64,000 nucleotides of DNA from Salinibacterium sp. ZJ450 (GCF_011751885.2 NZ_CP061771.1:2170001-2234000); one strand, 5' to 3'. Numbered from the stretch's first letter, positions 1-64,000 are shown. Program-made: numbers and translations. Notes: generated from the sequence alone by a model not told the origin.

Positions 1-1243
1 CGTCGGTGACGGTCATGCCGGAACCGCGCGCGATCCGCATCCGGCGCGAGCCGTTCAGGAGCTTGGTGTTCTGCCGTTCCGCCGGGGTCATCGACTGGAT
101 GATCGCCTCGGTGCGGGTCAGTTCGCGCTCGTCGAAGTTGTCGAGCTGCTCGCGCATGCCCTTGGCGCCGGGCAGCATGCCGAGCATGCCCTTCAGCGAG
201 CCCATCTTCTTGATCTGCTGCATCTGGCCGAGGAAGTCCTCGAGGGTGAAGCTGTCGGTCGCGAACTTCTCGGCGACCATCGCCGCCTCGTCCTCGTCGA
301 ACGCCTTCTGCGCCTGCTCAATCAGGCTCAGGATGTCGCCGAGATCGAGGATCCGGCTGGCCATCCGGTCGGGGTAGAACGGCTCGAAGTCGCCCAGGTT
401 CTCACCGGTGGAGGCGAACATGATCGGGCGGCCGGTGACACTCGCCACCGACAGCGCGGCACCACCACGGGCGTCGCCGTCAAGCTTGGTGAGCACTACG
501 CCGGTGAAGTCCACGCCCTCCTGGAACGCCTTCGCCGTGGCGACGGCATCCTGACCGATCATCGCGTCGATGACGAAGAGGACCTCGTCGGGGTCGGTGG
601 CCTTCCGGATGTCGGCGGCCTGCTTCATCATTTCCTTGTCGACACCGAGACGACCGGCGGTGTCGATGATGACCACGTCGTGCAGCTTGTCCTTGGCGTA
701 CTTCAGCCCGTCCTTGGCGACCTTGACCGGGTTGCCGACACCGTTGCCCGGCTCTGGGGCGAAAACCGGAACACCGGCCTGCTCGCCGACCACCTGCAGC
801 TGGGTGACCGCGTTCGGACGCTGCAGGTCAGCGGCAACCAGGATCGGGGTGTGGTTCTGCTCGGCGAGCCACTTTGCCAGCTTGCCGGCGAGGGTGGTTT
901 TACCGGCACCCTGCAGGCCGGCGAGCATGATCACCGTCGGCGGGGTCTTCGCGAACTCGAGGCGGCGCTGCTGCCCGCCGAGGATGCGCACCAGCTCTTC
1001 GTTGACGATCTGCACGACCTGCTGGGCAGGGTTCAGCGCCTTGTTCACCTCGTCGCCGAGGGCGCGCTCGCGCACGGTGCCGGTGAAGTCCTTGACCACC
1101 GGCAGGGCGACGTCGGCGTCGAGCAGTGCGCGCCGGATTTCCCGGACGGTGCCGTCGACATCCGCGGGACTCAGCTTGCCCTTGGTGCGGAGGTTCTTGA
1201 AGGTGTCTGTCAGACGGTCGGAGAGATTCCCAAATGTGGCCAT
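1..1243 (-). CDS. ffh: Signal recognition particle protein Ffh (C-terminus outside window)
   Basis: SRP54-type GTPase that binds the SRP RNA and signal peptides and delivers ribosomes making membrane proteins to FtsY. The 414 visible codons show the helical N domain, then the G domain with GLQGAGKTT (about residues 109-117), DTAGR (194-198) and TKLDG (252-256), and the start of the methionine-rich M domain (MGSLKGMLGML). The frame is still open at base 1, after GSGMTVTD, so roughly the last 100 residues of a normal Ffh are missing from the window. The start is the ATG at 1243. Its partner ftsY lies 1.5 kb away on the same strand, separated by an MFS gene in the opposite orientation. Identification is very secure. 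Confidence 0.97.
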   Translation of the reverse strand, partial: MATFGNLSDRLTDTFKNLRTKGKLSPADVDGTVREIRRALLDADVALPVVKDFTGTVRERALGDEVNKALNPAQQVVQIVNEELVRILGGQQRRLEFAKTPPTVIMLAGLQGAGKTTLAGKLAKWLAEQNHTPILVAADLQRPNAVTQLQVVGEQAGVPVFAPEPGNGVGNPVKVAKDGLKYAKDKLHDVVIIDTAGRLGVDKEMMKQAADIRKATDPDEVLFVIDAMIGQDAVATAKAFQEGVDFTGVVLTKLDGDARGGAALSVASVTGRPIMFASTGENLGDFEPFYPDRMASRILDLGDILSLIEQAQKAFDEDEAAMVAEKFATDSFTLEDFLGQMQQIKKMGSLKGMLGMLPGAKGMREQLDNFDERELTRTEAIIQSMTPAERQNTKLLNGSRRMRIARGSGMTVTD

Positions 1244-1316
1244 GGTCTGGATAGTTTAACCCGCCCGCCGACGGACTAGCGTTGATGGCGCTTCCCCCAC
1301 GCACCAAGGACCCACT

Positions 1317-2687
1317 ATGACCATGCCTCCGCGCACCTCCGCGCCCACCCGCACCGAGCGGCTCGACCGCCTGCCGTTCACCCGAGCGCATCGAAAACTG
1401 CTGGTCGGGTCGGGGCTCGGTTGGGCGCTCGACGCGATGGATGTCGGATTGCTGTCGTACGTGCTGGTGGCGCTCGCCAGCACCTGGGAGGTCACCCCGA
1501 CCGAGCAGTCGTGGCTCGCCACGATCTCCGCGATCGGCATGGCGATCGGCGCGAGCGTCGGCGGGCTGCTCGCCGACAAGTTCGGCCGGCGCCAGGTGTT
1601 TGCGGTCACCCTGCTGATCTTCGGCGTCGCGACCGGTCTGAGCGCGCTGGCCTGGTCGGTGGGCGCGCTGATCGTGTTCCGGTTCCTGATCGGCCTGGGA
1701 CTCGGCTCCGAACTGCCGGTTGCGTCGACACTGGTCAGCGAGATGGCGCCTGCCCGCATCCGCGGGCGCATCGTCGTGATCCTCGAGGCGTTCTGGGCGG
1801 TCGGCTGGCTCGCCGCCGCACTGATCGGCGCGTTCATCGTGCCGCTCAGCGACGACGGCTGGCGCTGGGCCCTCGCGATCGGCCTGATTCCCGCCCTGTA
1901 CGCCGTGGTGGTGCGCTTCGGCCTGCCCGAATCGGTGCGGTTCCTGGAGTCGAAGGGCCGGCATGCCGAGGCGGAAGCCGTGGTGCGCGGGTTTGAGGCA
2001 TCCGCCGGTGTGACGGATGTCGCGTCGCCTGGAGTGACGGATGTCGCAGCCCCCGCCACGGTCGAGACCACCCCCGCACAGCTCGGCGCGCGGCAGCGGC
2101 TGGCCGGGCTGTTCTCGAGCGAGTTGCGCGGCCGCACCGTGCCGCTGTGGATCGTCTGGTTCTGCGTCAACTTCTCCTACTACGGCGCGTTCATCTGGCT
2201 GCCGACGATCCTGTTCAACTCCGGCTACCCGCTGGTGAAGTCGGTGGAGTTCACCCTGATCATCACCCTCGCGCAGCTGCCGGGGTACGCGGTGGCGGCC
2301 TGGCTGATCGAGATCTGGGGTCGCCGGATGACCCTTGCCGTGTTCCTCGCCGGGTCCGCGGCATCCGCTGTCCTGTTCGGAACCGCCACCACCGACACCA
2401 CGGTGCTGCTGTTCGGCTGCCTGCTGTCGTTCTTCAACCTGGGTGCCTGGGGTGCGCTGTACGCGATCACGCCCGAGCTGTACCCGACGCGGCTGCGGGC
2501 GACGGGTGCCGGCTGGGCGGCCGCGGTGGGTCGGATCGGCGCGATTCTCGCTCCGCTGTCGGTGCCGGTGCTGTCGGCGCTCGGCGGGAACGCGCTGCTG
2601 TTCGGCGCGTTCGGTGTGTTCTTCGTGATCGCCGCGGTGAGCGCGCTGCTGCTGGCCGAGCGGCGCGGGCAGGCGCTCGAGGAGTAA
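1317..2687 (+). CDS. MFS transporter, aromatic acid:H+ symporter-like
   Basis: Twelve-helix major facilitator of 456 residues in the cytoplasmic membrane. An acidic motif in the first helix (DAMDVG, residues 39-44) and motif A after helix 2 (GGLLADKFGRR, 82-92) are visible. This resembles the aromatic-acid/sugar symporter branch, but the substrate cannot be read from the sequence. The central cytoplasmic loop contains a short tandem repeat, GVTDVA twice (about 231-244). The gene is divergent from ffh with about 73 bp between starts, and it separates ffh from ftsY, which are close neighbours in most actinobacteria. It is therefore probably an accessory insertion. Confidence 0.85.
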   Translation: MTMPPRTSAPTRTERLDRLPFTRAHRKLLVGSGLGWALDAMDVGLLSYVLVALASTWEVTPTEQSWLATISAIGMAIGASVGGLLADKFGRRQVFAVTLLIFGVATGLSALAWSVGALIVFRFLIGLGLGSELPVASTLVSEMAPARIRGRIVVILEAFWAVGWLAAALIGAFIVPLSDDGWRWALAIGLIPALYAVVVRFGLPESVRFLESKGRHAEAEAVVRGFEASAGVTDVASPGVTDVAAPATVETTPAQLGARQRLAGLFSSELRGRTVPLWIVWFCVNFSYYGAFIWLPTILFNSGYPLVKSVEFTLIITLAQLPGYAVAAWLIEIWGRRMTLAVFLAGSAASAVLFGTATTDTTVLLFGCLLSFFNLGAWGALYAITPELYPTRLRATGAGWAAAVGRIGAILAPLSVPVLSALGGNALLFGAFGVFFVIAAVSALLLAERRGQALEE

Positions 2688-2693
2688 CGGCGC

Positions 2694-2739
2694 CCGGTGA
2701 TCGAGCCTGTCGCCCCGGTGATCGAGCCTTTCGAGATCT
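2694..2739. repeat. Tandem short repeat between MFS gene and ftsY
   Basis: Two direct copies of CCGGTGATCGAGCCT lie at 2694-2708 and 2715-2729, 21 bp apart. The second continues into TTCGAGATCT and overlaps the ftsY stop codon. From memory, the unit resembles REP-like 'GATCGAGCCTGTCGA' sequences scattered through Microbacteriaceae genomes. It lies between convergent genes. Confidence 0.5.
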
Positions 2740-3613
2740 AGCCGACCAGACCCGCCGCGTACACGTGCGGGGTGAAGCCGGTGAGGTCGTTAATGCCCTC
2801 ACCCTGGCCGATCAGCTTGATCGGGATGCCGGTCTTCTCCTGCACAGCCAGCACGAAGCCGCCCTTGGCCGAGCCGTCGAGCTTGGTGATCACCAGGCCG
2901 GTGACTCCGGCGTGCTCGATGAACGCCTGCGCCTGCGCCACCCCGTTCTGCCCGGTGGTGGCGTCGAGCACCAGCAGCACCTCGGCGATCGGTTCGAGTT
3001 TCTCGATCACCCGGCGCACCTTGGACAGCTCGTCCATCAGGCCGCTCTTGGACTGCAGCCGACCCGCGGTGTCCACCAGCACGATCTCGGTGCCGTCCAG
3101 GCGGGCACGTTCCACGGTCTGGAAGGCGACGGATGCCGGATCCTGGCCCTGCTGCTGCGGCCGGACAACGGATGCCCCGGCCCGCTCGGCCCAGGTGGCG
3201 AGCTGCTCGACCGCGGCGGCCCGGAACGTGTCGGCCGCACCGACCACGACGCTTCGCCCGTGGTTGACCAGGAACTTGGCGAACTTGCCGATGGTGGTGG
3301 TCTTGCCGACACCGTTCACGCCCACGACCAAAACCACCGCGGGACGGTTGCTCAGCGTCAGGGTCGGGTCGTACTTGGCGAGACGCTCTTCGAGGGTCTC
3401 GCGCAGCATCCGTTTCAGGTCTGCCGGATCGGTAGTGCGGAACCGCGCCACGTTCGCGCGCAGCTCCTCGACGATCGCGTCGGTGATGTCCGGTCCGAAG
3501 TCCGCCGAGATCAGGGCATCTTCGAGGTCTTCCCAGGTGCCCTCGTCGATGGTCTTCTTCGCGAACATCCCGCGCAGGGCGCCGGACAGTGACCAGGAGG
3601 TGCGTTCAGCCAT
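2738..3613 (-). CDS. ftsY: SRP receptor FtsY
   Basis: SRP-receptor GTPase that pairs with Ffh at the membrane. This 291-residue form is essentially the bare NG domain: the long acidic A domain of enterobacterial FtsY is absent, so membrane contact probably relies on the N-terminal helix (about residues 1-20). G1 is GVNGVGKTT (98-106), G3 is DTAGR (181-185) and G4 is TKLDG (243-247). The ATG at 3613 is the first plausible start. Among actinobacteria it normally follows smc; here about 3.6 kb of other genes (LLM, GH13, phosphatase) intervene. Confidence 0.96.
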   Translation of the reverse strand: MAERTSWSLSGALRGMFAKKTIDEGTWEDLEDALISADFGPDITDAIVEELRANVARFRTTDPADLKRMLRETLEERLAKYDPTLTLSNRPAVVLVVGVNGVGKTTTIGKFAKFLVNHGRSVVVGAADTFRAAAVEQLATWAERAGASVVRPQQQGQDPASVAFQTVERARLDGTEIVLVDTAGRLQSKSGLMDELSKVRRVIEKLEPIAEVLLVLDATTGQNGVAQAQAFIEHAGVTGLVITKLDGSAKGGFVLAVQEKTGIPIKLIGQGEGINDLTGFTPHVYAAGLVG

Positions 3614-3701
3614 GAGAACAGGCTAGAGCACCGCGACCCACCCCCTGTTCGGGTGACATTTGCTCCGGAACATGGAACAGTCGGGAGCTGAGGAGGCGAC
3701 T

Positions 3702-4679
3702 GTGACCGTTATCGGATTCCATGCATCGCACGAACAGATCCATCCCGCCGAACTGCTAGCCGCCGTGCGGCGAGCCGAGCAGGCGGGTTTCTCCGCCGCC
3801 ATGTGCAGCGACCATTTCGCGCCGTGGAGCGCCAGGCAGGGGCATTCCGGCTTCGCCTGGGCCTGGCTCGGGGCCGCCCTGCAGGCGACATCCCTGCCGC
3901 TGGGGGTGGTGAACGCGCCCGGGCAGCGATATCACCCGGCCATCATCGCGCAGGCGGCCGCCACCCTGGAGGCGATGTACCCCGGCCGGTTCTGGATGGC
4001 GCTCGGCAGCGGCGAGGCGGTGAACGAGCACATCACCGGGGACGCCTGGCCGGACAAAAAGCGCCGGAACGACCGGCTGCGCGAGAGCGTGGACGTGATG
4101 CGCTCGCTGTTCGCCGGTGACGAGGTGAGCCACCGCGGTGAGGTGGTGGTCGACCGGGCGAAGCTGTGGACGCGGCCCGCCGCTCCCCCGCCGATGTATG
4201 CCGCGGCGGTCACTCCCGAGACCGCCGAGTGGGCCGCCGGCTGGGCGGACGGCCTGGCAACTGTGGCTCGCCCGCCACGGGACCTGCGGCCGGTGATCGA
4301 CGCCTACCGCTCGGCTGGCGGCATCGGGCCGATCGTGCTGCAGGTGCACCTCAGCGTCGCCGACACCGAGCACGAGGCGCTGGCGATCGCGCACGAGCAG
4401 TGGCGCACCAACGTGTTCTCGGCACCGCTGTGCTGGGACGTCGACCTTCCCGAGACGTTCGACATTGCCGCCCAGCATGTGCCGGCCGAGGCGATGTACG
4501 ACAACGTGCTCGTGGCATCCGACCCTGCCCGATTCGTCGACTGGCTCGGTGAGTTCACCTATCTTGGCTTCGACGAAATCTACCTGCACCACGTCGGCCA
4601 GCAGCAGTCAGGGTTCATCGACACCTTCGGCGAGCATGTGCTGCCCCAGCTGGACGTGACGAGAAAGGCGATTGCATGA
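3702..4679 (+). CDS. LLM-class flavin oxidoreductase, TIGR03885-like
   Basis: Luciferase-like (LLM) TIM-barrel oxidoreductase of 325 residues. The start is the GTG at 3702, because a strong AGGAGG sits five bases upstream (3691-3696); an in-frame upstream extension has no such site. The segments SDHFAPW and GSGEAVNEH resemble the cofactor and substrate-binding loops of the F420-dependent glucose-6-phosphate dehydrogenase group. From memory it fits the TIGR03885 branch, which has been suggested to use FMN instead of F420. The stop overlaps the next start as ATGA, so it is translationally coupled to the GH13 gene and probably acts in the same carbohydrate process. The substrate is unknown. Confidence 0.8.
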   Translation: MTVIGFHASHEQIHPAELLAAVRRAEQAGFSAAMCSDHFAPWSARQGHSGFAWAWLGAALQATSLPLGVVNAPGQRYHPAIIAQAAATLEAMYPGRFWMALGSGEAVNEHITGDAWPDKKRRNDRLRESVDVMRSLFAGDEVSHRGEVVVDRAKLWTRPAAPPPMYAAAVTPETAEWAAGWADGLATVARPPRDLRPVIDAYRSAGGIGPIVLQVHLSVADTEHEALAIAHEQWRTNVFSAPLCWDVDLPETFDIAAQHVPAEAMYDNVLVASDPARFVDWLGEFTYLGFDEIYLHHVGQQQSGFIDTFGEHVLPQLDVTRKAIA

Positions 4680-6346
4680 GGATCACCGACACCAGCGACC
4701 TGTGGTGGAAGAATGCCGTGGTGTACTGCCTCGACGTCGAGACGTTCATGGACTGGAACGGCGACGGGCACGGCGACTTCGAGGGGCTCGCGCACCGGCT
4801 CGACTACCTGTCCGACCTCGGCGTGACCTGCCTGTGGCTGATGCCGTTCTACCCGACCCCCGACCGGGACGACGGCTACGACATCGCCGACTTCTACGGG
4901 GTGGACAAGCGTCTCGGCCATCTGGGCGACCTGGTCGAGATGATCCGCAGCGCCCGGGACCGCGGCATGCGGGTGATCGCCGACCTGGTGGTGAATCACA
5001 CCTCGGCGAAGCATCCGTGGTTCGTCTCGGCACGCTCCAGCCGCACGTCGCCGTACCGCGATTTCTACGTGTGGGCCGACGAGCCGCCGAAGAACGCCCC
5101 GGCTTCCGTGTTCCCTGGTGAGGAAAAGGGTGTCTGGACGCTGGACCCGCGCACCGAGCAGTACTACCTGCACCGGTTCTACCGGCACCAGCCCGACCTG
5201 AATGTCACGAACCCGCGGGTGCGCGAAGAGATCGCCAAGATCCTCGGTTTCTGGCTGGAGCTCGGTCTGTCCGGCTTTCGGGTGGATGCGGTGCCGTTCT
5301 TCCTCGAGAGCGAGGGCACCAACGCCGGCGACGAGTTCGGCGATCCGCATGACTATCTGCGGCAGCTGAAGGAACTGGTGAGCAGGCGGCAGGGCGACGC
5401 GATCCTGCTCGGCGAGGTAAACCTGCCGTTCGACCAGCAGATGGCGTACTTCGGCGGCAGTGAGGGCGACGAGCTCACGATGCAGTTCGACTTCGAGTCA
5501 ATGCAGCGGATGTACCTGTCGCTGGTGCGGAAGGATGCCCGACCGCTCGCCGCGACCCTGGCCAGGCGCCCCGCCCTCGCGGAACGCTCGCAGTGGGCGA
5601 ACTTCGTGCGCAACCACGACGAGCTCACCCTCGACAAACTCAGCGAGACGGAACGCCAAGAGGTGTTCGACGCGTACGGGCCAGAGGAGCGGATGCAGGC
5701 GTACGGCCGCGGCATCGTGCGCCGGCTGCCGACCATGTTGGGCGGCGACCCGCGGCAGATTCGCATGGTGTACAGCCTGCTGTTCTCGCTGCCGGGCACC
5801 CCGGTGCTGTTCTACGGCGAGGAGATCGGCATGGGCGAGAACCTGGACGCCGGCGGCAGGCTGGCGGTGCGCACCCCGATGCAGTGGAGCGACGGGGTGA
5901 ACGGCGGCTTCTCGTCTGCCCGACGATCGGCGCTGCCGAACCCGGTGGCCGAGGGCGGATACGGGCCCGAGCATGTCAATGTGTCTGCCCAGCGGCACGA
6001 CCCCGACTCACTGCTGCACTTCATGCGCAAGCTGATCGCGCTGTACCGCTCCTCCACCGAGATCGGCTGGGGTGAACTCACGATCCTCGAGCAGCCGAAC
6101 CCGGCGGTGCTCGCGCACCGGGTGACCGGGCGGCTCGGCAGCATGGTGGCGTTGCACAACTTTTCGGATGAGGCGGTGACCGTGCCGCTGACGATCGACA
6201 ACGCCGACGGCGACAGCCACCTGGTGGACCTGCTGCACGGGGATGTCACCGAGACCTCCGCGTCGGGCAAGGCCGAGTTGACGCTCGAGGCGTACGGATA
6301 CCGCTGGCTGCGGGTGGTCGACCCGGGCAGTCGGCGCCTGCCGTGA
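4676..6346 (+). CDS. GH13 alpha-amylase-family enzyme, trehalose-synthase-like
   Basis: Glycoside hydrolase family 13 protein of 556 residues. The catalytic set is complete: nucleophile D204 in GFRVDAV, acid/base E247 in GEVN, and stabilising D315 in NHDE. Domain order is the (beta/alpha)8 barrel, domain B after DLVVNHTS, and a C-terminal beta domain from about residue 455. The N-terminus (WWKNAVVYCLDVETFMDWNGDG) resembles TreS, which isomerises maltose to trehalose, but an alpha-glucosidase or another transglucosylation specificity is possible. There is no signal peptide, so it is cytoplasmic. It overlaps the LLM gene by four bases. No maltokinase domain is fused. Confidence 0.85.
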   Translation: MRITDTSDLWWKNAVVYCLDVETFMDWNGDGHGDFEGLAHRLDYLSDLGVTCLWLMPFYPTPDRDDGYDIADFYGVDKRLGHLGDLVEMIRSARDRGMRVIADLVVNHTSAKHPWFVSARSSRTSPYRDFYVWADEPPKNAPASVFPGEEKGVWTLDPRTEQYYLHRFYRHQPDLNVTNPRVREEIAKILGFWLELGLSGFRVDAVPFFLESEGTNAGDEFGDPHDYLRQLKELVSRRQGDAILLGEVNLPFDQQMAYFGGSEGDELTMQFDFESMQRMYLSLVRKDARPLAATLARRPALAERSQWANFVRNHDELTLDKLSETERQEVFDAYGPEERMQAYGRGIVRRLPTMLGGDPRQIRMVYSLLFSLPGTPVLFYGEEIGMGENLDAGGRLAVRTPMQWSDGVNGGFSSARRSALPNPVAEGGYGPEHVNVSAQRHDPDSLLHFMRKLIALYRSSTEIGWGELTILEQPNPAVLAHRVTGRLGSMVALHNFSDEAVTVPLTIDNADGDSHLVDLLHGDVTETSASGKAELTLEAYGYRWLRVVDPGSRRLP

Positions 6347-6380
6347 CCTGAGCGTGCCTGCCGTGACCGGAGCGTGGTGC

Positions 6381-6434
6381 TGAGGTCTGCCGTTTGGTTG
6401 TTCCGGCTTCGCGGGAAGGGCCGAAGGGCAGACC
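6381..6434. repeat. Palindromic repeat, GAGGTCTG family, copy 1
   Basis: The element runs from TGAGGTCTGCCGTTTGGTTG to GGGCAGACC, with complementary 8-base arms GGTCTGCC (6384-6391) and GGCAGACC (6427-6434). It lies between the GH13 gene and the phosphatase gene. The same layout (arm, TTTrGT, TTCC, GAAG, arm) recurs twice between cofD and cofC. This copy is the more diverged, with CTGCC in place of CTGGC. Confidence 0.6.
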
Positions 6435-6499
6435 ACAGGCTGTTCCGGCGCGATCGCGGGAGAATGGGAAGCGACATCCCCTAGCGAAAGCAGCTGACC

Positions 6500-7063
6500 A
6501 TGACGATCGCCTTCATCCGCCACGGACAGACCGACTGGAACGCCGCCGGGCGTATGCAGGGCAGAACCGACATCCCATTGAATGACACCGGTCGTCAGCA
6601 GGCGCGGGACGCGGTCGACGTGCTGCACGACGTCGAGTGGGACGTGATCGTGTCGTCGCCGCTGTCGCGGGCGCGGGAGACCGCCGGCATCATCGCCACC
6701 GGGTTGGAGATCGAGCTCGGCCGCAGCTATGACCTGCTGGTGGAGCGCAACTACGGGGTGGGCGAGGGCCTCACCATGGAGGAGATCCTGGCACGCTGGC
6801 CCGACCGCGACTACCCGGGGCTGGAACCGCTCGACTCGGTGGTGTCCCGCGGCACCGCGGCATTGCAGCAGATCAACGACGAGTACCAGGGTCGGGATGC
6901 CGTCATCGTCTGCCATGGCACCCTGATCCGGTACACGCTGGCGGCGCTGCACGGGCAGCCGCTGGATCGCATCCAGAACGGGTCGGTCTCCACGGTTGAC
7001 CTGGTGGATGGTCAGTGGCGGGTGCTCTGCGTGAACGGCACCATGCTGGACGCGCTGGTCTGA
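6500..7063 (+). CDS. Histidine phosphatase family protein
   Basis: Member of the phosphoglycerate mutase-like histidine phosphatase superfamily, 187 residues. The phospho-acceptor is H8 in the RHGQT motif and the second core histidine is in CHGT near residue 138. The length and lack of a signal peptide fit a cytoplasmic broad-specificity phosphatase. A true cofactor-dependent mutase is unlikely, because those are longer. The gene ends convergently with smc across a strong hairpin. The physiological substrate is not predictable. Confidence 0.88.
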   Translation: MTIAFIRHGQTDWNAAGRMQGRTDIPLNDTGRQQARDAVDVLHDVEWDVIVSSPLSRARETAGIIATGLEIELGRSYDLLVERNYGVGEGLTMEEILARWPDRDYPGLEPLDSVVSRGTAALQQINDEYQGRDAVIVCHGTLIRYTLAALHGQPLDRIQNGSVSTVDLVDGQWRVLCVNGTMLDALV

Positions 7064-7098
7064 CGGGCAGGTCTGACGGGCAGGTTTGACGGACGGAG

Positions 7099-7152
7099 AA
7101 CGGCGGCTCGGGAGGACGTTTCCGGCCGAAAACGTCCTTCCGAGCCGCCGTT
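7099..7152. terminator. Bidirectional hairpin between phosphatase and smc
   Basis: A 23-bp stem (7099-7121 with 7130-7152) closes an eight-base loop, CCGGCCGA. There is a single G/T wobble. It lies between two convergent genes, so it can stop transcription from both sides. A 13-bp unit, TCTGACGGGCAGG, is tandemly repeated just upstream, from about 7058. Confidence 0.75.
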
Positions 7153-7201
7153 TACCGTCGCTCGAGGCGCGCACCACGCGGCGGAGCGGCCAAGGCGACT
7201 G

Positions 7202-10200
7202 CTAGCTCGCCCGCTCCTCCGGCTGCACCACTCGCTGCCCGACCACCGCGCTCACGCCGTCCTGGCGCATCGAGACGCCGTACAGGGCGTCGGCGATCTC
7301 CATCGTGCGCTTCTGGTGGGTGATCACGATCAGCTGAGAGGTCTGGCGCAGGTCTTCGAAGATGGTGAGCAGGCGGCCGAGGTTCGCGTCATCCAGCGCC
7401 GCCTCGACCTCGTCCATGATGTAGAACGGGCTGGGCCGGGCCTTGAAGATCGCGATCAGCAGCGCGACCGCGGCGAGGGATCGTTCGCCGCCGGACAGCA
7501 GCGACAGCCGCTCGATCTTCTTGCCCGCCGGCTTCACCGACACCTCGATGCCGGTGGTCAGCATGTCATCGGGGTTGGTGAGCTGCAGGCTGCCGGTTCC
7601 GCCGGGGAACAGGATCGGGAACACCGTGTCGAACGCAGCCTGGGTGTCGTTGAACGCCGACGAGAAGATGTCCTGCATCTTCTCGTCGATCTCCTCGATG
7701 ATCGTGAGCAGGTCTTTGCGGGTGTTGGTGAGGTCGGTCAGCTGCTCGGTGAGGAACTTGTGCCGCTGCTCGAGCGCCGCGAACTCTTCGAGCGCGAGCG
7801 GGTTCACCCGGCCGAGTTGCTGGTACTTGCGTTCCGCCTTGGCGAGGCGCTGCTGCTGCTCGGCGCGGTTGAACGGCCTTGAGGGGATGTCGGTGTCGGG
7901 GGTGTCGGGTTTAGAGACGCTCGTTCCTCGCTCCTCAACCAGCGGGGCGTCATCCGGCACCGGCACCTGCGGCCCATACTCGGCGACCAGCACATCTTCG
8001 ATCAGTCCTAGCTCGTCCCCCGCCCGCTCGAGCAGCGTCGACAGGTGCAGCTTCTTCTCGTACACCTGCATCTCGAGGCCGTGCACGTGCTCACTGACCG
8101 CGTGCAGGCGCTCCCGCAACGCCGCCTCCGAGGCGCGCAGGGTGGCCAGTTCCTGGTTCTGCGCGGTCCGTTCCGCCTCCGCGGCGATCAGGGTCACCCG
8201 CGCCTCGGCAACCGAGCGGTCGACGGCGTTCAACACTGGGGGCAGCGCCTCAACCACGGATGTCGCGGCCGCGATCTGGCGCTGCCGGATCACTGCGAGG
8301 CGAGCCTGCTCCTCGGCCGCGGCCCGTTCGGCCTCCAGTTGCGCGGCCAGGTTCTTGGCACGGCCTTCTTCGGCGCGCACGCGTTCACGCACCGTCTCGA
8401 GCTGAATGCGGGCGTCAAGCTCGCCGGCCCTGGCGGCCTCCACCTCGGTGAGCAGCTCGTCGCGTGCCGACACGTCGAGCATCGGCCGGGGCCTGGCCGC
8501 GTAGTCAGCGTGCGCCTCGACCGCTCGGTCCACGACCGCTTCCGCTGCGCGCACCGCCTCGGCGGTGGTCTCGAGGGCCGTCGACACGCGTTCGCACTCC
8601 GCCTCGGACGATTCCAGCTGCACCCGGACCCTGGCGACCTGTTCGCCGTGGGCGGCCAAGCGGGCGTCGCGCTCGCGCAGGGCGGCCAGCGCGGCCGCGG
8701 CATCCTTCTTTGCGGTATCGAGCGCCGCCCTGCTGTCGGCCAGTGTGCCGCGAACCCGTTCGGCGAGGGTGGTGACCTCGGTCAGCCGCACCGCGGCGGC
8801 ATCGCGCTCGGCGAGCAGCTCGATGCGACCCTGCTTGCCACCGGATCCGCCGCGCAGCACGTGCTCGGTGAGCACATCGCCGTCGCTGGTGACCAGCGTG
8901 ATCGGGCCGCCGAGCCCGGCGCCGGCGAGCAGCGGGGCGGCGGCGCGCGCCTTCTCGAGGCTCTGGGCGATGCCGATGAAGCTCAGGATGCCGCGGACCC
9001 CGCTCGGCGCGTCGACCACGGTGTGTGCGGGAACGATGCCGTCGATGGCCGGCCACTCCGGCGCCGGTGTGACGGTGTCGCCGATCACGACCTCGACCCG
9101 GCCGAAGTCCGCCGCCTTGGCGTGGGCGACGGCGTCGTATGCGGCGTCGCGGGAGTCGGCCAGCACGGCGTCGGCGAGCGAGCCGAGCGCTGCGGCGATC
9201 GCGGATTCGAAGCCCGGCGTCACCTGCACCTGTTCGGCCACGAGACCGGCGACGCCCGGCAGCGCGGCGGCGACCAGGTCGTGCGCGCCATCCTTGATCT
9301 CCAGCGCCCGGGACAGGGCGCTGGTGCGGGCAGCGAGCGCGTCGCGTTCCCGCTCGGCGGCGTGCAGCTCGTCGCGGAGGGTCTCGATCTCGACCTGCAG
9401 CGCCAGCACCGCGGCATCCGCCCTCTGGTGTCGTTCGTCGAGCGCTCCGTCGCGCTCCTGGTCGGTGTCTTCGCGCTGTTCGAGCGCGGCGTAGTCGGCG
9501 CGCGCCTTCTCCCGCCGGGCGACGGCGTGCTCGAGCGTGTTCTGCTGGCGGAGGGATTCGCCGCGCACGCCCGCCAGTTTGGACTTCGCCAATTCGGTCT
9601 GGCTGGCGAGCTTCGCCAGTTCCAGGTCGTGCTGCGAGATCAGGGCACTTTGCGCGCTGATCTCCTCGTCGAGGGAGTCGAGCGAGGCCTTCGCGGTGGC
9701 GGTGGTCGCGGCTGCCCGGCCGACCGTCGCCTCGGCCTCGGCCACGCCGGTGCGCAGGTGTGCGGCTTCCTCGTGCGCTGCCCGCACCATGTCGGGCGAG
9801 ATCGTGGTCTGCATGCCAGGCAGTTCGGCCTGCTGGCCGAGCAGGGCGAGCTTCTGGTTGGCCAGCGAGTACAGGCTGCGCAGCCGTTCCTGCGCCTGCT
9901 CCAGTCCGAAGCTGACCCGGCGGGCCTGGTCGACGGCGTCGCCGACCATCGCCTGCTCGATGTGCACGGAGCGCATCTTCGCCTGGTCGACCTGCTCCTG
10001 CAGCACGATCCGCTCGCTCTTGCGGTCGTTCTCGTCGCGACTGAAGTCGGTGATCGCGGTGCGTAGTTCCACCACCTCATCGGCCAGCAGCCGGGCGCGG
10101 GCATCGCGCACGATCGCCGCGATGGACTGCGCCTCCCTGGCGATCTCAGCCTGGTGCCCGAGCGGCTTCAGCTGCCGCCGGATCTCGCCGGCGAGGTCGT

Positions 10201-10774
10201 TCAGCCGGGTGAGGTTGGCCTGCATCGCCTCGAGCTTGCGCAGCGTCTTCTCTTTGCGGCGGCGGTGCTTCAGGATGCCGGCGGCCTCCTCGATGAAGCC
10301 GCGGCGTTCCTCGGGGCTGGCGTGCAGCACATTGTCGAGCCGGCCCTGGCCGACGATGACGTGCATCTCCCGGCCGAGCCCGGAGTCGCTCAGCAGTTCC
10401 TGCACGTCGAGCAGCCGGCAGCTCTCGCCGTTGATGGCGTACTCGGAGCCGCCGTTGCGGAACAGGGTGCGGCTGATCGTCACCTCGCTGTACTCGATCG
10501 GCAGCGCGCCATCCGTGTTGTCGATGGTCAACGTCACCTCGGCGCGGCCAAGCGGCCCGCGGGTCGAGGTGCCGGCGAAGATGACGTCTTCCATCTTGCC
10601 GCCACGCAGCGTCTTGGCGCCCTGCTCACCCATCACCCAGGCGAGGGCGTCGACCACGTTGCTCTTGCCTGACCCGTTCGGGCCGACGACACAGGTGACG
10701 CCCTGCTCGAAGGCGAATGTGGTCGGCTGTGCGAAGGACTTGAACCCCTTCAGGGTCAGGCTCTTCAGATACAC
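7202..10774 (-). CDS. smc: Chromosome segregation protein SMC
   Basis: Structural-maintenance-of-chromosomes ATPase of about 1190 residues. Order: N-terminal Walker A GPNGSGKSN (about 31-39), long coiled coil, hinge near the middle, second coiled coil, then the C-terminal LSGGE signature and Walker B FYIMDEVEAALD. The start is taken as GTG at 10774, giving the family-typical VYLKSLTLKGFKSFA with AAGG upstream; a TTG eight codons earlier is also in frame. It acts with ScpA/ScpB on the nucleoid. Residues about 943-956 are encoded by a short repeat that is also found in mutM (7905-7945), located in the linker before the conserved RVNPLALEEF segment. The gene is otherwise normal. Confidence 0.97.
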   Translation of the reverse strand: MYLKSLTLKGFKSFAQPTTFAFEQGVTCVVGPNGSGKSNVVDALAWVMGEQGAKTLRGGKMEDVIFAGTSTRGPLGRAEVTLTIDNTDGALPIEYSEVTISRTLFRNGGSEYAINGESCRLLDVQELLSDSGLGREMHVIVGQGRLDNVLHASPEERRGFIEEAAGILKHRRRKEKTLRKLEAMQANLTRLNDLAGEIRRQLKPLGHQAEIAREAQSIAAIVRDARARLLADEVVELRTAITDFSRDENDRKSERIVLQEQVDQAKMRSVHIEQAMVGDAVDQARRVSFGLEQAQERLRSLYSLANQKLALLGQQAELPGMQTTISPDMVRAAHEEAAHLRTGVAEAEATVGRAAATTATAKASLDSLDEEISAQSALISQHDLELAKLASQTELAKSKLAGVRGESLRQQNTLEHAVARREKARADYAALEQREDTDQERDGALDERHQRADAAVLALQVEIETLRDELHAAERERDALAARTSALSRALEIKDGAHDLVAAALPGVAGLVAEQVQVTPGFESAIAAALGSLADAVLADSRDAAYDAVAHAKAADFGRVEVVIGDTVTPAPEWPAIDGIVPAHTVVDAPSGVRGILSFIGIAQSLEKARAAAPLLAGAGLGGPITLVTSDGDVLTEHVLRGGSGGKQGRIELLAERDAAAVRLTEVTTLAERVRGTLADSRAALDTAKKDAAAALAALRERDARLAAHGEQVARVRVQLESSEAECERVSTALETTAEAVRAAEAVVDRAVEAHADYAARPRPMLDVSARDELLTEVEAARAGELDARIQLETVRERVRAEEGRAKNLAAQLEAERAAAEEQARLAVIRQRQIAAATSVVEALPPVLNAVDRSVAEARVTLIAAEAERTAQNQELATLRASEAALRERLHAVSEHVHGLEMQVYEKKLHLSTLLERAGDELGLIEDVLVAEYGPQVPVPDDAPLVEERGTSVSKPDTPDTDIPSRPFNRAEQQQRLAKAERKYQQLGRVNPLALEEFAALEQRHKFLTEQLTDLTNTRKDLLTIIEEIDEKMQDIFSSAFNDTQAAFDTVFPILFPGGTGSLQLTNPDDMLTTGIEVSVKPAGKKIERLSLLSGGERSLAAVALLIAIFKARPSPFYIMDEVEAALDDANLGRLLTIFEDLRQTSQLIVITHQKRTMEIADALYGVSMRQDGVSAVVGQRVVQPEERAS
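7905..7945. repeat. Intragenic repeat inside smc
   Basis: The sequence runs GGGTTTAGAGACGCTCG, then a short variable part, then CTCCTCAACCAGCGG. It matches the element at 25072-25110 in mutM. Both are read on the minus strand in the same frame, giving VEE-x(n)-SVSKP in each protein. It disrupts neither reading frame. Confidence 0.75.
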
Positions 10775-10941
10775 GGGGCCGCCTTCATTCGCTGGCAAAT
10801 ACTGGGTCTACGGTACTTCACCGGATGCCGCCACTCGCGCTGCCGCGCTGGTGCGCCAACCGCGTCGTGACCGTGCCGATACCCGGTGGTGGGCGGTAGT
10901 GTGTGGTCGCGAAGGCCAGGGACTGCGGCGGGAGCGGCACG

Positions 10942-12021
10942 ATGATTCAGTTCCAGATCGACGAGGTGAGGATCCCGTCGACGCTCGATGCCGCCGACGC
11001 AGCTGACTTCACCGCCTCGATCGGGGTGGCCGGCGACGTGGTGGCCGGCATCACCGGGCATCGCGAGTTCGTCTGGACGGCGGCGGAGGAACTGCCGGAG
11101 TGGCAGAACCCGCTGGAACCGAAGCGCCTGTGGGTGGCCCGTCTCGACGGCCGGGTCGTGGCGCGGGCCGTGTACCGGCCGCTGCCGACCGAGGGCACCC
11201 GCACCGCCGAGATGGAGATCGATGTGCTCGCCGAGCATCGCCGCCTGGGCATCGGGTCGGCGCTGCTGCACGCCATGCTCGCCGCCGCCGGCGATGACGG
11301 CCGGACGGTGCTGCAGACCTGGGCGCTGCATCCGCTGCCGAGCGGCCCTGTGCTGCCCTCCCCCACCGGCTTCGGCACGGTACCGGCTGATTCGGATGCC
11401 ACCCTGTTCCTGCTCGCGCAGGGGTTCCAGCTCGGGCAGGTGATCCGGATCAGCCGGCTGGCGTTGCCGGTGGATGCGGCGGAGCGTGACGCGCGTCTGG
11501 TCGAGGCGAGCGCGGCGGCGGGTTCCGAGTACCGTCTGGTGCGCTGGGTGGGCGCGACGCCGCCGGAGTGGCGGGCCGACATGACGCGGCTGCGCCAGCG
11601 GATGAGCACGGATGCCCCGACCGGTGACATGGATGCCGAGGAGGACGAGTGGAGCGTGGAGCGGCTGCTCGCCTTCGACGCGGCCGTGCAGCAGAGCCCG
11701 CGGGTGACGCTCACCGTGGTAGCTGAGCACGCGGCATCCGGTACCCTCGCCGGCTTCACCGAACTGTCTGTCCCCGCGGAACTCGACCGGCCGGTGGATC
11801 AGGGCGACACCCTGGTGCTGCGTGAACACCGTGGTCATCGTCTCGGCATGTGGATGAAGGCGGCGAATCTGCGGTTTCTCGACCAGACGCATCCGGGACA
11901 TCCGGCGATCGTCACCGGCAACGCGGAAGAGAACCGGCCGATGCTGAACGTGAACGAGGCGCTCGGGTTCATGCCGGTCGCGGTGGAGGCGGCCTGGCAG
12001 AAGACGCTGAGGGACGCGTGA
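10942..12021 (+). CDS. Tandem GNAT acetyltransferase
   Basis: Protein of 359 residues that appears to hold two GCN5-type acetyltransferase folds in tandem. The N-terminal half carries the acetyl-CoA loop in AEHRRLGIGSALLHAML (roughly residues 95-115). The C-terminal half ends in a second GNAT-like segment (VLREHRGHRLGMWMKAANLRFL, then VNEALGFMPV). The start at ATG 10942 is favoured by GGGAG eight bases upstream; an upstream in-frame GTG lacks this. The gene is divergent from smc. The substrate is unknown, and amine or antibiotic acylation cannot be distinguished. Confidence 0.75.
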   Translation: MIQFQIDEVRIPSTLDAADAADFTASIGVAGDVVAGITGHREFVWTAAEELPEWQNPLEPKRLWVARLDGRVVARAVYRPLPTEGTRTAEMEIDVLAEHRRLGIGSALLHAMLAAAGDDGRTVLQTWALHPLPSGPVLPSPTGFGTVPADSDATLFLLAQGFQLGQVIRISRLALPVDAAERDARLVEASAAAGSEYRLVRWVGATPPEWRADMTRLRQRMSTDAPTGDMDAEEDEWSVERLLAFDAAVQQSPRVTLTVVAEHAASGTLAGFTELSVPAELDRPVDQGDTLVLREHRGHRLGMWMKAANLRFLDQTHPGHPAIVTGNAEENRPMLNVNEALGFMPVAVEAAWQKTLRDA

Positions 12022-12177
12022 CGTGCGTGGGCGCTGCCCCGTTCTGGGGTAGACGTTCCCCCCGTTCGGAGGCTGCCGCCCGGCGCCGGTCGGTGGAATC
12101 GTGGATGACGGCCGGTTGGGAGAGGCGCCGCATCGACGAAGGCGCCCCCGCTTGCCCGTGTTTCCAGGACTTTCACC

Positions 12178-13173
12178 ATGAACTCTCTTCTGCGCTTTGC
12201 GTTGCCCACCACGTCCATCGTGCTGCTCGTCGCGGCGGCCTTCGTGGTGCTGCCTGAGGCGGAGGCGGCGATGGATACGCCTGACCCGCTGACCGCGACC
12301 GCACCGGAGCTGTACGCAGGTGGGCTGTATGTGGAACCGGACACTGCCGCTGAACAGGCTGTTGCCCGGTTCGAGGAGCAGGGCAGAAGCAGCCAGGCCG
12401 ACCTGCTTCGCAAGATCAGCAGCCAGCCCACCGCGATCTGGCTGGGCGATTGGTACGAGACCGACCTGCTGGTGCGGGTGATCACCCGCAACCTGGATGC
12501 CGCTGCCGAGCAGGGCACGACGCCAGTGTTCGTGAATTACGCCATCCCGAACCGCGACTGCGGCGGCTACTCCAAGGGCGGCTTCGAGGCGGCTGACTAT
12601 CTCGAGTGGACGCGCACGATCGCCGACACTATGCGCGGCAGCCGCGCGGTGGTGTTGCTCGAGCCGGACTCGCTCGCCATGCTGAGCGCCGACAAGTGCG
12701 CCACCGAGGTTGACACCCGGCCGGCGCTGCTGCGCGACGCGGTGGAAATCCTGACGGATGCCGGCCTGACGGTCTACCTCGACGGCGGCAACAACTACTG
12801 GATCGCCGAGCACGTGATGGCTGACCGTTTGACTGCGGCCGGGGTCAGCATGGCCCGCGGTTTCTTCACCAACGTGTCGAACTTCTACCCGGTCGACGCG
12901 GAGCGTGAATACGGCGATGCGCTCAGCGCGCTGCTCGGGGGCAAGAACTATGTGACCGACGTCTCCCGTAACGGCACAGGGTGGCAGGGCACGTGGTGCA
13001 ACCCGACCGGCGCCGGCCTCGGCGAGGCGCCGCACGCCACCGACGGCAGCACCAAGCTCGACGCGCTGCTCTGGGTCAAGCACCCCGGCCTGAGCGACGG
13101 CACCTGCAACGGCGGCCCGGAGGCGGGCGAGTGGTGGGATGAGGGAGCGTTGGAGCTGGCCCGCAACGCCTGA
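12178..13173 (+). CDS. Secreted GH6 family cellulase (cellobiohydrolase/endoglucanase)
   Basis: Glycoside hydrolase family 6, which cleaves beta-1,4-glucan with inversion. The 331-residue protein begins with a signal peptide (hydrophobic 8-25, likely cleavage after AEA near residue 30), so it is exported. The catalytic-domain landmarks are complete: NRDCGG (D127), LEPDSLA (D164, probable proton donor), FFTNVSNF, SRNG, WCNPTGAGLG and KHPGLSDGTCNGGP. No carbohydrate-binding module or linker is attached, so it is a minimal catalytic domain. It stands alone, with no cellulase operon. A hairpin overlaps its stop codon. Confidence 0.92.
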   Translation: MNSLLRFALPTTSIVLLVAAAFVVLPEAEAAMDTPDPLTATAPELYAGGLYVEPDTAAEQAVARFEEQGRSSQADLLRKISSQPTAIWLGDWYETDLLVRVITRNLDAAAEQGTTPVFVNYAIPNRDCGGYSKGGFEAADYLEWTRTIADTMRGSRAVVLLEPDSLAMLSADKCATEVDTRPALLRDAVEILTDAGLTVYLDGGNNYWIAEHVMADRLTAAGVSMARGFFTNVSNFYPVDAEREYGDALSALLGGKNYVTDVSRNGTGWQGTWCNPTGAGLGEAPHATDGSTKLDALLWVKHPGLSDGTCNGGPEAGEWWDEGALELARNA

Positions 13174-13198
13174 CCCCGGCTGGACCCGGCGTCAGGCG
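13167..13198. terminator. Hairpin between GH6 gene and cydDC
   Basis: CGCCTGAC (13167-13174) pairs with GTCAGGCG (13191-13198), and a further CCCGG stretch can pair inside. It overlaps the GH6 stop and lies between convergent genes. There is no U tract, so terminator function is inferred. Confidence 0.45.
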
Positions 13199-13230
13199 GC
13201 GTCCTTCGGCGTCACGGGCAGTGCGCGGCG

Positions 13231-16200
13231 TCAGACGGTCGCCGCGTCGAGCGCCGCCACGCTGAGCCGGCCATCCTGCAGTCGCAGCACCCGGTCGACC
13301 CGGTCGAGTCCCTCGGTGCGGTGAGTGACCAACAGCACGGAGCGGCCAGACTCCCTCGCCTCACCCAGCACGTCGGCCATCAGCGCCAGTGCAGTGGGAC
13401 CGTCCAGACTCTCGGTGGGTTCGTCGAGGATCAGGATGTCGGCATCCCGCAGTAGCGCGCGGGCGAGGGCCAGCCGGCGCCGTTCCCCGCCGGACAGAGT
13501 GAGCCCGCCCGAGTCCAGCCAGGTGTCGAGCCCGGCGGGCAGTTCGGCGAGCCACTCGCCGAGGCCGGCCCGGCCGAGCGCCCTGGTGAGCTCGTGGTCG
13601 GCCGTATCCGGAGCAGCGAACAGCAGGTTCTCGCGCAGGGTGCTCGCGAACACGTGATCGTACTCACCGAGGGCGGTGATCCGGGTGCGCACGTCGTCAC
13701 CGGCGAGCGTTGACGCCGGCGTGCCGTTGAGGGTGACCGTGCCCGCCGCCGGATCGAGCAGCCGGAGTGCCACCGCGGCCAGGGTGGACTTGCCGCTGCC
13801 CGAGGCGCCGAGGATCGCGACCTGCTCCCCCGGCCGCAGCGTGAAATCGAGGCCGTTGAGGGCTCGCGTGTCGCCCCAGCCCGCGGTGACTTGCTCGAAC
13901 CGCAACTCGGGTGAGCGCCGCGGTTTCGCGCGAGCGCAGGGGTTTTCGCCGCGGCGTTCGTGCGAAAGTGCGGCGCTCGGTGCTGACGCAGGCGCGGGCT
14001 CGCTCGCTGCCGGGGGCACCGCGACGGCGGCGGCCAGGCGGGCGGTGGCGGCGCGTCCCCTGCGGATGGCGAGCACCGCGGGCACCACGGCGAGCAGCGG
14101 TTCGGCGAGGGTGAGCGAGGCGAGGGCGAGGATGCCGAAAAGTTCCGGACTGATCTGCCCCTGCGCGAACGCGGCACCGGCAACCCCGATGGCTCCGATC
14201 ACGGTGATGGCGATACCGGCCCGGGCAATCGCCTCGCCGACGCCGCCGAACCAGGCCGACCGAAGCTCGGCGCGGGCCAGCTGCCGCGACCGCCGCTCCG
14301 GGATGTCGCGCACCGCGCCGCGCACGGCAAGCTCTTCGAGCCCGTCGGTCGATTCGACCAGCGCGTCGGCCAGGGTGTCACGCAACGGGTCGAGGCTGCG
14401 GTGGCTGGCCCGATCGACGACGACCGCGACCAACGGCGCGAGAACGACGGCGACCACAAGGCCGACCACAACCGGCAGCAGCAGCGACGGAAGCACGCTG
14501 ATCGCGGCGACGGCAGCGACGAGCACCGCGAGCAGGCTGCCCGCCAGCGGCAGCCCGCCGCGCAGGGTGCCGTCCAGCCGTGTGTCGACGTCGGTCACCA
14601 GGCGGGTGAGCAGGTCACCGCGACGCGCGGAGAGGGCACCGGGCAGCCGGATGGCGAGGGCATCGACGAGCTCGGCCCGCCAGCGCGACAGCCGGCCAAG
14701 CGCCAAATCGTGCGAGGCGAGACGCTCGAAGTAGCGCAGCAGCGGCTTCAGGATCGCGGTTGCCCGCACGATCACCACCGCCACAGACAGGGTGAGCACC
14801 GGCGGCTGATCGTAGGCGCGCACGATCATCCAGGCGGCCGCTGCGGTGAGGGTCGTGCCGGTGAGGAATGCGGCAGCGCCGAGCACCGCGGCACTGACCA
14901 GCCGGGTGCCGCCGGACAGCCGATCCCACCGGGCGCGCACACTCGCGAGCGGTCCTGGCGCGACGGGCGCTTCGGTGGCGCGCAGTATGGGTGCCGCGCC
15001 GGATTCGGCGGGCGCCGGCACGACCGCAATAGTACGGTCCGCGGCGTCGATCAGGGCCGGACGGTGCGCAACGGCAATCACCGTGGTCCCGCGTGCGACG
15101 AGAGCGGTCAGCCGGTCAATCACCCGCGCCTCGGAGGCAGGGTCCAGGTGAGCTGTCGGTTCGTCGAGCAGCAGCAGAGCAGGAGCCTGATCGGCGTCGA
15201 GCAGGATGCGAGCCAGGGCGAGCCGCTGCCGTTGGCCGGCGGAGAGTCCCTGCGCGGCCTCGCCGAGCGCGGTGGCAAGGCCGTCCGGCAGCTCCGACGC
15301 GAGTCCGACCGTGTCGAGTGCAAGCAGCATCCGCTGCTCGACGGCAGCGCGGGTCTCGACGCCCGCGCGAGTCTCGGCGGCAGCGTGGGTCTTGGCGTCC
15401 ACGCCGGTGTCAGCGAGCGCCTCGGCCACGGTGCGCGCGTGCGGGAATCGCGGATGCTGCGGCAGGTAGAGCGCGTGCGGTGCGGTGGCCCGCCCCTCGG
15501 TGGGCTCCTGCACGCCGGCGAGCACCCGCAGCAGCGTGGTCTTGCCGGCGCCGGAGGGGCCGGTGACGGCGACGAACTCGCCGGGGAACACGGTGAGGGC
15601 GCGCAGCGAGAGAGCCGGGCGACCGCGACCCGGGTAGCGCACGACCAACCCGCGCGCTGAGACGCCGGTGTCGCGCTCGCGGACCGGGGCGGCGGCATCC
15701 GCTCCGTTGACGGAGACGGTGATGCGGCCGGCATCCGTAGTACTGATTCCGGCAGCGCTTACGAAACCACTGGTTTCGACCGTGCTGATGTCGTCGATGC
15801 GGTCGGCGATGGCGCTGGCGTCGGCGCTGTCGTGGAAGCGCGCGCCGACCTCGCGCAGCGGACGATAGGCCTCGGGGGCGAGCAGGATCGCGGCGAGGGC
15901 GGGGAACAGCTCCATGTCGCCGGCGGCCAGGCGCAGGCCGGCGTTCACGGCGACGAGTCCCACCGAGATGGTGGCGACCAGTTCGAGTGCGGTGGACGAC
16001 AGGAAGGCGAGCACGAGCACCCGCATGGTGGAGCCGCGGTACCGCTCGGTGACCGCCGCGACCGAGCGGCCCTGACGGCCGGCGCGGCCGAACAGCCGCA
16101 GCGTCGGGAGGCCCTGCACCACGTCGAGGAAGTGCCCGGCCAGCGCCTGACCGGATTCCCACTGCTGGTTCGCCCGCTTCTGGGTGGCCCAGCCGACGAG

Positions 16201-16758
16201 GATGGCGAAGATGGGCACCAGCGGCAGGGTCAGCGCGATGGTGATGGCCGAGCGGATGTCGACGACGGCGAGTACCAGCAGCACCGCGCCCGGCAGCACG
16301 GCAGCCGCGACGAGCGACGGCAGGTACGCGGTGAACCACGGCCGCAGCGCGGCCAGCCCGGTGCCGAGCAGCGCCGCGAACCCGCTCGCGCCGCCCGCGC
16401 CCGCGGTGCCGACCCAGCCGGCAAGCCAGGCGGGTCCGCGCCGGGAGGCGGCCTCGAGCAGTTCGCTGCGCACTCCGGCGACAACCCGGGTGGTGGCCCG
16501 TTCGGTGGCGACGCTCTTGATCCAGCTGAACAGCGCCTGCAGCGCGAGGCTCACGGCGATCACGGTGAGCGGTCCGGTCGGCACCGTGCCCGGCTGCTCG
16601 ACCACGGCGGCGACGAACATCGACACCGCGAGCAACAGCACGATGCTGGCCAGGGCACCGAGCACCTCGGTGGCGCCGATCACCCCGATGTCGAGCCGGG
16701 CGCCCCGCGCGTGACGGAGGAGACGCTGGTCGACCGGACCCCGCAGCGGCGCGCTCAC
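13231..16758 (-). CDS. cydDC: Fused thiol reductant ABC exporter CydDC
   Basis: Single 1175-residue chain carrying both halves of the CydDC exporter, which moves glutathione/cysteine-type thiols out of the cytoplasm and is required for cytochrome bd assembly. Order: TM domain (about 25-285), ABC domain 1 (Walker [10 protein letters not shown] 400-408, [17 protein letters not shown]), TM domain 2, ABC domain 2 ([26 protein letters not shown]). Such CydD-CydC fusions are common in actinobacteria. The start is GTG, overlapping the cydB stop as GTGA. A palindromic stretch at 13912-13978 encodes a basic insertion (about residues 928-949) just before ABC domain 2. Confidence 0.95.
13912..13978. repeat. 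Palindromic insertion within cydDC
   Basis: Outer arms GAGCGCCGCGGTTTCGCGC and GTGCGAAAGTGCGGCGCTC are complementary over about 19 bases with a few mismatches. The GC-rich core adds further self-complementarity. It is in frame and encodes the basic linker containing [16 protein letters not shown], which looks unlike the surrounding protein. Confidence 0.55.
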
Positions 16759-17768
16759 GACGCGACGCGCTCGCTGGCCACCCGCTTGCGGAACACCCAG
16801 TACGACCAGCCCTGGTAGAGCAGCACGCCGGGCAGGATGCAGAGCGCGCCGATGCTGATCACCTGAAGGGCGTAGTCGCTGGCGGCCGCGCTCTGCATGG
16901 TGATCGAGAAGGCGTCGTTCAGCGTGGACGGCAACACGACCGGCAGTTGCGCGGCGAGCGCGGTCACCACGGTCAGCGCGGTGGCGGCGCTGGCGAGGGT
17001 GAAGCCGAGGGCCTCACGGCCGCGCCGGACGATGCCCCACCCCGCGGCGAGCAGCAGCGCCACGACAGCGAGCAGCGCGGCCTGCAGCACCAGCCCGGCA
17101 ACCATCAGCGCAATCGCTGCGGCCAGCGCGGCGACGGCGAGCACGGCGAGCAGCGGGGCGGCGAGCTTGGTGGCCCGCTCCCGCACCGGACCGGTGGTGC
17201 GCAGCGCCAGGAACGTGGCACCGAGCGCGAGGGAGCTGACCAGGCTTGCCAGGGCACCGATGATGGCCCCGGGCGTCATCAGCGGCGCGATGGTGCGGGT
17301 GAGCGCATTCGCGCCGGCCATGACCTCGCCTCCGTCGTTGATCGCGAGCCCGCCGACCATGACGCCGATGACGGCGCCGAAGCCGAGGGCGGCGACGGCG
17401 GATGACGCGGCCAGCGCGACATCCGCGCGGCGACGCCAGCTGGCGCTCTCGTTCTTGATGCGGAACTCGATGGCCACGCCGCGGGCGGCCAGGGCGAGCA
17501 GCACGAGCACGATCGGGAGGTACAGCCCAGACAGCAGCGCGGCGTACCAGTCGGGGAACGCCGCGAAGGTCACGCCGATCGCGGCGACCAGCCACACCTC
17601 ATTGCCGTCCCAGAGCGGCCCGATGGTGCGGATCGCGGCCGACCGCTGGTGCTCGTCGCGACCGAGCAGCGGAGAGAGCATGCCGACACCGAAGTCGAAG
17701 CCCTCGAGCACGAAGAACAGCACCCAGCAGACGATCGTGAGCGCGATCCAAATGATTGTGAGATCCAT
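16755..17768 (-). CDS. cydB: Cytochrome bd ubiquinol/menaquinol oxidase subunit II
   Basis: CydB, the second membrane subunit of the bd-type terminal oxidase, 337 residues. It starts with the family-typical MDLTIIWIALTIVCWVLFF and contains EGFDFGVGML (about 22-31) and GPLWDGNEVW (about 49-58). Nine hydrophobic helices are expected. The ATG at 17768 lies 14 bp after the cydA stop, and its stop overlaps the cydDC start, so the order cydA-cydB-cydDC is one operon. An upstream in-frame extension through cydA is only a shadow frame. Confidence 0.96.
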   Translation of the reverse strand: MDLTIIWIALTIVCWVLFFVLEGFDFGVGMLSPLLGRDEHQRSAAIRTIGPLWDGNEVWLVAAIGVTFAAFPDWYAALLSGLYLPIVLVLLALAARGVAIEFRIKNESASWRRRADVALAASSAVAALGFGAVIGVMVGGLAINDGGEVMAGANALTRTIAPLMTPGAIIGALASLVSSLALGATFLALRTTGPVRERATKLAAPLLAVLAVAALAAAIALMVAGLVLQAALLAVVALLLAAGWGIVRRGREALGFTLASAATALTVVTALAAQLPVVLPSTLNDAFSITMQSAAASDYALQVISIGALCILPGVLLYQGWSYWVFRKRVASERVAS

Positions 17769-17782
17769 GGCAGTGCCTTCCG

Positions 17783-19285
17783 TCAGAACGAGGGCGCGCT
17801 CTGGCGCCGTGAGTCGGGGACGCCTGCGTCCGTGTCGGTGCCCACAGCGGTACCGCTGTCGGCAGCGCTGTCGGAGTCGTCGTCTGCGCCGCGGACGCCG
17901 CCGAGTTCCAGCGACAGCGGCTGCCGGCCGAGGTGCAGCACCAGGCGGATCCAGATCACCGCGAGGATGCCGTAGACCACGGTGAAGCCGCCGATCGACA
18001 GCAGCACCTCGGGGGCGGTCAGCCCCGGCGAGACGCCGTCCTCGGTCTTGAACAGTCCGAACACCAGCCACGGCTGCCGGGCGGTCTCCGAGAAGATCCA
18101 GCCGAAGCTGTTGGCGGCGAGCGGCAGCACCGGCAGCACCGGCACGGTGACCATGAGAATGCGGTGCATCCAGTTGGAGCGGTCCAGGTGTCCGCCCTTG
18201 CGGGTGAACCAGAGGATGATGACCGCGAGCAGCGCGGCGAGCATGCCGACCCCGATCATCAGCCGGAAGGTCCAGTACGCCATCGGAATCAGCGGCATGT
18301 AGTCGCCGGGACCGTACAGCTCGGTGTACTGCGCCTGCAGGTCGTTGAGACCCTGTACCGGCGCGTTCGGGTCGCCGACGGCGAGGATCGACAGCATGTA
18401 CGGGATGTCGAGGGAGAAGAACGGCTCCTCGTCGACGTGGGTCGACAGGGCGAAGATCGAGAACGGGGCACCGGTCTGGGTCTCGTAGAGCCCCTCCGCG
18501 GCGGCCATCTTCATCGGCTGCACCTTGGTGATGACCTTGCCGAGGATGTCGCCGGTCAGCGCGACGGCGGCGCCTCCGGCCAGGGTCACCCAGGCTCCGA
18601 CGCGGGCGAGGGTGCGCCAGGCGGCGCGCTCCGCGACATCCGTCACCTGCTTCTTGCCCCACGCGCGCCACATGCCGAAGGCGAGCACGAGCGCGCCGCC
18701 GGCCATCGCGGCTCCCGCGGCGGTGTGCGGGAACGCGGCCAGGTTGACCTCGTTGGTCATCAGGTCGAAGAAGTTGCTCAGTTCGGCGCGGCCGGTCTCT
18801 TCGTTGACCGTGTAGGCGACCGGGCTCTGCATGAACGAGTTCGCGGCCAGGATGATGAACGCCGACAGGATGGTGCCGATCGCGACGACCCAGATCGTGG
18901 CGAGGTGCACCTTGGCCGGCATCCGGTTCCAACCGAAGTACCAGAGACCGAGGAAGGTCGCCTCCAGGAAGAACGCAAGCATGCCCTCCATGGCGAGCGT
19001 GGGGCCGAACACGTCGCCGTAGAAGCGGGCGAAGTCGCTCCACGCCAAGCCGAACTGGAACTCCTGCACGAGGCCGGTGACGACGCCGACGGCGAAGGTG
19101 ACCAGCAGCACCTTGCCGAGGAACAGGGTGAGCGCCTTGTACTGCTCCTTGCCGGTGCGCAGCCACACGGTCTGCATCACCGCGGTGATCGAGGCCAGGC
19201 TGATCGACAGCGGCACAAAGAAGTAGTGGTAGATCGTCACGACTGCGAATTGCAGTCGTGACAGGTCAGTGACATCCAGTTCCAC
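17783..19285 (-). CDS. cydA: Cytochrome bd oxidase subunit I
   Basis: CydA, the haem-carrying subunit that oxidises quinol and reduces oxygen at low oxygen tension, 500 residues. Visible landmarks are LSRLQFAVVTIYHYFFVP at the N-terminus (axial His near 20), the second-helix EFQFG, the quinol-site segment before VQPMKMAAAEG, and GRQPW at about residue 416. The Q-loop is of the short type. It heads the cyd operon. Its start faces blaI across 84 bp that contain BlaI-like dyads, so it may be controlled by that repressor. The C-terminal 40 residues are acidic and poorly conserved. Confidence 0.96.
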   Translation of the reverse strand: MELDVTDLSRLQFAVVTIYHYFFVPLSISLASITAVMQTVWLRTGKEQYKALTLFLGKVLLVTFAVGVVTGLVQEFQFGLAWSDFARFYGDVFGPTLAMEGMLAFFLEATFLGLWYFGWNRMPAKVHLATIWVVAIGTILSAFIILAANSFMQSPVAYTVNEETGRAELSNFFDLMTNEVNLAAFPHTAAGAAMAGGALVLAFGMWRAWGKKQVTDVAERAAWRTLARVGAWVTLAGGAAVALTGDILGKVITKVQPMKMAAAEGLYETQTGAPFSIFALSTHVDEEPFFSLDIPYMLSILAVGDPNAPVQGLNDLQAQYTELYGPGDYMPLIPMAYWTFRLMIGVGMLAALLAVIILWFTRKGGHLDRSNWMHRILMVTVPVLPVLPLAANSFGWIFSETARQPWLVFGLFKTEDGVSPGLTAPEVLLSIGGFTVVYGILAVIWIRLVLHLGRQPLSLELGGVRGADDDSDSAADSGTAVGTDTDAGVPDSRRQSAPSF

Positions 19286-19310
19286 GGGGTCTCCAGTCGG
19301 TCTACGACGT

Positions 19311-19357
19311 TACGTAGTAATTACTACCACATGTAGTACTTAGACGTGTAGTACGTC
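19311..19357. promoter_or_regulatory. Candidate BlaI operator cluster between cydA and blaI
   Basis: Three overlapping dyads are visible: the palindrome TAGTAATTACTA (19315-19326); TACTAC-N5-GTAGTA (19322-19338), which resembles BlaI/MecI operators built on TACTAC/GTAGTA; and GACGT-N5-ACGTC (19343-19357). TGTAGTAC also repeats directly at 19332 and 19347. The cluster is AT-rich in a GC-rich genome and sits about 13 bp upstream of blaI and 26 bp upstream of cydA, so a bound repressor could control both. Confidence 0.75.
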
Positions 19358-19369
19358 GGATGACGTAGA

Positions 19370-19750
19370 ATGGCGCGTATGGGACTGGGCGAACTCGAAA
19401 ACGACGTCATGCGCCAGCTGTGGGCATCTGAAGCCCCGCTGACCGTGCGCGAGGTGCATGAACGCCTCGCCGAGAACCGCACGCTGGCTTACACCACGGT
19501 GATGACGGTGCTCGATCGCCTGGCGCGCAAGGGCGTCGTCCGGCAGGAGCGCAGCGGCCGCGCCTACCTCTACTCCGCCGCGAGCAGCCGCGAAGAAATG
19601 GCGGCAGAGTTGATGCTCGACGCCCTCGGCGAGGTCAGCGATCCCGGCGCGCGTCTTGCCGCCCTGCAGTACTTCGTCGGCAAGGTCGGCAAGCGCGAGG
19701 CCGAGGCGATCCAGGAAGCCCTGCAGACGAGCGCAGACCGCGCACTGTGA
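19370..19750 (+). CDS. blaI: BlaI/MecI/CopY family transcriptional repressor
   Basis: Small winged-helix repressor of 126 residues. The recognition helix lies in the LTVREVHERL...LAYTTVMTVLDRLARKGVV region (about 24-57), followed by the dimerisation segment with the LMLDAL stretch. BlaI proteins are inactivated by proteolysis triggered by an M56 membrane peptidase, and that partner is encoded immediately downstream with a GTGA overlap. An ATG at 19379 is an alternative start. It probably autoregulates through the dyads just upstream. No beta-lactamase gene is visible nearby, whereas the cytochrome bd operon is divergent from it. Confidence 0.9.
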   Translation: MARMGLGELENDVMRQLWASEAPLTVREVHERLAENRTLAYTTVMTVLDRLARKGVVRQERSGRAYLYSAASSREEMAAELMLDALGEVSDPGARLAALQYFVGKVGKREAEAIQEALQTSADRAL

Positions 19751-20640
19751 CCGGCGTCTGGCTCGCCGCACTCGCCCTGCTGCTGGCAGGGCCGGTTCCG
19801 GATGCGCTCGGCCGGGCGCGCTGGACGGCTCGCGCGCCGCGCGCGGCCGTCGTGCTCTGGCAGGCCATCGCGGTCGCCGCCGTGCTGGCGGGCATCGGCA
19901 GCGTGCTCGCGCTGCCCGAAGAGGTCGTGCGGCTGCAGGCCGCCCAGGACCAGTTGGAGTTCGGCCCCGACCTGATCGCCGCAGCGACGATCGCCGCGCT
20001 GATGGCCGGCACCATCGTGCTGCGACTGTTCGTCTCGCTCGGCCGGCTGGCGATCAGCACGCGCCGGCGCCGGCAGCGGCACCGCGACCTGGTCGACCTG
20101 ATCTCGCATGACGTCGCGAACCAGAACCTGGATCTGCGCATCCTGGACGGCGCTCACCCTGTGGCCTATTGCGTTCCCGGCCGCCGTGCTCGCGTGGTGA
20201 TCTCGACCGGCACCACCGAGCTGCTGACCGCCAAGCAGGTCGACGCCGTCGTGGCGCACGAGCGCGCGCACCTACGCAGTCGGCATGACCTCGTGATCGA
20301 GGCGTTCACCGCGCTGCACGCGGCGTTCCCGCGGTGGGTGCGTAGCCAGATCGCGCTCGAATCGGTGCACCAGCTGCTTGAGATGCTGGCCGATGACAGT
20401 GCCGCCCGCCAGCACGGCCGGCAGGTTCTCGTCGGCGCGATCACGGCAATGACAACGACGGATGACGCCGAGGCTGTTGCCCGCATCGGTCGCCTCCGCC
20501 CGCCTGTCGCCGATGCTGGTCCACCCCGGCGGCGCCTCGCCGCAGCGATGTACGCCGGTGCCGCCGCTGTGCTGCTCATTCCGACGGTGTCGCTGGCGAT
20601 GCCGTGGTTGACCGAGGCTTACGCGGCCCTGCCTTTCTGA
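19747..20640 (+). CDS. M56 family membrane metallopeptidase (BlaR1-like, no PBP sensor)
   Basis: Zinc peptidase of the BlaR1/MecR1 family, 297 residues. Hydrophobic segments lie at about 3-22, 33-56, 77-97 and 268-288. The zinc motif HERAH is at 171-175. The large penicillin-binding sensor domain of BlaR1 is missing, so the inducing signal is unlikely to be a covalently bound beta-lactam. The GTG start overlaps the blaI stop, so the two are translationally coupled. The expected role is to release BlaI from its operators. Confidence 0.88.
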   Translation: MTGVWLAALALLLAGPVPDALGRARWTARAPRAAVVLWQAIAVAAVLAGIGSVLALPEEVVRLQAAQDQLEFGPDLIAAATIAALMAGTIVLRLFVSLGRLAISTRRRRQRHRDLVDLISHDVANQNLDLRILDGAHPVAYCVPGRRARVVISTGTTELLTAKQVDAVVAHERAHLRSRHDLVIEAFTALHAAFPRWVRSQIALESVHQLLEMLADDSAARQHGRQVLVGAITAMTTTDDAEAVARIGRLRPPVADAGPPRRRLAAAMYAGAAAVLLIPTVSLAMPWLTEAYAALPF

Positions 20641-20863
20641 GGCTGCTGACGGCTGACGGCCGGACAACCCCATCAGATTCCAGTAGGCACAACTCTCACC
20701 CGATTGCAGGTGGGTCGCGGAGCCGCTTCGCTCGCCCTGCGGTGAGCCAGCTGCCGACCGAGGCCTAGCGCGATCCGCGACATTCACGACCCGGGGTTAT
20801 GTAAACATGGAGGTGAAAGAAGCCGAACCGACCACACGTTTTGAGTCGGCATGGGAGTCGGAC

Positions 20864-21772
20864 ATGAGCCTGCAGGGCAAGGTCGCGTTGGTGGCGGGAG
20901 CCACCCGTGGTGCAGGGCGCGGAATCGCCGTCGAGCTCGGTGCGGCGGGAGCCACGGTTTATGTGACGGGGCGCACCACCCGGGAACGCGCATCCGAGTA
21001 CGGGCGTCCCGAAACCATCGAGGAGACCGCTGAACTGGTCACCCGTGCGGGTGGCATCGGCATTGCCGTGCCCGTCGACCATCTCGTCCCCGACCAGGTC
21101 GGCGCTCTGGTCGACCGCATCCGTGTTGAGCAGGGGCGCCTCGACGTGCTCGTCAACGACATCTGGGGTGGCGAACTGCTCTTCGAATGGGATAAACCCG
21201 TCTGGGAACACGACCTGGACAATGGCCTGCGCCTCCTGCGTCTCGCGATCGACACCCACCTCATCACGGCGCACTACGCCCTGCCGCTGCTCATCGAACG
21301 GCCTGGCGGCCTGCTCGTTGAAGTCACCGATGGGACGGCGGAGTACAACGCCCAGCACTACCGGAACTCGCCCTTTTATGACCTTGCGAAGGTTGCCGTG
21401 AACCGCATGGCGTGGGCGCATGCGAAAGACCTGGAGCCGCACCGCGCGACGGCGGTGTCACTCACACCGGGCTGGATGCGGTCGGAGATCATGCTCGATG
21501 TCTATGGCGTCACGGAGCGGAACTGGCGCGACGCGATCGAGCAGGTGCCGCACTTTGCAATCTCCGAGACGCCCCGCTTCGTCGGACGGGCCGTCGCAGC
21601 GCTCGCCGCTGACCCCGAGCACGCCCGCTGGAATGGCCAGTCATTGTCCAGCGGCGCACTTGCCACGGAGTACGGCTTCACAGATCTGGACGGCTCCCGC
21701 CCCGACGCCTGGCGGTACATCGTGGAGGTACAGGATGCCGGGAAGCCCGCCGACACCGCGGGCTACCGCTGA
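20864..21772 (+). CDS. Short-chain dehydrogenase/reductase
   Basis: SDR-fold NAD(P)-dependent oxidoreductase of 302 residues. It has the nucleotide loop AGATRGAGRG (about residues 10-19) and the catalytic YxxxK as YDLAK. NDIWGGE occupies the place of the usual NNAG. The start at ATG 20864 is supported by GGGAG seven bases before it; an in-frame ATG 57 bases upstream gives an atypical N-terminus. The substrate is unknown. It stands as a single gene, convergent with an EamA exporter. Confidence 0.85.
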   Translation: MSLQGKVALVAGATRGAGRGIAVELGAAGATVYVTGRTTRERASEYGRPETIEETAELVTRAGGIGIAVPVDHLVPDQVGALVDRIRVEQGRLDVLVNDIWGGELLFEWDKPVWEHDLDNGLRLLRLAIDTHLITAHYALPLLIERPGGLLVEVTDGTAEYNAQHYRNSPFYDLAKVAVNRMAWAHAKDLEPHRATAVSLTPGWMRSEIMLDVYGVTERNWRDAIEQVPHFAISETPRFVGRAVAALAADPEHARWNGQSLSSGALATEYGFTDLDGSRPDAWRYIVEVQDAGKPADTAGYR

Positions 21773-21820
21773 TCTCCTGACAGTGAGCACGTCCGAGACC
21801 GAATGAGGTGAGTCGGGCGG

Positions 21821-22771
21821 TTAGCGGGCGCCGTCGCGCTCTGCGGCCAGCGACGAGACGACCCGGCCAGCCGGCCGCCGAACCGCCGCGGCACTCAGCA
21901 CGACAAGCGCCGCGGCCAGCACGATGAAACCGGCCACCCCGCTCGCGCTGAGCTGCTCGTTGAGAACGAGCAGAGCGAGCAGGCTCGCCGTGAGCGGCTC
22001 GGCGAGAGTGAGGGTCGAGACTGTGGGCGCCGACAGGGTCGAGAGACCCCGCCCGAACAGCACATAGCCGAGCGTCGTCGTGATCAGGCCGAGCCACAGA
22101 GCCATCGCCAGGCCCTCAGGCGTGACCAGCCAGGCGAGATCGGACAGCAGCAGAATCGGCAGGCTGGCCAGCGCCGCACCGCCGAAGACGGCGCCCATCG
22201 AGGCATCCGCGCCCCAGCCGCGCTGGAGCAGCGCCTTCGCCGCGAGGGTATACACGGCGTAGGAGGCGCCGGCGCCGATCGAGCCGGCGAGTCCGGCAGG
22301 ACTGATTCCGGATGCCCCGGCCTCGAAAACCCCGCCGAGCAGCGCCACCCCGACCGCTGCGATCGCGGTGGCAATCAGCCATGGCGTGCCGGGATAGCGG
22401 CGGTTCAGTACCCAGTCGAGGGCGCCGGTGATCACCGGCGCTGAGCCGAGCGCGACCACGGTGCCGATCGCCACGCCGTTTTCGGCGGTGCCGAAGAAGA
22501 ATGCCGGCTGATAGGCGACGATGCCCGCGGCACCGGCCACGACAACCAGCCACGCCGGTCCGCGACGCCGGGGAGTCAGACGGTGAGCCTTCGGGCGACG
22601 CTTCTGGCGACCGCGCATGGACAGCCAGGCGACGAGGGCGAGCGCCCCTCCCCCGATTACGATGCGGACGGCGCCGAGGGATGTCGCGGAGGCGTCGGGG
22701 CCGAGCGCTTGCGCGGTACCGGTCGTGCCGAAACAGACCGCAGCCAGCAGCACGAACACGACGCCTCTCAC
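21821..22771 (-). CDS. EamA/DMT family exporter
   Basis: Ten-helix drug/metabolite transporter of 316 residues made of two EamA repeats, the first near residues 1-130 and the second near 145-285. The start is taken as the GTG at 22771, giving VRGVVFVLLAAVCFGTTG, with the first helix directly at the N-terminus. The in-frame extension upstream is Arg/Pro-rich and runs towards the decayed mutM segment, so it is unlikely to be translated. The exported substrate is not predictable. Confidence 0.85.
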   Translation of the reverse strand: MRGVVFVLLAAVCFGTTGTAQALGPDASATSLGAVRIVIGGGALALVAWLSMRGRQKRRPKAHRLTPRRRGPAWLVVVAGAAGIVAYQPAFFFGTAENGVAIGTVVALGSAPVITGALDWVLNRRYPGTPWLIATAIAAVGVALLGGVFEAGASGISPAGLAGSIGAGASYAVYTLAAKALLQRGWGADASMGAVFGGAALASLPILLLSDLAWLVTPEGLAMALWLGLITTTLGYVLFGRGLSTLSAPTVSTLTLAEPLTASLLALLVLNEQLSASGVAGFIVLAAALVVLSAAAVRRPAGRVVSSLAAERDGAR

Positions 22772-22847
22772 CCGTCGATTCTGGCACGGCGGGTGCGGCG
22801 ATTCCGGCCGAGCGTGCCCCGCCCGGCGGCGCCGCATGCCACACGCC

Positions 22848-23119
22848 ACGCGAACGCTGTGTTTCCGGACGACCGAGCTTGCCGCGGCGGGTGCTCTCGG
22901 CCAGAAACGGCGCGTTCATCGATCAACGTCCGGCGGGCTGCGATGCATCCGCCCCGATGCTCAGCGCAGTCGCTGGCAGAAGGGGAGGAAGTGGGAGCCG
23001 CGGTTCATAAACTGCTCGCGCCCGATCGGCCTGCGGCAGCGCGGACACGGTTTGCCCTGTTGCCCTAGGTGTTCAGCGAGTGCGAGAAGTATCCCCCGCC
23101 GGCCGATTGCGTTCACGTT
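22848..23119 (-). pseudogene. Decayed duplicate of the mutM 3' end and its downstream palindrome
   Basis: This stretch aligns over its whole length with 24275-24537, the end of intact mutM plus its downstream hairpin. Read on the minus strand it preserves HSLN, GQQGKPCPRC and REQFMNRGSHF. However, an in-frame TAG replaces the Tyr codon of NAYG, about seven extra bases shift the frame upstream of it, and the last Zn-finger region reads LPFC instead of CAFC. The equivalent stop codon is at 22961-22963. It is a remnant, not a gene. Together with the intact copy it forms direct repeats around the HNH gene. Confidence 0.85.
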
Positions 23120-23128
23120 GATCTAAAC

Positions 23129-23163
23129 GCGGAGACCCGGAGCCAATGGCTCCGGGTCTCCGC
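23129..23163 (-). terminator. Terminator of the HNH gene
   Basis: A perfect 16-bp stem, GCGGAGACCCGGAGCC (23129-23144) with its complement at 23148-23163, closes a three-base loop AAT. On the minus strand it is followed by TTTAGATC. It lies 10 bp after the HNH stop codon. Confidence 0.85.
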
Positions 23164-23172
23164 TCTGTGCGG

Positions 23173-24171
23173 TTACGCGACGATCTTCGCACCCTTGGTG
23201 CGATTGCACCTCCAGCAGAGGGTCTGCAAGTTCTCGGGGACGCTAAGGCCGCCCTTTGAAACAGGCATCATGTGGTCGACCTCGAGCAGCAGATGAGGCT
23301 CAGCGGCCAGCGAGACACCGCACTGCAGGCAGGTGTGGCGATCGCGCTCCTTGATCTGGCCGCGCAGACGCGCCGTCATCAACGCGCGCTGGCCAGCAGC
23401 AGACTTCGTCCAGCGAATCTTCTCAACCAGAGTCGCCGACAGCGACTCCAGCGTCGGGGTGTTGAGTTGAATTCTTGTCTCCTGGCCAGTGTTTCCACCC
23501 GCAGAGGTGTACTGGAACTTGTACTGCGGATAAGGCACCGCAATGGGTGACAGGTGCACGCCCACCTGATCCCAGAATTCCGTGGGGTAGTGCTTCATGA
23601 TGAACGCCGGAGGGTTGATCTTTGCGGCGATCTCACCCTCGCGACCCTTAACGTTGCCAACCGCCTCTTCGAGCCGCGCGATGTCGTTCGCGACGCGCTG
23701 CACGTCGGAAAGGGTCGCCTGGTCGGCCTTGATACCGAAGTACTTCATCAAGTACTTAATCGGCTCCTGACTCGCGTTACGAATGACCTGCAGAGAAGCA
23801 TTGTGAACGTGCGGCGCGTACTGCGCGACGTTGCGGTCGCGACGGTTATTCCATGCTGACGTGTTCTCGAACGTAGCGAGGTGCGCGTGCTGACCTGTGG
23901 CGGACGCGCCAAGTTCGAAGGAGCCCTGAGAGCGAATCTCGGCGACGTAGTTGACCACTTCGTTGTGCTCGGAGACGACCGAAGTGATCTGTGCTTTCAG
24001 GTTCTGGAAGTGCTCGGAACCAAAATAGCGATTCTTACGGATCGTGCGAACGATCGGGTTGGCGAGAAGAACCAACCCTACAGTGAGAAGCACGACCCAG
24101 CCGTTCTGCGTCAGGCTACTGAGGAGGATCGGAAGCGCGATCAGGAGGGTGATGAAGAGCGGTTTTGGCAT
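23173..24171 (-). CDS. Membrane-anchored HNH endonuclease
   Basis: Protein of 332 residues. Two hydrophobic segments lie at about 5-20 and 25-42, followed by a basic RTIRKNRYF stretch, so the rest is predicted to face the cytoplasm. A mostly helical middle part (about 50-190) precedes a domain of unknown function with QYKFQYTSAGGN and RALMTARLRG. The C-terminal HNH/McrA-type nuclease has C281xxC284, D299-H300, N314, C319xxC322 and NRTKG. SD GGAAAG precedes the ATG. The gene is less GC-rich than its neighbours and lies between direct repeats of the mutM 3' end, which suggests acquisition. A defence or DNA-processing role is inferred; no substrate is known. Confidence 0.85.
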   Translation of the reverse strand: MPKPLFITLLIALPILLSSLTQNGWVVLLTVGLVLLANPIVRTIRKNRYFGSEHFQNLKAQITSVVSEHNEVVNYVAEIRSQGSFELGASATGQHAHLATFENTSAWNNRRDRNVAQYAPHVHNASLQVIRNASQEPIKYLMKYFGIKADQATLSDVQRVANDIARLEEAVGNVKGREGEIAAKINPPAFIMKHYPTEFWDQVGVHLSPIAVPYPQYKFQYTSAGGNTGQETRIQLNTPTLESLSATLVEKIRWTKSAAGQRALMTARLRGQIKERDRHTCLQCGVSLAAEPHLLLEVDHMMPVSKGGLSVPENLQTLCWRCNRTKGAKIVA

Positions 24172-24274
24172 GCCTTGAGCTTTCCGAAAGGGCGAACAAA
24201 GTCAACCTATTGATCCTGCCACGTTCCTCCGAATTTTGCTCGCAAAACGACCTTGCACCAGTGGACCAGGAGCA

Positions 24275-24537
24275 ACGCGAACGCTGTGTTTCCGGCCGCG
24301 TGCGCGTGCCGCGGCGGGCGCTCTCGGCCGAAAACACAGGGTTCACCGACAATGTCCGGCAGGTGCGGTCACCCGCCGCGCTGCTCAGCGCACACGTTGG
24401 CAGAACGCGCAGAAGTGCGAGCCGCGGTTCATGAACTGCTCGCGCCGGATCGGCCTGCCGCAGCGCGGGCACGGGTTGCCCTGCTGCCCGTAGGCGTTCA
24501 GCGAGTGCGAGAAGTAGCCGGATGCCCCGTTCACGTT
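24275..24537. repeat. Direct-repeat copy B (intact mutM 3' end)
   Basis: Homologous to 22848-23119 in the same orientation. It covers the mutM C-terminal zinc-finger coding region and the downstream palindrome. The two copies bracket a unique segment of about 1.15 kb holding only the HNH gene, its promoter and its terminator. Confidence 0.85.
24279..24344 (-). terminator. Palindrome downstream of mutM
   Basis: The 20-base arms GAACGCTGTGTTTCCGGCCG (24279-24298) and its near-complement (24325-24344) match at 18 positions. It lies 40 bp beyond the mutM stop. The decayed copy keeps the same arms at 22852-22871 and 22898-22917 with more mismatches. A transcription end for the rpmF-rnc-mutM operon is inferred. 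Confidence 0.6.
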
Positions 24538-25323
24538 CACGTACTGCGCGTCGAAGCTGGTTCCGCCCTCGGCGAGGGCCTTGGTCAGCACCATCCGCAC
24601 CTCGGCCAGCAGCAGCGCGGCGCGCGGTCGGCTGAGGCTCGACGTGGGCTGGTCGTAGTGGATACGGGCCGCCCACAGCGCCTCATCGGCGTAGATGTTG
24701 CCGATGCCGCTGACAAGGGTCTGGTCGAGCATGGCCCGCTTGATGCTGGTGTTGCGGCGCTTCAGCGCGGCGAAGAACCTCGCGTCGTCGAAGGCCGGGT
24801 CCAGTGGGTCGCGGGCGATGTGGGCAACGGCACTCGGTACCGTCGCGGAGTCGGCGCCGAGGCCGCCGGCCGCTCCGTCCGGCGTCGGCAGCAGACTGTC
24901 GATCGCCATCGATCCGAAGATCCGCTGGTCGACGAAGTTCAGGCGGAGCGGGCCGTGGGCGGGATGCTCGATGTCCAGACGGATGCGGGTGAGCCGGTCG
25001 TCGGGCTGGTCGCGGTCGCGAAGCAGCACTTGGCCGCTCATGCCGAGGTGGAGGACGAGGGCTTCGACGGCGGGTTTCGAGACGCTCGCGGGCGCTCCCT
25101 CCTCAACCGGCGAAACCGGCGCGAGCGGCAGCCACAGGAACTTGCCGCGACGCACCGCGCCGAGGATGCTGCGCTCCCGCAGCCGGTCGATGAAGTCCTC
25201 GCTCGGGCCGCGGTGACGGCGCAGGGAGCGCTCGTCATACACCGTGACCGCGTGGATCGCGGCATCCGTCACCGCGGGCGCGAGCCCGGCGCGCACCACC
25301 TCCACCTCGGGAAGTTCTGGCAC
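24385..25323 (-). CDS. mutM: Formamidopyrimidine-DNA glycosylase (Fpg)
   Basis: Bifunctional glycosylase/AP lyase that removes 8-oxoguanine and formamidopyrimidines. The N-terminal catalytic proline and glutamate are P2 and E3 (PELPEVE), K61 lies in RRGKF, and the C-terminal zinc finger uses C285, C288, C305 and C308. The start is GTG, three bases after the rnc stop. At 312 residues it is slightly long: residues about 69-86 (APVSPVEEGAPASVSKPA) are an insertion encoded by the same repeat seen in smc, placed between beta strands before LHLGMSGQ. Actinobacterial smc normally follows mutM directly; here about 13.6 kb intervene. Confidence 0.96.
   Translation of the reverse strand: MPELPEVEVVRAGLAPAVTDAAIHAVTVYDERSLRRHRGPSEDFIDRLRERSILGAVRRGKFLWLPLAPVSPVEEGAPASVSKPAVEALVLHLGMSGQVLLRDRDQPDDRLTRIRLDIEHPAHGPLRLNFVDQRIFGSMAIDSLLPTPDGAAGGLGADSATVPSAVAHIARDPLDPAFDDARFFAALKRRNTSIKRAMLDQTLVSGIGNIYADEALWAARIHYDQPTSSLSRPRAALLLAEVRMVLTKALAEGGTSFDAQYVNVNGASGYFSHSLNAYGQQGNPCPRCGRPIRREQFMNRGSHFCAFCQRVR
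25072..25110. repeat. Intragenic repeat inside mutM
   Basis: The sequence runs GGGTTTCGAGACGCTCG, then a variable GC-rich part, then CTCCTCAACCGGCG. It shares both conserved ends with the smc element at 7905-7945 and is read in the same frame, yielding VEE...SVSKP. The mutM frame is kept open. Confidence 0.75.
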
Positions 25324-25326
25324 GTC

Positions 25327-26043
25327 TCAGCCCGTGACGGTCTGCTGCAGGCGGGTCCACGCGTCAAGCGCCGCGGCCATCTCTGCCTGCTTCTTGCTGG
25401 TGCCGTCGCCGCCGGCGATGGCATCGTCTCCGAGCAGCACCTCGGCGTGGAAGACCTTGGAGTGGTCCGGTCCGGTGTTCGTCACCCGGTAGATCGGAAT
25501 CCCGCGGCCGAGCCGCGCCGCCAGCTCCTGCAGGCTGGTTTTCGGGTCCATGGCGGCGCCGAAGCGGTCGGGGGTCGCCAGAAGCGGCCTGATCAGCCGC
25601 AGCACGAGAGCCGTGGCCTCATCCGGTCCGCGGTCGAGGTAGGCGGCTCCGATGAGCGCCTCGACGGTGTCGGCCAGGATCGACGACTTGTCACGGCCTC
25701 CGGTGAGTTCCTCGCCGCGCCCCAACCGGATGTGCCGGCCGAGGTTGATCGACCTGGCGACCTCGGCGAGGGCGACACTGGAGACGAGGCTGGCCCGGCG
25801 TTTGGCCAGGTCTCCCTCATCAAGCGTCGGGTTCTCGCGGTACAGCATCACCGTGACCGCTTGGCCGAGAATCGAGTCGCCAAGAAACTCCAGGCGCTCG
25901 TTGTGCGTCACGCCACCGTTCTCGTACGCGAACGAACGATGGGTCAGCGCGGTTTCGAGCAGAGCTGGGTCGATCTGCAGCTGCAGCGACGCGGACAAAT
26001 CGGCCCGACTCGGGCCGTCATCAGAAGACGAGGACACGAGCAC
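25327..26043 (-). CDS. rnc: Ribonuclease III
   Basis: Double-strand-specific RNase that processes rRNA precursors, 238 residues. The catalytic signature NERLEFLGD is at 48-56, with the second acidic cluster in DTVEALIGAAYLD. A double-stranded-RNA-binding domain follows from about 165 (SLQELAARLGRGIPIYRV) to the end. The start is GTG at 26043, with another GTG two codons in. It sits in the usual rpmF-rnc-mutM order. Confidence 0.97.
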   Translation of the reverse strand: MLVSSSSDDGPSRADLSASLQLQIDPALLETALTHRSFAYENGGVTHNERLEFLGDSILGQAVTVMLYRENPTLDEGDLAKRRASLVSSVALAEVARSINLGRHIRLGRGEELTGGRDKSSILADTVEALIGAAYLDRGPDEATALVLRLIRPLLATPDRFGAAMDPKTSLQELAARLGRGIPIYRVTNTGPDHSKVFHAEVLLGDDAIAGGDGTSKKQAEMAAALDAWTRLQQTVTG

Positions 26044-26078
26044 GGGCCGATTTCTCGATGGTGTGAGGTGACGTCGGA

Positions 26079-26282
26079 TTAGACGTCAGCGACCTTGCGG
26101 CCCTTGTACTCCATGTACAGGGCGGTGCCTGCGGAGTCCTCAACGACCTTGGCGCGGTGCGGGAGGCTGTAGGTGACCTTGCCGTTTTCGATGGTCTTCA
26201 CCAGCTGCACCGGCGTGGCCTTCCACTGCGACCGGCGCGAGTGGGTGTTGGAGCGTGACTGCTTCCGCTTCGGAACGGCCAT
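26079..26282 (-). CDS. rpmF: 50S ribosomal protein L32
   Basis: Small basic ribosomal protein of 67 residues with the standard start MAVPKRKQSRSNTHSRRSQW. The zinc-binding cysteines of some L32 proteins are absent, so this is the Cys-minus form. It lies four bases after the DUF177 gene, as is typical of actinobacteria. Confidence 0.97.
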   Translation of the reverse strand: MAVPKRKQSRSNTHSRRSQWKATPVQLVKTIENGKVTYSLPHRAKVVEDSAGTALYMEYKGRKVADV

Positions 26283-26285
26283 TAC

Positions 26286-26852
26286 TTATCTCTTCTCTCT
26301 ATCGGCGCTGTTTCCAGCGCCTTCGTCTTCGGATGCGGCTGCCTGAAAGCCTTGGAGCGCAGACCATCTCGGGTCGAGCACCTCGCGGGGTTTCCTGTCC
26401 GGATCATCAGCCAGGCGCTCCCCCGTTGCCGGGTCGAGTCCTGGGCAGTCCGGCCGGCAGACCGGCTGGAACGGCAGTGACAGCACTACCGCATCCCTGA
26501 CTACCGGTTCAAGATCCACGTGGTCATCGTGAACCGTGTAGTCAAAAGCTTCGTCGAAAGAATACGCGAAAAGCTCTTGGAATTCGACTTGGACAGGCAG
26601 TTCGATGTCAATCAGGCAGCGCACGCACTGTCCGGTGGCCACCGTATCGACCTCTGTGGAGACCAGGATGCCGTCGTGCAGGCCCTCCAGGCGCACCTCA
26701 AGCTCGACATTTGTGCCCTCTTTCACCGACACGATTCCGTCGCCGAGCTGCTCCGGCGCGGGAATGGAAATGTGGTGCTCACGCAACAGCCCCGGACGGT
26801 GCATGATGTCGTGCACCGCCAAGGTGTAAGGAGTGTTCTTGAACGCAGGCAT
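26286..26852 (-). CDS. DUF177 (YceD) family protein
   Basis: YceD/DUF177 protein of 188 residues, found beside rpmF across bacteria and linked in plants and E. coli to 23S rRNA accumulation. Four cysteines in two pairs (CVRC near the middle and CRPDC in the C-terminal third) suggest a metal site. The start is the ATG at 26852. The role in ribosome biogenesis is inferred from the family and the neighbouring rpmF. Confidence 0.93.
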   Translation of the reverse strand: MPAFKNTPYTLAVHDIMHRPGLLREHHISIPAPEQLGDGIVSVKEGTNVELEVRLEGLHDGILVSTEVDTVATGQCVRCLIDIELPVQVEFQELFAYSFDEAFDYTVHDDHVDLEPVVRDAVVLSLPFQPVCRPDCPGLDPATGERLADDPDRKPREVLDPRWSALQGFQAAASEDEGAGNSADREKR

Positions 26853-26863
26853 AGCGCTCTATT

Positions 26864-28207
26864 CTACCGGATCAGTGAGTTCTCCACGGTTGTGAACGCC
26901 TGGTCGTAGATGTCGAGCGCTCTGGCCACCTCGTTGGCGGTGACCACGCAGGGCGGAACGACGTGGATGCGGTTGTCCGCGGTGAACGGCAGCAGCCCGC
27001 GCGAGAGCAGTTCCTTCTTCAGCGAACCGATCACCGCGCCGGACACCGGTACCCGCGTGTCGAGGTCGTCGACCAGGTCAAGCGCCCAGAACACCCCGCT
27101 GCCGCGAACGTCACCGATCAGCGAATGCGCGTCCATCAGCGCGGCAAGCCCCGGCCCCAGATGCTCCTCGCCGATCATCCGGGCGTTCTCGATGATGCTC
27201 TCGTCCTGCATCGCGTCGATCGCCCCGACGATCGAGGCCATGGCGAGCGGATGTCCCGAATAGGTGAGTCCGCCGGGGAAAACCTGGTTGGTGAATACGT
27301 CCGCGATTGCCGGCGAGATCGCCACGCCACCGGCCGGCACGTAGCCGGAGTTGACGCCCTTCGCGAAGGTGACCAGGTCGGGCACCACATCGAACGCGTG
27401 GAACGCGAACCACTCCCCGGTTCGGCCGAAGCCCACCATCACCTCGTCGAGGATCAGCACGATGCCGTACTTGTCGGCGAGCGCCCGAACCCCCGGCAGG
27501 TATCCCGGCGGCGGAACGATCACGCCGGCGGTGCCGGGGATGGTCTCGATGAGCAGCGCCGCGATCGAGTCCGCGCCCTCCGCCTGGATCACCCGTTCCA
27601 GGTGGTGCAGGGCGCGCTCGGTCTCTTGCGCGGGCGAGACCGACCAGAACTCCGACCGGTACGGGAACGGGCCGAAGAAGTGCACGTGGCCGCGCGCGTA
27701 CTCGTTGGGCACCCGCCGCCAGTCGCCGGTGGCCACGATCGCCGCGCCGGTGTTGCCGTGGTAGCTGCGGTACATGCTGAGCACCTTGTCGCGGCCGGTG
27801 GCGATCCGCGCCATCCGCATCGCGTTCTCGTTGGCGTCCGCCCCGCCGTTGGTGAAGAAGATCTTGCTGAAGTTGCCGCCGAGCTTGTCGAGGATGCGAC
27901 TGGCGGCCTCTCCGCGCGTGCGGTTGGCATGGGCCGGCGCGACGGTTGCCAGCACGTCGGCTTGCCGCTTGATGGCGTCGATGACCGCCGGATGCTGGTG
28001 GCCGATGTTCGTGTTGACGAGCTGGCTGGAGAAGTCGAGGTACTCCTTGCCGTCGAAGTCCCAGACCACGGAGCCCTTGCCCCCGGCGATGACCATGGGG
28101 TTCAACGCGCCCTGCGCCGACCAGGAATGGAACACGTGCGAGCGGTCGAGGTCGAACGCGCGTTCGCCATCCGCGCGGCTCACGGTCGAGAAGTCGAAAT
28201 CGGTCAT
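26864..28207 (-). CDS. Class III aminotransferase, probable beta-alanine transaminase
   Basis: PLP-dependent fold-type I aminotransferase of 447 residues. Landmarks are the cofactor phosphate loop TNGGADANENA, the PLP aspartate segment DEVMVGFGRTG (about 254-264) and Schiff-base K283 in TFAKGVN. The start at ATG 28207 has GGAG five bases upstream. It is the last gene of the pyrimidine-catabolism operon, whose hydrolytic steps end in beta-alanine, so transamination of beta-alanine (or 3-aminoisobutyrate) to malonate semialdehyde is the likely reaction. The substrate assignment is inference from context; other omega-amino acids are possible. Confidence 0.85.
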   Translation of the reverse strand: MTDFDFSTVSRADGERAFDLDRSHVFHSWSAQGALNPMVIAGGKGSVVWDFDGKEYLDFSSQLVNTNIGHQHPAVIDAIKRQADVLATVAPAHANRTRGEAASRILDKLGGNFSKIFFTNGGADANENAMRMARIATGRDKVLSMYRSYHGNTGAAIVATGDWRRVPNEYARGHVHFFGPFPYRSEFWSVSPAQETERALHHLERVIQAEGADSIAALLIETIPGTAGVIVPPPGYLPGVRALADKYGIVLILDEVMVGFGRTGEWFAFHAFDVVPDLVTFAKGVNSGYVPAGGVAISPAIADVFTNQVFPGGLTYSGHPLAMASIVGAIDAMQDESIIENARMIGEEHLGPGLAALMDAHSLIGDVRGSGVFWALDLVDDLDTRVPVSGAVIGSLKKELLSRGLLPFTADNRIHVVPPCVVTANEVARALDIYDQAFTTVENSLIR

Positions 28208-28257
28208 GAACACTCCAGTCGTGCAGCCAATCCGGGTACCCCCGCGGGGGCGCCGGT

Positions 28258-28291
28258 GCCCCCGGGAACACCATACGGTCTTCCCGGGGGC
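28258..28291 (-). terminator. Hairpin between binding-protein gene and aminotransferase gene
   Basis: GCCCCCGGGAA (28258-28268) pairs perfectly with TTCCCGGGGGC (28281-28291) around a 12-base loop, and a second GC palindrome (CCCCCGCGGGGG) lies nearby. No U tract follows. It may attenuate transcription into, or protect mRNA upstream of, the aminotransferase gene. Confidence 0.5.
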
Positions 28292-28319
28292 CTATGCGTG
28301 ATTCGGTTAGTTGGTGCGG

Positions 28320-29468
28320 TTAGTTGCCGCCCTCTTCGAGGGTGACCTCGATGGGGCTGAAGTTCTCCCCGGTCAGGTCGATGTCCTCTCCCTCGAGCGC
28401 GTCCAGGGCCTGCTGGATGTAGTCGTTCGTGTAGGCGGTGGCGGGCGGCTCCTCGGTGATCAGGCTGGCGCCGGTCTCGTTCACCGCGCTGAGCGCCGCA
28501 GCGACCGTGGCATCCCACGCCGCCTGATCGATCACGCCGATGCCGTCCGGTGACGGCCAGATGAGCTTGTTGGTCTCATTAACCATCCACAGTTCGTGGC
28601 TCGGTCCCCAGCCGGATCCGGCCGCGATAGTGATGTCGGCCGCTTCCTGCGGGTTCTCTGCCGCGTAGGCCCAGCCCTTGATCACGGCCTTCAGGAAGGC
28701 CACCGTGGTGTCCTGGTACTCCTGGTCGCTGTCCAGCCGCTCGGTGTCGGCCCAGATGGCGTCCTGCAGCATCGCGCCGACGGTGTCCTGGTAGCTGATC
28801 ACGTTGAAGTCCTCCGGCTGATACAGCTCTCCGGTGTCGGGGTTCGGTGTCTCCAGCAGCTGGGCGTATTCGTTGTAGGTCATCGCCTGCGCGGCGTCGA
28901 TGTCGCCCTGCAGGAAGGCATTCATGTTGAAGTCCTGGGTGATGATCTCCACGGTCGTGGCGTCGAGCCCTTCCGCGGCCATTGCCGCGAAGATCTCCCA
29001 CTCGTTGCCGAAGCCCCAGGAGCCGATCTTCCTGCCCTCGAAGTCCGCCACGGACTCGATACCGGAGTCAGCCCAGGAGACCTGCAGGGTTCCCGACTTC
29101 TGGAAGATCTGCGCGATGTTGGTGACGTTCGCGCCGGCCTCGATCGATCCGAGCACCTTGGGCACCCAGGCGATGGCGTAGTCGACGTCGCCGTTGGCGA
29201 GGGCGTCCTGCGGCACGATGTCACCGCCGGACGGGATGATCTCGACATCCAGTCCCTCGTCCTCGAAGAAGCCCTGCTCCTGAGCGGCGAAGTAGCCGGC
29301 GAACTGGCCCTGCGGCAGCCACTGCAGCTGCAGCTTGACCTCGGTGAGTTCGCCGTTGGTGCCCTCTGTGGTGGGTTCGTCTGCGGTGGGCGAACATGCC
29401 GAGAGGATGAGCGCCGCGGTGAGAGCTGCGACGCCGAGTGTCGCAATGCGACGTGTGCTGTGTTTCAT
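28320..29468 (-). CDS. ABC transporter substrate-binding lipoprotein, NMT1/THI5-like
   Basis: Extracellular solute-binding lipoprotein of 382 residues. The signal peptide ends in the lipobox LSAC (Cys about 25). The mature part shows the NMT1/THI5-like start VKLQLQWLPQGQFAGYFAAQEQGFFEDEGLDVEI, a fold used for hydroxymethylpyrimidine, riboflavin, taurine and aliphatic sulfonates. Within an operon of pyrimidine hydrolases, a pyrimidine or hydantoin ligand is the best guess. It precedes two permeases and one ATPase of the same importer. Confidence 0.87.
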   Translation of the reverse strand: MKHSTRRIATLGVAALTAALILSACSPTADEPTTEGTNGELTEVKLQLQWLPQGQFAGYFAAQEQGFFEDEGLDVEIIPSGGDIVPQDALANGDVDYAIAWVPKVLGSIEAGANVTNIAQIFQKSGTLQVSWADSGIESVADFEGRKIGSWGFGNEWEIFAAMAAEGLDATTVEIITQDFNMNAFLQGDIDAAQAMTYNEYAQLLETPNPDTGELYQPEDFNVISYQDTVGAMLQDAIWADTERLDSDQEYQDTTVAFLKAVIKGWAYAAENPQEAADITIAAGSGWGPSHELWMVNETNKLIWPSPDGIGVIDQAAWDATVAAALSAVNETGASLITEEPPATAYTNDYIQQALDALEGEDIDLTGENFSPIEVTLEEGGN

Positions 29469-29523
29469 GGTCCATCCTGTCTGTGATGTGAGGTGGAGCA
29501 GTGGTGTGTGGGTGGAGGGCGGG

Positions 29524-30297
29524 TCAGCCTCGTCGCTTCATGACGAGACGTTCGAGGGCGAGCGTGATCAGGTAGAAGGCGAGTCCGAGCACGATGCCGG
29601 CGACCACGTACGCCCAGGCGCGCGGGTACGCGCTGGACGCCGCCGAGGTCGAGATCAGGCCGCCGAGCCCGCCGCGCGGACCGCCAAAGTACTCGGCGAC
29701 GAGTGCCGAGATCACCGCGAGTGAGGAAGCGATGCGGATGCCGGTGAAGACGAAGGGTGTGGCCGTCGGAAGGGTGACCGTGCGCATGATCTGCGCCCGA
29801 TTGGCGGCATATGACCGCATCAGATCGCGGTGCACCGGCAGGGTCTGCCGCAGGCCACGCAGGGTGTTGATGAACACCGGCACGAACGAGGCGAGGCCGG
29901 CGATCACCTGCCGGCCGGTCTGCGAGTCGGCGCCGAACATCGTGTTCAGTACCGGCGCGAGCGCCACGATCGGGATCACGGCGAGCGCGGCGACCACCGG
30001 CGCGCTCATGTAGTCGATCACCCGGGTGAGTGAGGCGAGCAGGGCGAACAGGATACCGAGCACCGACCCGACGATCAGCCCGAGCAGCGCATTCAGCCCC
30101 GTCACTGCGGCGGCGCTCAGCATCGATGGCCAGAATTCGACGATTTGGTCGATGATCGACGCCGGGCTCGGCAGCAGGTAGTCGTCGACACCGCCGACGC
30201 TCACGAGCAGCTGCCAGATGCCGAGCACCAGCGCGCCGGCCGCGACCGGGGCGATGATCCTGGTCGTGTTCTCGGCACGGGGGCTGAGGGTGCGCAT
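29524..30297 (-). CDS. ABC transporter permease (SsuC/TauC type)
   Basis: Integral membrane permease of 257 residues with about six helices and the cytoplasmic EAA-like loop LMRSYAANRAQIMRTVTLPTATP (about 165-187) that contacts the ATPase. Its ATG overlaps the ATPase stop as TGATG. It forms one half of a two-permease importer with the protein encoded at 31100-32032. Confidence 0.88.
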   Translation of the reverse strand: MRTLSPRAENTTRIIAPVAAGALVLGIWQLLVSVGGVDDYLLPSPASIIDQIVEFWPSMLSAAAVTGLNALLGLIVGSVLGILFALLASLTRVIDYMSAPVVAALAVIPIVALAPVLNTMFGADSQTGRQVIAGLASFVPVFINTLRGLRQTLPVHRDLMRSYAANRAQIMRTVTLPTATPFVFTGIRIASSLAVISALVAEYFGGPRGGLGGLISTSAASSAYPRAWAYVVAGIVLGLAFYLITLALERLVMKRRG

Positions 30298-31103
30298 CAG
30301 CGGGTCTCCACCCCGCGCGGGCCGGTCTGCACCGGCGATCCCTGATGTAGCGCCTCGCGCACCGCGGTGACCATGTCGAAGAAGGCCTGCTCCTCGCGCA
30401 GGCCCTCGGTGCGGGCTGCTCCCAGCCGCATCGGGATAATCTCCTGGATCCGCCCGGGCCGTGGCGACATCACCACAACCCGGTCGGAGAGAAACGCCGC
30501 CTCCGGGATGGAGTGGGTGACGAACACCACCGCCGCCTTGGTCTCGGCGCAGATACGCACGAGTTCGGCCTGCATCCGTTCCCTGGTCATCTCGTCGAGC
30601 GCGCCGAATGGCTCGTCCATCAGCAGCAGGCTCGGCTTCTCGGCGAGTGAGCGGGCGATCGCCACGCGCTGCTGCATTCCGCCCGAGAGCTGGTCGGGGT
30701 ACCGGTCGGCAAAGTCGGAGAGCCCGACGAGCTCAATCAATTCGGCCACGCGTTCCTTGCGCTGCCGGGCGCCGACCCCGTGCAAGGTCAGCGGCAGCTC
30801 GATGTTTCCGGCCACGGTGCGCCACGGCAGCAGGCCCGCCTGCTGGAACGCGATGCCGTAGTCCTGATCGCGCCTGGCCTGGCTGGCGTTCTTGCCGAAC
30901 ACCTGCACGCTGCCGCTCGTCGGTGTGTCCAGGTCGGCAATCAGCCGCATCAGCGTCGACTTGCCGCAGCCGGATGGGCCGATCAGTGACACGAACTCGC
31001 CGGCGGCCACGGTCAGGTTGATCTCCTGCAGCGCCGACACCTGCCCCGACCGAGTCTCGAACGTCTTGTCGACCCCGGTGATAGTGACTGCTTCGGTTGT
31101 CAC
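30297..31103 (-). CDS. ABC transporter ATP-binding protein (SsuB/TauB type)
   Basis: ABC ATPase of 268 residues. Walker A is GPSGCGKST (about 42-50), the signature is LSGGMQQR, Walker B is LLLMDEPFGALD, and the switch His is in VTHSIPEA. The start is the GTG at 31103, which overlaps the preceding permease stop as GTGA; a longer upstream frame is a shadow of that permease. It energises the NMT1-type importer of this operon. Confidence 0.9.
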   Translation of the reverse strand: MTTEAVTITGVDKTFETRSGQVSALQEINLTVAAGEFVSLIGPSGCGKSTLMRLIADLDTPTSGSVQVFGKNASQARRDQDYGIAFQQAGLLPWRTVAGNIELPLTLHGVGARQRKERVAELIELVGLSDFADRYPDQLSGGMQQRVAIARSLAEKPSLLLMDEPFGALDEMTRERMQAELVRICAETKAAVVFVTHSIPEAAFLSDRVVVMSPRPGRIQEIIPMRLGAARTEGLREEQAFFDMVTAVREALHQGSPVQTGPRGVETR

Positions 31104-32032
31104 GTGTTGACCTCTACTCGTCGATAGTCCTTGAGTACAGCGCCGAGGATGGCGATCGAACCGGCGGCGACGAGACCGAGCACGATCGATCCGAAGATCG
31201 GACCCCATGCCTTTTCGGGGTCGCCGCTGGCCTGCCCGGCGTACTGGATGAGGATGCGGCCGATGCCGCCCTGCAGCCCGGTTGAGACCTCGGCGACCAC
31301 AGCGCCGATGACCGCGTTGGCGGCGGCCAGCCGGAGCGCGGGAAGCAGGTAGGGCACCGCGGCTGGGAAGCGCAGCCAGATGAGGGTCCTCCACCAGCCG
31401 GTGGCGTAGCTGTGCATCAGGTCGACGTGGATGGCATCCGGCGACTGCAGGCCCTTCAAGGCGCCGACGGCGACCGGGAAGAACGCCAGGTATGACGCGA
31501 TCAGGGCGACGGACATCCAGTCCTGCCATTCGAACGCGCCGATCTCGACCCTGGATCCCCAGCTGCGCACCACGGGCGCGAACGCGATGAGCGGGATGGT
31601 CTGGCTGAGCACGATCCAGGGCAGCAGTCCCCACTCGGCGATCCGCCAGCGCTGCATCACCAGCGCCAGCCCGATGCCGACGGCCACCGCCACCAGCCAG
31701 CCGACCGCGGCGATGCCGAGGGTGACCAGGGCGGCCTGGGCCACCACGACCCAGAGGGGTAGTGCGTCGGCCGACCGGGTCACCGGTTCGCCGAGCCGCG
31801 CCAGCATGTCCCAGACGTGTGGCATGGCGAGGTCGCTGGTGCGCGGCAGCACTCGGGTGTCGCCGATCACCACCCCGTCGGGCGGGCCGAGCAGCTTGTA
31901 CAGTTCCCACACCGCGACGAGCGTGAGGATGCCGAGCGCACCGAACCCCCACGCGGCGAGCAGCCGCCTGGGCGATCTCCGCCGCCTGAGTGCCGGTGGA
32001 ATGGGCGCGAGCGCCGGTTGAACGTCTGTCAT
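31100..32032 (-). CDS. ABC transporter permease
   Basis: Second permease of the importer, 310 residues, with a basic N-terminal tail (RRRRSPRR) before the first helix at about 26-45. The EAA-like loop is VDLMHSYATGWWRTLIWLRFPAAVPYL. The ATG overlaps the upstream LLM stop as ATGA. Two different permeases with one ATPase imply a heterodimeric channel. Confidence 0.87.
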   Translation of the reverse strand: MTDVQPALAPIPPALRRRRSPRRLLAAWGFGALGILTLVAVWELYKLLGPPDGVVIGDTRVLPRTSDLAMPHVWDMLARLGEPVTRSADALPLWVVVAQAALVTLGIAAVGWLVAVAVGIGLALVMQRWRIAEWGLLPWIVLSQTIPLIAFAPVVRSWGSRVEIGAFEWQDWMSVALIASYLAFFPVAVGALKGLQSPDAIHVDLMHSYATGWWRTLIWLRFPAAVPYLLPALRLAAANAVIGAVVAEVSTGLQGGIGRILIQYAGQASGDPEKAWGPIFGSIVLGLVAAGSIAILGAVLKDYRRVEVNT

Positions 32033-33045
32033 ACCTTGGCCACGATGTGTTCTCTGAGCGTGGGGATCACGGTTTCGCCGTAGACCCGCAGTGTCTCCTC
32101 TTTATTGTCATGCTGCAGGTACCCGGCGAAGTGGTCGACGCCGATGTCTTTCAGCGCCTTCAGCTTGTCGATGTGCTGCTCGGCGGTGCCCAGCACGCAG
32201 AACCGGTCGACGATCTCGTCTGGCACGAACTGGGTATGCACGTTCCCGGCCTGCCCGTGCTCGTTGTAGTCGTAGTCCTGACGGCCCTTGATGTAGTCGG
32301 TCAGCGCGTCCGGAACGGCTCCATGTTCGCCGTACTTCGCCACGATGTCGGCGACGTGGTTGCCCACCATTCCGCCGAACCAGCGGGTCTGGTCGCGCAT
32401 GTGCGGCAGGTCGTCGCCGATGTAGAACGGGGCCGCCACACAGAATTTCACCGACATCGGGTCGCGGCCCGCGGCGTCCGCGGCATCCCGAACCGTCTTG
32501 ATCATCCAACTGGCGATGTCGAGGTCGGCCAGCTGCAGGATGAAGCCGTCGCCCACCTCCCCGGCCAGTTTCAGCGCCAGCGGCCCGTACGCCGCCACCC
32601 AGATATCCAGCTGTGAGCCGCGGCTCCACGGGAACTGCAGGGTCGAGCCGTGGTACTCGACCGGTCTGCTGTTTGCGAGTTCCCTGATGACGTGGATCGA
32701 TTCGCGCAGGGTCTTCAGCGTGGTGGGCTCGCCGCCGGTGACCCGCACCGCGGAGTCTCCGCGGCCGATGCCGCAGATGGTGCGGTTGCCGTACATGTCG
32801 TTGAGGGTGGCGTACAGCGACGCGGTGACCGTCCAGTCGCGGGTGGCCGGGTTGGTGACCATGGGTCCCACCGTGATCCGGGTGGTCTCGGCCAGGATGC
32901 GGCTGTAGATCACGTACGGCTCCTGCCAGAGCAGGTGCGAGTCGAACGTCCAGGCGTGGGTGAACCCGAACTGCTCGGCGAGTTTCGCCAGGTGCACCGT
33001 GCGGGAGGCGGGCGGGTTGGTCTGTAGTACTACTCCGAAGTCCAT
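32029..33045 (-). CDS. LLM-class F420-dependent oxidoreductase, TIGR03842-like
   Basis: Luciferase-like TIM-barrel enzyme of 338 residues starting MDFGVVLQTNPPASRTVHLAKLAE. It resembles the TIGR03842 group, which from memory is assigned to coenzyme F420 and recurs next to hydantoinase-type genes. It lies 9 bp after dihydropyrimidinase and overlaps the permease gene, so it is firmly in the operon. No canonical dihydropyrimidine dehydrogenase gene is visible here, so this enzyme is a candidate for the redox step between uracil/thymine and their 5,6-dihydro forms. That role is inference; a ring-substituent oxidation is also possible. Confidence 0.82.
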   Translation of the reverse strand: MDFGVVLQTNPPASRTVHLAKLAEQFGFTHAWTFDSHLLWQEPYVIYSRILAETTRITVGPMVTNPATRDWTVTASLYATLNDMYGNRTICGIGRGDSAVRVTGGEPTTLKTLRESIHVIRELANSRPVEYHGSTLQFPWSRGSQLDIWVAAYGPLALKLAGEVGDGFILQLADLDIASWMIKTVRDAADAAGRDPMSVKFCVAAPFYIGDDLPHMRDQTRWFGGMVGNHVADIVAKYGEHGAVPDALTDYIKGRQDYDYNEHGQAGNVHTQFVPDEIVDRFCVLGTAEQHIDKLKALKDIGVDHFAGYLQHDNKEETLRVYGETVIPTLREHIVAKV

Positions 33046-33054
33046 GGCGCTCCC

Positions 33055-34488
33055 CTAGATCAGGTACTGACTGAGGCCACGTTTGACGAATTCACCGTCG
33101 CCCTTGCGGCCGAGGTACTGGTTGTCGTCGACGATGACGCGGCCGCGTGAGAGCACGGTGTCGACGTGTCCGTCGATCTCGTAGCCCTCCCACGCCGAGT
33201 AGTCCATGTTCATGTGGTGGGTCTTGCCGAGCCCGATCGAGGTGTGCCCGTTCGGGTCGTAGACCACGAGGTCGGCGTCCGCGCCCGGCTGGATGACGCC
33301 CTTCTCGCCGTACACGCCGAACATGCGCGCCGGTGTGGTGCTGGTGAGTTCTACCCAGCGTTCCAAGGTGATCTCCCCGGTGACGACCCCCTGGTACATC
33401 AGGTCCATCCGGTGCTCGATGCCGCCGATTCCGTTCGGGATCTTCCGGAAGTCGCTCCGTCCGAGATCCTTCTGATCCTTCATGCAGAACGGGCAGTGGT
33501 CGGTCGACACCGTCTGCAGCGCGTTGGTGCGCAGCGCCTGCCACAGCGAGTCCTGGTGCCCTTCGGCGCGGCTGCGCAGCGGCGTCGAGCAGACCCACTT
33601 GGCACCCTCGAACTTGCCCCATTCGTCGCTCGAGGCACCGAGCTGGTCTTCGAGCGACAGGTACAGGTACTGCGGGCAGGTCTCGCCGAAGACGTTCTGT
33701 CCCTTGCCTCGCGCCCAGGCCAGCTGCTCGACCGCCTGCTTAGCCGAAACGTGCACCACGTACAGCGGCGCACCGGTGACCTTCGCGAGCATGATGGCGC
33801 GGTGTGTCGCCTCTTCCTCCAGCTCCCAGGCGCGGGCGATGCCGTGGTAATAGGGGTCGGTGTTGCCCTGGTCCACGAGCTGCTGGGCGAGCACGTCGAT
33901 CGCTGGACCGTTCTCGGCATGCATCATCGTGAGCATGCCCGTGTCGCGCGACACCTGCATGGCCTTCAGGATCTGCGCGTCATCCGAATAGAACACCCCC
34001 GGATAGGCCATGAACAACTTGAAGCTCGTGACGCCCTCGTCGGGCAGGCGCCGCAGCGCCTCGAGCGAATCCGCGGTGACATCCCCGACTATCTGATGGA
34101 AGCCGTAGTCGATCGCGCAGTTGCCCGCCGCCTTCTCGTGCCAGGCCGCGAGACCGTCCTCGAGGCGCTGACCGTAGGTCTGCACGGCGAAGTCGATGAT
34201 CGAGGTGGTGCCGCCGTGCGCGGCGGCGCGGGTGCCGGATTCGAAGGTGTCGGATGCCTCGGTGCCGCCGAACGGCAGCTGCATGTGGGTGTGCGCGTCG
34301 ATGCCGCCCGGGATCACGTACTTGCCGGCGGCGTCGATGACGGTGTCCACGTTGCTCTCGACGTCGAAGCCGAGCAGGGTGGAGCCGGGTGCGAGCACAG
34401 CGGCGATCCTGTCGCCGTCGACCAGGACGTCGGCGGATGCGGTACCGGTGGCGTTGACGACGGTGCCGTTCTTGATGAGGGTCTTCAC
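33055..34488 (-). CDS. hydA: Dihydropyrimidinase / hydantoinase
   Basis: Cyclic amidohydrolase of 477 residues that opens dihydrouracil or hydantoin rings to N-carbamoyl amino acids. The binuclear metal site is complete: H66 and H68 (DAHTHM), carboxylated K157 (TSFKLFMAY), H190 (MMHAENG), H246 (VVHVSAK) and D330 (STDHCPF). The start is GTG with GGGAG upstream, 10 bp after the beta-ureidopropionase stop. The neighbouring carbamoyl hydrolase and aminotransferase favour dihydropyrimidine as the natural substrate. Confidence 0.93.
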   Translation of the reverse strand: MKTLIKNGTVVNATGTASADVLVDGDRIAAVLAPGSTLLGFDVESNVDTVIDAAGKYVIPGGIDAHTHMQLPFGGTEASDTFESGTRAAAHGGTTSIIDFAVQTYGQRLEDGLAAWHEKAAGNCAIDYGFHQIVGDVTADSLEALRRLPDEGVTSFKLFMAYPGVFYSDDAQILKAMQVSRDTGMLTMMHAENGPAIDVLAQQLVDQGNTDPYYHGIARAWELEEEATHRAIMLAKVTGAPLYVVHVSAKQAVEQLAWARGKGQNVFGETCPQYLYLSLEDQLGASSDEWGKFEGAKWVCSTPLRSRAEGHQDSLWQALRTNALQTVSTDHCPFCMKDQKDLGRSDFRKIPNGIGGIEHRMDLMYQGVVTGEITLERWVELTSTTPARMFGVYGEKGVIQPGADADLVVYDPNGHTSIGLGKTHHMNMDYSAWEGYEIDGHVDTVLSRGRVIVDDNQYLGRKGDGEFVKRGLSQYLI

Positions 34489-34498
34489 GGTGTCTCCC

Positions 34499-35347
34499 CT
34501 ACGGCTTCGGGATGGACGTGTAGGACTCCGGGCGGCGGTCGCGGTAGAACTGCCAGTTGTTGCGCACCTGCCGGATCATGTCCAAGTCGAGGTCGCGGAT
34601 GACCACTTCCTCCTCGCTGTCGCTGCCGTATTCGCCGACCAGGTTGCCCTGCGGGTCGACGAACTGGCTCGAACCGTAGAAGTTGACGGCGAGCGGGCCG
34701 TACTCGTTGTCCTCGGTGCCGACGCGGTTCGGGGCCGCCACGAAGTAGCCGTTCGCGGCCGCTGCGGCGGGCTGTTCGAGTTGCCAGAGCCGGTTGGAGA
34801 GCCCGGGTTTGGTGGCGTTCGGGTTGAACACGATTTGCGCGCCGTTCAGCCCGAGTTCGCGCCATCCCTCGGGGAAGTGGCGGTCGTAACAGATGTAGAC
34901 GCCGATCGGGCCGACGGCGGTCTTGAATACCGGATAGCCGAGGTTGCCCGGCCGGAAGTAGAACTTCTCCCAGAACTTGTCGAGGTTGGGGATGTGGTGC
35001 TTGCGGTACTTGCCGAGGATGCTGCCGTCGGAGTCGACCACCACCGCGGTGTTGTAGTAGACCCCGGGCTGGTCCTCCTCGTAGATCGGCAGCACCATGA
35101 CCATGTTGAGTTCCTTGGCCAGCTTCGCGAAGCGCTGCACGATCGGCCCGTCGGCCGGCTCGGCGTAGTCGTAGTACTTGGGGTCCTCGGTGATGCCGAA
35201 GTACGGACCGTAGAACAGCTCCTGGAAGCAGATAACCTGGGCGCCCTGGGCGGCCGCGTCACGCGCGAACTGCTCGTGCTTCTGGATCATCGACTCCTTG
35301 TCGCCGGTCCAGGTGGTCTGAGTGATCGCTGCTCGTACAACCGACAT
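34499..35347 (-). CDS. Nitrilase-superfamily N-carbamoyl hydrolase, probable beta-ureidopropionase
   Basis: Carbon-nitrogen hydrolase of 282 residues with the catalytic triad E43 (FQELFY), K116 (KYRKHHIP) and C153 (YICYDRHFPEG). It would release CO2 and ammonia from N-carbamoyl-beta-alanine. The start at ATG 35347 is set by GGAGG four bases upstream (MSVVRAAITQ). A 30-codon in-frame extension crosses the promoter dyads and is rejected. It is the first gene of the eight-gene minus-strand operon that ends with the aminotransferase gene. Confidence 0.92.
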   Translation of the reverse strand: MSVVRAAITQTTWTGDKESMIQKHEQFARDAAAQGAQVICFQELFYGPYFGITEDPKYYDYAEPADGPIVQRFAKLAKELNMVMVLPIYEEDQPGVYYNTAVVVDSDGSILGKYRKHHIPNLDKFWEKFYFRPGNLGYPVFKTAVGPIGVYICYDRHFPEGWRELGLNGAQIVFNPNATKPGLSNRLWQLEQPAAAAANGYFVAAPNRVGTEDNEYGPLAVNFYGSSQFVDPQGNLVGEYGSDSEEEVVIRDLDLDMIRQVRNNWQFYRDRRPESYTSIPKP

Positions 35348-35686
35348 GCTGCCTCCGCGCTCTATGACCCCGGCAACAGCTGCACCGTGCCGGGTGCCTT
35401 GTTTCAGAACAAACCTCGTTGTTTGCTCTGCCATCATCTGCCGTAAACATTTCTCGCTGATTTCGGCGTATGACGTTGGCGTAAACCTAGACGTGGCGGC
35501 GCGGCTCTACAAGCCCTGAGTTCAACACGGATGGCGCGCGGACCGAGTAACGTATGTCGTACCTCGACCCCTCGCGCCCGGTATGGCGCGGTGCGCTGAC
35601 TTCTCGCTGAAGCAGTTGGTTCGAGTTCGCCGGTGTGTTGCGCCCGCGGACTGTCCGTTCCCAGCCGTTCCCAGCCAAGGAGTTCC
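35348..35686. other. Divergent promoter region, no gene seen
   Basis: This 339-bp stretch separates the pyrimidine operon (minus strand) from the F420-precursor importer operon (plus strand). It is relatively AT-rich near 35400-35500. Apart from the dyads at 35399-35425 and an AAGGAG ribosome-binding site at 35677-35682, no conserved RNA fold, riboswitch or coding frame was recognised. Confidence 0.6.
35399..35425 (-). promoter_or_regulatory. Candidate operator of the pyrimidine-catabolism operon
   Basis: Two overlapping dyads are visible: TTGTT-TCAG-AACAA (35399-35412) and CAAAC-CTCGTT-GTTTG (35410-35425). They are AT-rich and lie 52-78 bp upstream of the first gene's ATG. No regulator gene is adjacent, so the binding protein is unknown. 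Confidence 0.45.
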
Positions 35687-36676
35687 GTGTCCCGTCGTAC
35701 CCTCGCAGTTCTTTCTCTCTCCCTCGGGGCGGTGGCCCTGTCTGGCTGTTCCGCGGCGACGGCTCCCGCGTCGAGCCCGTCCACCTCGTCGGTCGCGCCC
35801 ACCCCGGTGACGATCGATAACTGCGGTTTTGAGGTCACCGTCGAGCGCCCACCGGAGCGCATCCTCACCATCAAGTCGACGACCACCGAGATGCTGCTGG
35901 CCCTCGGCCTTGGAGACCAGATCATCGGCACCGCGTTCCCCGACGGGCCGGTTCCTGAGCAGTGGGCGGCCGAGGCGGCCGACATCCCGGTGATCAGTGA
36001 TTTCGCTCCTGCTCAGGAGGCGGTGCTCGATCTCGAACCCGACTTCATCTACGCCGGCTGGGAGTCGAACTTGACCTCGGACACCGCGGGTGAGCGCGAC
36101 GCGCTCGCGTCGCTCGGGGTGGGCAGCTATGTCTCCCCGTCCGCCTGCAAGGAGCCCGGATACAAGCCGGGGAAGCTCACCTTCGACCTGGTGTTCGACG
36201 AGATCCGCGAGGCCGGCACCGTGTTCGGTGCGGAAGCCGCGGCCGACGACCTGGTGGCCGAGCAGCAGCAAGCGCTCGCGGCGCTCTCGCCCTCCACCGC
36301 GGGCCTGACCGCGCTCTGGTACTCCTCTGGCACCGACACGCCGTATGTCGGGGCGGGCATCGGCGCCCCGCAGATGATGCTGGAGGCCGCTGGTCTGACG
36401 AACGTGGCGGCGAATGTCGCGGACACCTGGGCCTCGCTCGGCTGGGAGTCGATCATCGACGCCAATCCCGACGTGATCGTTCTGGTGGACGCCAGCTGGA
36501 ACACCGCAGCTTCGAAGATCGAGATGCTCACCGCCAACCCGGTGACCGCGCAACTGAGCGCGGTGGCCGAGCGCAGGTTCATCACGGTGCCGTTCGCAGC
36601 CGGTGAGGCGGGGGTGCGCAACGTCGAGGCGGTGCGGTCGATCCTCGACCAGCTGGCCGCGCTGGATGCCCGCTAA
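35687..36676 (+). CDS. ABC transporter substrate-binding lipoprotein for an F420 precursor
   Basis: Periplasmic-binding-like lipoprotein of the BtuF/FecB fold, 329 residues, with lipobox LSGC near residue 21. The GTG start at 35687 has AAGGAG four bases upstream. The segments GFEVTVERPPERILTIKSTTTEMLLALGL and FAPAQEAVLDLEPDFIYAGWESN are typical of metal-chelate binders. From memory it matches the 'putative F420-0 ABC transporter' set (TIGR03868) defined by proximity to F420 genes. Here it is in operon with cofD, so deazaflavin FO is a plausible ligand. Cobalamin or a siderophore remains possible. Confidence 0.78.
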   Translation: MSRRTLAVLSLSLGAVALSGCSAATAPASSPSTSSVAPTPVTIDNCGFEVTVERPPERILTIKSTTTEMLLALGLGDQIIGTAFPDGPVPEQWAAEAADIPVISDFAPAQEAVLDLEPDFIYAGWESNLTSDTAGERDALASLGVGSYVSPSACKEPGYKPGKLTFDLVFDEIREAGTVFGAEAAADDLVAEQQQALAALSPSTAGLTALWYSSGTDTPYVGAGIGAPQMMLEAAGLTNVAANVADTWASLGWESIIDANPDVIVLVDASWNTAASKIEMLTANPVTAQLSAVAERRFITVPFAAGEAGVRNVEAVRSILDQLAALDAR

Positions 36677-36680
36677 CCGG

Positions 36681-37769
36681 ATGCCGGGCGACAACCGGAT
36701 GACGGACCGGACGACGAGCGACGAGCGGATGCCGGGGACCCGGCGCACACCCGCGACCGGTCGTCGCCCGGCCACCACCTGGGCGTGGGGGCTGCTGCTG
36801 GCTGCGATGCTGGTCGCGTCGATCGTGACCGCGATCTGCTTCGGCGCCGCCGACATCCGCCCGGCCGACGTGTTCGCCAGCGTGGCCGCTCACCTCGGAT
36901 TGGGCGACAGTCCGCTCAGCGTGCTGCGCGACGGCATCGTGTGGGAGCTGCGGTTGCCGCGGGTGCTGACCGCGGCGGCCGTAGGCGCGGGCCTGGCGTT
37001 GGCCGGTGCGGTGATGCAGGCGCTCACCCGTAACCCGCTGGCCGACCCGTACCTGCTCGGGCTGTCATCTGGCGCGTCGCTCGGCGCGGTCAGCGTGCTG
37101 CTGCTCGGACTCGGCGTTCTGCTGCCGGTCGCCGCGTTCCTCGGGGCGTTGGCCGCCCTGCTCTGCACACTGCTGCTGGCCGGCGCATCCGGAGCACTCA
37201 CGCCCACTCGCACGGTGCTCGCCGGCGTGGCCGTGTCGGCGCTCGCGGCGGCGCTGACGAGCTTCGTGATTTTCTGGTCTGCCCAGGGCGATTCCTTCCG
37301 CGAGATCCTGAACTGGCTGCTCGGCTCACTCAGCGGCGCGGACTGGGGCACGGTCGCGATCGCCGGCACGGCGGTGCTGGTCGTCGGCGTGCCGGTGATG
37401 TTCAGCGGCCGGCTGCTCGACGCGTTCGCGTTCGGGGACACCACCGCGGCCGCGCTCGGCGTGAATGTGGCCGCCACCCGCTGGACGTTGCTGGCGGTGA
37501 CCGCCCTGCTCACCGGGGCGATGGTGTCGGTGAGCGGCTCGATCGGGTTCATCGGGCTCGTTCTGCCGCACGCGGTACGGTTGCTCACCGGGGCCCGGCA
37601 CCGGGTGCTGCTGCCGCTGGTCGCGTTGACCGGCGCGATCGTGCTCGTCTGGGCGGACACCGCGGCGCGCACCCTGTTCGACCCTCGGGAGCTTCCGGTC
37701 GGCATCGTCACGGCGATCGTCGGCGCTCCGGTGTTCGCGGCGCTGCTGGCGCGGCGGAGAACCCGATGA
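36681..37769 (+). CDS. ABC transporter permease, FecCD family (F420-precursor importer)
   Basis: BtuC/FecCD-type permease of about 362 residues with a long polar N-terminal tail and then roughly ten helices. Landmarks are LRLPRVLTAAAVGAGLALAGAVMQALTRNPLADP and GSIGFIGLVLPHAVR. The exact start is uncertain: ATGs at 36681, 36699 and 36729 are all in frame and none has a strong ribosome-binding site. The first, four bases after the upstream stop, is listed. It ends with an ATGA overlap into its ATPase gene. Confidence 0.85.
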   Translation: MPGDNRMTDRTTSDERMPGTRRTPATGRRPATTWAWGLLLAAMLVASIVTAICFGAADIRPADVFASVAAHLGLGDSPLSVLRDGIVWELRLPRVLTAAAVGAGLALAGAVMQALTRNPLADPYLLGLSSGASLGAVSVLLLGLGVLLPVAAFLGALAALLCTLLLAGASGALTPTRTVLAGVAVSALAAALTSFVIFWSAQGDSFREILNWLLGSLSGADWGTVAIAGTAVLVVGVPVMFSGRLLDAFAFGDTTAAALGVNVAATRWTLLAVTALLTGAMVSVSGSIGFIGLVLPHAVRLLTGARHRVLLPLVALTGAIVLVWADTAARTLFDPRELPVGIVTAIVGAPVFAALLARRRTR

Positions 37770-38578
37770 GCGCCGACTCGATGGGCGTTGATTCGAGGGG
37801 CCTTGCCGTCCGCGGCGTGCGGATGAGCCTCGGCGGCCGCAGCATCATCGACGGCGTCGACCTGATCGCGCCAGCAGGCTCGGTGACCGCTCTGGTCGGG
37901 CCGAACGGTGCGGGCAAGACCACCCTGTTGCGCGGGGTGGCGGGCCTGCTGCCGCTGTCCGCCGGCAGCGTGTGGTTCGGCGGCGACGACCTGCTCGGGC
38001 TCAGCCGACGGGCCCGCGCTCGGGTGGTCGCGGTGGTCGAGCAGGAGCTCAGCACCGAAGCCAGCCTGAGCGTGCGCGACGCGGTTGAACTCGGCCGGAC
38101 TCCGCATCGGCCACTGCTGGCCGCATCCGCCGGCGACGATGCCGCGGTGGTGACCGAGGCGCTGGCCACGGTGGGCATGGAGGGTTTCGCCGACCGGCAG
38201 CTCGAGTCGTTATCCGGCGGGGAACGGCAGCGCGTGCACCTGGCGCGGGCGCTTGCCCAGCAGCCGCGGCTGATGCTGCTCGACGAGCCAACGAACCATC
38301 TCGACATCCGGGCGCAACTGTCGACGCTCGCGCTGCTGCGCCGGCTGGCCCGCAACTCGGTGACGGTGATCGCCGCGCTGCACGACCTCACCCTCGCCGC
38401 CACCTACGCCGACCACGTCGTGGTGCTGACCGAGGGCCGCGTGGTCGCGTCTGGCCCACCCGGCGACGTGCTGACCGCACCGGTCATCCACGACGTGTAT
38501 GGCGTGCAGGCGACCGTGTTGCAGCATCCCGGGACCGGCCGTCCGGTCATCGCATTCGCCCCAGAGGAGGACTCGTGA
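37766..38578 (+). CDS. ABC transporter ATP-binding protein (F420-precursor importer)
   Basis: BtuD/FecE-type ATPase of 270 residues. Walker A is GPNGAGKTT (about 46-54), the signature is LSGGERQR, Walker B is LMLLDEPTNHLD and the switch His is in LHDLTLA. It overlaps both neighbours (ATGA upstream, GTGA into cofD downstream), so transporter and cofD are strictly co-translated. That coupling is the main evidence that the transported molecule feeds F420 synthesis. Confidence 0.88.
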   Translation: MSADSMGVDSRGLAVRGVRMSLGGRSIIDGVDLIAPAGSVTALVGPNGAGKTTLLRGVAGLLPLSAGSVWFGGDDLLGLSRRARARVVAVVEQELSTEASLSVRDAVELGRTPHRPLLAASAGDDAAVVTEALATVGMEGFADRQLESLSGGERQRVHLARALAQQPRLMLLDEPTNHLDIRAQLSTLALLRRLARNSVTVIAALHDLTLAATYADHVVVLTEGRVVASGPPGDVLTAPVIHDVYGVQATVLQHPGTGRPVIAFAPEEDS

Positions 38579-39543
38579 TCGCTGGACCCATCAGAATCGC
38601 CGTGCTGGCCGGGGGCGTGGGCGGCGCCAAGTTCGTGCGCGGGGTGCGGCACGCAATGCCGGATGCCGACATCCGGGTGGTCGTCAACACCGGGGACGAC
38701 CTGTGGCTGACCGGGGTGCGGGTCTGCCCCGACCTGGACTCGATCATGTACGCGCTCGCCGGCGTGAACGACACCGAACGCGGCTGGGGACGGGCGGGCG
38801 AGAGCGAGCGGGTGTCCGCGGAGCTGGCGGCGTACGGGGTGGGCTGGCCGTGGTTCACGCTCGGCGACCTCGACTTGGGCACCCACCTGGCTCGCACCAG
38901 CCTGCTGCGCGACGGGCTGACCCTGACCGCGGCGACCGAGCGCCTCGCCGCCCGTTGGCCGATCGGCGTGACCCTGCTGCCGATGAGCGATCAGCCGGTG
39001 GAGACGCACGTGCGGGTCGCGGACGGGCTGGTCCACTTCGAGGAGTGGTGGGTTCGGCACCGCGCAGCCGTGCCGGCGCTCGGATTCGAGCAACTGGGCG
39101 TGCAGTCTGCCTCGCCGACGCCGGAGGTGCTCACGGCGATCGCCGAGGCCGACGCGGTGCTGCTCGCCCCGTCGAATCCCGTGGTGTCGATCGGCACGAT
39201 CCTGGGGGTGCCCGGCATGCGGGACGCGCTCGCCACCACGCCGGCACCGGTCGTGGGCGTGTCGCCGATCATCGGCGGAGCCGCCCTGCGCGGCATGGCC
39301 GCCGAGTGCCTGGCCGCGATCGGGGTCGCGGTGAGCGCGGATGCCGTGGCGCGGCACTACGGAGCCCGATCCTCCGGCGGCCTGCTGGACGGCTGGCTGG
39401 TGGACACTGCGGATGCCGCGGCGGTCGACGAGCTCATCGGTGACGGGATCCGCGCGGCGGCGAGACCGCTCTACCTGACCACCCTCGACGAATCGGCCGC
39501 GATCGTGAGATCCGCGCTGGAGTTGGGGCTGCCCCGCCGCTGA
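38575..39543 (+). CDS. cofD: 2-phospho-L-lactate transferase CofD/FbiA
   Basis: Transfers the phospholactate (or phosphoenolpyruvate) moiety from its GDP/GPP-activated form to the deazaflavin FO, giving (dehydro)F420-0. The 322-residue protein has the nucleotide loop LAGGVGGAKFVRG (about 9-21) and the FO-site segment NTGDDLWLTGVRVCPDLDS (about 40-58). The GTG start overlaps the ATPase stop. It is convergent with cofC, which makes its activated donor; two hairpin repeats lie between them. Confidence 0.94.
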   Translation: MIAGPIRIAVLAGGVGGAKFVRGVRHAMPDADIRVVVNTGDDLWLTGVRVCPDLDSIMYALAGVNDTERGWGRAGESERVSAELAAYGVGWPWFTLGDLDLGTHLARTSLLRDGLTLTAATERLAARWPIGVTLLPMSDQPVETHVRVADGLVHFEEWWVRHRAAVPALGFEQLGVQSASPTPEVLTAIAEADAVLLAPSNPVVSIGTILGVPGMRDALATTPAPVVGVSPIIGGAALRGMAAECLAAIGVAVSADAVARHYGARSSGGLLDGWLVDTADAAAVDELIGDGIRAAARPLYLTTLDESAAIVRSALELGLPRR

Positions 39544-39593
39544 ACCGCCGCTGATTCCGCCACCCGTGGTGAGGTCGGTGGTGAGGTCGGTCG

Positions 39594-39650
39594 TGAGGTC
39601 TGGCATTTAGTTCTTCCCGCGCTCGGTGAAGCACCGATTGCCAGACCTCA
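39594..39650. repeat. Palindromic repeat, GAGGTCTG family, copy 2
   Basis: A perfect 12-bp stem, TGAGGTCTGGCA (39594-39605) with TGCCAGACCTCA (39639-39650), closes a 33-base loop. Shorter GTGAGGTCGGT units precede it in tandem from 39568. It may also act as a terminator after cofD. Confidence 0.7.
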
Positions 39651-39676
39651 ACTCTGGCGCTTCCGGGCGCCTTGTG

Positions 39677-39735
39677 GTGAGGTCTGGCGTTTAGTCGTTC
39701 CGGAGGTCTGGAAGGGACCGTTTGCCAGACCTCAC
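39677..39735. repeat. Palindromic repeat, GAGGTCTG family, copy 3
   Basis: A perfect 12-bp stem, GTGAGGTCTGGC (39677-39688) with GCCAGACCTCAC (39724-39735). Internal parts (TTTAGT, TTCC, GAAG, CCG) match copy 2. The right arm contains the cofC stop codon, so the last cofC codons lie at the edge of the repeat. Confidence 0.7.
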
Positions 39736-40361
39736 TCGGGTGATGCCGGTGATGCCGGGTCCAGCGCGGCTCTCGTGTGCCGGCCCACGCCGAGGGCGAG
39801 CGCCTGCCGGAGGTCGGGTTCGCTGTCGACGTCGCGGCGGAGACCGGATGTCGCGGGCAGCTCGATCGGCACGTGACCGGCCTGCTCGTGGACGGCCCGG
39901 GATCCTGCGCCGAACCGTGGCACGAGCGCATCGGCGCGCAGGGCGGTGCTGAGGGTGGTTCCTGTGCCATCGGCATCGGGCACCATCGCGAGCGGGTGAG
40001 TGGCCGCCACGGCGAGCGCGGCGTCGAGGTCATGTGCGGTGAGGGCGGGCAGGTCAGCCAGCAGCACCCCGGCCGGGTGCGCCAGCTCGAGCACGGCGAG
40101 TCCGGAGCGGATCGCGGCGTTCAACCCCTCGCCAGGGTCGGGCACGATTTCGGCCCTTGATCCGTGCAGCGCTCCGGCGACCGCGACATCCGAAGTCACG
40201 ACGATCACGCGGCCGACCGATCCGGCGGCGAGCACCGCGTCGATCGCGTCTAGCGCGAACGCGATGGCGAGCGGTGAGCGCAGGCGGTCGTCTGCCAGGG
40301 CCAGGCGTGATTTGCCGTCGGCACCCTTCACCGGGAGTACGAGCGACCAGAGTGCTGACAT
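39732..40361 (-). CDS. cofC: 2-phospho-L-lactate / phosphoenolpyruvate guanylyltransferase
   Basis: CofC/FbiD nucleotidyltransferase of 209 residues that uses GTP to activate 2-phospholactate or phosphoenolpyruvate for CofD. Visible motifs are LVLPVKGADGKSRL at the N-terminus, GEGLNAAI, LLADLPAL, PDADGTGTTL, FGAGSRAVHE and the C-terminal LRRDVDSEPDL. The ATG at 40361 is the start. It is transcribed towards cofD, so the two F420 steps are encoded convergently. Confidence 0.92.
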   Translation of the reverse strand: MSALWSLVLPVKGADGKSRLALADDRLRSPLAIAFALDAIDAVLAAGSVGRVIVVTSDVAVAGALHGSRAEIVPDPGEGLNAAIRSGLAVLELAHPAGVLLADLPALTAHDLDAALAVAATHPLAMVPDADGTGTTLSTALRADALVPRFGAGSRAVHEQAGHVPIELPATSGLRRDVDSEPDLRQALALGVGRHTRAALDPASPASPE

Positions 40362-40378
40362 CGCCTCGAGGTTACCAA

Positions 40379-40412
40379 GGAGAGGAGGCCGACATCCGCC
40401 GCCCTCCTCTCC
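40379..40412 (-). terminator. Hairpin after the iron-siderophore binding-protein gene
   Basis: GGAGAGGAGG (40379-40388) pairs perfectly with CCTCCTCTCC (40403-40412) around a 14-base loop. It lies between the binding-protein gene and the cofC start and isolates cofC from iron-regulated transcription. Confidence 0.6.
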
Positions 40413-40438
40413 GCGCGTCCGCTATTTCGCTGTGCTCG

Positions 40439-41456
40439 CTACTTCGCGGCCGCCGCGGCGGTGGCGAGGGCTGCGACGTACTCGTCGATGCCCCAGGTGA
40501 GCGACAGCGCCGTGGGCGGCGACACCGCGGCGACCAGTTCGGTGCCGGTGACCGGAGGCCACCGTGCCCGCCTGCACCGCGGGAATCGCCTGCGCGTAGC
40601 TGGTCGCGAGGAACGCCTCGGCCGCGGCATCGTCGGCGGCGAAGTTCACCAGGATGTCGCTGTCGAGCTTGTCGAGCTGCTCATAGCTCAGCGTGTAGTA
40701 GAACGTGGAGTCGCCGCTGGCGAGTTCGTCCACCGCGGGGGCACTCACCATGCCCAGGTCGAGCAGGAACTGCACCCGCGAGTCGGCCTCCTTGTAGACG
40801 TAGAAGGTTCCGCCGACATCCCAGACGGCCGCCACGGTCTTGCCCTTGAGCTCCGGATGCGCTGCCGCCTGTTCGTCGACGACGGCCGCGATCTCGTCGA
40901 GCACGACGTCTGCCTCGGCGGACTTGCCAAGCGCGTCGCCGACGGTGCTGATCACGTCGCGCCATGGCGTCGACCAGGCCTCGTCGGGGTACGCCACGGT
41001 CGGCGCGATCTCGCTGAGCAAGGCGTACTGTTCCTCGGTGATGCCGGAGTAGACGGCCAGGATCAGGTCAGGGGCTGCCTCGGCGATCTGCTCGTAGGCG
41101 GGTGCCTCGGTGGATTCGGGGATCACCGTGGGGGTCTCCTCCCCCAGCTCGTCGAGCTTCTCGGCCACCCACGGCAGCACGCCGTTCTCGTCGCCGCCGT
41201 AGCTTTGCGCCTCCATCGCCACCGGAACCACCCCGAGCGCGAGCGCGGCATCCGTGCTGCCCCAGCCGAGCGTCACCACTCGTTCGGGCGCTGCGCTGAT
41301 CTCGGTCTCACCGAAGGCATGCTCGATGCTGACGGGGCTGAAGTCGCCGCCGCCGGACGTGCTGTCGACGTCGGACGGGGTGGCGGCGGCGCATCCGGTG
41401 ATGGCCAGCATCGACGCCGCGAGAGCGGCGACGATCGCGAGGGGACGTACGGTCAC
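40439..41456 (-). pseudogene. Iron-siderophore ABC binding protein, frameshifted near the C-terminus
   Basis: FepB/FecB-type lipoprotein with lipobox ITGC. The GTG at 41456 has AAGGAG upstream. The frame is intact from the start through PERVVTLGWGSTDAALALG and up to AIPAVQAGTVAS. There one extra base (about 40551-40555, in CCGG) shifts the frame; the shifted product runs to 40422 with an unrelated Arg/His-rich tail. The family-typical end (VTGTELVAAVSPPTALSLTW...) continues in the other frame to a stop at 40439. About 35 C-terminal residues are affected. This is either a real recent mutation or a sequencing error. An iron box lies upstream. Confidence 0.8.
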
Positions 41457-41480
41457 GGGGACTCCTTGTGCAGGGGAAGG

Positions 41481-41516
41481 CAAACCTTACTTAGGATTCA
41501 AACCTTACTTAGGATT
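41481..41516. repeat. Perfect tandem 18-bp repeat upstream of the siderophore-binding gene
   Basis: CAAACCTTACTTAGGATT occurs twice head to tail (41481-41498 and 41499-41516). The second copy runs into the iron box, so the first copy adds a TTAGG half-site closer to the gene. Confidence 0.85.
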
Positions 41517-41527
41517 GCCTTGCCTAA
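41509..41527 (-). promoter_or_regulatory. Iron box (IdeR/DtxR operator)
   Basis: TTAGGATTGCCTTGCCTAA matches the DtxR/IdeR consensus TTAGGTTAGGCTAACCTAA at 14 of 19 positions, with both TTAGG/CCTAA arms perfect. It lies about 50 bp upstream of the siderophore-binding gene, implying repression when iron is plentiful. Confidence 0.8.
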
Positions 41528-41588
41528 GGTAGCGCATGAAACGCGGCGCGCGCGACTGGAGATCAGACCGTGATCGGGGCAGGCCAGC

Positions 41589-42980
41589 TCAGGGCTGTGA
41601 CGTGGCCGCCGTCCGCACCCGGTACTGGGCGCCGCGGTGCGACTCGGGCAACCGGTCACCGTGCCCGAACAGCTTGTTCCGAAGCGTTCCGGTGGCGTAC
41701 TCCTCCGGGTACACGCCGCGCTTGCGAAGCTCTGGAACCACGTAGGTGACGACGTCCTCGAACGTTCCCGGCGTGATCGCGTAGGCGAGGTTGAAGCCGT
41801 CGACATCCGTCTCGGCCACCCACTCCTGCAACTGGTCGGCGATCTCAGCACCGGAGCCCACGATGAACGGCCCCAGCCCGCCGATCGCACCGTGCTCGGC
41901 GATATCCCGCACGGTGAACTCGCGGCCGTGCACCTCGGCCGACTCCTGGAAGTTCGCGATCACCGACTGGATCGCATTGCTCTTCACATTGCCCACCGGC
42001 TCGTCCAGGTCGTACTGGGACAGGTCGATGCCCATCCAGCCGGACATGAACACCAGTGCGCCCTCCGGGCTGGCGTAGGACAGGTAGTCCTCGAACTTGG
42101 CGCGCGCCTTCTCCGGCGTCTCATCGGTGATGATCGTCAGCAGCGTGTAGATGCGGGCCGAGTACCGATCACGGCCGGCAGCCTCCAACGCGTCCCGGAT
42201 GCGCTTCACCGAGCTGGCCAGCACCTCCTTGGTGGGGGCGGCCACGAAGATCGCCTCCGCGTTCCCTGCCGCGAACGCGATCCCGCGCGGCGAAGCGCCG
42301 GCCTGGTAGATCACCGGGGTGCGCTGCGGCGACGGCTCAGAGATGTGGATGCCGGGAACTGTGAAGTGCTTGCCCTGATGGTTGATCGGGTGCACCTTCG
42401 CCGGGTCGGTGAAGACACCGCTCTCCCGGTCGCGCACCACGGCGTCATCTTCCCAGGAGCCCTCCCACAGCTTGTACAGCACCTCCAGGTACTCGTCGGC
42501 GTACGCGTAGCGGTCGTCGTGTTCGAGCTGGTCATCCTGGCCCATGTTGCGGGCCGCGGAGGGCAGGTACCCGGTGACCACGTTCCAGCCGACCCGGCCC
42601 TTGGTCAGGTGGTCGAGGGTCGACATCCGTCTGGCGAACGGGTACGGATGTTCGTATGCAGTGCCGGCGGTCACTCCGAAGCCGAGGTTCTCGGTCACGT
42701 GCGCCATGGCCGACACCAGCATCAGCGGGTCGTTCACGGGCACCTGGGCGGCGTGACGGATGGCGGCCTCGTTGCTGCCGCCGTAGACGTCGTACGTGCC
42801 GAGCACGTCGGCGATGAAGATGCCGTCGAAGGTGCCGCGTTCGAGCAGCTTCGCGAGCTCGGTCCAGTAGTCGAGGTCCTTGTACCGGGACGACTGGTCG
42901 TTCGGGTGCCGCCACAGCCCGGAGGACTGGTGGGCGACGCAGTTCATGTCGAAAGCGTTGAATCGGATCTGCCTAGCCAT
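41589..42980 (-). CDS. FMNH2-dependent monooxygenase, NtaA/SnaA/DszA family
   Basis: LLM-class flavin monooxygenase of 463 residues from the large-subunit group that uses free FMNH2 (nitrilotriacetate, pristinamycin, dibenzothiophene-sulfone and dimethylsulfide monooxygenases). Features are NAFDMNCVAHQSSGLW at the N-terminus, RVGWNVVTG (about 128-136), DDRYAYADEYLEV and YQAGASPRG. It is divergent from an FMN reductase gene, its expected FMNH2 supplier. The substrate is not predictable. It interrupts the iron-uptake region and has no iron box of its own. Confidence 0.87.
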   Translation of the reverse strand: MARQIRFNAFDMNCVAHQSSGLWRHPNDQSSRYKDLDYWTELAKLLERGTFDGIFIADVLGTYDVYGGSNEAAIRHAAQVPVNDPLMLVSAMAHVTENLGFGVTAGTAYEHPYPFARRMSTLDHLTKGRVGWNVVTGYLPSAARNMGQDDQLEHDDRYAYADEYLEVLYKLWEGSWEDDAVVRDRESGVFTDPAKVHPINHQGKHFTVPGIHISEPSPQRTPVIYQAGASPRGIAFAAGNAEAIFVAAPTKEVLASSVKRIRDALEAAGRDRYSARIYTLLTIITDETPEKARAKFEDYLSYASPEGALVFMSGWMGIDLSQYDLDEPVGNVKSNAIQSVIANFQESAEVHGREFTVRDIAEHGAIGGLGPFIVGSGAEIADQLQEWVAETDVDGFNLAYAITPGTFEDVVTYVVPELRKRGVYPEEYATGTLRNKLFGHGDRLPESHRGAQYRVRTAATSQP

Positions 42981-43022
42981 CCGTCAATCGTCCGCGCCGA
43001 CGCGGGAGAATCCACTGCGGAA

Positions 43023-43057
43023 CGTCACACGGCGTCACATCGTGACGTCCTGTGACG
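43023..43057. promoter_or_regulatory. Nested dyad operator between monooxygenase and FMN reductase genes
   Basis: Two concentric inverted repeats share one centre at 43040: outer CGTCACA (43023-43029) / TGTGACG (43051-43057) and inner CGTCAC (43033-43038) / GTGACG (43042-43047). The spacing suits two stacked dimers of a regulator. It lies in the 119-bp divergent promoter region. Confidence 0.7.
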
Positions 43058-43099
43058 TGCCGGATCGACTCGCGGGGCGCACGTGCTTAACCTCGGGCA

Positions 43100-43693
43100 A
43101 TGGCTTCCGTATCGACCAGCACCCTCGACCGCCCGCTCTCCGTGGTCGGCGTCTCGGGCAGCCTGCAGACCCCGTCGAAGACGACGGCGCTGGTCACCGA
43201 GATCATCGCCAGCCTCGGTCGGCAACGCCCCATCGACCCTCACCTGATCGAGCTCGAGCGGATCGGCCCTGACCTCGCCGGGGCGATCAGCCGCGCACAG
43301 CTGCCAGAGTCGGTGGAGGAGGAACTGCGCCGGATCGAGACCGCCGACCTGCTCGTGGTCGCGAGCCCGGTGTACCGGGCCTCGTTCAGCGGCCTGTTCA
43401 AGCACCTGTTCGACTTCGTCGGCCAGTACGACCTCGTCGATACCCCGGTGCTGCTCGCCGCCACCGGGGGCAGCGACCGGCACGCGCTGATCATCGAGCA
43501 CCAGCTGCGGCCGCTGTTCGGCTTCTTCCAGGCGGTGACCCTGCCGCTCGGCGTGTACGCCTGCGATTCCGACTTCACCGACTATCGCGTGGCGAACCCG
43601 GAGCTGCTCACCAGAATCGACCTCGCGGTGGCCCGCGCGCAGCCGCTGATCAGGCCGGAGCCCGTGGTCGTCGACCGCCCGGCGTGGTTCTGA
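43100..43693 (+). CDS. NADPH-dependent FMN reductase (MsuE/SsuE type)
   Basis: Flavodoxin-fold reductase of 197 residues that supplies FMNH2 to two-component monooxygenases. It has the phosphate-binding segment GVSGSLQTPSKTTAL (about 17-31) and the family motif VVASPVYRASFSGLFKHLFDF (about 85-105). It is transcribed divergently from the NtaA/SnaA-like oxygenase across a shared nested dyad, so they probably form one inducible system. Confidence 0.9.
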   Translation: MASVSTSTLDRPLSVVGVSGSLQTPSKTTALVTEIIASLGRQRPIDPHLIELERIGPDLAGAISRAQLPESVEEELRRIETADLLVVASPVYRASFSGLFKHLFDFVGQYDLVDTPVLLAATGGSDRHALIIEHQLRPLFGFFQAVTLPLGVYACDSDFTDYRVANPELLTRIDLAVARAQPLIRPEPVVVDRPAWF

Positions 43694-43706
43694 GCTAGCG
43701 CGCGAT

Positions 43707-44552
43707 TCAGCCTGGTGGGGCAGCGGGGGCTGCCCCACCATGGAACCGTCCCACCGGCACCACCATCGGCGCCCCGCAGACCGGGTCGGTGACCACACGC
43801 GATTCCAGCGCGAAGGCGTTCTGCACCAGTTCCGCCGAGATCACCTCGGCCGGTGGTCCGCTGGCGATGATCCGCCCTGCGGCCATCACCACGATGTGGT
43901 CGGCGTAGCGGGCGGCCAGGTTCAGGTCGTGCAGCACCATCACGACGGTGGTGCCGCGGCTGCGGTTCAGGTCGGTGAGCAGGTCGAGCACCTCGATCTG
44001 GTGGGTCACGTCGAGGAACGTGGTCGGTTCATCCAGCAACAGGATGTCGGGATCCTGAGCCAGCACCATGGCGATCCACACCCGTTGGCGCTGACCGCCG
44101 GAGAGCTCCTCGATGCGTCGACCGGCGAGTTGCGCGGTGTCGGTCGCCCGCAGCGCCTCGGTGACCTGCGCGTCATCCGTGCTGGTCCACTGCCGGAACC
44201 AGCCCTGATGCGGGTACCGGCCGCGACCGACCAGGTCGGCGACGGTGATGCCCTCCGGTGCCGTCGGCGACTGCGGCAGGATGCCGATCGTGCGGGCCAC
44301 GTCCTTTGCGGTCTGGGCGTGGATGTCGCGGCCGTCGAGTGTCACCCGGCCGGACGCTGGTTTCAGCAGCCGCGAGATGCCGCGCAGCAGGGTCGATTTG
44401 CCGCACGCGTTGGCGCCCACGATCACGGTGACCTGCCCGTCGGGAACGGTGAGATCGAGGTCTTGGATGACCGGCCGGCCGTCGTAGGCGAGCCCGAGGT
44501 TCTCGGCGCGCAGCGTGTGGCGGGGCTTCCGGGCGACTGTCACATCGGTCAT
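43707..44552 (-). CDS. fepC: Iron-siderophore ABC transporter ATP-binding protein
   Basis: FepC/FhuC-type ATPase of 281 residues. Walker A is GANACGKST (an A-for-G variant common in this group), the signature is LSGGQRQR, Walker B is ILLLDEPTTFLD and the switch is LHDLN. The ATG at 44552 overlaps the permease stop as ATGA; an upstream in-frame start would lie inside that permease gene. It is the last gene of the SIP-fepD-fepG-fepC operon. Its final codons are encoded by a terminator-like hairpin. Confidence 0.92.
   Translation of the reverse strand: MTDVTVARKPRHTLRAENLGLAYDGRPVIQDLDLTVPDGQVTVIVGANACGKSTLLRGISRLLKPASGRVTLDGRDIHAQTAKDVARTIGILPQSPTAPEGITVADLVGRGRYPHQGWFRQWTSTDDAQVTEALRATDTAQLAGRRIEELSGGQRQRVWIAMVLAQDPDILLLDEPTTFLDVTHQIEVLDLLTDLNRSRGTTVVMVLHDLNLAARYADHIVVMAAGRIIASGPPAEVISAELVQNAFALESRVVTDPVCGAPMVVPVGRFHGGAAPAAPPG
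43713..43740. terminator. Hairpin between FMN reductase gene and fepC
   Basis: A perfect 12-bp stem, TGGTGGGGCAGC (43713-43724) with GCTGCCCCACCA (43729-43740), closes a GGGG loop. It overlaps the fepC C-terminal codons and lies between convergent genes. Confidence 0.65.
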
Positions 44553-45595
44553 GCGCCGCGTCCTCTCCTGTTGGCGGTGGCCAGCAGCCACAGCAGGTAT
44601 GGGGCGCCGATGACCCCGGTGACGATTCCGACCGGCACCTGCAGCGTGCCGGGCAGCAGGTGCTGCGCGGCGAAGTCCGCGGCGGTCACGAGCAGCATGC
44701 CGACCAGCGCGCTCGGCAGCAGCGCGAGCGACCCCGCACCGACAATCCGCCTGGCGATCGGCGCAGACACGAACGCGACGAACGCCACCGGACCGGCGAA
44801 CGCCGTGGCGACCGCGGCGAGCGCCACCGCGATCAGCAGCAGGGCGAGCCGGGTGGATTCGACCCTCACCCCGAGTCCGCCAGCCGTCTCGTCGCCGAGC
44901 TGCAGCATCCGCAGCCGTGGGGCGAGCAGGCCAAGCGCCGGCAGCAGCACCGCCAGGGCGAGCGCGAGCACGGCGATGTCGGCCCAGGCAGCGCCGCCGA
45001 TGCCGCCCACCATCCAGACCAGCGCCTGCTGCACGTCGCGCACGTCACCGCGGGTAATCAGGTAGCCGAGCACGGCCTGCACCATGAACGCAACACCGAC
45101 GCCGATCAGCACGAACCGGTAACCGGTGACGCCACCGCGCCAGGCGAGCAGGTAGATCGCGGTCGCCGCCACCAGCGCACCGAGGAACGCCGCCACCGGC
45201 ACCGCCGCGCCGCCGAGGCCCAGGATCAGGATGCTTCCCGCCGCGGCCGCGCTCGCTCCCCCGCTGATGCCGATGATGTCAGGGCTGGCGAGCGGGTTCT
45301 TCAGCAGCGTCTGGAACAGGGCTCCCGAGATCGCGAACGCCGCGCCGACGAGCGCGCCGAGCAGCAGCCGCGGTAACCGCAACCCGAAGATGATGAAGTT
45401 GTCGCGTGCCTCACCCTGCCCGGCCAGGGTGGCGATCAGGTCGGGCAGTGACAGCGTGTATGCGCCCACCGCGAGGCTGGCCGCGGCGACCATGACGACA
45501 AGCGCCGTGAGGGTCAGTCCGATGCGGGCGGCGCGTGCCCTGCGGTGTGCTCGGTCGTCGCGCCAAGGCTCGCTGCGCACGGTTGTCGTGGTCAT
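44549..45595 (-). CDS. fepG: Iron-siderophore ABC transporter permease (FepG-like)
   Basis: FecCD-family permease of 348 residues with about ten helices. Typical stretches are LRLPRLLLGALVGAAFAISGALFQTLLKNPLASPDIIGISGGAS and GPVAFVAFVSAPIARRIVG. The ATG at 45595 overlaps the fepD stop as TGATG. A very long upstream open frame is a shadow of fepD and is not part of the gene. Confidence 0.9.
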   Translation of the reverse strand: MTTTTVRSEPWRDDRAHRRARAARIGLTLTALVVMVAAASLAVGAYTLSLPDLIATLAGQGEARDNFIIFGLRLPRLLLGALVGAAFAISGALFQTLLKNPLASPDIIGISGGASAAAAGSILILGLGGAAVPVAAFLGALVAATAIYLLAWRGGVTGYRFVLIGVGVAFMVQAVLGYLITRGDVRDVQQALVWMVGGIGGAAWADIAVLALALAVLLPALGLLAPRLRMLQLGDETAGGLGVRVESTRLALLLIAVALAAVATAFAGPVAFVAFVSAPIARRIVGAGSLALLPSALVGMLLVTAADFAAQHLLPGTLQVPVGIVTGVIGAPYLLWLLATANRRGRGA

Positions 45596-46644
45596 CACAG
45601 CCCCGCCAGTTTCACGCGGCGCACCAGCGCGATCATGACCGGGGCGCCCACCAGCGCCACCACCAAACTGGCTTCGAGCTCGCCGGGGCGCACCACCAAG
45701 CGGCCGATGACGTCGGCGGCAAGCAGCAGGGCAGGGCCGAGCACCGCCGAGTATGCCAAAATCCAGCGGTAATCGGTTCCGGTGAATGATCGCACCAGGT
45801 GCGGGACCACCAGGCCAACGAACACGATCGGACCGGCGAGCGCCGTGGCTGACCCGCAGAGCAACACGATCGCGAGCCCCGAGACGAGGCGCGACACGGC
45901 GATGTTCTGGCCGAGGCCGCGGGCGAGGTCGTCGCCGAGTGCCAGCAGGTTGAGCATTCGCCCCACCGCGAGGGCGAGCACGACTCCGGCGAGCACGAAC
46001 GGCAGCAGCGCCTGCACTGTGGCTAGGTCCCGGTTCGCCAGGGATCCGACCGACCAGAACCGGTAGGTGCCGAGGGTGTCCACGTCCGTGATGAGCAGCA
46101 GGGTGATGATCGAGGTGAGGCCGGCGGTGAGGGCGGTGCCGGCCAGCGCCAGTTTCACCGGTGTGGCGCCTTCTCGGCCGATTGCGCCGATTCCGTAGAC
46201 GACGCTGGCGGCGATCGCCGCCCCGGCGAGGGCGAACCAGATGTAGCCGGCTGGCGCCGTGATGCCGAGGAACGAGATGGCGAGCACCACGCACAGTGAG
46301 GCCCCGGCGTTGACTCCGAGCAGCCCGGGGTCGGCGATCGGGTTGCGGGTGATGCCCTGCATGATCGCACCGGCGAGTCCGAGGCACGCGCCGGCGACGA
46401 TGCCGACCACGGTCCTCGGCACCCGCAGGTCGCGAACGACCAGGTGGTCGGTGTTGCCGGCGGTGGGGGCGAACACCGCGTCGAACACGCTGCCGAGTGG
46501 CACGTCTCGTGCCCCGAGCGCCAGGCTCAGCAGCACCACGAGCAGCAGCACGCCGAGGGCGACCAGCAGGCCGAGCACCCGGTGGCGTGACCGATCGCGG
46601 CGAGCGGGCGGCGCGCCGGCCGGCCGCGCGAGCGGCAGCGTCAT
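45595..46644 (-). CDS. fepD: Iron-siderophore ABC transporter permease (FepD-like)
   Basis: FecCD-family permease of 349 residues, partner of FepG. Landmarks are LRVPRTVVGIVAGACLGLAGAIMQGITRNPIADPGLLGVNAGAS and GPIVFVGLVVPHLVR. The ATG overlaps the siderophore-interacting protein stop as TAATG, so all four genes are translationally linked. Confidence 0.9.
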   Translation of the reverse strand: MTLPLARPAGAPPARRDRSRHRVLGLLVALGVLLLVVLLSLALGARDVPLGSVFDAVFAPTAGNTDHLVVRDLRVPRTVVGIVAGACLGLAGAIMQGITRNPIADPGLLGVNAGASLCVVLAISFLGITAPAGYIWFALAGAAIAASVVYGIGAIGREGATPVKLALAGTALTAGLTSIITLLLITDVDTLGTYRFWSVGSLANRDLATVQALLPFVLAGVVLALAVGRMLNLLALGDDLARGLGQNIAVSRLVSGLAIVLLCGSATALAGPIVFVGLVVPHLVRSFTGTDYRWILAYSAVLGPALLLAADVIGRLVVRPGELEASLVVALVGAPVMIALVRRVKLAGL

Positions 46645-47609
46645 TACTGGGCTTCGGCTTTACCGTGTCGCCAGTAGCCCATGAACGCCACCTGACGGCG
46701 GTCGATCCCGGTTTCGCTCACGAGGAAGCGTCGCAGGATCTTGATCATGGCCGCCTCGCCGGCGAGCCAGGCGTAGAACTGGCCGTGGGACTCGGCCGGT
46801 GAGTCCCAGAGCAGTTGGGTGTCAACGTCGACATCTTCGACGGACTGGGCGGATGCGGTGAGCGCGGGACGGACGACGGATGCGTGTGCGCTTACCCAGT
46901 CGCGCACGGCAGGCTCCAGGGCGGAGCCGACCGGGCCGCCGCTGCGGTCCAGCCAGGTGAGGGTACAGCCGGGTGTCAGGTCGAGGGACAGGCGGTCCGC
47001 GACATCCGGAACTTCGATGAAGGCGTGCGCGGTGACCCCGGCCGGCAGGGTTTCCAGCACGCTGCAGATCGCCGGCGCCGCGGTTTCGTCACCGGCCAGC
47101 AGAACCTCGGTGGCGTCCCCCGGGTGCCAGTCGATGCCGATGTCGGAGTCGAAGCTGCCGGAGTCTGGTCCGATGATGACGACCTCATCGCCGACGCGCA
47201 CGCTGGCCAGCCACTCGGCGGCCGGCCCGACGGCGGCGTGGGAGGCGTCGGGGTGGATCACCATGTCGACGTCGAGCTCCCGGCGCTGCGGACGCACCGC
47301 GCGCACCGTGTAGGTGCGGAACGGATTGCGCGCGTCGTCGGGCAGCTGACGCCAGCGGGCGTACCAGTCGCCGGCGAGGATGGTGTCGGCGTCGTCTGCG
47401 CCGAAGTCGCTGAGGCCGAGTCCGGGGATCGGCAGCACGATCTTGATCCGCTGGTCGAGGCCCGCGGTGCCGAATCGGTCGAAGTCTGGGCCGCTGAAGG
47501 TGACCCGCATGAAGTGCGGGCTGAGTCGGGTGAGCCCGGTGACCGAGGCGCGGAACGGGCGGTATCCGGGACGGGTGTCCTTCACCACAACCGGGCTCAA
47601 GGTAAGCAT
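46644..47609 (-). CDS. Siderophore-interacting protein (FAD ferric-siderophore reductase)
   Basis: ViuB/SIP-family flavoprotein of 321 residues that reduces ferric siderophores in the cytoplasm to release iron. The FAD-binding segment is RTYTVRAVRPQRRELDVDMVIH (about 97-118), followed by a ferredoxin-reductase-like domain with LLAGDETAAPAICSVLE (about 170-186). It is the first gene of the fepDGC operon and starts 9-27 bp from an iron box. Confidence 0.93.
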   Translation of the reverse strand: MLTLSPVVVKDTRPGYRPFRASVTGLTRLSPHFMRVTFSGPDFDRFGTAGLDQRIKIVLPIPGLGLSDFGADDADTILAGDWYARWRQLPDDARNPFRTYTVRAVRPQRRELDVDMVIHPDASHAAVGPAAEWLASVRVGDEVVIIGPDSGSFDSDIGIDWHPGDATEVLLAGDETAAPAICSVLETLPAGVTAHAFIEVPDVADRLSLDLTPGCTLTWLDRSGGPVGSALEPAVRDWVSAHASVVRPALTASAQSVEDVDVDTQLLWDSPAESHGQFYAWLAGEAAMIKILRRFLVSETGIDRRQVAFMGYWRHGKAEAQ

Positions 47610-47613
47610 TGCC

Positions 47614-47636
47614 TTAGTATGGCATGCCTAACCTAA
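47614..47636 (-). promoter_or_regulatory. Iron box upstream of the SIP-fepDGC operon
   Basis: The sequence TTAGTATGGCATGCCTAACC followed by TAA contains a near-perfect right half (GCCTAACCTAA, 10 of 11 against the IdeR consensus) and a weaker TTAG left arm. It lies directly upstream of the first gene and overlaps the transglutaminase stop codon, so iron control of the operon is likely. Confidence 0.7.
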
Positions 47637-49846
47637 ATCGATCTAGTCTCGTCTGTTCGGCGTGGAATCAGCGACAGCGGCAGCAGCAGTGCCCGCAGGC
47701 GCTGCAGCAGACCGTGGCCGCTCTCGATCCGGGCGATCACCTCGCGGGCGTCCGCGGGACCGACCGCGATCTCCCGCACCAGCAGGGCACCGGCATGCTC
47801 GGCGTAACTGTGCAGCTCGACGGCGTCGCGCAGCCGGTCGAGCTGTTCGCCGCGCACCTCACCGATCTCCTCGAGTCGGGTGGCGAAGGCCCTGGCCGTC
47901 TCGGTGTCCGGTGCGGGGATGCCGAAGTCGGTGGCGGTGTCACGCAGTTCCTGCCAGAACTGCTCAGGGCTGTGGCTGAGCAGCCGGCGCGAGCGGATGA
48001 AGCGTCGCCAGGATGCGGGCGCGAACACCACCAGCAGGGAGGCTGCCGTGATGCCGATGGTCCAGAGCACCGGCGCCCAGTCGACCACGTCCGCGCCGTC
48101 CGGGCCAGGCCGCTCAGACGGCAGGTCGCCGTCCCGCACGGTCGGTGCCGGCGCGCCCGTGGACGCGGGCACCGGGCGGGACTCGTCGACGTTCGGCGTG
48201 GCCGGGTCATCGACTACAGGAGCCTCGTAGTTCGGCAGCACACCCCGGCCGGGCGTGGGCTCGAACGGCACCCAACCGACGCCCTCGAAGAACAACTCCG
48301 GCCAGGCGTGCATGTCGTGCGAGGTGACCAGATAATAGTCCTCGCGGGTCTGCTCGTCGGTCTCCACCACACCGGGCAGGAAGCCCACGGCGACCCTGGC
48401 CGGAATTCCGGCCAGCCGCGCCATCACCGCCATGGACGAGGCGAAGTGCACGCAGTAGCCCTTCCTCACCTCGAGGAACTTGCTGATGACCGCCAACCCG
48501 TCGCCGTCGTAGCCGTCCTCGACCGGTGCGTCCTCCGAATAGTCGAAGTCACCGTTCCGGAAGTAGTCCTGCAGGGCTATGGCCTTCTCATACGCGGTGC
48601 TCAAGCCTCCGGTGACCTCGTCGGTTGCCGCGCGGATGTTGTCGGCCACGTCGACCGGCAGGTGGGTGTACTGCTGCACCGGCTCTGGCACCCGCTGGCC
48701 GACCGCGCGCAGTTGCTCAGCCGTCGGGCGGAGCCAGGCGCTTTCCACCGTGTACTCCTGCCAGCGGATGTAGGTGTTGTCCGCTCGAATGGACAACCCG
48801 TCGGGTTCCCAGAACCAGTCGCCGACCAGCCCGTCCACCTCGACCGGAGGGTAGGGAACCGGCAGCCAGCGGCCGACGGTGGAGCCGACCTCCACGTCGG
48901 TCGTCACGCTCTCCCGCACCACCGCATCCGACAGGCCGGGCGGTTCGGCGATCCTGTCCATCGTGTTGTCACGGTCGACCACGACGCCGGTGGGTTCCCA
49001 CTGCAGGCCGTCGAACTGGTCGAGGGTGACCATGCGCAGGTAGTGGCCGGATTCGCGGCTGGTCGTGTAGGTGAGCGCGACGAACGGGTCGGCGCGGCGT
49101 AGGTCGTTGCCGAGGTTCACCATCGGGTTCACGCCCACCTGCAGGCCTGCCGCCGCGCGGGTGCCGGACGAGTCGGGTTGCAGGCCGGCGAGCACCGGCG
49201 CGGCGATCAGCGCCCCCACCACCACGAACGCGCCGACCGTGACGGCGCTGCCGGGTTGCGGACGCCGCCGGTCCACCCAGAGCACGAGCAGCCACGCGCT
49301 GGCGGTGAACACGAAGGTGAAGACCGAGCTCAGCTCGCGCTGCACCACGCTCGGGATCGCCACCACCACCAGCAGCGGGATGCCGCTGAGCGCCGGCGAG
49401 CGAAGTGGCAGCGCAACCGTGTCGAGGGTCACCGCCACCACCCCGATGCCGAGCGCGATGATGAACAGCATGCCCTCGGTCGCCGCCGCCGGCACGATCG
49501 ATTGCGCGATGCCGAGCTGCCCGGCCAGCGTCAGTTCGCCAAAGCGGTCGACGGAGTCGAAGGTGGGGATGACCCAGAAGATGGCGGTGTCGGCCGCGAA
49601 CCGCAGGGTGAGCAGCACCAGGACCGCGGCGAGCGCCGCCAGCGGCGGGATGACGCGAAACCGGGTGAGCCCGCGCACCCATCCCGCGACGCCCAGGGCG
49701 ACGAACGCGGTGAAGACGGCGAGCAGCCACCAGTCCCAACCCTCCAGGGCGCTGGAGAGTCCGGTGACCGCGACCGTGAGGGCGAGCGCCAGTGCCGCAG
49801 TCATCGGCCAGTTGTTCCGCCGTCCGCGCGACTCAGATGAGGCCAT
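47633..49846 (-). CDS. Membrane transglutaminase-like protein (TgpA family)
   Basis: Protein of 737 residues. About six to eight N-terminal helices (to about 225), an extracytoplasmic transglutaminase-like domain with the Cys-His-Asp set in GYCVHFASS, HDMHAWPE and GWVPFEPTPG, one more helix near 600, and a C-terminal DUF4129-like tail. The start at ATG 49846 has GGAGG five bases upstream and overlaps the DUF58 gene. MoxR-DUF58-transglutaminase is a recurring operon thought to act in envelope protein maturation; its exact substrate is unknown. Confidence 0.9.
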   Translation of the reverse strand: MASSESRGRRNNWPMTAALALALTVAVTGLSSALEGWDWWLLAVFTAFVALGVAGWVRGLTRFRVIPPLAALAAVLVLLTLRFAADTAIFWVIPTFDSVDRFGELTLAGQLGIAQSIVPAAATEGMLFIIALGIGVVAVTLDTVALPLRSPALSGIPLLVVVAIPSVVQRELSSVFTFVFTASAWLLVLWVDRRRPQPGSAVTVGAFVVVGALIAAPVLAGLQPDSSGTRAAAGLQVGVNPMVNLGNDLRRADPFVALTYTTSRESGHYLRMVTLDQFDGLQWEPTGVVVDRDNTMDRIAEPPGLSDAVVRESVTTDVEVGSTVGRWLPVPYPPVEVDGLVGDWFWEPDGLSIRADNTYIRWQEYTVESAWLRPTAEQLRAVGQRVPEPVQQYTHLPVDVADNIRAATDEVTGGLSTAYEKAIALQDYFRNGDFDYSEDAPVEDGYDGDGLAVISKFLEVRKGYCVHFASSMAVMARLAGIPARVAVGFLPGVVETDEQTREDYYLVTSHDMHAWPELFFEGVGWVPFEPTPGRGVLPNYEAPVVDDPATPNVDESRPVPASTGAPAPTVRDGDLPSERPGPDGADVVDWAPVLWTIGITAASLLVVFAPASWRRFIRSRRLLSHSPEQFWQELRDTATDFGIPAPDTETARAFATRLEEIGEVRGEQLDRLRDAVELHSYAEHAGALLVREIAVGPADAREVIARIESGHGLLQRLRALLLPLSLIPRRTDETRSI

Positions 49847-51101
49847 GGACGCCTCCGGTCTCGACCAGGGCGGTGGTCCAGGCATCCGCCAGCGACACTT
49901 CCGGAGAAACTTCGATGCAGTGCCATCCGGCGCTGGTCAGCAGCTGTGCGGTGGAATCCGACCACCCGTCGAGCACGAACGCGAGCGCGAGGTCGAACGG
50001 CCGTCGCTGGCCGATCAACCAGTCGAGGGTCTCGTCGGATGGCTCAGAGATCAGCGCGAACACCGGACCCCGCGCTCCCGGCTGCTCATCGCTGACGTAC
50101 CCGATGCCCTCACGCTCCCGCAGCAGATGGATTCCGGCCAGGCTGATCAAGAACTCACTGTCGCTGGCGGCCCACTCGTGGGCGTCGCCGAGCGGGGCAA
50201 CTTGGCGCGCACCGGTTTCGACGACGTGCACCCGGTAGCCTGCGGCGTGCAGGTGCACCCCCAGCGACGCGAGCATGGACACCGCCCATTCGAAGCGGTC
50301 ACTCTCCACCGGCTGGCCGCTGCCGAAGAGCGGGTCGTCGTAGCCGCCGCGCAGGGTGTCGATGATGATCCGCGCCTCGGGAAAGGTGCGCTGTTCCTCC
50401 TGACGCACCATCAACTCGCCCTGCCTGGCCGACGCCCGCCAATGCACCCGGCGCAGGGCATCGCCGGCGCGGTACTCGCGGGTCATCAGGTCGTCGTCGT
50501 TGCCGGCGGCGCGGCGTTGGATCAGCTGCGCGGCTCCGTCCCCCTCGGCCAGGGCCAGGCCGACGTCGGGCAGCGCGACGAGCGCCGGTGTCACCACGAT
50601 CCGCTCCGGCTGGGCGATGGTGCGCCACACGTGTGCGAGTGAGAACGGGTCGGAGAACTCGATCGTCATCGGCCCGACGCTCATGATCCCGCGCCGCGGC
50701 GGCTGGAGCGTGTACTGCGCGGCGACCGTGCGCCGCGGCGGGATCGGCGCGAGCGTCTCGATCGGGGTTTGGTGCGGCGCCCACGGCAGCAGTTCGCTCC
50801 AGCGCAGTTGCGGGGTGGGCGCCGGCGCCCTATTGCGCACCTGGAGGGTAGCGGTGGCCACCTGCCCTGCGCTGATCACCGTGGGGTGGAAGTCGCGACG
50901 AGTGTCGAGCCGCGGTTGCCGCATCCGCAGATAAATGACCGCGGCCAGCGGCATCAGCGCGGTGAACGCCGCGATGTATAGCAGTTCCGTGCGGGCGCTG
51001 GCGTAGCCTGTGATCAGGCACACCGCCGCCACCATCAGCAGCATCCAGCCGCGTCGGCTCAGCCGCCTGACCCGCGACCGGCTGGACTGGCTCGTGCCCA
51101 C
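49833..51101 (-). CDS. DUF58 domain-containing protein
   Basis: Protein of 422 residues with two N-terminal membrane helices (about 18-55) and the DUF58 core, marked by REYRAGDALRRVHWRASARQGELMVRQEE (about 215-243), followed by a vWA-like part. DUF58 proteins accompany MoxR ATPases as membrane clients. The GTG start at 51101 lies two bases after the MoxR stop. Confidence 0.92.
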   Translation of the reverse strand: MGTSQSSRSRVRRLSRRGWMLLMVAAVCLITGYASARTELLYIAAFTALMPLAAVIYLRMRQPRLDTRRDFHPTVISAGQVATATLQVRNRAPAPTPQLRWSELLPWAPHQTPIETLAPIPPRRTVAAQYTLQPPRRGIMSVGPMTIEFSDPFSLAHVWRTIAQPERIVVTPALVALPDVGLALAEGDGAAQLIQRRAAGNDDDLMTREYRAGDALRRVHWRASARQGELMVRQEEQRTFPEARIIIDTLRGGYDDPLFGSGQPVESDRFEWAVSMLASLGVHLHAAGYRVHVVETGARQVAPLGDAHEWAASDSEFLISLAGIHLLREREGIGYVSDEQPGARGPVFALISEPSDETLDWLIGQRRPFDLALAFVLDGWSDSTAQLLTSAGWHCIEVSPEVSLADAWTTALVETGGVHGLI

Positions 51102-51103
51102 GG

Positions 51104-52072
51104 CTAGACGGCGCCGAGCGGAACCGGCGTCTCCGAGATGATGCGCCGAATGACATCCCCCACCGACGAGGTGCCGAGCAGGCTGCCCGCCCCGACGGCC
51201 GAGCGGCCGACCGGGATCAGCCGGTGCGAGAACACCAGCACGGCGAGCGCGTCGATGTCGTCTGGCAGCACAAACTCGCGCCCGTCGAGGGCGGCGCGGG
51301 TCTTGGCGGCGCGAACCAGCTGCAGGGTGGCGCGGGGACTCGCGCCGAGACGAAGGTCGCGGTCCACCCTGGTGGCCTGGGCGATGGCGACGGTGTACTG
51401 CTCGACGGCGCGGCTGACGAACACACGGCGGGCCGTGGCGATCAGCCGGCGCAGCTCGCCGATCTCGACCACCGGCTGCAGGTTGTCCAGCGGGCTCTCG
51501 GTGTCGCGGGTGCGTAGCAGCGCGGCCTCGCTCTCGGCATCGGGATATCCCATCGACACGCGCGCCATGAAGCGGTCCCGCTGCGCTTCCGGCAGGGCGT
51601 ATGTGCCCTCCATCTCGATCGGGTTCTGCGTGGCAATCACCGTGAACGGGGCGGCCAGCGGGTAAGTGGCGCCGTCCACGGTCACCTGCCGTTCCTCCAT
51701 GCTCTCGAGCAGCGCCGACTGGGTCTTCGGGCTCGCTCGGTTGATCTCGTCGCCGATCACGATGTTCGCGAACACCGGGCCCGGCTTGAACTCGAACGCG
51801 CGGTCGGCCTGGTTGTATACCGAGACGCCGGTGATGTCGCTCGGCAGCAGGTCTGGCGTGAACTGGATGCGCGACACCGAGCAGTCGACGCTTCGGGCCA
51901 GCGCCCTGGCGAGCATGGTCTTGCCGACACCCGGGACGTCTTCGATCAGCAGGTGTCCCTCGGACAGCAGCACCGTCAGCGCCGTCGTCACCGCTTCCCG
52001 CTTGCCGTCGATGACGGTCTCGACGGCGCTCACGATCGCTGCCGTGGTCTCGCGGAACTCCTCGATCTGCAT
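51104..52072 (-). CDS. MoxR family AAA+ ATPase
   Basis: AAA+ chaperone-like ATPase of 322 residues. Walker A is GVGKT in EDVPGVGKTMLA, Walker B is VIGDEINRASPKTQ, and sensor 1 is FTVIATQNPIE. The start is placed at ATG 52072 (MQIEEFRETTAAI); an in-frame GTG at 52117 would add 15 poorly conserved residues. It is the first gene of the MoxR-DUF58-transglutaminase operon, with about 108 bp separating it from cofE upstream. Confidence 0.92.
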   Translation of the reverse strand: MQIEEFRETTAAIVSAVETVIDGKREAVTTALTVLLSEGHLLIEDVPGVGKTMLARALARSVDCSVSRIQFTPDLLPSDITGVSVYNQADRAFEFKPGPVFANIVIGDEINRASPKTQSALLESMEERQVTVDGATYPLAAPFTVIATQNPIEMEGTYALPEAQRDRFMARVSMGYPDAESEAALLRTRDTESPLDNLQPVVEIGELRRLIATARRVFVSRAVEQYTVAIAQATRVDRDLRLGASPRATLQLVRAAKTRAALDGREFVLPDDIDALAVLVFSHRLIPVGRSAVGAGSLLGTSSVGDVIRRIISETPVPLGAV

Positions 52073-52180
52073 CGAATCGGGACTACTCAGGCGCGACGCT
52101 GCGGGCAAGCTATTCACAAATTGAGTCTGCCGAGGTTCACCCCATTGCGCCAGTCCCGATTTGGGGTTCACGAAAACGTT

Positions 52181-52963
52181 TCAGGTCGTTCCTTGTCGAC
52201 GGTCGGCGCTGGCGCCATCGCGCAGGCCTTCCGCGTAGCCCTCCGCGTGCGCTTCGTTGCTGCCCAGCCGGAACAGGTCGTCGGCGGCAGGCCGGATCAG
52301 CGCCCGGGCGCCCGGCAGGTCCAGCTCCCCCACGTACTGACCCAGTCCGCGCACCACGGCGACCGGTCTGCCGGAGGCCTTGCCCTTGACCAGTTCGGCC
52401 GCTCCGGCGATCTCGTCGGCCACGGCCGCGAGGGTGGCCTCGAGCACCCGCCCGCCAGAGTCGGTGGTGCCGCGCAGATCGTCGATCACCCGCACACCGG
52501 CGGCGCCGATCGCGACATCCGTCTGCCCCTGCCGCCAGGCACGACCGAGGGTGTCGGTGACGATCACGCCGAGACGCACGCCGAACCGGGCCCGCAGTGC
52601 CGTGCAGAGCGCCAGGGCCGAGGCATCCGGGTCCTCCGGAAGCAGCAGGATGGTGCCGTCCGGCGTGTTGCTGGCGTCGACTCCGGCGGCGGCCAGCACG
52701 AGGCCGAGCGGGTTCTCCACGATCCGGGTCACCCCGTGGCCGTGCTGTTTGGTGGCGACGATCCGCACGGTCTGCTCGGTGATCGCCTGCTCCCGGTCGG
52801 CGGCGGCTACCTGGCGCCCCTCCGCCTTGGAGACGATCTTCGAGGTGACGGCGAGGATGTCGCCATCCTGAAGCATCCCGTCGGCGGCGTCCCCGATGAT
52901 GCCGGCGAGGTCGTCGCCTGCCACGATCTCGGGGACCCCGTCCATGGTGAAGATACTGAGCAT
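52181..52963 (-). CDS. cofE: Coenzyme F420-0:L-glutamate ligase
   Basis: CofE/FbiB-N-type ligase of 260 residues that adds gamma-glutamates to F420-0. Motifs are [12 protein letters not shown] (about 39-50), [38 protein letters not shown] and VVRGLG. It lacks the C-terminal nitroreductase domain of mycobacterial FbiB, so reduction of dehydro-F420 must be done elsewhere if phosphoenolpyruvate is used. The start at ATG 52963 overlaps the FGD-like LLM stop as TGATG, coupling an F420 user with F420 tail synthesis. Confidence 0.93.
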
Positions 52964-53967
52964 CAGCGGCTCAGTTTCGGCAGCACGTCGCGCGAGAACA
53001 CGTCGATCCAGTCCCGCTGGTTGCGGCCGACGTTGTGCAGGTAGATGCGGCTGAAGCCGAGGTCGGCGAATCGCTGGATGTGCGCACGGTGCACGTCGGG
53101 ATCGCTGGAGATGACCATGCGGCCCTCGAAGTCCTCCGGGCGCACCAGTTTGGTCAGCTGTTCCAGCTCGAACGGGCTGCGGATGTCGCCCTTCGGGAAC
53201 CGCATCGCGGCGATCGGCCATTCGGTCAGGGCGTTCTGCATGGCTTCCTCATCGGTCGGCGCCCAGGACAGGTGCAGCTGAAGGGTGCGCGTCATCGCTG
53301 AGGCATCCTTGCCCGCCTCGCGGGCGCCCTCGGCGAACCGGGTCAGCAGCGACGCGGTCTTGTCATATGGCGCCCCCTCGGTGATGAGCCCGTCGGCCGC
53401 ACGCCCGGCGCGGCGTGCGGTGATCGGACCGTTGGTGGCAACCAGAATCTCGGGAGCTTGCTCCGGCATGGTCCAGAGCCGGGTCGATTCCAGCCGGTAA
53501 TACTGCCCCGAGTGCTTGACGTCGCGACGGGTCAGGCCGGAGATGAAGAGCTTCCGGATGATCTCGACGGCCTCGAACATCCGGTTGATGCGTTCGTGCG
53601 GTTCTGGCCAGTATTGGCCGGTGATGTGCTCGTTGATGGCCTCACCGGAGCCGATGCCGAGCCAGTGCCGGCCGGGATACATCGCCGCGAGGGTCGCGCT
53701 CGCCTGCGCCACCATCGCCGGATGCCAGCGGAAGGTGGGGGTGCTGACGCCGGGGCCCATGTCGCCGGTGGTGCGCTCGCCGATCGCGGTCAGCACGTTC
53801 CAGACGAAGGAACTCTGCCCCTGCTGCGGAACCCACGGCTGGTAGTGGTCGGCCGCCATCACCCCCGAGAAGCCCTTGCTCTCGGCGTACGCACTGAGCT
53901 CGACGGCTTCCATCGGAGGGAACTGCTCGAGCATGGCGGCGTAGCCAACCCGAAGAGAACTCGTCAT
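52963..53967 (-). CDS. F420-dependent oxidoreductase, glucose-6-phosphate dehydrogenase (FGD) family
   Basis: LLM-class enzyme of 334 residues close to mycobacterial F420-dependent glucose-6-phosphate dehydrogenase. Active-site equivalents are visible: ADHYQPW (His and Trp of FGD) and GSGEAINEH (the catalytic Glu). If it is a true FGD it would recycle F420 to F420H2 using glucose-6-phosphate. It could be an FGD-like enzyme with another substrate, because the phosphate-binding basic residues cannot be assigned safely. Overlap with cofE supports F420 as the cofactor. Confidence 0.88.
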
Positions 53968-54017
53968 GCTTTCATGCTAGTGACCGAAACGGATGTGACT
54001 TGACCCCTTGCGCCCGA

Positions 54018-54036
54018 AAGCTAATGGCATTAGCTT
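54018..54036 (+). promoter_or_regulatory. Candidate TetR operator
   Basis: AAGCTAATGGCATTAGCTT is a perfect dyad with 8-bp arms and a 3-bp centre. It sits seven bases upstream of the hydrolase ATG, ahead of the hydrolase-TetR operon, and is the natural autoregulatory site. Confidence 0.8.
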
Positions 54037-54043
54037 ATTGGCT

Positions 54044-54886
54044 ATGACCAACTCGAATGTTCGATTCCTTAGCCGCCCGCAGGGGCGAATCGCCTACACC
54101 GTCGAGGGCGACGGGCCACTCGTGGTCGCGATCCCCGGGATGGGAGACCTGCGCTCGGTGTACCGCGAGCTCGCGACATCCGTCATCGACGCCGGTTTTC
54201 GGTTCGCCGTGATGGACCTGCGCGGCCACGGCGCGAGCGACACGAGCTTCACCGATCACGGTGACGCGGAGACGGGCGAGGACCTGCTCGCCTTGATCGG
54301 CGAACTGGGCGGGCCGGCCGTGGTGCTCGGCAACTCGATGGGAGCGGCGGCCGCGGCCTGGGCAGCGGCCGAGCGGCCCGCGGCGATCACGGCACTCGTC
54401 TTGTTCGGTCCGTTCCTGCGTGACGCGCCAAAGAGCGCATTCGCCGCCGCGCTGACCCGCCTGCAGTTCCGCGTCGCGTTTGCGCCGTGGTGGGGAGCCG
54501 CCTTCTGGTCGGCGTTCTACGCGTCGCTGAACAAGGGCACGCAAGCGCCGTGGCTGGCCGAGCACCGCCGCGACATCCGCGCCAACCTGTCCGAGCCCGG
54601 ACGCCTGCGCTCGCTGCGCGACCTGGCGCTCGCGCTGGATCACTCCGTCGTCGAGCGCCGGCTGGGCGATGTGTCGGCGCCGGCACTGGTGTTCATCGGC
54701 GACCAGGATCCCGACTACCGCGATCCTCGTGCCGAGGCGGACTGGATCGCCGAGACCATCGACGCCGACGTGCACGTCGTGCCCGAGACCGGACACTACC
54801 CGCAGGCGCAGCGACCGGATGTCGTGCTCGCCGAGCTCCTGCCGTTCCTCGAACGCCACACGGCACGCAGGCACCAGCGTGGCTAG
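54044..54886 (+). CDS. Alpha/beta hydrolase
   Basis: Alpha/beta-fold hydrolase of 280 residues. The nucleophile elbow is GNSMGA (Ser near 99), the oxyanion region is AIPGMGDLRS, the acid is in GDQDPDYRD and the catalytic His is in ETGHYPQ. The start at ATG 54044 follows the operator; an earlier in-frame start would lie upstream of that dyad. It overlaps the TetR gene by eight bases. The substrate is unknown. Confidence 0.9.
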   Translation: MTNSNVRFLSRPQGRIAYTVEGDGPLVVAIPGMGDLRSVYRELATSVIDAGFRFAVMDLRGHGASDTSFTDHGDAETGEDLLALIGELGGPAVVLGNSMGAAAAAWAAAERPAAITALVLFGPFLRDAPKSAFAAALTRLQFRVAFAPWWGAAFWSAFYASLNKGTQAPWLAEHRRDIRANLSEPGRLRSLRDLALALDHSVVERRLGDVSAPALVFIGDQDPDYRDPRAEADWIAETIDADVHVVPETGHYPQAQRPDVVLAELLPFLERHTARRHQRG

Positions 54887-55454
54887 GGCGGGACTGACGC
54901 GCGAGTCCGTGATCGGCACGGCGCTCGAACTGGTGGATGTCGCGGGCCCGGACGGGTTCGCGACGCTCACCCTCTCGGCCCTCGCGCAGCGCACCGGCGT
55001 TGCCGTGCCGAGCCTGTACAAGCACGTCGCGTCGCTGGCCGACCTGCGCCAGGCGATGGGGGTCGAAGCGGTGCGCGACTTGACGCGCACCTGCGCCCAG
55101 GCAGCCATCGGCCGATCGGGTGACGATGCCGTCTCGGCCCTCGCCCACGCCATCCGCGACTTCGCGAAAGCGCACCCGGCGCGGTATGCGGCCGCGCAAT
55201 CGGCCGCCGGATTCGGCGACAACCCCGACCACGCCGAGGCTGCGGCCGAGACGGTGCGGGTGATCGCGAGCGTTCTGCGCGGCTACGCGATCCCGTCTGA
55301 CCGCATGGTCGATGCGATCCGCGCCATCCGGTCGGCCGTGCACGGCTTTGTCATGCTCGAACTCGGCGGCGGATTCGGCATGCCGGATGATCTCGATGAC
55401 AGTTTCGACTCGCTGGTGGGAATGCTGACGAGCGGGCTGAAGCGCGCCGCGTAA
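54879..55454 (+). CDS. TetR family transcriptional regulator
   Basis: TetR-type repressor of 191 residues. The N-terminal helix-turn-helix is in LTLSALAQRTGVAVPSLYKHVASLADL (about 29-55), followed by a TetR_C-type ligand domain containing HGFVMLELGGGFGM. The start is GTG at 54879, inside the hydrolase gene end. It probably represses its own operon through the AAGCTAAT dyad. Confidence 0.92.
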   Translation: MARAGLTRESVIGTALELVDVAGPDGFATLTLSALAQRTGVAVPSLYKHVASLADLRQAMGVEAVRDLTRTCAQAAIGRSGDDAVSALAHAIRDFAKAHPARYAAAQSAAGFGDNPDHAEAAAETVRVIASVLRGYAIPSDRMVDAIRAIRSAVHGFVMLELGGGFGMPDDLDDSFDSLVGMLTSGLKRAA

Positions 55455-55486
55455 CAGCGCGCGGCCCTGGGTTCGTTCAGCGCCCG

Positions 55487-55975
55487 TTACCGGACGGGCG
55501 TCTGCAGGAACTCCGCCACGGCGCGGGGAACGTACGGGCTCACGTCGCCGCCGAGCGCCGCAACCTGCCGCACCAGCGAGCTGGACACGTGGGCGTGCGC
55601 CGGGTCCGGCAGCATGAAGATGGTCTCGACGCCGGCGAGGTCGCGGTTGACGATCGCCATCGGCGTCTCGTAGGTCACATCGACCTGTGACCGGATGCCC
55701 TTGATCAGCACACTGGCTCCGACATCCGTGCAGTAATCCACCAGCAGGCCAACGCTCCAGCTGGTCACCACGATGTTCTGCGGCAGCCCGGCCGCCGCGA
55801 TCGACTGCTCGAGCAGCGCCACCCGCTGCGCGATCGGCAGCAGCGCGGACTTGTCTGGGTTGTGCACCACCACCACGTGCAGCTCATCGAACAGCCCCGC
55901 GGCACGCCCGATCACGTCGAGGTGGCCAAGGGTGACGGGGTCAAACGACCCTGGGACGACGGCGATCCGGCTCAT
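55487..55975 (-). CDS. coaD: Phosphopantetheine adenylyltransferase
   Basis: Penultimate enzyme of coenzyme A synthesis, 162 residues. The nucleotidyltransferase motif is [14 protein letters not shown], with H18 as the catalytic histidine; KGIR and [10 protein letters not shown] (ISSTxVR equivalent) follow. It is a core gene near recG. About 28 kb of accessory genes separate it from the DUF177-rpmF block. Confidence 0.96.
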
Positions 55976-56071
55976 GGTCGCCAGCGTACACAGTCAAGGC
56001 TTCGAATTCGTGACAGAGACGCCGTGTGACGCACACTGCCTCACAAATGAGAGAGCGGATGCCGCGGACTG

Positions 56072-58267
56072 TTACGCCTTAGCGAGGAACGCCTGCTCCG
56101 ACTCGTCGAGTCGGCGGGCGAGCGCACCGAGCAATGCCGGATGCTCGGACAGCGCAGGGTCGTGCTCGAGCACCCCGGCGGCGAGCTCCCTGGCGTCGGA
56201 GATGAGTTGGCCGTCCGTCGCCACGCGCAGCAGCCGCAGACTCGACCGGCCGCCGGATTGCATGCTGCCGAGCACGTCGCCCTCCCTGCGCAGCTCGAGG
56301 TCGATCTGGGCCAGGTCGAAGCCGTCCAGCGTTGCCGCGACCGCCTCCACTCGTTCCCTGGCCAGGCTCTCCTGCTCGGCCCTGGTCACGAACAGGCAGA
56401 CGCCGGGCACCCTGCCGCGGCCGACCCGGCCGCGCAGCTGGTGCAGCTGAGACACGCCGAACCGGTCGGCGTCGAGGATCACCATGGTCGACGCGTTCGG
56501 CACGTCGACGCCCACCTCGATCACCGTGGTGGCCACCAGCACGTCGATCCGTCCGGCAGCGAATTCCCGCATCAGCAGGTCTTTGGTGTCGCTCGGCATG
56601 CGACCGTGCAGCGCCTCGATGCGGCGACCGGCGAGCGCGGGGTTTGCCTGCAGGCTCGCCGTCACCTCGGTGACGTTGGCGACCGGGGCGGCCGCGGGGC
56701 CAGCCGCTGCTGCGGAAGTCGCGGTCGCGGCCCGCGCCTCGGGCACGTCGTTCTCCGGGGCATCCGCCGGTTCGCTGACCGCGGCGTCAATCGCCGGGCA
56801 GACCACGAAGGCCTGACGGCCGAGGGCGAGTTCTTCGGCGGTGCGTTGCCAGACCCGGTTCACCCAGCCGGGTTTCTCGGCCAGCGGCACCACGAACGAG
56901 CGGATCGGCAGACGCCCGGACGGCAGTTCGGCGATGGTGGACACGTCGAGGTCCCCGAACACGGTCATCGCCACGGTGCGCGGGATCGGGGTGGCCGTCA
57001 ACACGAGCACGTGCGGCGGGGTGGCGCCCTTCAGCCGCAGCGCCTCGCGCTGTTCCACGCCGAATCGGTGTTGCTCGTCGACGACCACCAGACCGAGGTC
57101 GACGAACGACACGGTGTCGCTCAGCAGCGCGTGCGTGCCGATCACGATGCTCGCCCCGCCGGATACCGAGGCAAGCAGCGCCTTCTTGCGCTCAGCGGTG
57201 CTGAGCTGCCCGGTGATCAGGGTGGGACGCAGCCGCGCGGCCAGGTCTGGGCCGAGCGTCTTCACGATGGATCGCAGGTGTTGGGCTGCGAGCACCTCGG
57301 TGGGGGCGAGCAGCGCGGACTGCCCGCCGGAGTCGGCGACCGCGAGCATGGCGCGCAGCGCCACCAGTGTCTTGCCCGAGCCGACCTCCCCCTGAACGAG
57401 CCGGTTCATCGGGGTCTGGGCCGCCAGGTCGCGGGCGATCTCCTCGCCGACCAGCTGCTGGTCGGCGGTCAGCCGGAACGGGAGCGCGGCATCGAACCCC
57501 TCGGCGATCCGACCGGCGATCCTGGCGATCGCCGGACGTTCCCGCAGCGCGGCGCGCTGTCGCAGCAGCGCGGCCTGCAGCACGAATGCTTCTTGGAACC
57601 GCAGCGACGCGCGCGCCGCCCCCCAGTCTGCGTCCTTCTCCGGCCGGTGAATCATCTCGAGCGCCTTGGCATAGGGCACCAGCTGGCGTTCGTCGCGCAC
57701 CAGCTCGGGCACCGGGTCTTCCAGCGGCGGCAGCGTGTCGAGCACCACGCCGACCGCCTTCGCGATCTGCCAGGAGGCAACCGTGGCCGTGGCCGGGTAG
57801 ATCGAGATTGGCTGCAGCGCCCAGCGCTTGGCGGCCGCGCCCTCGGTGGGCAGCTCGGTGTCGAACAGTTCGTAGTCGGGGTGGGCCAGCTGCCGCAGCC
57901 CGCGGTACTCCCCCACTTTGCCCGCGAAGATGCCGCGCACACCGGGCTTCAGCTCGTTCTCGCGCCACTTCTGATTGAAGAATGTGAGGGTCAGGATGCC
58001 GTGGCCGTCGCTGATCCTGACCTCGAAGATCGACCCCTTGCGTGCCTTCATTGAGCGGCTGGTCACGCTGAGAACCTCGGCGACGATGGTGACGCTCGTG
58101 TCGACTTCGAGTTCGGCCAGCGCGGTCAGCTCGCCGCGCCGGGCGTAGCGCCGCGGGTAGTGGTTCAGCAGGTCGCCGACGGTGCGGAGCCCCAGCCCCC
58201 GCTCGAAGGCGCCGGCCGTGCGTCCGCCGAGCGCCGTGCTGAGCTTGGTGTCGAGCGGGGAGTTCAC
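56072..58267 (-). CDS. recG: ATP-dependent DNA helicase RecG
   Basis: Replication-fork remodelling helicase of 731 residues. An N-terminal wedge domain with an OB fold (about 60-150) is followed by helicase motifs: Walker A GEVGSGKT, DEQHRFG (motif II), TATPIPRT (motif III), and C-terminal VATTVIEVGVDVPNA and QLRGRVGRG. The GTG at 58267 (VNSPLDTKLS) is chosen as start because longer frames run into the divergent exporter's promoter. An Ala-rich insertion of about 40 residues (EPADAPENDVPEARA...) lies between helicase lobes; such variable linkers are common in actinobacteria. Confidence 0.95.
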   Translation of the reverse strand: MNSPLDTKLSTALGGRTAGAFERGLGLRTVGDLLNHYPRRYARRGELTALAELEVDTSVTIVAEVLSVTSRSMKARKGSIFEVRISDGHGILTLTFFNQKWRENELKPGVRGIFAGKVGEYRGLRQLAHPDYELFDTELPTEGAAAKRWALQPISIYPATATVASWQIAKAVGVVLDTLPPLEDPVPELVRDERQLVPYAKALEMIHRPEKDADWGAARASLRFQEAFVLQAALLRQRAALRERPAIARIAGRIAEGFDAALPFRLTADQQLVGEEIARDLAAQTPMNRLVQGEVGSGKTLVALRAMLAVADSGGQSALLAPTEVLAAQHLRSIVKTLGPDLAARLRPTLITGQLSTAERKKALLASVSGGASIVIGTHALLSDTVSFVDLGLVVVDEQHRFGVEQREALRLKGATPPHVLVLTATPIPRTVAMTVFGDLDVSTIAELPSGRLPIRSFVVPLAEKPGWVNRVWQRTAEELALGRQAFVVCPAIDAAVSEPADAPENDVPEARAATATSAAAAGPAAAPVANVTEVTASLQANPALAGRRIEALHGRMPSDTKDLLMREFAAGRIDVLVATTVIEVGVDVPNASTMVILDADRFGVSQLHQLRGRVGRGRVPGVCLFVTRAEQESLARERVEAVAATLDGFDLAQIDLELRREGDVLGSMQSGGRSSLRLLRVATDGQLISDARELAAGVLEHDPALSEHPALLGALARRLDESEQAFLAKA

Positions 58268-58334
58268 ACATCGAGGGTATCGGCGCCCGCCGACATCCGC
58301 TGTCAGGCACCCGGCCCCGCGATACGCTGAAGAC

Positions 58335-59234
58335 TTGAAATCCGTAGTCTTCCTCGTGCTCGCCACGCTCTTCTGGGCGGGTAACTTCGTCGCCGGTGAG
58401 GCTGCGGTGGCATCCATCACCCCGCTTGATCTCACCTTCCTGCGCTGGCTGCTCGCGCTCATCCCGTTGCTGGTGATCGCCCAGCTCACCGAGAAGCCGG
58501 ACTGGCGGGCAGTGTGGCGGCAATGGCCGCTGCACCTGCTGCTGGCGGCGCTCGGACTCGCCGGCTTCAACCTGCTGCTCTACGTGGCCCTGCAGTACAC
58601 GAGCGCGCTCAACGCGTCGCTGATCAACGCGGTGAACCCGGCCCTGCTGGCGGTGCTCGGAGTGCTGCTTTTCAAGGAGAGAATCGGATGCCGCGGAGTG
58701 CTGGGCATCGCGATCGGCCTGTTCGGCGTGGTGGTGGTGTTGACCGACGGGCAGATCGGCACGGTCTTCTCGCGCACCCCGAACTTCGGCGACCTGCTGA
58801 TGATCGGCGCGATCGTGGTGTGGAGTTTCTACACGCTGCTCGGTCGGCGCCTGCGCGGGGTGCCGCCGATCACCGCCACGGCGATGCAGGCCCTGTTCGT
58901 GGTGGTGGGGCTTGCCCCGTTCACGATTGCCGCGGGCGGCGTCCGTTTCCCCACCGAGACCGCTCCGTTGCTCGCGCTGCTCTACATCGCCGTGTTCGCC
59001 TCGGTCGGCTCGTACGTGTTCTGGAACGCCGCGCTTCGCAGTGTTCCGCCCTCCCGTGCGGGCATCTACCTCAACCTGATCGCCGTGTTCACCGCGTTGA
59101 TCGGCCTCGCCATCGGCACGCCGATCAGCCTGGTTCAGGTGATCGGCGGCGCGCTGGTGATCGGCGGGGTGGTGCTGACCTCGCTGCTGCCGCGGCGCAT
59201 CAGGCAGCCGCAGGGCACCTCCGCACTCGGCTAG
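58335..59234 (+). CDS. EamA/DMT family transporter
   Basis: Drug/metabolite exporter of 299 residues with two EamA repeats and about ten helices. The start is TTG at 58335 (LKSVVFLVLATLFWAGNFVAG), because the first helix begins there and the in-frame upstream sequence overlaps recG. A GAAG sits just before it. It is divergent from recG and 10 bp upstream of rsmD, with which it may be co-transcribed. The substrate is unknown. Confidence 0.85.
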   Translation: MKSVVFLVLATLFWAGNFVAGEAAVASITPLDLTFLRWLLALIPLLVIAQLTEKPDWRAVWRQWPLHLLLAALGLAGFNLLLYVALQYTSALNASLINAVNPALLAVLGVLLFKERIGCRGVLGIAIGLFGVVVVLTDGQIGTVFSRTPNFGDLLMIGAIVVWSFYTLLGRRLRGVPPITATAMQALFVVVGLAPFTIAAGGVRFPTETAPLLALLYIAVFASVGSYVFWNAALRSVPPSRAGIYLNLIAVFTALIGLAIGTPISLVQVIGGALVIGGVVLTSLLPRRIRQPQGTSALG

Positions 59235-59244
59235 CCTCGACAGC

Positions 59245-59817
59245 GTGACGCGCATCATCGCCGGCTTTGCCGGATCCCTCAGCATCGCCGTTCCGCCCGC
59301 CGGCACCCGCCCGACCAGCGACCGGGTGCGGGAGGCGATCTTCAGCGCGCTCGACGCCCGCGACGTGATCGACGGCGCCCGCGTGCTCGACCTGTACGCC
59401 GGTTCCGGCGCCCTGGGACTCGAGGCCGCCTCCCGCGGCGCCCGCCAGGTCACCCTGGTCGACCACAGTTTCGGCGCAACGCAGATCTGCCGCAAGAACG
59501 CCGCGCTGGTGCGGAAGCGTGCCCCGCGCGCGTCCGCGCTCACGATCGAGGTGAGTTCGGCGCCGGTGCACTCCTTCCTCACCGGGTCGCGCACCTCGTT
59601 CGACCTGGTGTTCCTCGACCCGCCGTACGACCTCGGCAATGCGGAGCTCGTGCATACCCTGGAGGCGCTGGTGCCGCGGCTGGAGTACGACGCGGTGGTC
59701 GTGGTGGAGCGGGCATCGCGGGAGCCGGAACCGGCCTGGCCGGAGGGGCTGGCCCTCGACCGGCGCAAGGACTACGGCGACACCGCGCTGTACTGGCTGA
59801 GCCCCACCTTCGAGTAG
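59245..59817 (+). CDS. rsmD: 16S rRNA (guanine966-N2)-methyltransferase RsmD
   Basis: SAM-dependent methyltransferase of 190 residues. The SAM-binding motif is VLDLYAGSGALGLEA (about 47-61) and the catalytic DPPY is at 125-128. The N-terminal MTRIIAGFAGSLSIAVPPAGTRPTSDRVREAIF is characteristic of RsmD. The start is GTG. Confidence 0.95.
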   Translation: MTRIIAGFAGSLSIAVPPAGTRPTSDRVREAIFSALDARDVIDGARVLDLYAGSGALGLEAASRGARQVTLVDHSFGATQICRKNAALVRKRAPRASALTIEVSSAPVHSFLTGSRTSFDLVFLDPPYDLGNAELVHTLEALVPRLEYDAVVVVERASREPEPAWPEGLALDRRKDYGDTALYWLSPTFE

Positions 59818-59853
59818 CGGCGCTCTGGCGCGCGGCGCGTTACTTCGCGCGCG

Positions 59854-60126
59854 CTACTTCACCTGCGCGAGACACCAGGCCGCGACATCCCGAAGCGGCT
59901 CCGGCGTCAGCGACACGACGGTCGAGGTTCCGCGCCGCTCGGATGCGGTGAGGCCGACCTCTCGCAGCACGGTGACGTGCTGGCTCACCGAGGGTTGGGC
60001 GATGCCCAGTTCGGCGGCGAGCTCGCCGACGGTGCGCGGGCGTTCCGCCAGTAGCTCGATGATGCGCCGGCGGTTGCCGTCGCCCACCGCGTGGAAGATG
60101 TCCTTGCGGGCTGTCGTGTTGCTCAT
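59854..60126 (-). CDS. ArsR family winged-helix regulator
   Basis: Small ArsR/SmtB-fold regulator of 90 residues with recognition helix QPSVSQHVTVLREVGL (about 42-57). It has no ELCVCD-type metal motif and only one cysteine (near 86), so classical arsenic or zinc sensing is unlikely. The start at ATG 60126 overlaps the thiL stop as ATGA, so it is translationally coupled to thiL. Its target and signal are unknown. Confidence 0.88.
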   Translation of the reverse strand: MSNTTARKDIFHAVGDGNRRRIIELLAERPRTVGELAAELGIAQPSVSQHVTVLREVGLTASERRGTSTVVSLTPEPLRDVAAWCLAQVK

Positions 60127-61121
60127 CCGCGGCCTCCATTCCACCCGCGGTAGGGATCCCAGCCCGACGGTTTTGACCAAGCGGCGCCGTCGAGCAGAAT
60201 GCCCTCGCCCGCGCGAACCCGGCCGATCGCGCGGAAGCCTCCGGGCAGCGTGGTGCCGGCCGGAAAGGTGGCGAGCAGCGCGTGGTCTTCTCCGCCTTCC
60301 AGCGCGGCGGTGTGGTCGACGCCGTCGTCGTTGCTGCCAAGCGCTGCCGAGTCGAGGTCGAGCGCGACCGAGCTGGCGCCGGCGAGGCGTCTGGCGTCGA
60401 TGGCGAGACCGTCGCTGATGTCGAGCATCGCGGTCGCCCCGGCCACCGCCGCGGCCACCCCGTCGCGAAGCGGCGGTCTGGGGGTCAATTGGGCGCCCAC
60501 CAGCTCGGGTTCGCGGGCGCGCAGCCGCGCGGCAGCGTCGGCATCGGGGTCGCCTGCGGCGTCGACGGCCTCGGCGAACAGCAGCGCCAGGCCGCGCCCG
60601 GCCAGCCCGAGCGCACCGGAGACCGCGACGGTGTCGCCCACCGCGGCGCCGGAGCGAAGCACCGGGGTGCGCCCTTCCAGGTCACCGAACGCGGTCACCG
60701 CGAGGGTGAGGGTCGAGGACACCGACAGGTCGCCACCGAGCACGCCGCAGCCCGGTGCGAGGGCCGCGCAGCCGTCACGCAGTCCGTCGGAGATGCCCTC
60801 CAGCACGGCCACCGGGGTATCGGCGGGGGCGGCGATCGCCACCACTAACCCTGTCGGGCGGGCGCCCATGGCGGCGACATCCGACAGATTGGATGCCACG
60901 GCCTTCCAACCCAGATCGTGCGGTGTCGACCACGCCAACCGGAAATCCGGACCGTGGATCATCATGTCGGTGGTCACCACGAACCGGCCGTCGGGGGCGG
61001 CCACGACCGCGCAATCGTCTCCGGGTCCGAGCAGTTCGGCGGCGGCGGCAGGCAGGCGCGGGAAGATGCGGGCAAGGGTTGCCGACTCCCCCACAGCGCC
61101 CAGGGTGTCAGGGATGGCCAT
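60123..61121 (-). CDS. thiL: Thiamine-monophosphate kinase
   Basis: Phosphorylates thiamine monophosphate to the active diphosphate, 332 residues. Family landmarks are GPGDDCAVV (about 33-41), TTDMMIHGPDFR, VASNLSDVAAMGA, GGDLS and LDISDGLA. The ATG at 61121 is listed; a TTG two codons upstream is also possible. Its 3' end overlaps an ArsR-type gene. It lies in the conserved ddl-DUF3515-thiL order. Confidence 0.95.
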   Translation of the reverse strand: MAIPDTLGAVGESATLARIFPRLPAAAAELLGPGDDCAVVAAPDGRFVVTTDMMIHGPDFRLAWSTPHDLGWKAVASNLSDVAAMGARPTGLVVAIAAPADTPVAVLEGISDGLRDGCAALAPGCGVLGGDLSVSSTLTLAVTAFGDLEGRTPVLRSGAAVGDTVAVSGALGLAGRGLALLFAEAVDAAGDPDADAAARLRAREPELVGAQLTPRPPLRDGVAAAVAGATAMLDISDGLAIDARRLAGASSVALDLDSAALGSNDDGVDHTAALEGGEDHALLATFPAGTTLPGGFRAIGRVRAGEGILLDGAAWSKPSGWDPYRGWNGGRG

Positions 61122-61144
61122 GCTCAAACGGTAGCCTGAAGGGG

Positions 61145-61630
61145 ATGAAACTCCCCCGTCGACTGGCTGCCTTGGCCGTTTTGCCGCTCGCGATCGGCCT
61201 GGCCGGATGCGCGCCCGCAGTCGTGATGAAATCTGCTCCGGATGCCGCCAACACCGGTTGCGCGGAGGTGACGGTTCGGCTGCCGGAGACGGTAGGCGGC
61301 CTGCCGATCCGCGAGACGGACGCCCAGGCGACCGGGGCCTGGGGTGACCCGGCCGGGGTGTTCCTGACCTGCGGCGTGACGGTTCCCGGACCCTCCGAGG
61401 CGGACTGCATCGACGTCGCCGGCGTGGACTGGCTGCGGGATGCCAGCAACGAGACGCTCACCGTGTTCACCACCTACGGCCGCGACCCCGCCATCTCGGT
61501 GGGCGTGGACGCGGTGAACGTGTCCGGCGGCCCGGTGCTCGAGGACCTGAGCTCTGCGGTGAGCGTGATCGAGCAGACCCGCCGCTGCCTGGCCCGCACC
61601 GAGGCGATCGACACCACCCCGAACGACTGA
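61145..61630 (+). CDS. DUF3515 family lipoprotein
   Basis: Predicted lipoprotein of 161 residues with lipobox LAGC (Cys about 21) and the DUF3515 core (CAEVTVRLPE, WGDPAGVFLTCGV). The family has no known function. An equivalent sits between ddl and thiL in mycobacteria. It is divergent from thiL across 23 bp. Confidence 0.88.
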   Translation: MKLPRRLAALAVLPLAIGLAGCAPAVVMKSAPDAANTGCAEVTVRLPETVGGLPIRETDAQATGAWGDPAGVFLTCGVTVPGPSEADCIDVAGVDWLRDASNETLTVFTTYGRDPAISVGVDAVNVSGGPVLEDLSSAVSVIEQTRRCLARTEAIDTTPND

Positions 61631-61751
61631 CCGCACGCACGCACGCACGGTCTACCCACACGCGTTGACTGTGCGAGACTGGCCAGAGGGGGAAGTAGTC
61701 GGGGCGACACAGTTCTCCACGGTGCACTCTCAGCTATCGAGAGGCGCCATC

Positions 61752-62963
61752 ATGGCCCAATCCCACACCGTCAAACGCGTCGCCGTAGTATCTGTCGCTG
61801 TGCTGGCGGGCATCGGCCTCTCGATGGCCGCTGCAGCACCGGTGAACGCTGTCACCGTCATCAACGGCCCTATCGACCTGGGGAGCGCCGCCGGTTTCGG
61901 CGTGCTCGGCGCATCCACGGTGACGAACACCGGGCCATCCACCATCGGAGCAGACGTCGGAGTCAGCCCGGGCACGGAGATCACCGGGTTTCCGCCTGGG
62001 CTCGTTTTCGGTGCCACCCACCAAACGGATGCTGTGGCCGCCGAGGCACAGTCCGATCTGACCATCGCCTACAACGTCGCGGCAGGTCTCACACCGACCA
62101 CAACAGGACTGGATGACCTCGCCGGCCAGTCGTTGGCCCCCGGGGTCTATTCCGGTGGTGACCTTTCCCTTACCGGTGAGCTCACCCTCGCGGGCACGGC
62201 GGAATCCGTCTGGGTCTTCCAGGCCGCGAGCACATTGACCGCCGGATCGAGCGCACGCATCACCCTCACTGGAGGCGCCAGCGCCTGCAACGTCTTCTGG
62301 CAGGTGGGAAGTTCCGCAACGCTCGGGAGTGGATCGCAATTCGCCGGGACGATTCTGGCCCGCGCCTCGATCACCGCGGTAACCGGAGCCGCGATCACCG
62401 GTCGGCTGCTCGCCGACACCGGAGCAGTCACCCTCGACACGAACGTCGTCACGGCACCCGTCGCCTGCAGCGATGCCAGCGGGTCCGTGGTGTCTACCAG
62501 CCCCGCGGTGTCGTCGTCGGCTCCGCCGGCAGCCGAGGTCGGTACCGACTACGCGTTCGCCGTCACGGCGACGGGAACTCCCGCGCCGACCTATGCGATC
62601 AGCGCCGGCTCGCTGCCGGCCGGCCTGCAGCTGAACGGCACCAGCGGGATGATCTCGGGCACGCCGACGACCGCCGGGTCGTCGACCTTCACCATCACGG
62701 TGAGCAACGGAACGGCACCGGACGCGGTCATCACCTTCACCGTTGTCACAGCTCAGGCGGCCGAGGCGGTTACACCTGACGCGCCGACTCCCCCCGCACC
62801 GGCGTCCGCCGTTACCTCAGTGCCCACGCCCGACATCGTGACCGGCGAGATCTTGCCGGTTACCGGCGCCGACCCGACCGTCCCCCTTCTGGGAGGCGCA
62901 ACACTCCTGGCACTCGGGCTCAGCGCCGTCCTGTGGCGGTCTCGCGCGATCCGAAGCCGGTAG
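61752..62963 (+). CDS. Cell-wall-anchored ice-binding-like protein (DUF3494)
   Basis: Secreted protein of 403 residues. A signal peptide (1-31) is followed by a DUF3494 ice-binding-type beta-solenoid (about 38-240: DLGSAAGFGVLGASTVTNTGPSTIGADVGVSPG, FQAASTLTAGS, CNVFWQVGSSATLG), one He_PIG-type Ig-like repeat (GSLPAGLQLNGTSGMISGTP, about 285-325), a Pro/Thr/Ala-rich spacer and a sortase signal LPVTG (368-372) with a final helix and basic tail. Ice binding or recrystallisation inhibition is the family function; a surface adhesin is the alternative. It lies between DUF3515 and ddl, where other actinobacteria have none. Confidence 0.9.
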   Translation: MAQSHTVKRVAVVSVAVLAGIGLSMAAAAPVNAVTVINGPIDLGSAAGFGVLGASTVTNTGPSTIGADVGVSPGTEITGFPPGLVFGATHQTDAVAAEAQSDLTIAYNVAAGLTPTTTGLDDLAGQSLAPGVYSGGDLSLTGELTLAGTAESVWVFQAASTLTAGSSARITLTGGASACNVFWQVGSSATLGSGSQFAGTILARASITAVTGAAITGRLLADTGAVTLDTNVVTAPVACSDASGSVVSTSPAVSSSAPPAAEVGTDYAFAVTATGTPAPTYAISAGSLPAGLQLNGTSGMISGTPTTAGSSTFTITVSNGTAPDAVITFTVVTAQAAEAVTPDAPTPPAPASAVTSVPTPDIVTGEILPVTGADPTVPLLGGATLLALGLSAVLWRSRAIRSR

Positions 62964-62973
62964 TAAAGGGCGC

Positions 62974-64000
62974 CTACCGGACGGTGTTGAGCCCGAGCGT
63001 GATCAGCTCGTCGATCAGCTGCGGGTAGCTGAGCCCCGACGCCATCCAGCACTTCGGGAACATCGAGATCGGCGTGAAGCCCGGCATCGTGTTCACCTCG
63101 TTGATCACGAAACCGGATGCGGTGAGGAAGAAGTCCACGCGGGCAAGCCCGGCGCCGCCGATCGCCTCGAACGCGCGGGCCGCCAGGTCCTGCATCTCGG
63201 CAAGCTCGGCCTCGCTGAGCGGGGCCGGGCAGACCAGGTCGATACCGGGGGCATCGAGGTATTTCGCGTCGAAGTCGTAGAAGTCGCGTCCGGTGACCAC
63301 GATCTCGCCGGCGAGGGAAACCCGCGGCGCCGCGCCGTCGAGCCCGCCGAGCACGCCGCACTCCACCTCGCGGCCGACCAGGGCGGCTTCGATCAGCACC
63401 TTGGAGTCCTCGGCGAAGCCGACCTCGAGCGCGTCGGCCAGCCCGGCAGGGCTAGCCACCCGGGTGACCCCGACGCTTGAGCCGGCGCGGGCGGGCTTCA
63501 CGAACACCGGCCAGCCGAGCGCGTCGGCGGCGGTTTCGACCCCTGCCCGGTCGGTGGCCCAGCGGCGCACGGTCACGGTCTCCCAAGGGGCCACGGCGAT
63601 GCCGGCATGCTGCAGCACGCTCTTGGTGAAGTGCTTGTCCATGCCCACCGCGGAGGCGAGCACGCCGGCGCCGACGTACGGGATGCCGGCCAGCTCGAGC
63701 AGACCCTGCACCGTGCCGTCCTCACCGAAGGGGCCGTGCAGGATCGGGAACGCCACGTCGACCTCGCCGAGCGAGGTGGTCTGGCCCGCGGCATCCGTCA
63801 CCGTGATTTCACGCGACAACGCGGACTCCGGCCAGTGGATGCGGGTGCCGTTGTCGTCGACCCCGGGCAGCGTGCTCGACAGAGCAAAGCGTGCCGCGTC
63901 ATCCGGCTGCAGCGTGAACGCGCCGTCGCGGGTGATGCCGATCGGGATGACGTCGTACTTGTCCCGGTCGATGGCCGACAGCACGCCGCCGGCGGTGGCG
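62974..64000 (-). CDS. ddl: D-alanine--D-alanine ligase (N-terminus outside window)
   Basis: ATP-grasp ligase that makes the D-Ala-D-Ala dipeptide of peptidoglycan. About 341 codons are visible, from ATAGGVLSAID to the stop. Characteristic segments are FPILHGPFGEDGTVQGLLE, GMDKHFTKSVLQ, PVFVKPARAGSSVGV and the metal-binding FVINEVNTMPGFT. The frame is open at base 64000, so the first 25-30 residues (the family-typical GGxSxEHxVS) lie outside. Confidence 0.95.
   Translation of the reverse strand, partial: ATAGGVLSAIDRDKYDVIPIGITRDGAFTLQPDDAARFALSSTLPGVDDNGTRIHWPESALSREITVTDAAGQTTSLGEVDVAFPILHGPFGEDGTVQGLLELAGIPYVGAGVLASAVGMDKHFTKSVLQHAGIAVAPWETVTVRRWATDRAGVETAADALGWPVFVKPARAGSSVGVTRVASPAGLADALEVGFAEDSKVLIEAALVGREVECGVLGGLDGAAPRVSLAGEIVVTGRDFYDFDAKYLDAPGIDLVCPAPLSEAELAEMQDLAARAFEAIGGAGLARVDFFLTASGFVINEVNTMPGFTPISMFPKCWMASGLSYPQLIDELITLGLNTVR

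Follow-up and report, generated by a model that had tools for sequence, protein, structure and literature searches.

Here, we provide genomic and comparative evidence that an importer encoded in one tight unit with cofD probably takes up FO (7,8-didemethyl-8-hydroxy-5-deazariboflavin) released by other microbes, which would make the organism an FO auxotroph and scavenger. F420 is normally regarded as made from scratch by each of its users. The importer belongs to a family annotated as a putative F420-0 transporter, and comparison across the order suggests that this family probably contains both FO and F420-0 importers, that it switched between the two repeatedly, and that the copy described here is of the FO kind.

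The window, i.e., the whole stretch of 64,000 nucleotides that was analysed, carries the genes for a substrate-binding protein (SBP), a permease, an ATPase and CofD as a single tight unit on the + strand (35687-39543). These genes and the related genes around them, scored with NCBIfam models against the curated cut-offs, are as follows.

35687..36676, + strand: SBP, the lipoprotein of the importer and proposed FO-binding component (TIGR03868, 470.6 bits, above the cut-off of 392.4)
36681..37769, + strand: permease (TIGR03869, 496.7 bits, above the cut-off of 437.35)
37766..38578, + strand: TIGR03873-like ATPase (TIGR03873, 366.1 bits, cut-off 372.4)
38575..39543, + strand: cofD/fbiA, transferase of phospholactate (or phosphoenolpyruvate) to FO (TIGR01819, 342.9 bits, above the cut-off of 257.45)
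39732..40361, - strand: cofC/fbiD, guanylyltransferase (TIGR03552, 127.6 bits, above the cut-off of 105)
about 52181..52963, - strand: cofE, F420-0:glutamate ligase (TIGR01916, 230.7 bits over 257 aa, above the cut-off of 180.65)
52963..53967, - strand: F420-dependent LLM oxidoreductase of a G6PDH-like family (TIGR03557, 269.7 bits, cut-off 210.4)
32029..33045, - strand: F420-dependent LLM oxidoreductase, a second F420 user nearby (TIGR03842, 584 bits, cut-off 295)

The SBP gene starts with GTG at 35687, is preceded by AAGGAG and encodes the lipobox LSGC. The permease starts at 36681 or 36699 (its listed reading frame begins at 36603) and overlaps the ATPase gene by 4 nt. The ATPase falls about 6 bits short of the TIGR03873 threshold, yet this model is its top match by far. 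An earlier note on this DNA had described an importer resembling the F420-0 set, co-translated with cofD, with cofC convergent and cofE some 13 kb away. This description is borne out by the profile scores, by the 4-nt overlap between the ATPase stop and the cofD start (GTGA, read in the sequence), by the position of cofC on the - strand, convergent with cofD, and by the location of cofE 12.6 kb from the importer-cofD unit. Both cofD and cofE are the only copies in the genome. The cofE gene lies directly downstream of the LLM gene at 52963..53967, with which it is operonic and which scores below the equivalog TIGR03554. The window thus holds at least two F420-dependent LLM genes, and a TIGR03842 homologue was found again close to the importer in many loci. 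In mycobacteria, the C-terminal reductase domain of FbiB completes the reduction of dehydro-F420-0; the corresponding model (TIGR03553) had no match in the genome, and none in G045 either, though the cofE frame of G045 is long enough to include a fused domain.

In its general fold, the SBP belongs with the BtuF/haem/siderophore binding proteins, and next to cofC lies a genuine set of siderophore importer genes (40422-46644). Both would suit an importer of some other cargo, such as cobalamin, haem or a siderophore, with an unrelated cofD next to it. However, the F420-0 models score far above any cobalamin or iron model, the importer is coupled to cofD, and it was absent from all 114 genomes without CofE in the survey reported below, so that we regard a cargo of this type as extremely improbable.

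The source genome is complete (single contig, 3.83 Mb, 99.3% completeness). Across its entire length we found no match to CofH at E<=1 and none to CofG at E<=1e-10, while the CofG/CofH models did match 52 of the 297 surveyed genomes. The lack of an FO synthase that the earlier note had reported for the window therefore extends to the complete genome, and the genome-wide search for cofG, cofH and fbiC that it had proposed came out as predicted. A cell with CofC, CofD and CofE needs FO. As the genome encodes all three without an FO synthase, which is the gene content expected around an FO importer, the organism needs FO; an F420-0 importer would be expected in a host with CofE only, and here CofC and CofD are both present.

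The comparison covered 297 genomes of the order, almost all with a completeness of 90% or more, which were searched for the importer, CofD, CofH, CofE and CofG. Seventy-nine carry the importer, 78 of them with more than 350 bits and the last (G237) with a split match adjoining cofD. CofD is encoded in 46 of the 79 and absent from 33. CofC follows CofD exactly: it occurs in all 46 importer genomes with CofD (two matches score under the cut-off but adjoin cofD) and in none of the 33 without it, where the best score was 38.8 bits against the cut-off of 105. An FO synthase was found in only three importer genomes (G190, G270 and G289), and 43 genomes of the order combine the importer with CofC, CofD and CofE in the absence of an FO synthase. 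After adding G237, the genomes with both cofD and cofE comprise 47 with the synthase only, 43 with the importer only, three with both and 19 with neither. This near-exclusivity of importer and FO synthase has a Fisher p of 5e-12, calculated on the counts before G237 was moved and ignoring kinship. It recurs within a single genus (g3), in which five genomes have the FO synthase without the importer and one (G093) the importer without the synthase. CofG was likewise absent from 46 of the 50 named species that carry the importer. In the majority of loci with linked importer and cofD, no more than about 60 nt separate the ATPase gene from cofD, and a 4-nt overlap is the commonest arrangement. On the genome counts and these junctions, a chance association of the importer with cofD was rejected.

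According to the annotated role, the importer takes up F420-0, and CofC and CofD are redundant or relics. The family is indeed named for F420-0 in NCBIfam, and CofE is present in all 79 importer genomes (compared with 105 of the 219 genomes tallied without importer, a tally that still contained G237). A cell importing F420-0 would, however, not retain two upstream enzymes, and CofC and CofD were kept together in 46 of 46 genomes, 43 of them without FO synthase, and translational coupling of the two to the importer is common. We therefore consider the annotated role very unlikely where these enzymes are present. The doubt that the earlier note had cast on the F420-0 annotation is supported for the copy in the window and does not carry over to the branches with CofE only, for which F420-0 is probably still right.

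Two sets of genomes run counter to FO import: the three with both importer and FO synthase, and the 19 with cofD and cofE and neither of the two, the majority of which belong to family f17. These 19 may depend on FO that reaches them by diffusion, employ a different importer or encode an unknown FO synthase. Extended to the organism studied here, the last option would mean that an unrecognised, non-homologous synthase makes FO in the cell and that the importer is accessory. We know of no alternative to CofG/CofH or FbiC, and genomes that lack the FO synthase are precisely those with a strong enrichment of the importer, which leaves a hidden synthase hardly credible as the explanation for this organism.

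In a tree of the 79 importers, the types with cofC/cofD and with cofE only are interleaved, and well supported branches force at least seven changes between them. A clean split into a clade of FO importers and a clade of F420-0 importers, which had been expected, is ruled out by this topology. If F420-0 has to be imported by cells with cofE only and FO is what the others need, then the importer is either broad or has changed its substrate many times. A broad deazaflavin importer would take up FO and F420-0 everywhere and leave it to the enzymes of the cell which of them is used. The interleaving itself, without a deep division into two transporters, agrees with this, as do the three genomes with importer and FO synthase, which fit a general scavenger. 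A transporter blind to its substrate would, however, have no need for residues of the SBP that shift with cofC/cofD in independent lineages, as was observed at positions 269, 273 and 276, and we regard a uniformly broad importer as rather unlikely. In the window, these residues are encoded as follows.

36491..36493, + strand: codon for Ala269, which is numbered 287 in the longer ORF; genomes with cofC/cofD have Ala here and those lacking them Ser
36503..36514, + strand: residues 273-276; position 276 is Ser, Asp, Gln or Ala with cofC/cofD and mostly His or Lys without, position 273 is Thr as opposed to often Ser

When columns of the SBP were compared, a single one, 269, divided the two classes almost fully; none in a scan of the permease was as clean. 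Ala269 occurs in 32 of the 33 genomes with the usual cofC/cofD type, Ser269 in 31 of the 33 with cofE only. The 13 genomes with a divergent CofD-CofC pair, counted separately, are mixed (six Ala, seven Ser). Exceptions to the rule are Ala without CofD in G113, G129, G430 and G476 and Ser with CofD in G073. Ser269 was seen in nine genomes with CofD, and eight of these have only the divergent pair; one of the eight, G410, was assigned to this type by CofD score and distance alone. Of the 33 usual cofC/cofD genomes, 31 have Ser, Asp, Gln or Ala at position 276 (ORF residue 294), and of the 33 with cofE only, 28 have His or Lys there. Lys276 also occurs in 11 named loci in which Ala269 is combined with nearby cofC/cofD. 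The SBP of the window is of the Ala269 type with Ser at 276. A basic residue at 276 in cofE-only genomes would make chemical sense, as FO lacks the phosphodiester and the carboxylate of F420-0.

The pattern held in loci that had not been used to find it. With the prediction fixed beforehand, family f9 (160 genomes) was searched for importer and CofD; about 30 of its other genomes had been in the discovery set, and the held-out set consisted of 49 newly read loci. Ala269 was present in 23 of 24 importers from genomes with CofD, and Ser269 in 20 of 25 without CofD, or 19 of 21 when genomes below 90% completeness were excluded. Shared ancestry was addressed by independent pairs differing in cofC/cofD, drawn from a tree that combined the importers of the discovery and held-out sets (123 in all) and was built with columns 269 and 276 omitted. 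For residue 269, a mean of 7.9 pairs were concordant, none opposite and 5.1 tied (median sign-test p 0.0078), which placed it second among the scanned SBP columns. Position 276 gave 6.5 concordant, no opposite and 6.5 tied pairs (p 0.016), and position 273 gave 9.0 concordant and 0.6 opposite. The SBP residue thus covaries with the presence of CofC and CofD in discovery, held-out and phylogeny-controlled tests alike. We lean towards the view that FO and F420-0 import were switched repeatedly via these few adjacent residues (269, 273 and 276), in step with the loss or retention of cofC/cofD.

The structural model of the SBP (pLDDT 87) has its top fold match in 4mlz from Jonesia denitrificans, at 47% identity. 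In the alignment, the equivalents of 269 and 276 in 4mlz are Ser and Lys, and J. denitrificans is one of the CofE-only founders in the rationale of TIGR03868. A strand ends with residue 269, and the second position after it holds a nearly invariant Trp. In binding proteins of the BtuF/haem/siderophore class, strand ends face the ligand cleft; judged from secondary structure, residue 269 would do so as well.

Uptake of FO would proceed as follows. The lipoprotein SBP would capture FO that F420 producers have released, and the permease would move it inward at the expense of ATP. CofC would activate phospholactate or PEP with GTP, and CofD would join the product to imported FO, yielding (dehydro-)F420-0. 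Glutamates added by CofE would complete F420 for the LLM oxidoreductases. That the imported compound is handed to CofD, as the earlier note suggested, is supported in the sense of operon coupling and not in that of a physical handover. Its proposal of an FO scavenger, by comparison, gains support from the 43 genomes of like gene content, the rarity of CofG in importer-bearing species and the residue covariation.

Supernatants of F420 producers are reported to contain micromolar FO, a compound that has also been described as membrane permeable (PMC11917521). Because of this permeability the importer is perhaps not strictly needed and may serve scavenging at low concentration, when FO is scarce. 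A search limited to the open-access literature turned up no experimental study of an importer for F420-0 or FO.

If FO import is true, many Actinobacteria, species of Cellulomonas, Cryobacterium, Agromyces and Glaciihabitans among them, depend on the FO of others, and FO is a vitamin in microbial communities. FO import is well supported by the comparative evidence and would transfer some members of the putative F420-0 transporter family to FO, so that the family name used in automatic annotation would be wrong for over half of the members sampled here. If the switching is true as well, soil and plant Actinobacteria would exchange FO and F420-0 as public goods, and two or three residues of the SBP could tell which deazaflavin is preferred.

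The importer of the window shares its sequence family, three-gene set, occurrence in Actinobacteria and linkage to cofE and F420-dependent LLM genes with the putative F420-0 transporter of TIGR03868, TIGR03869 and TIGR03873. That transporter, however, was proposed from CofE-only genomes, whereas in this case the importer is coupled to CofC and CofD, the FO synthase is absent and the SBP is of the Ala269 type. The 4mlz protein, from the CofE-only J. denitrificans, is of the same family and fold but has Ser/Lys where the SBP of the window has Ala/Ser. The BtuCDF vitamin B12 importer and the haem and siderophore importers have the binding-protein fold and importer architecture in common with it; unlike these, the set in the window scores much lower on their models and its operon contains no cobalamin or iron gene. 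Compared with the FbiC (CofG/CofH) route of mycobacteria and streptomycetes, the downstream steps by CofC, CofD and CofE are alike, but an importer stands in place of the FO synthase.

Among the surveyed genomes of the order, 19 encode CofD and CofE and lack both the FO synthase (CofG/CofH) and the TIGR03868 importer (G001, G004, G010, G016, G031, G090, G118, G137, G146, G160, G167, G204, G214, G224, G244, G254, G264, G283, and G292; loci L095-L108 and L110-L114). Most of them belong to a single family, f17, and cofD and cofE are mostly neighbours. In some relatives, a single cluster contains cofE in two copies together with two FGD-like LLM genes (L020, L021, L023, and L193; genus g2 and one Agromyces locus).

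In the window, a gene block diverges from the putative FO importer, and a siderophore-type block adjoins cofC:

29524-35437, - strand: block with dihydropyrimidinase/hydantoinase,
carbamoyl-type amidohydrolase,
F420-dependent LLM oxidoreductase (TIGR03842),
and SsuC/nitrate-type ABC importer
40422-46644, - strand: ABC importer of the siderophore type, with binding protein, permeases, and ATPase
41589-42980: NtaA/DmoA monooxygenase, within the siderophore-type block
43100-43693: MsuE-type FMN reductase, within the same block
46644-47609: siderophore-interacting protein-like gene (judged by eye), after it

The TIGR03842 gene is again found in the vicinity of the importer in many genomes, and this recurrence suggests a ring-degradation pathway dependent on F420.

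A second, divergent CofD-CofC pair occurs among genomes of families f9 and f13 (L115-L120 and L123-L129; e.g., L119:8785-10197 and L117 near 9480); in most cases it is unlinked to the importer or cofE. At L117 (genome G026), the pair is adjoined by a nitroreductase gene and a D-lactate-dehydrogenase-like gene, an arrangement that looks like a self-contained cassette for F420-0 synthesis.
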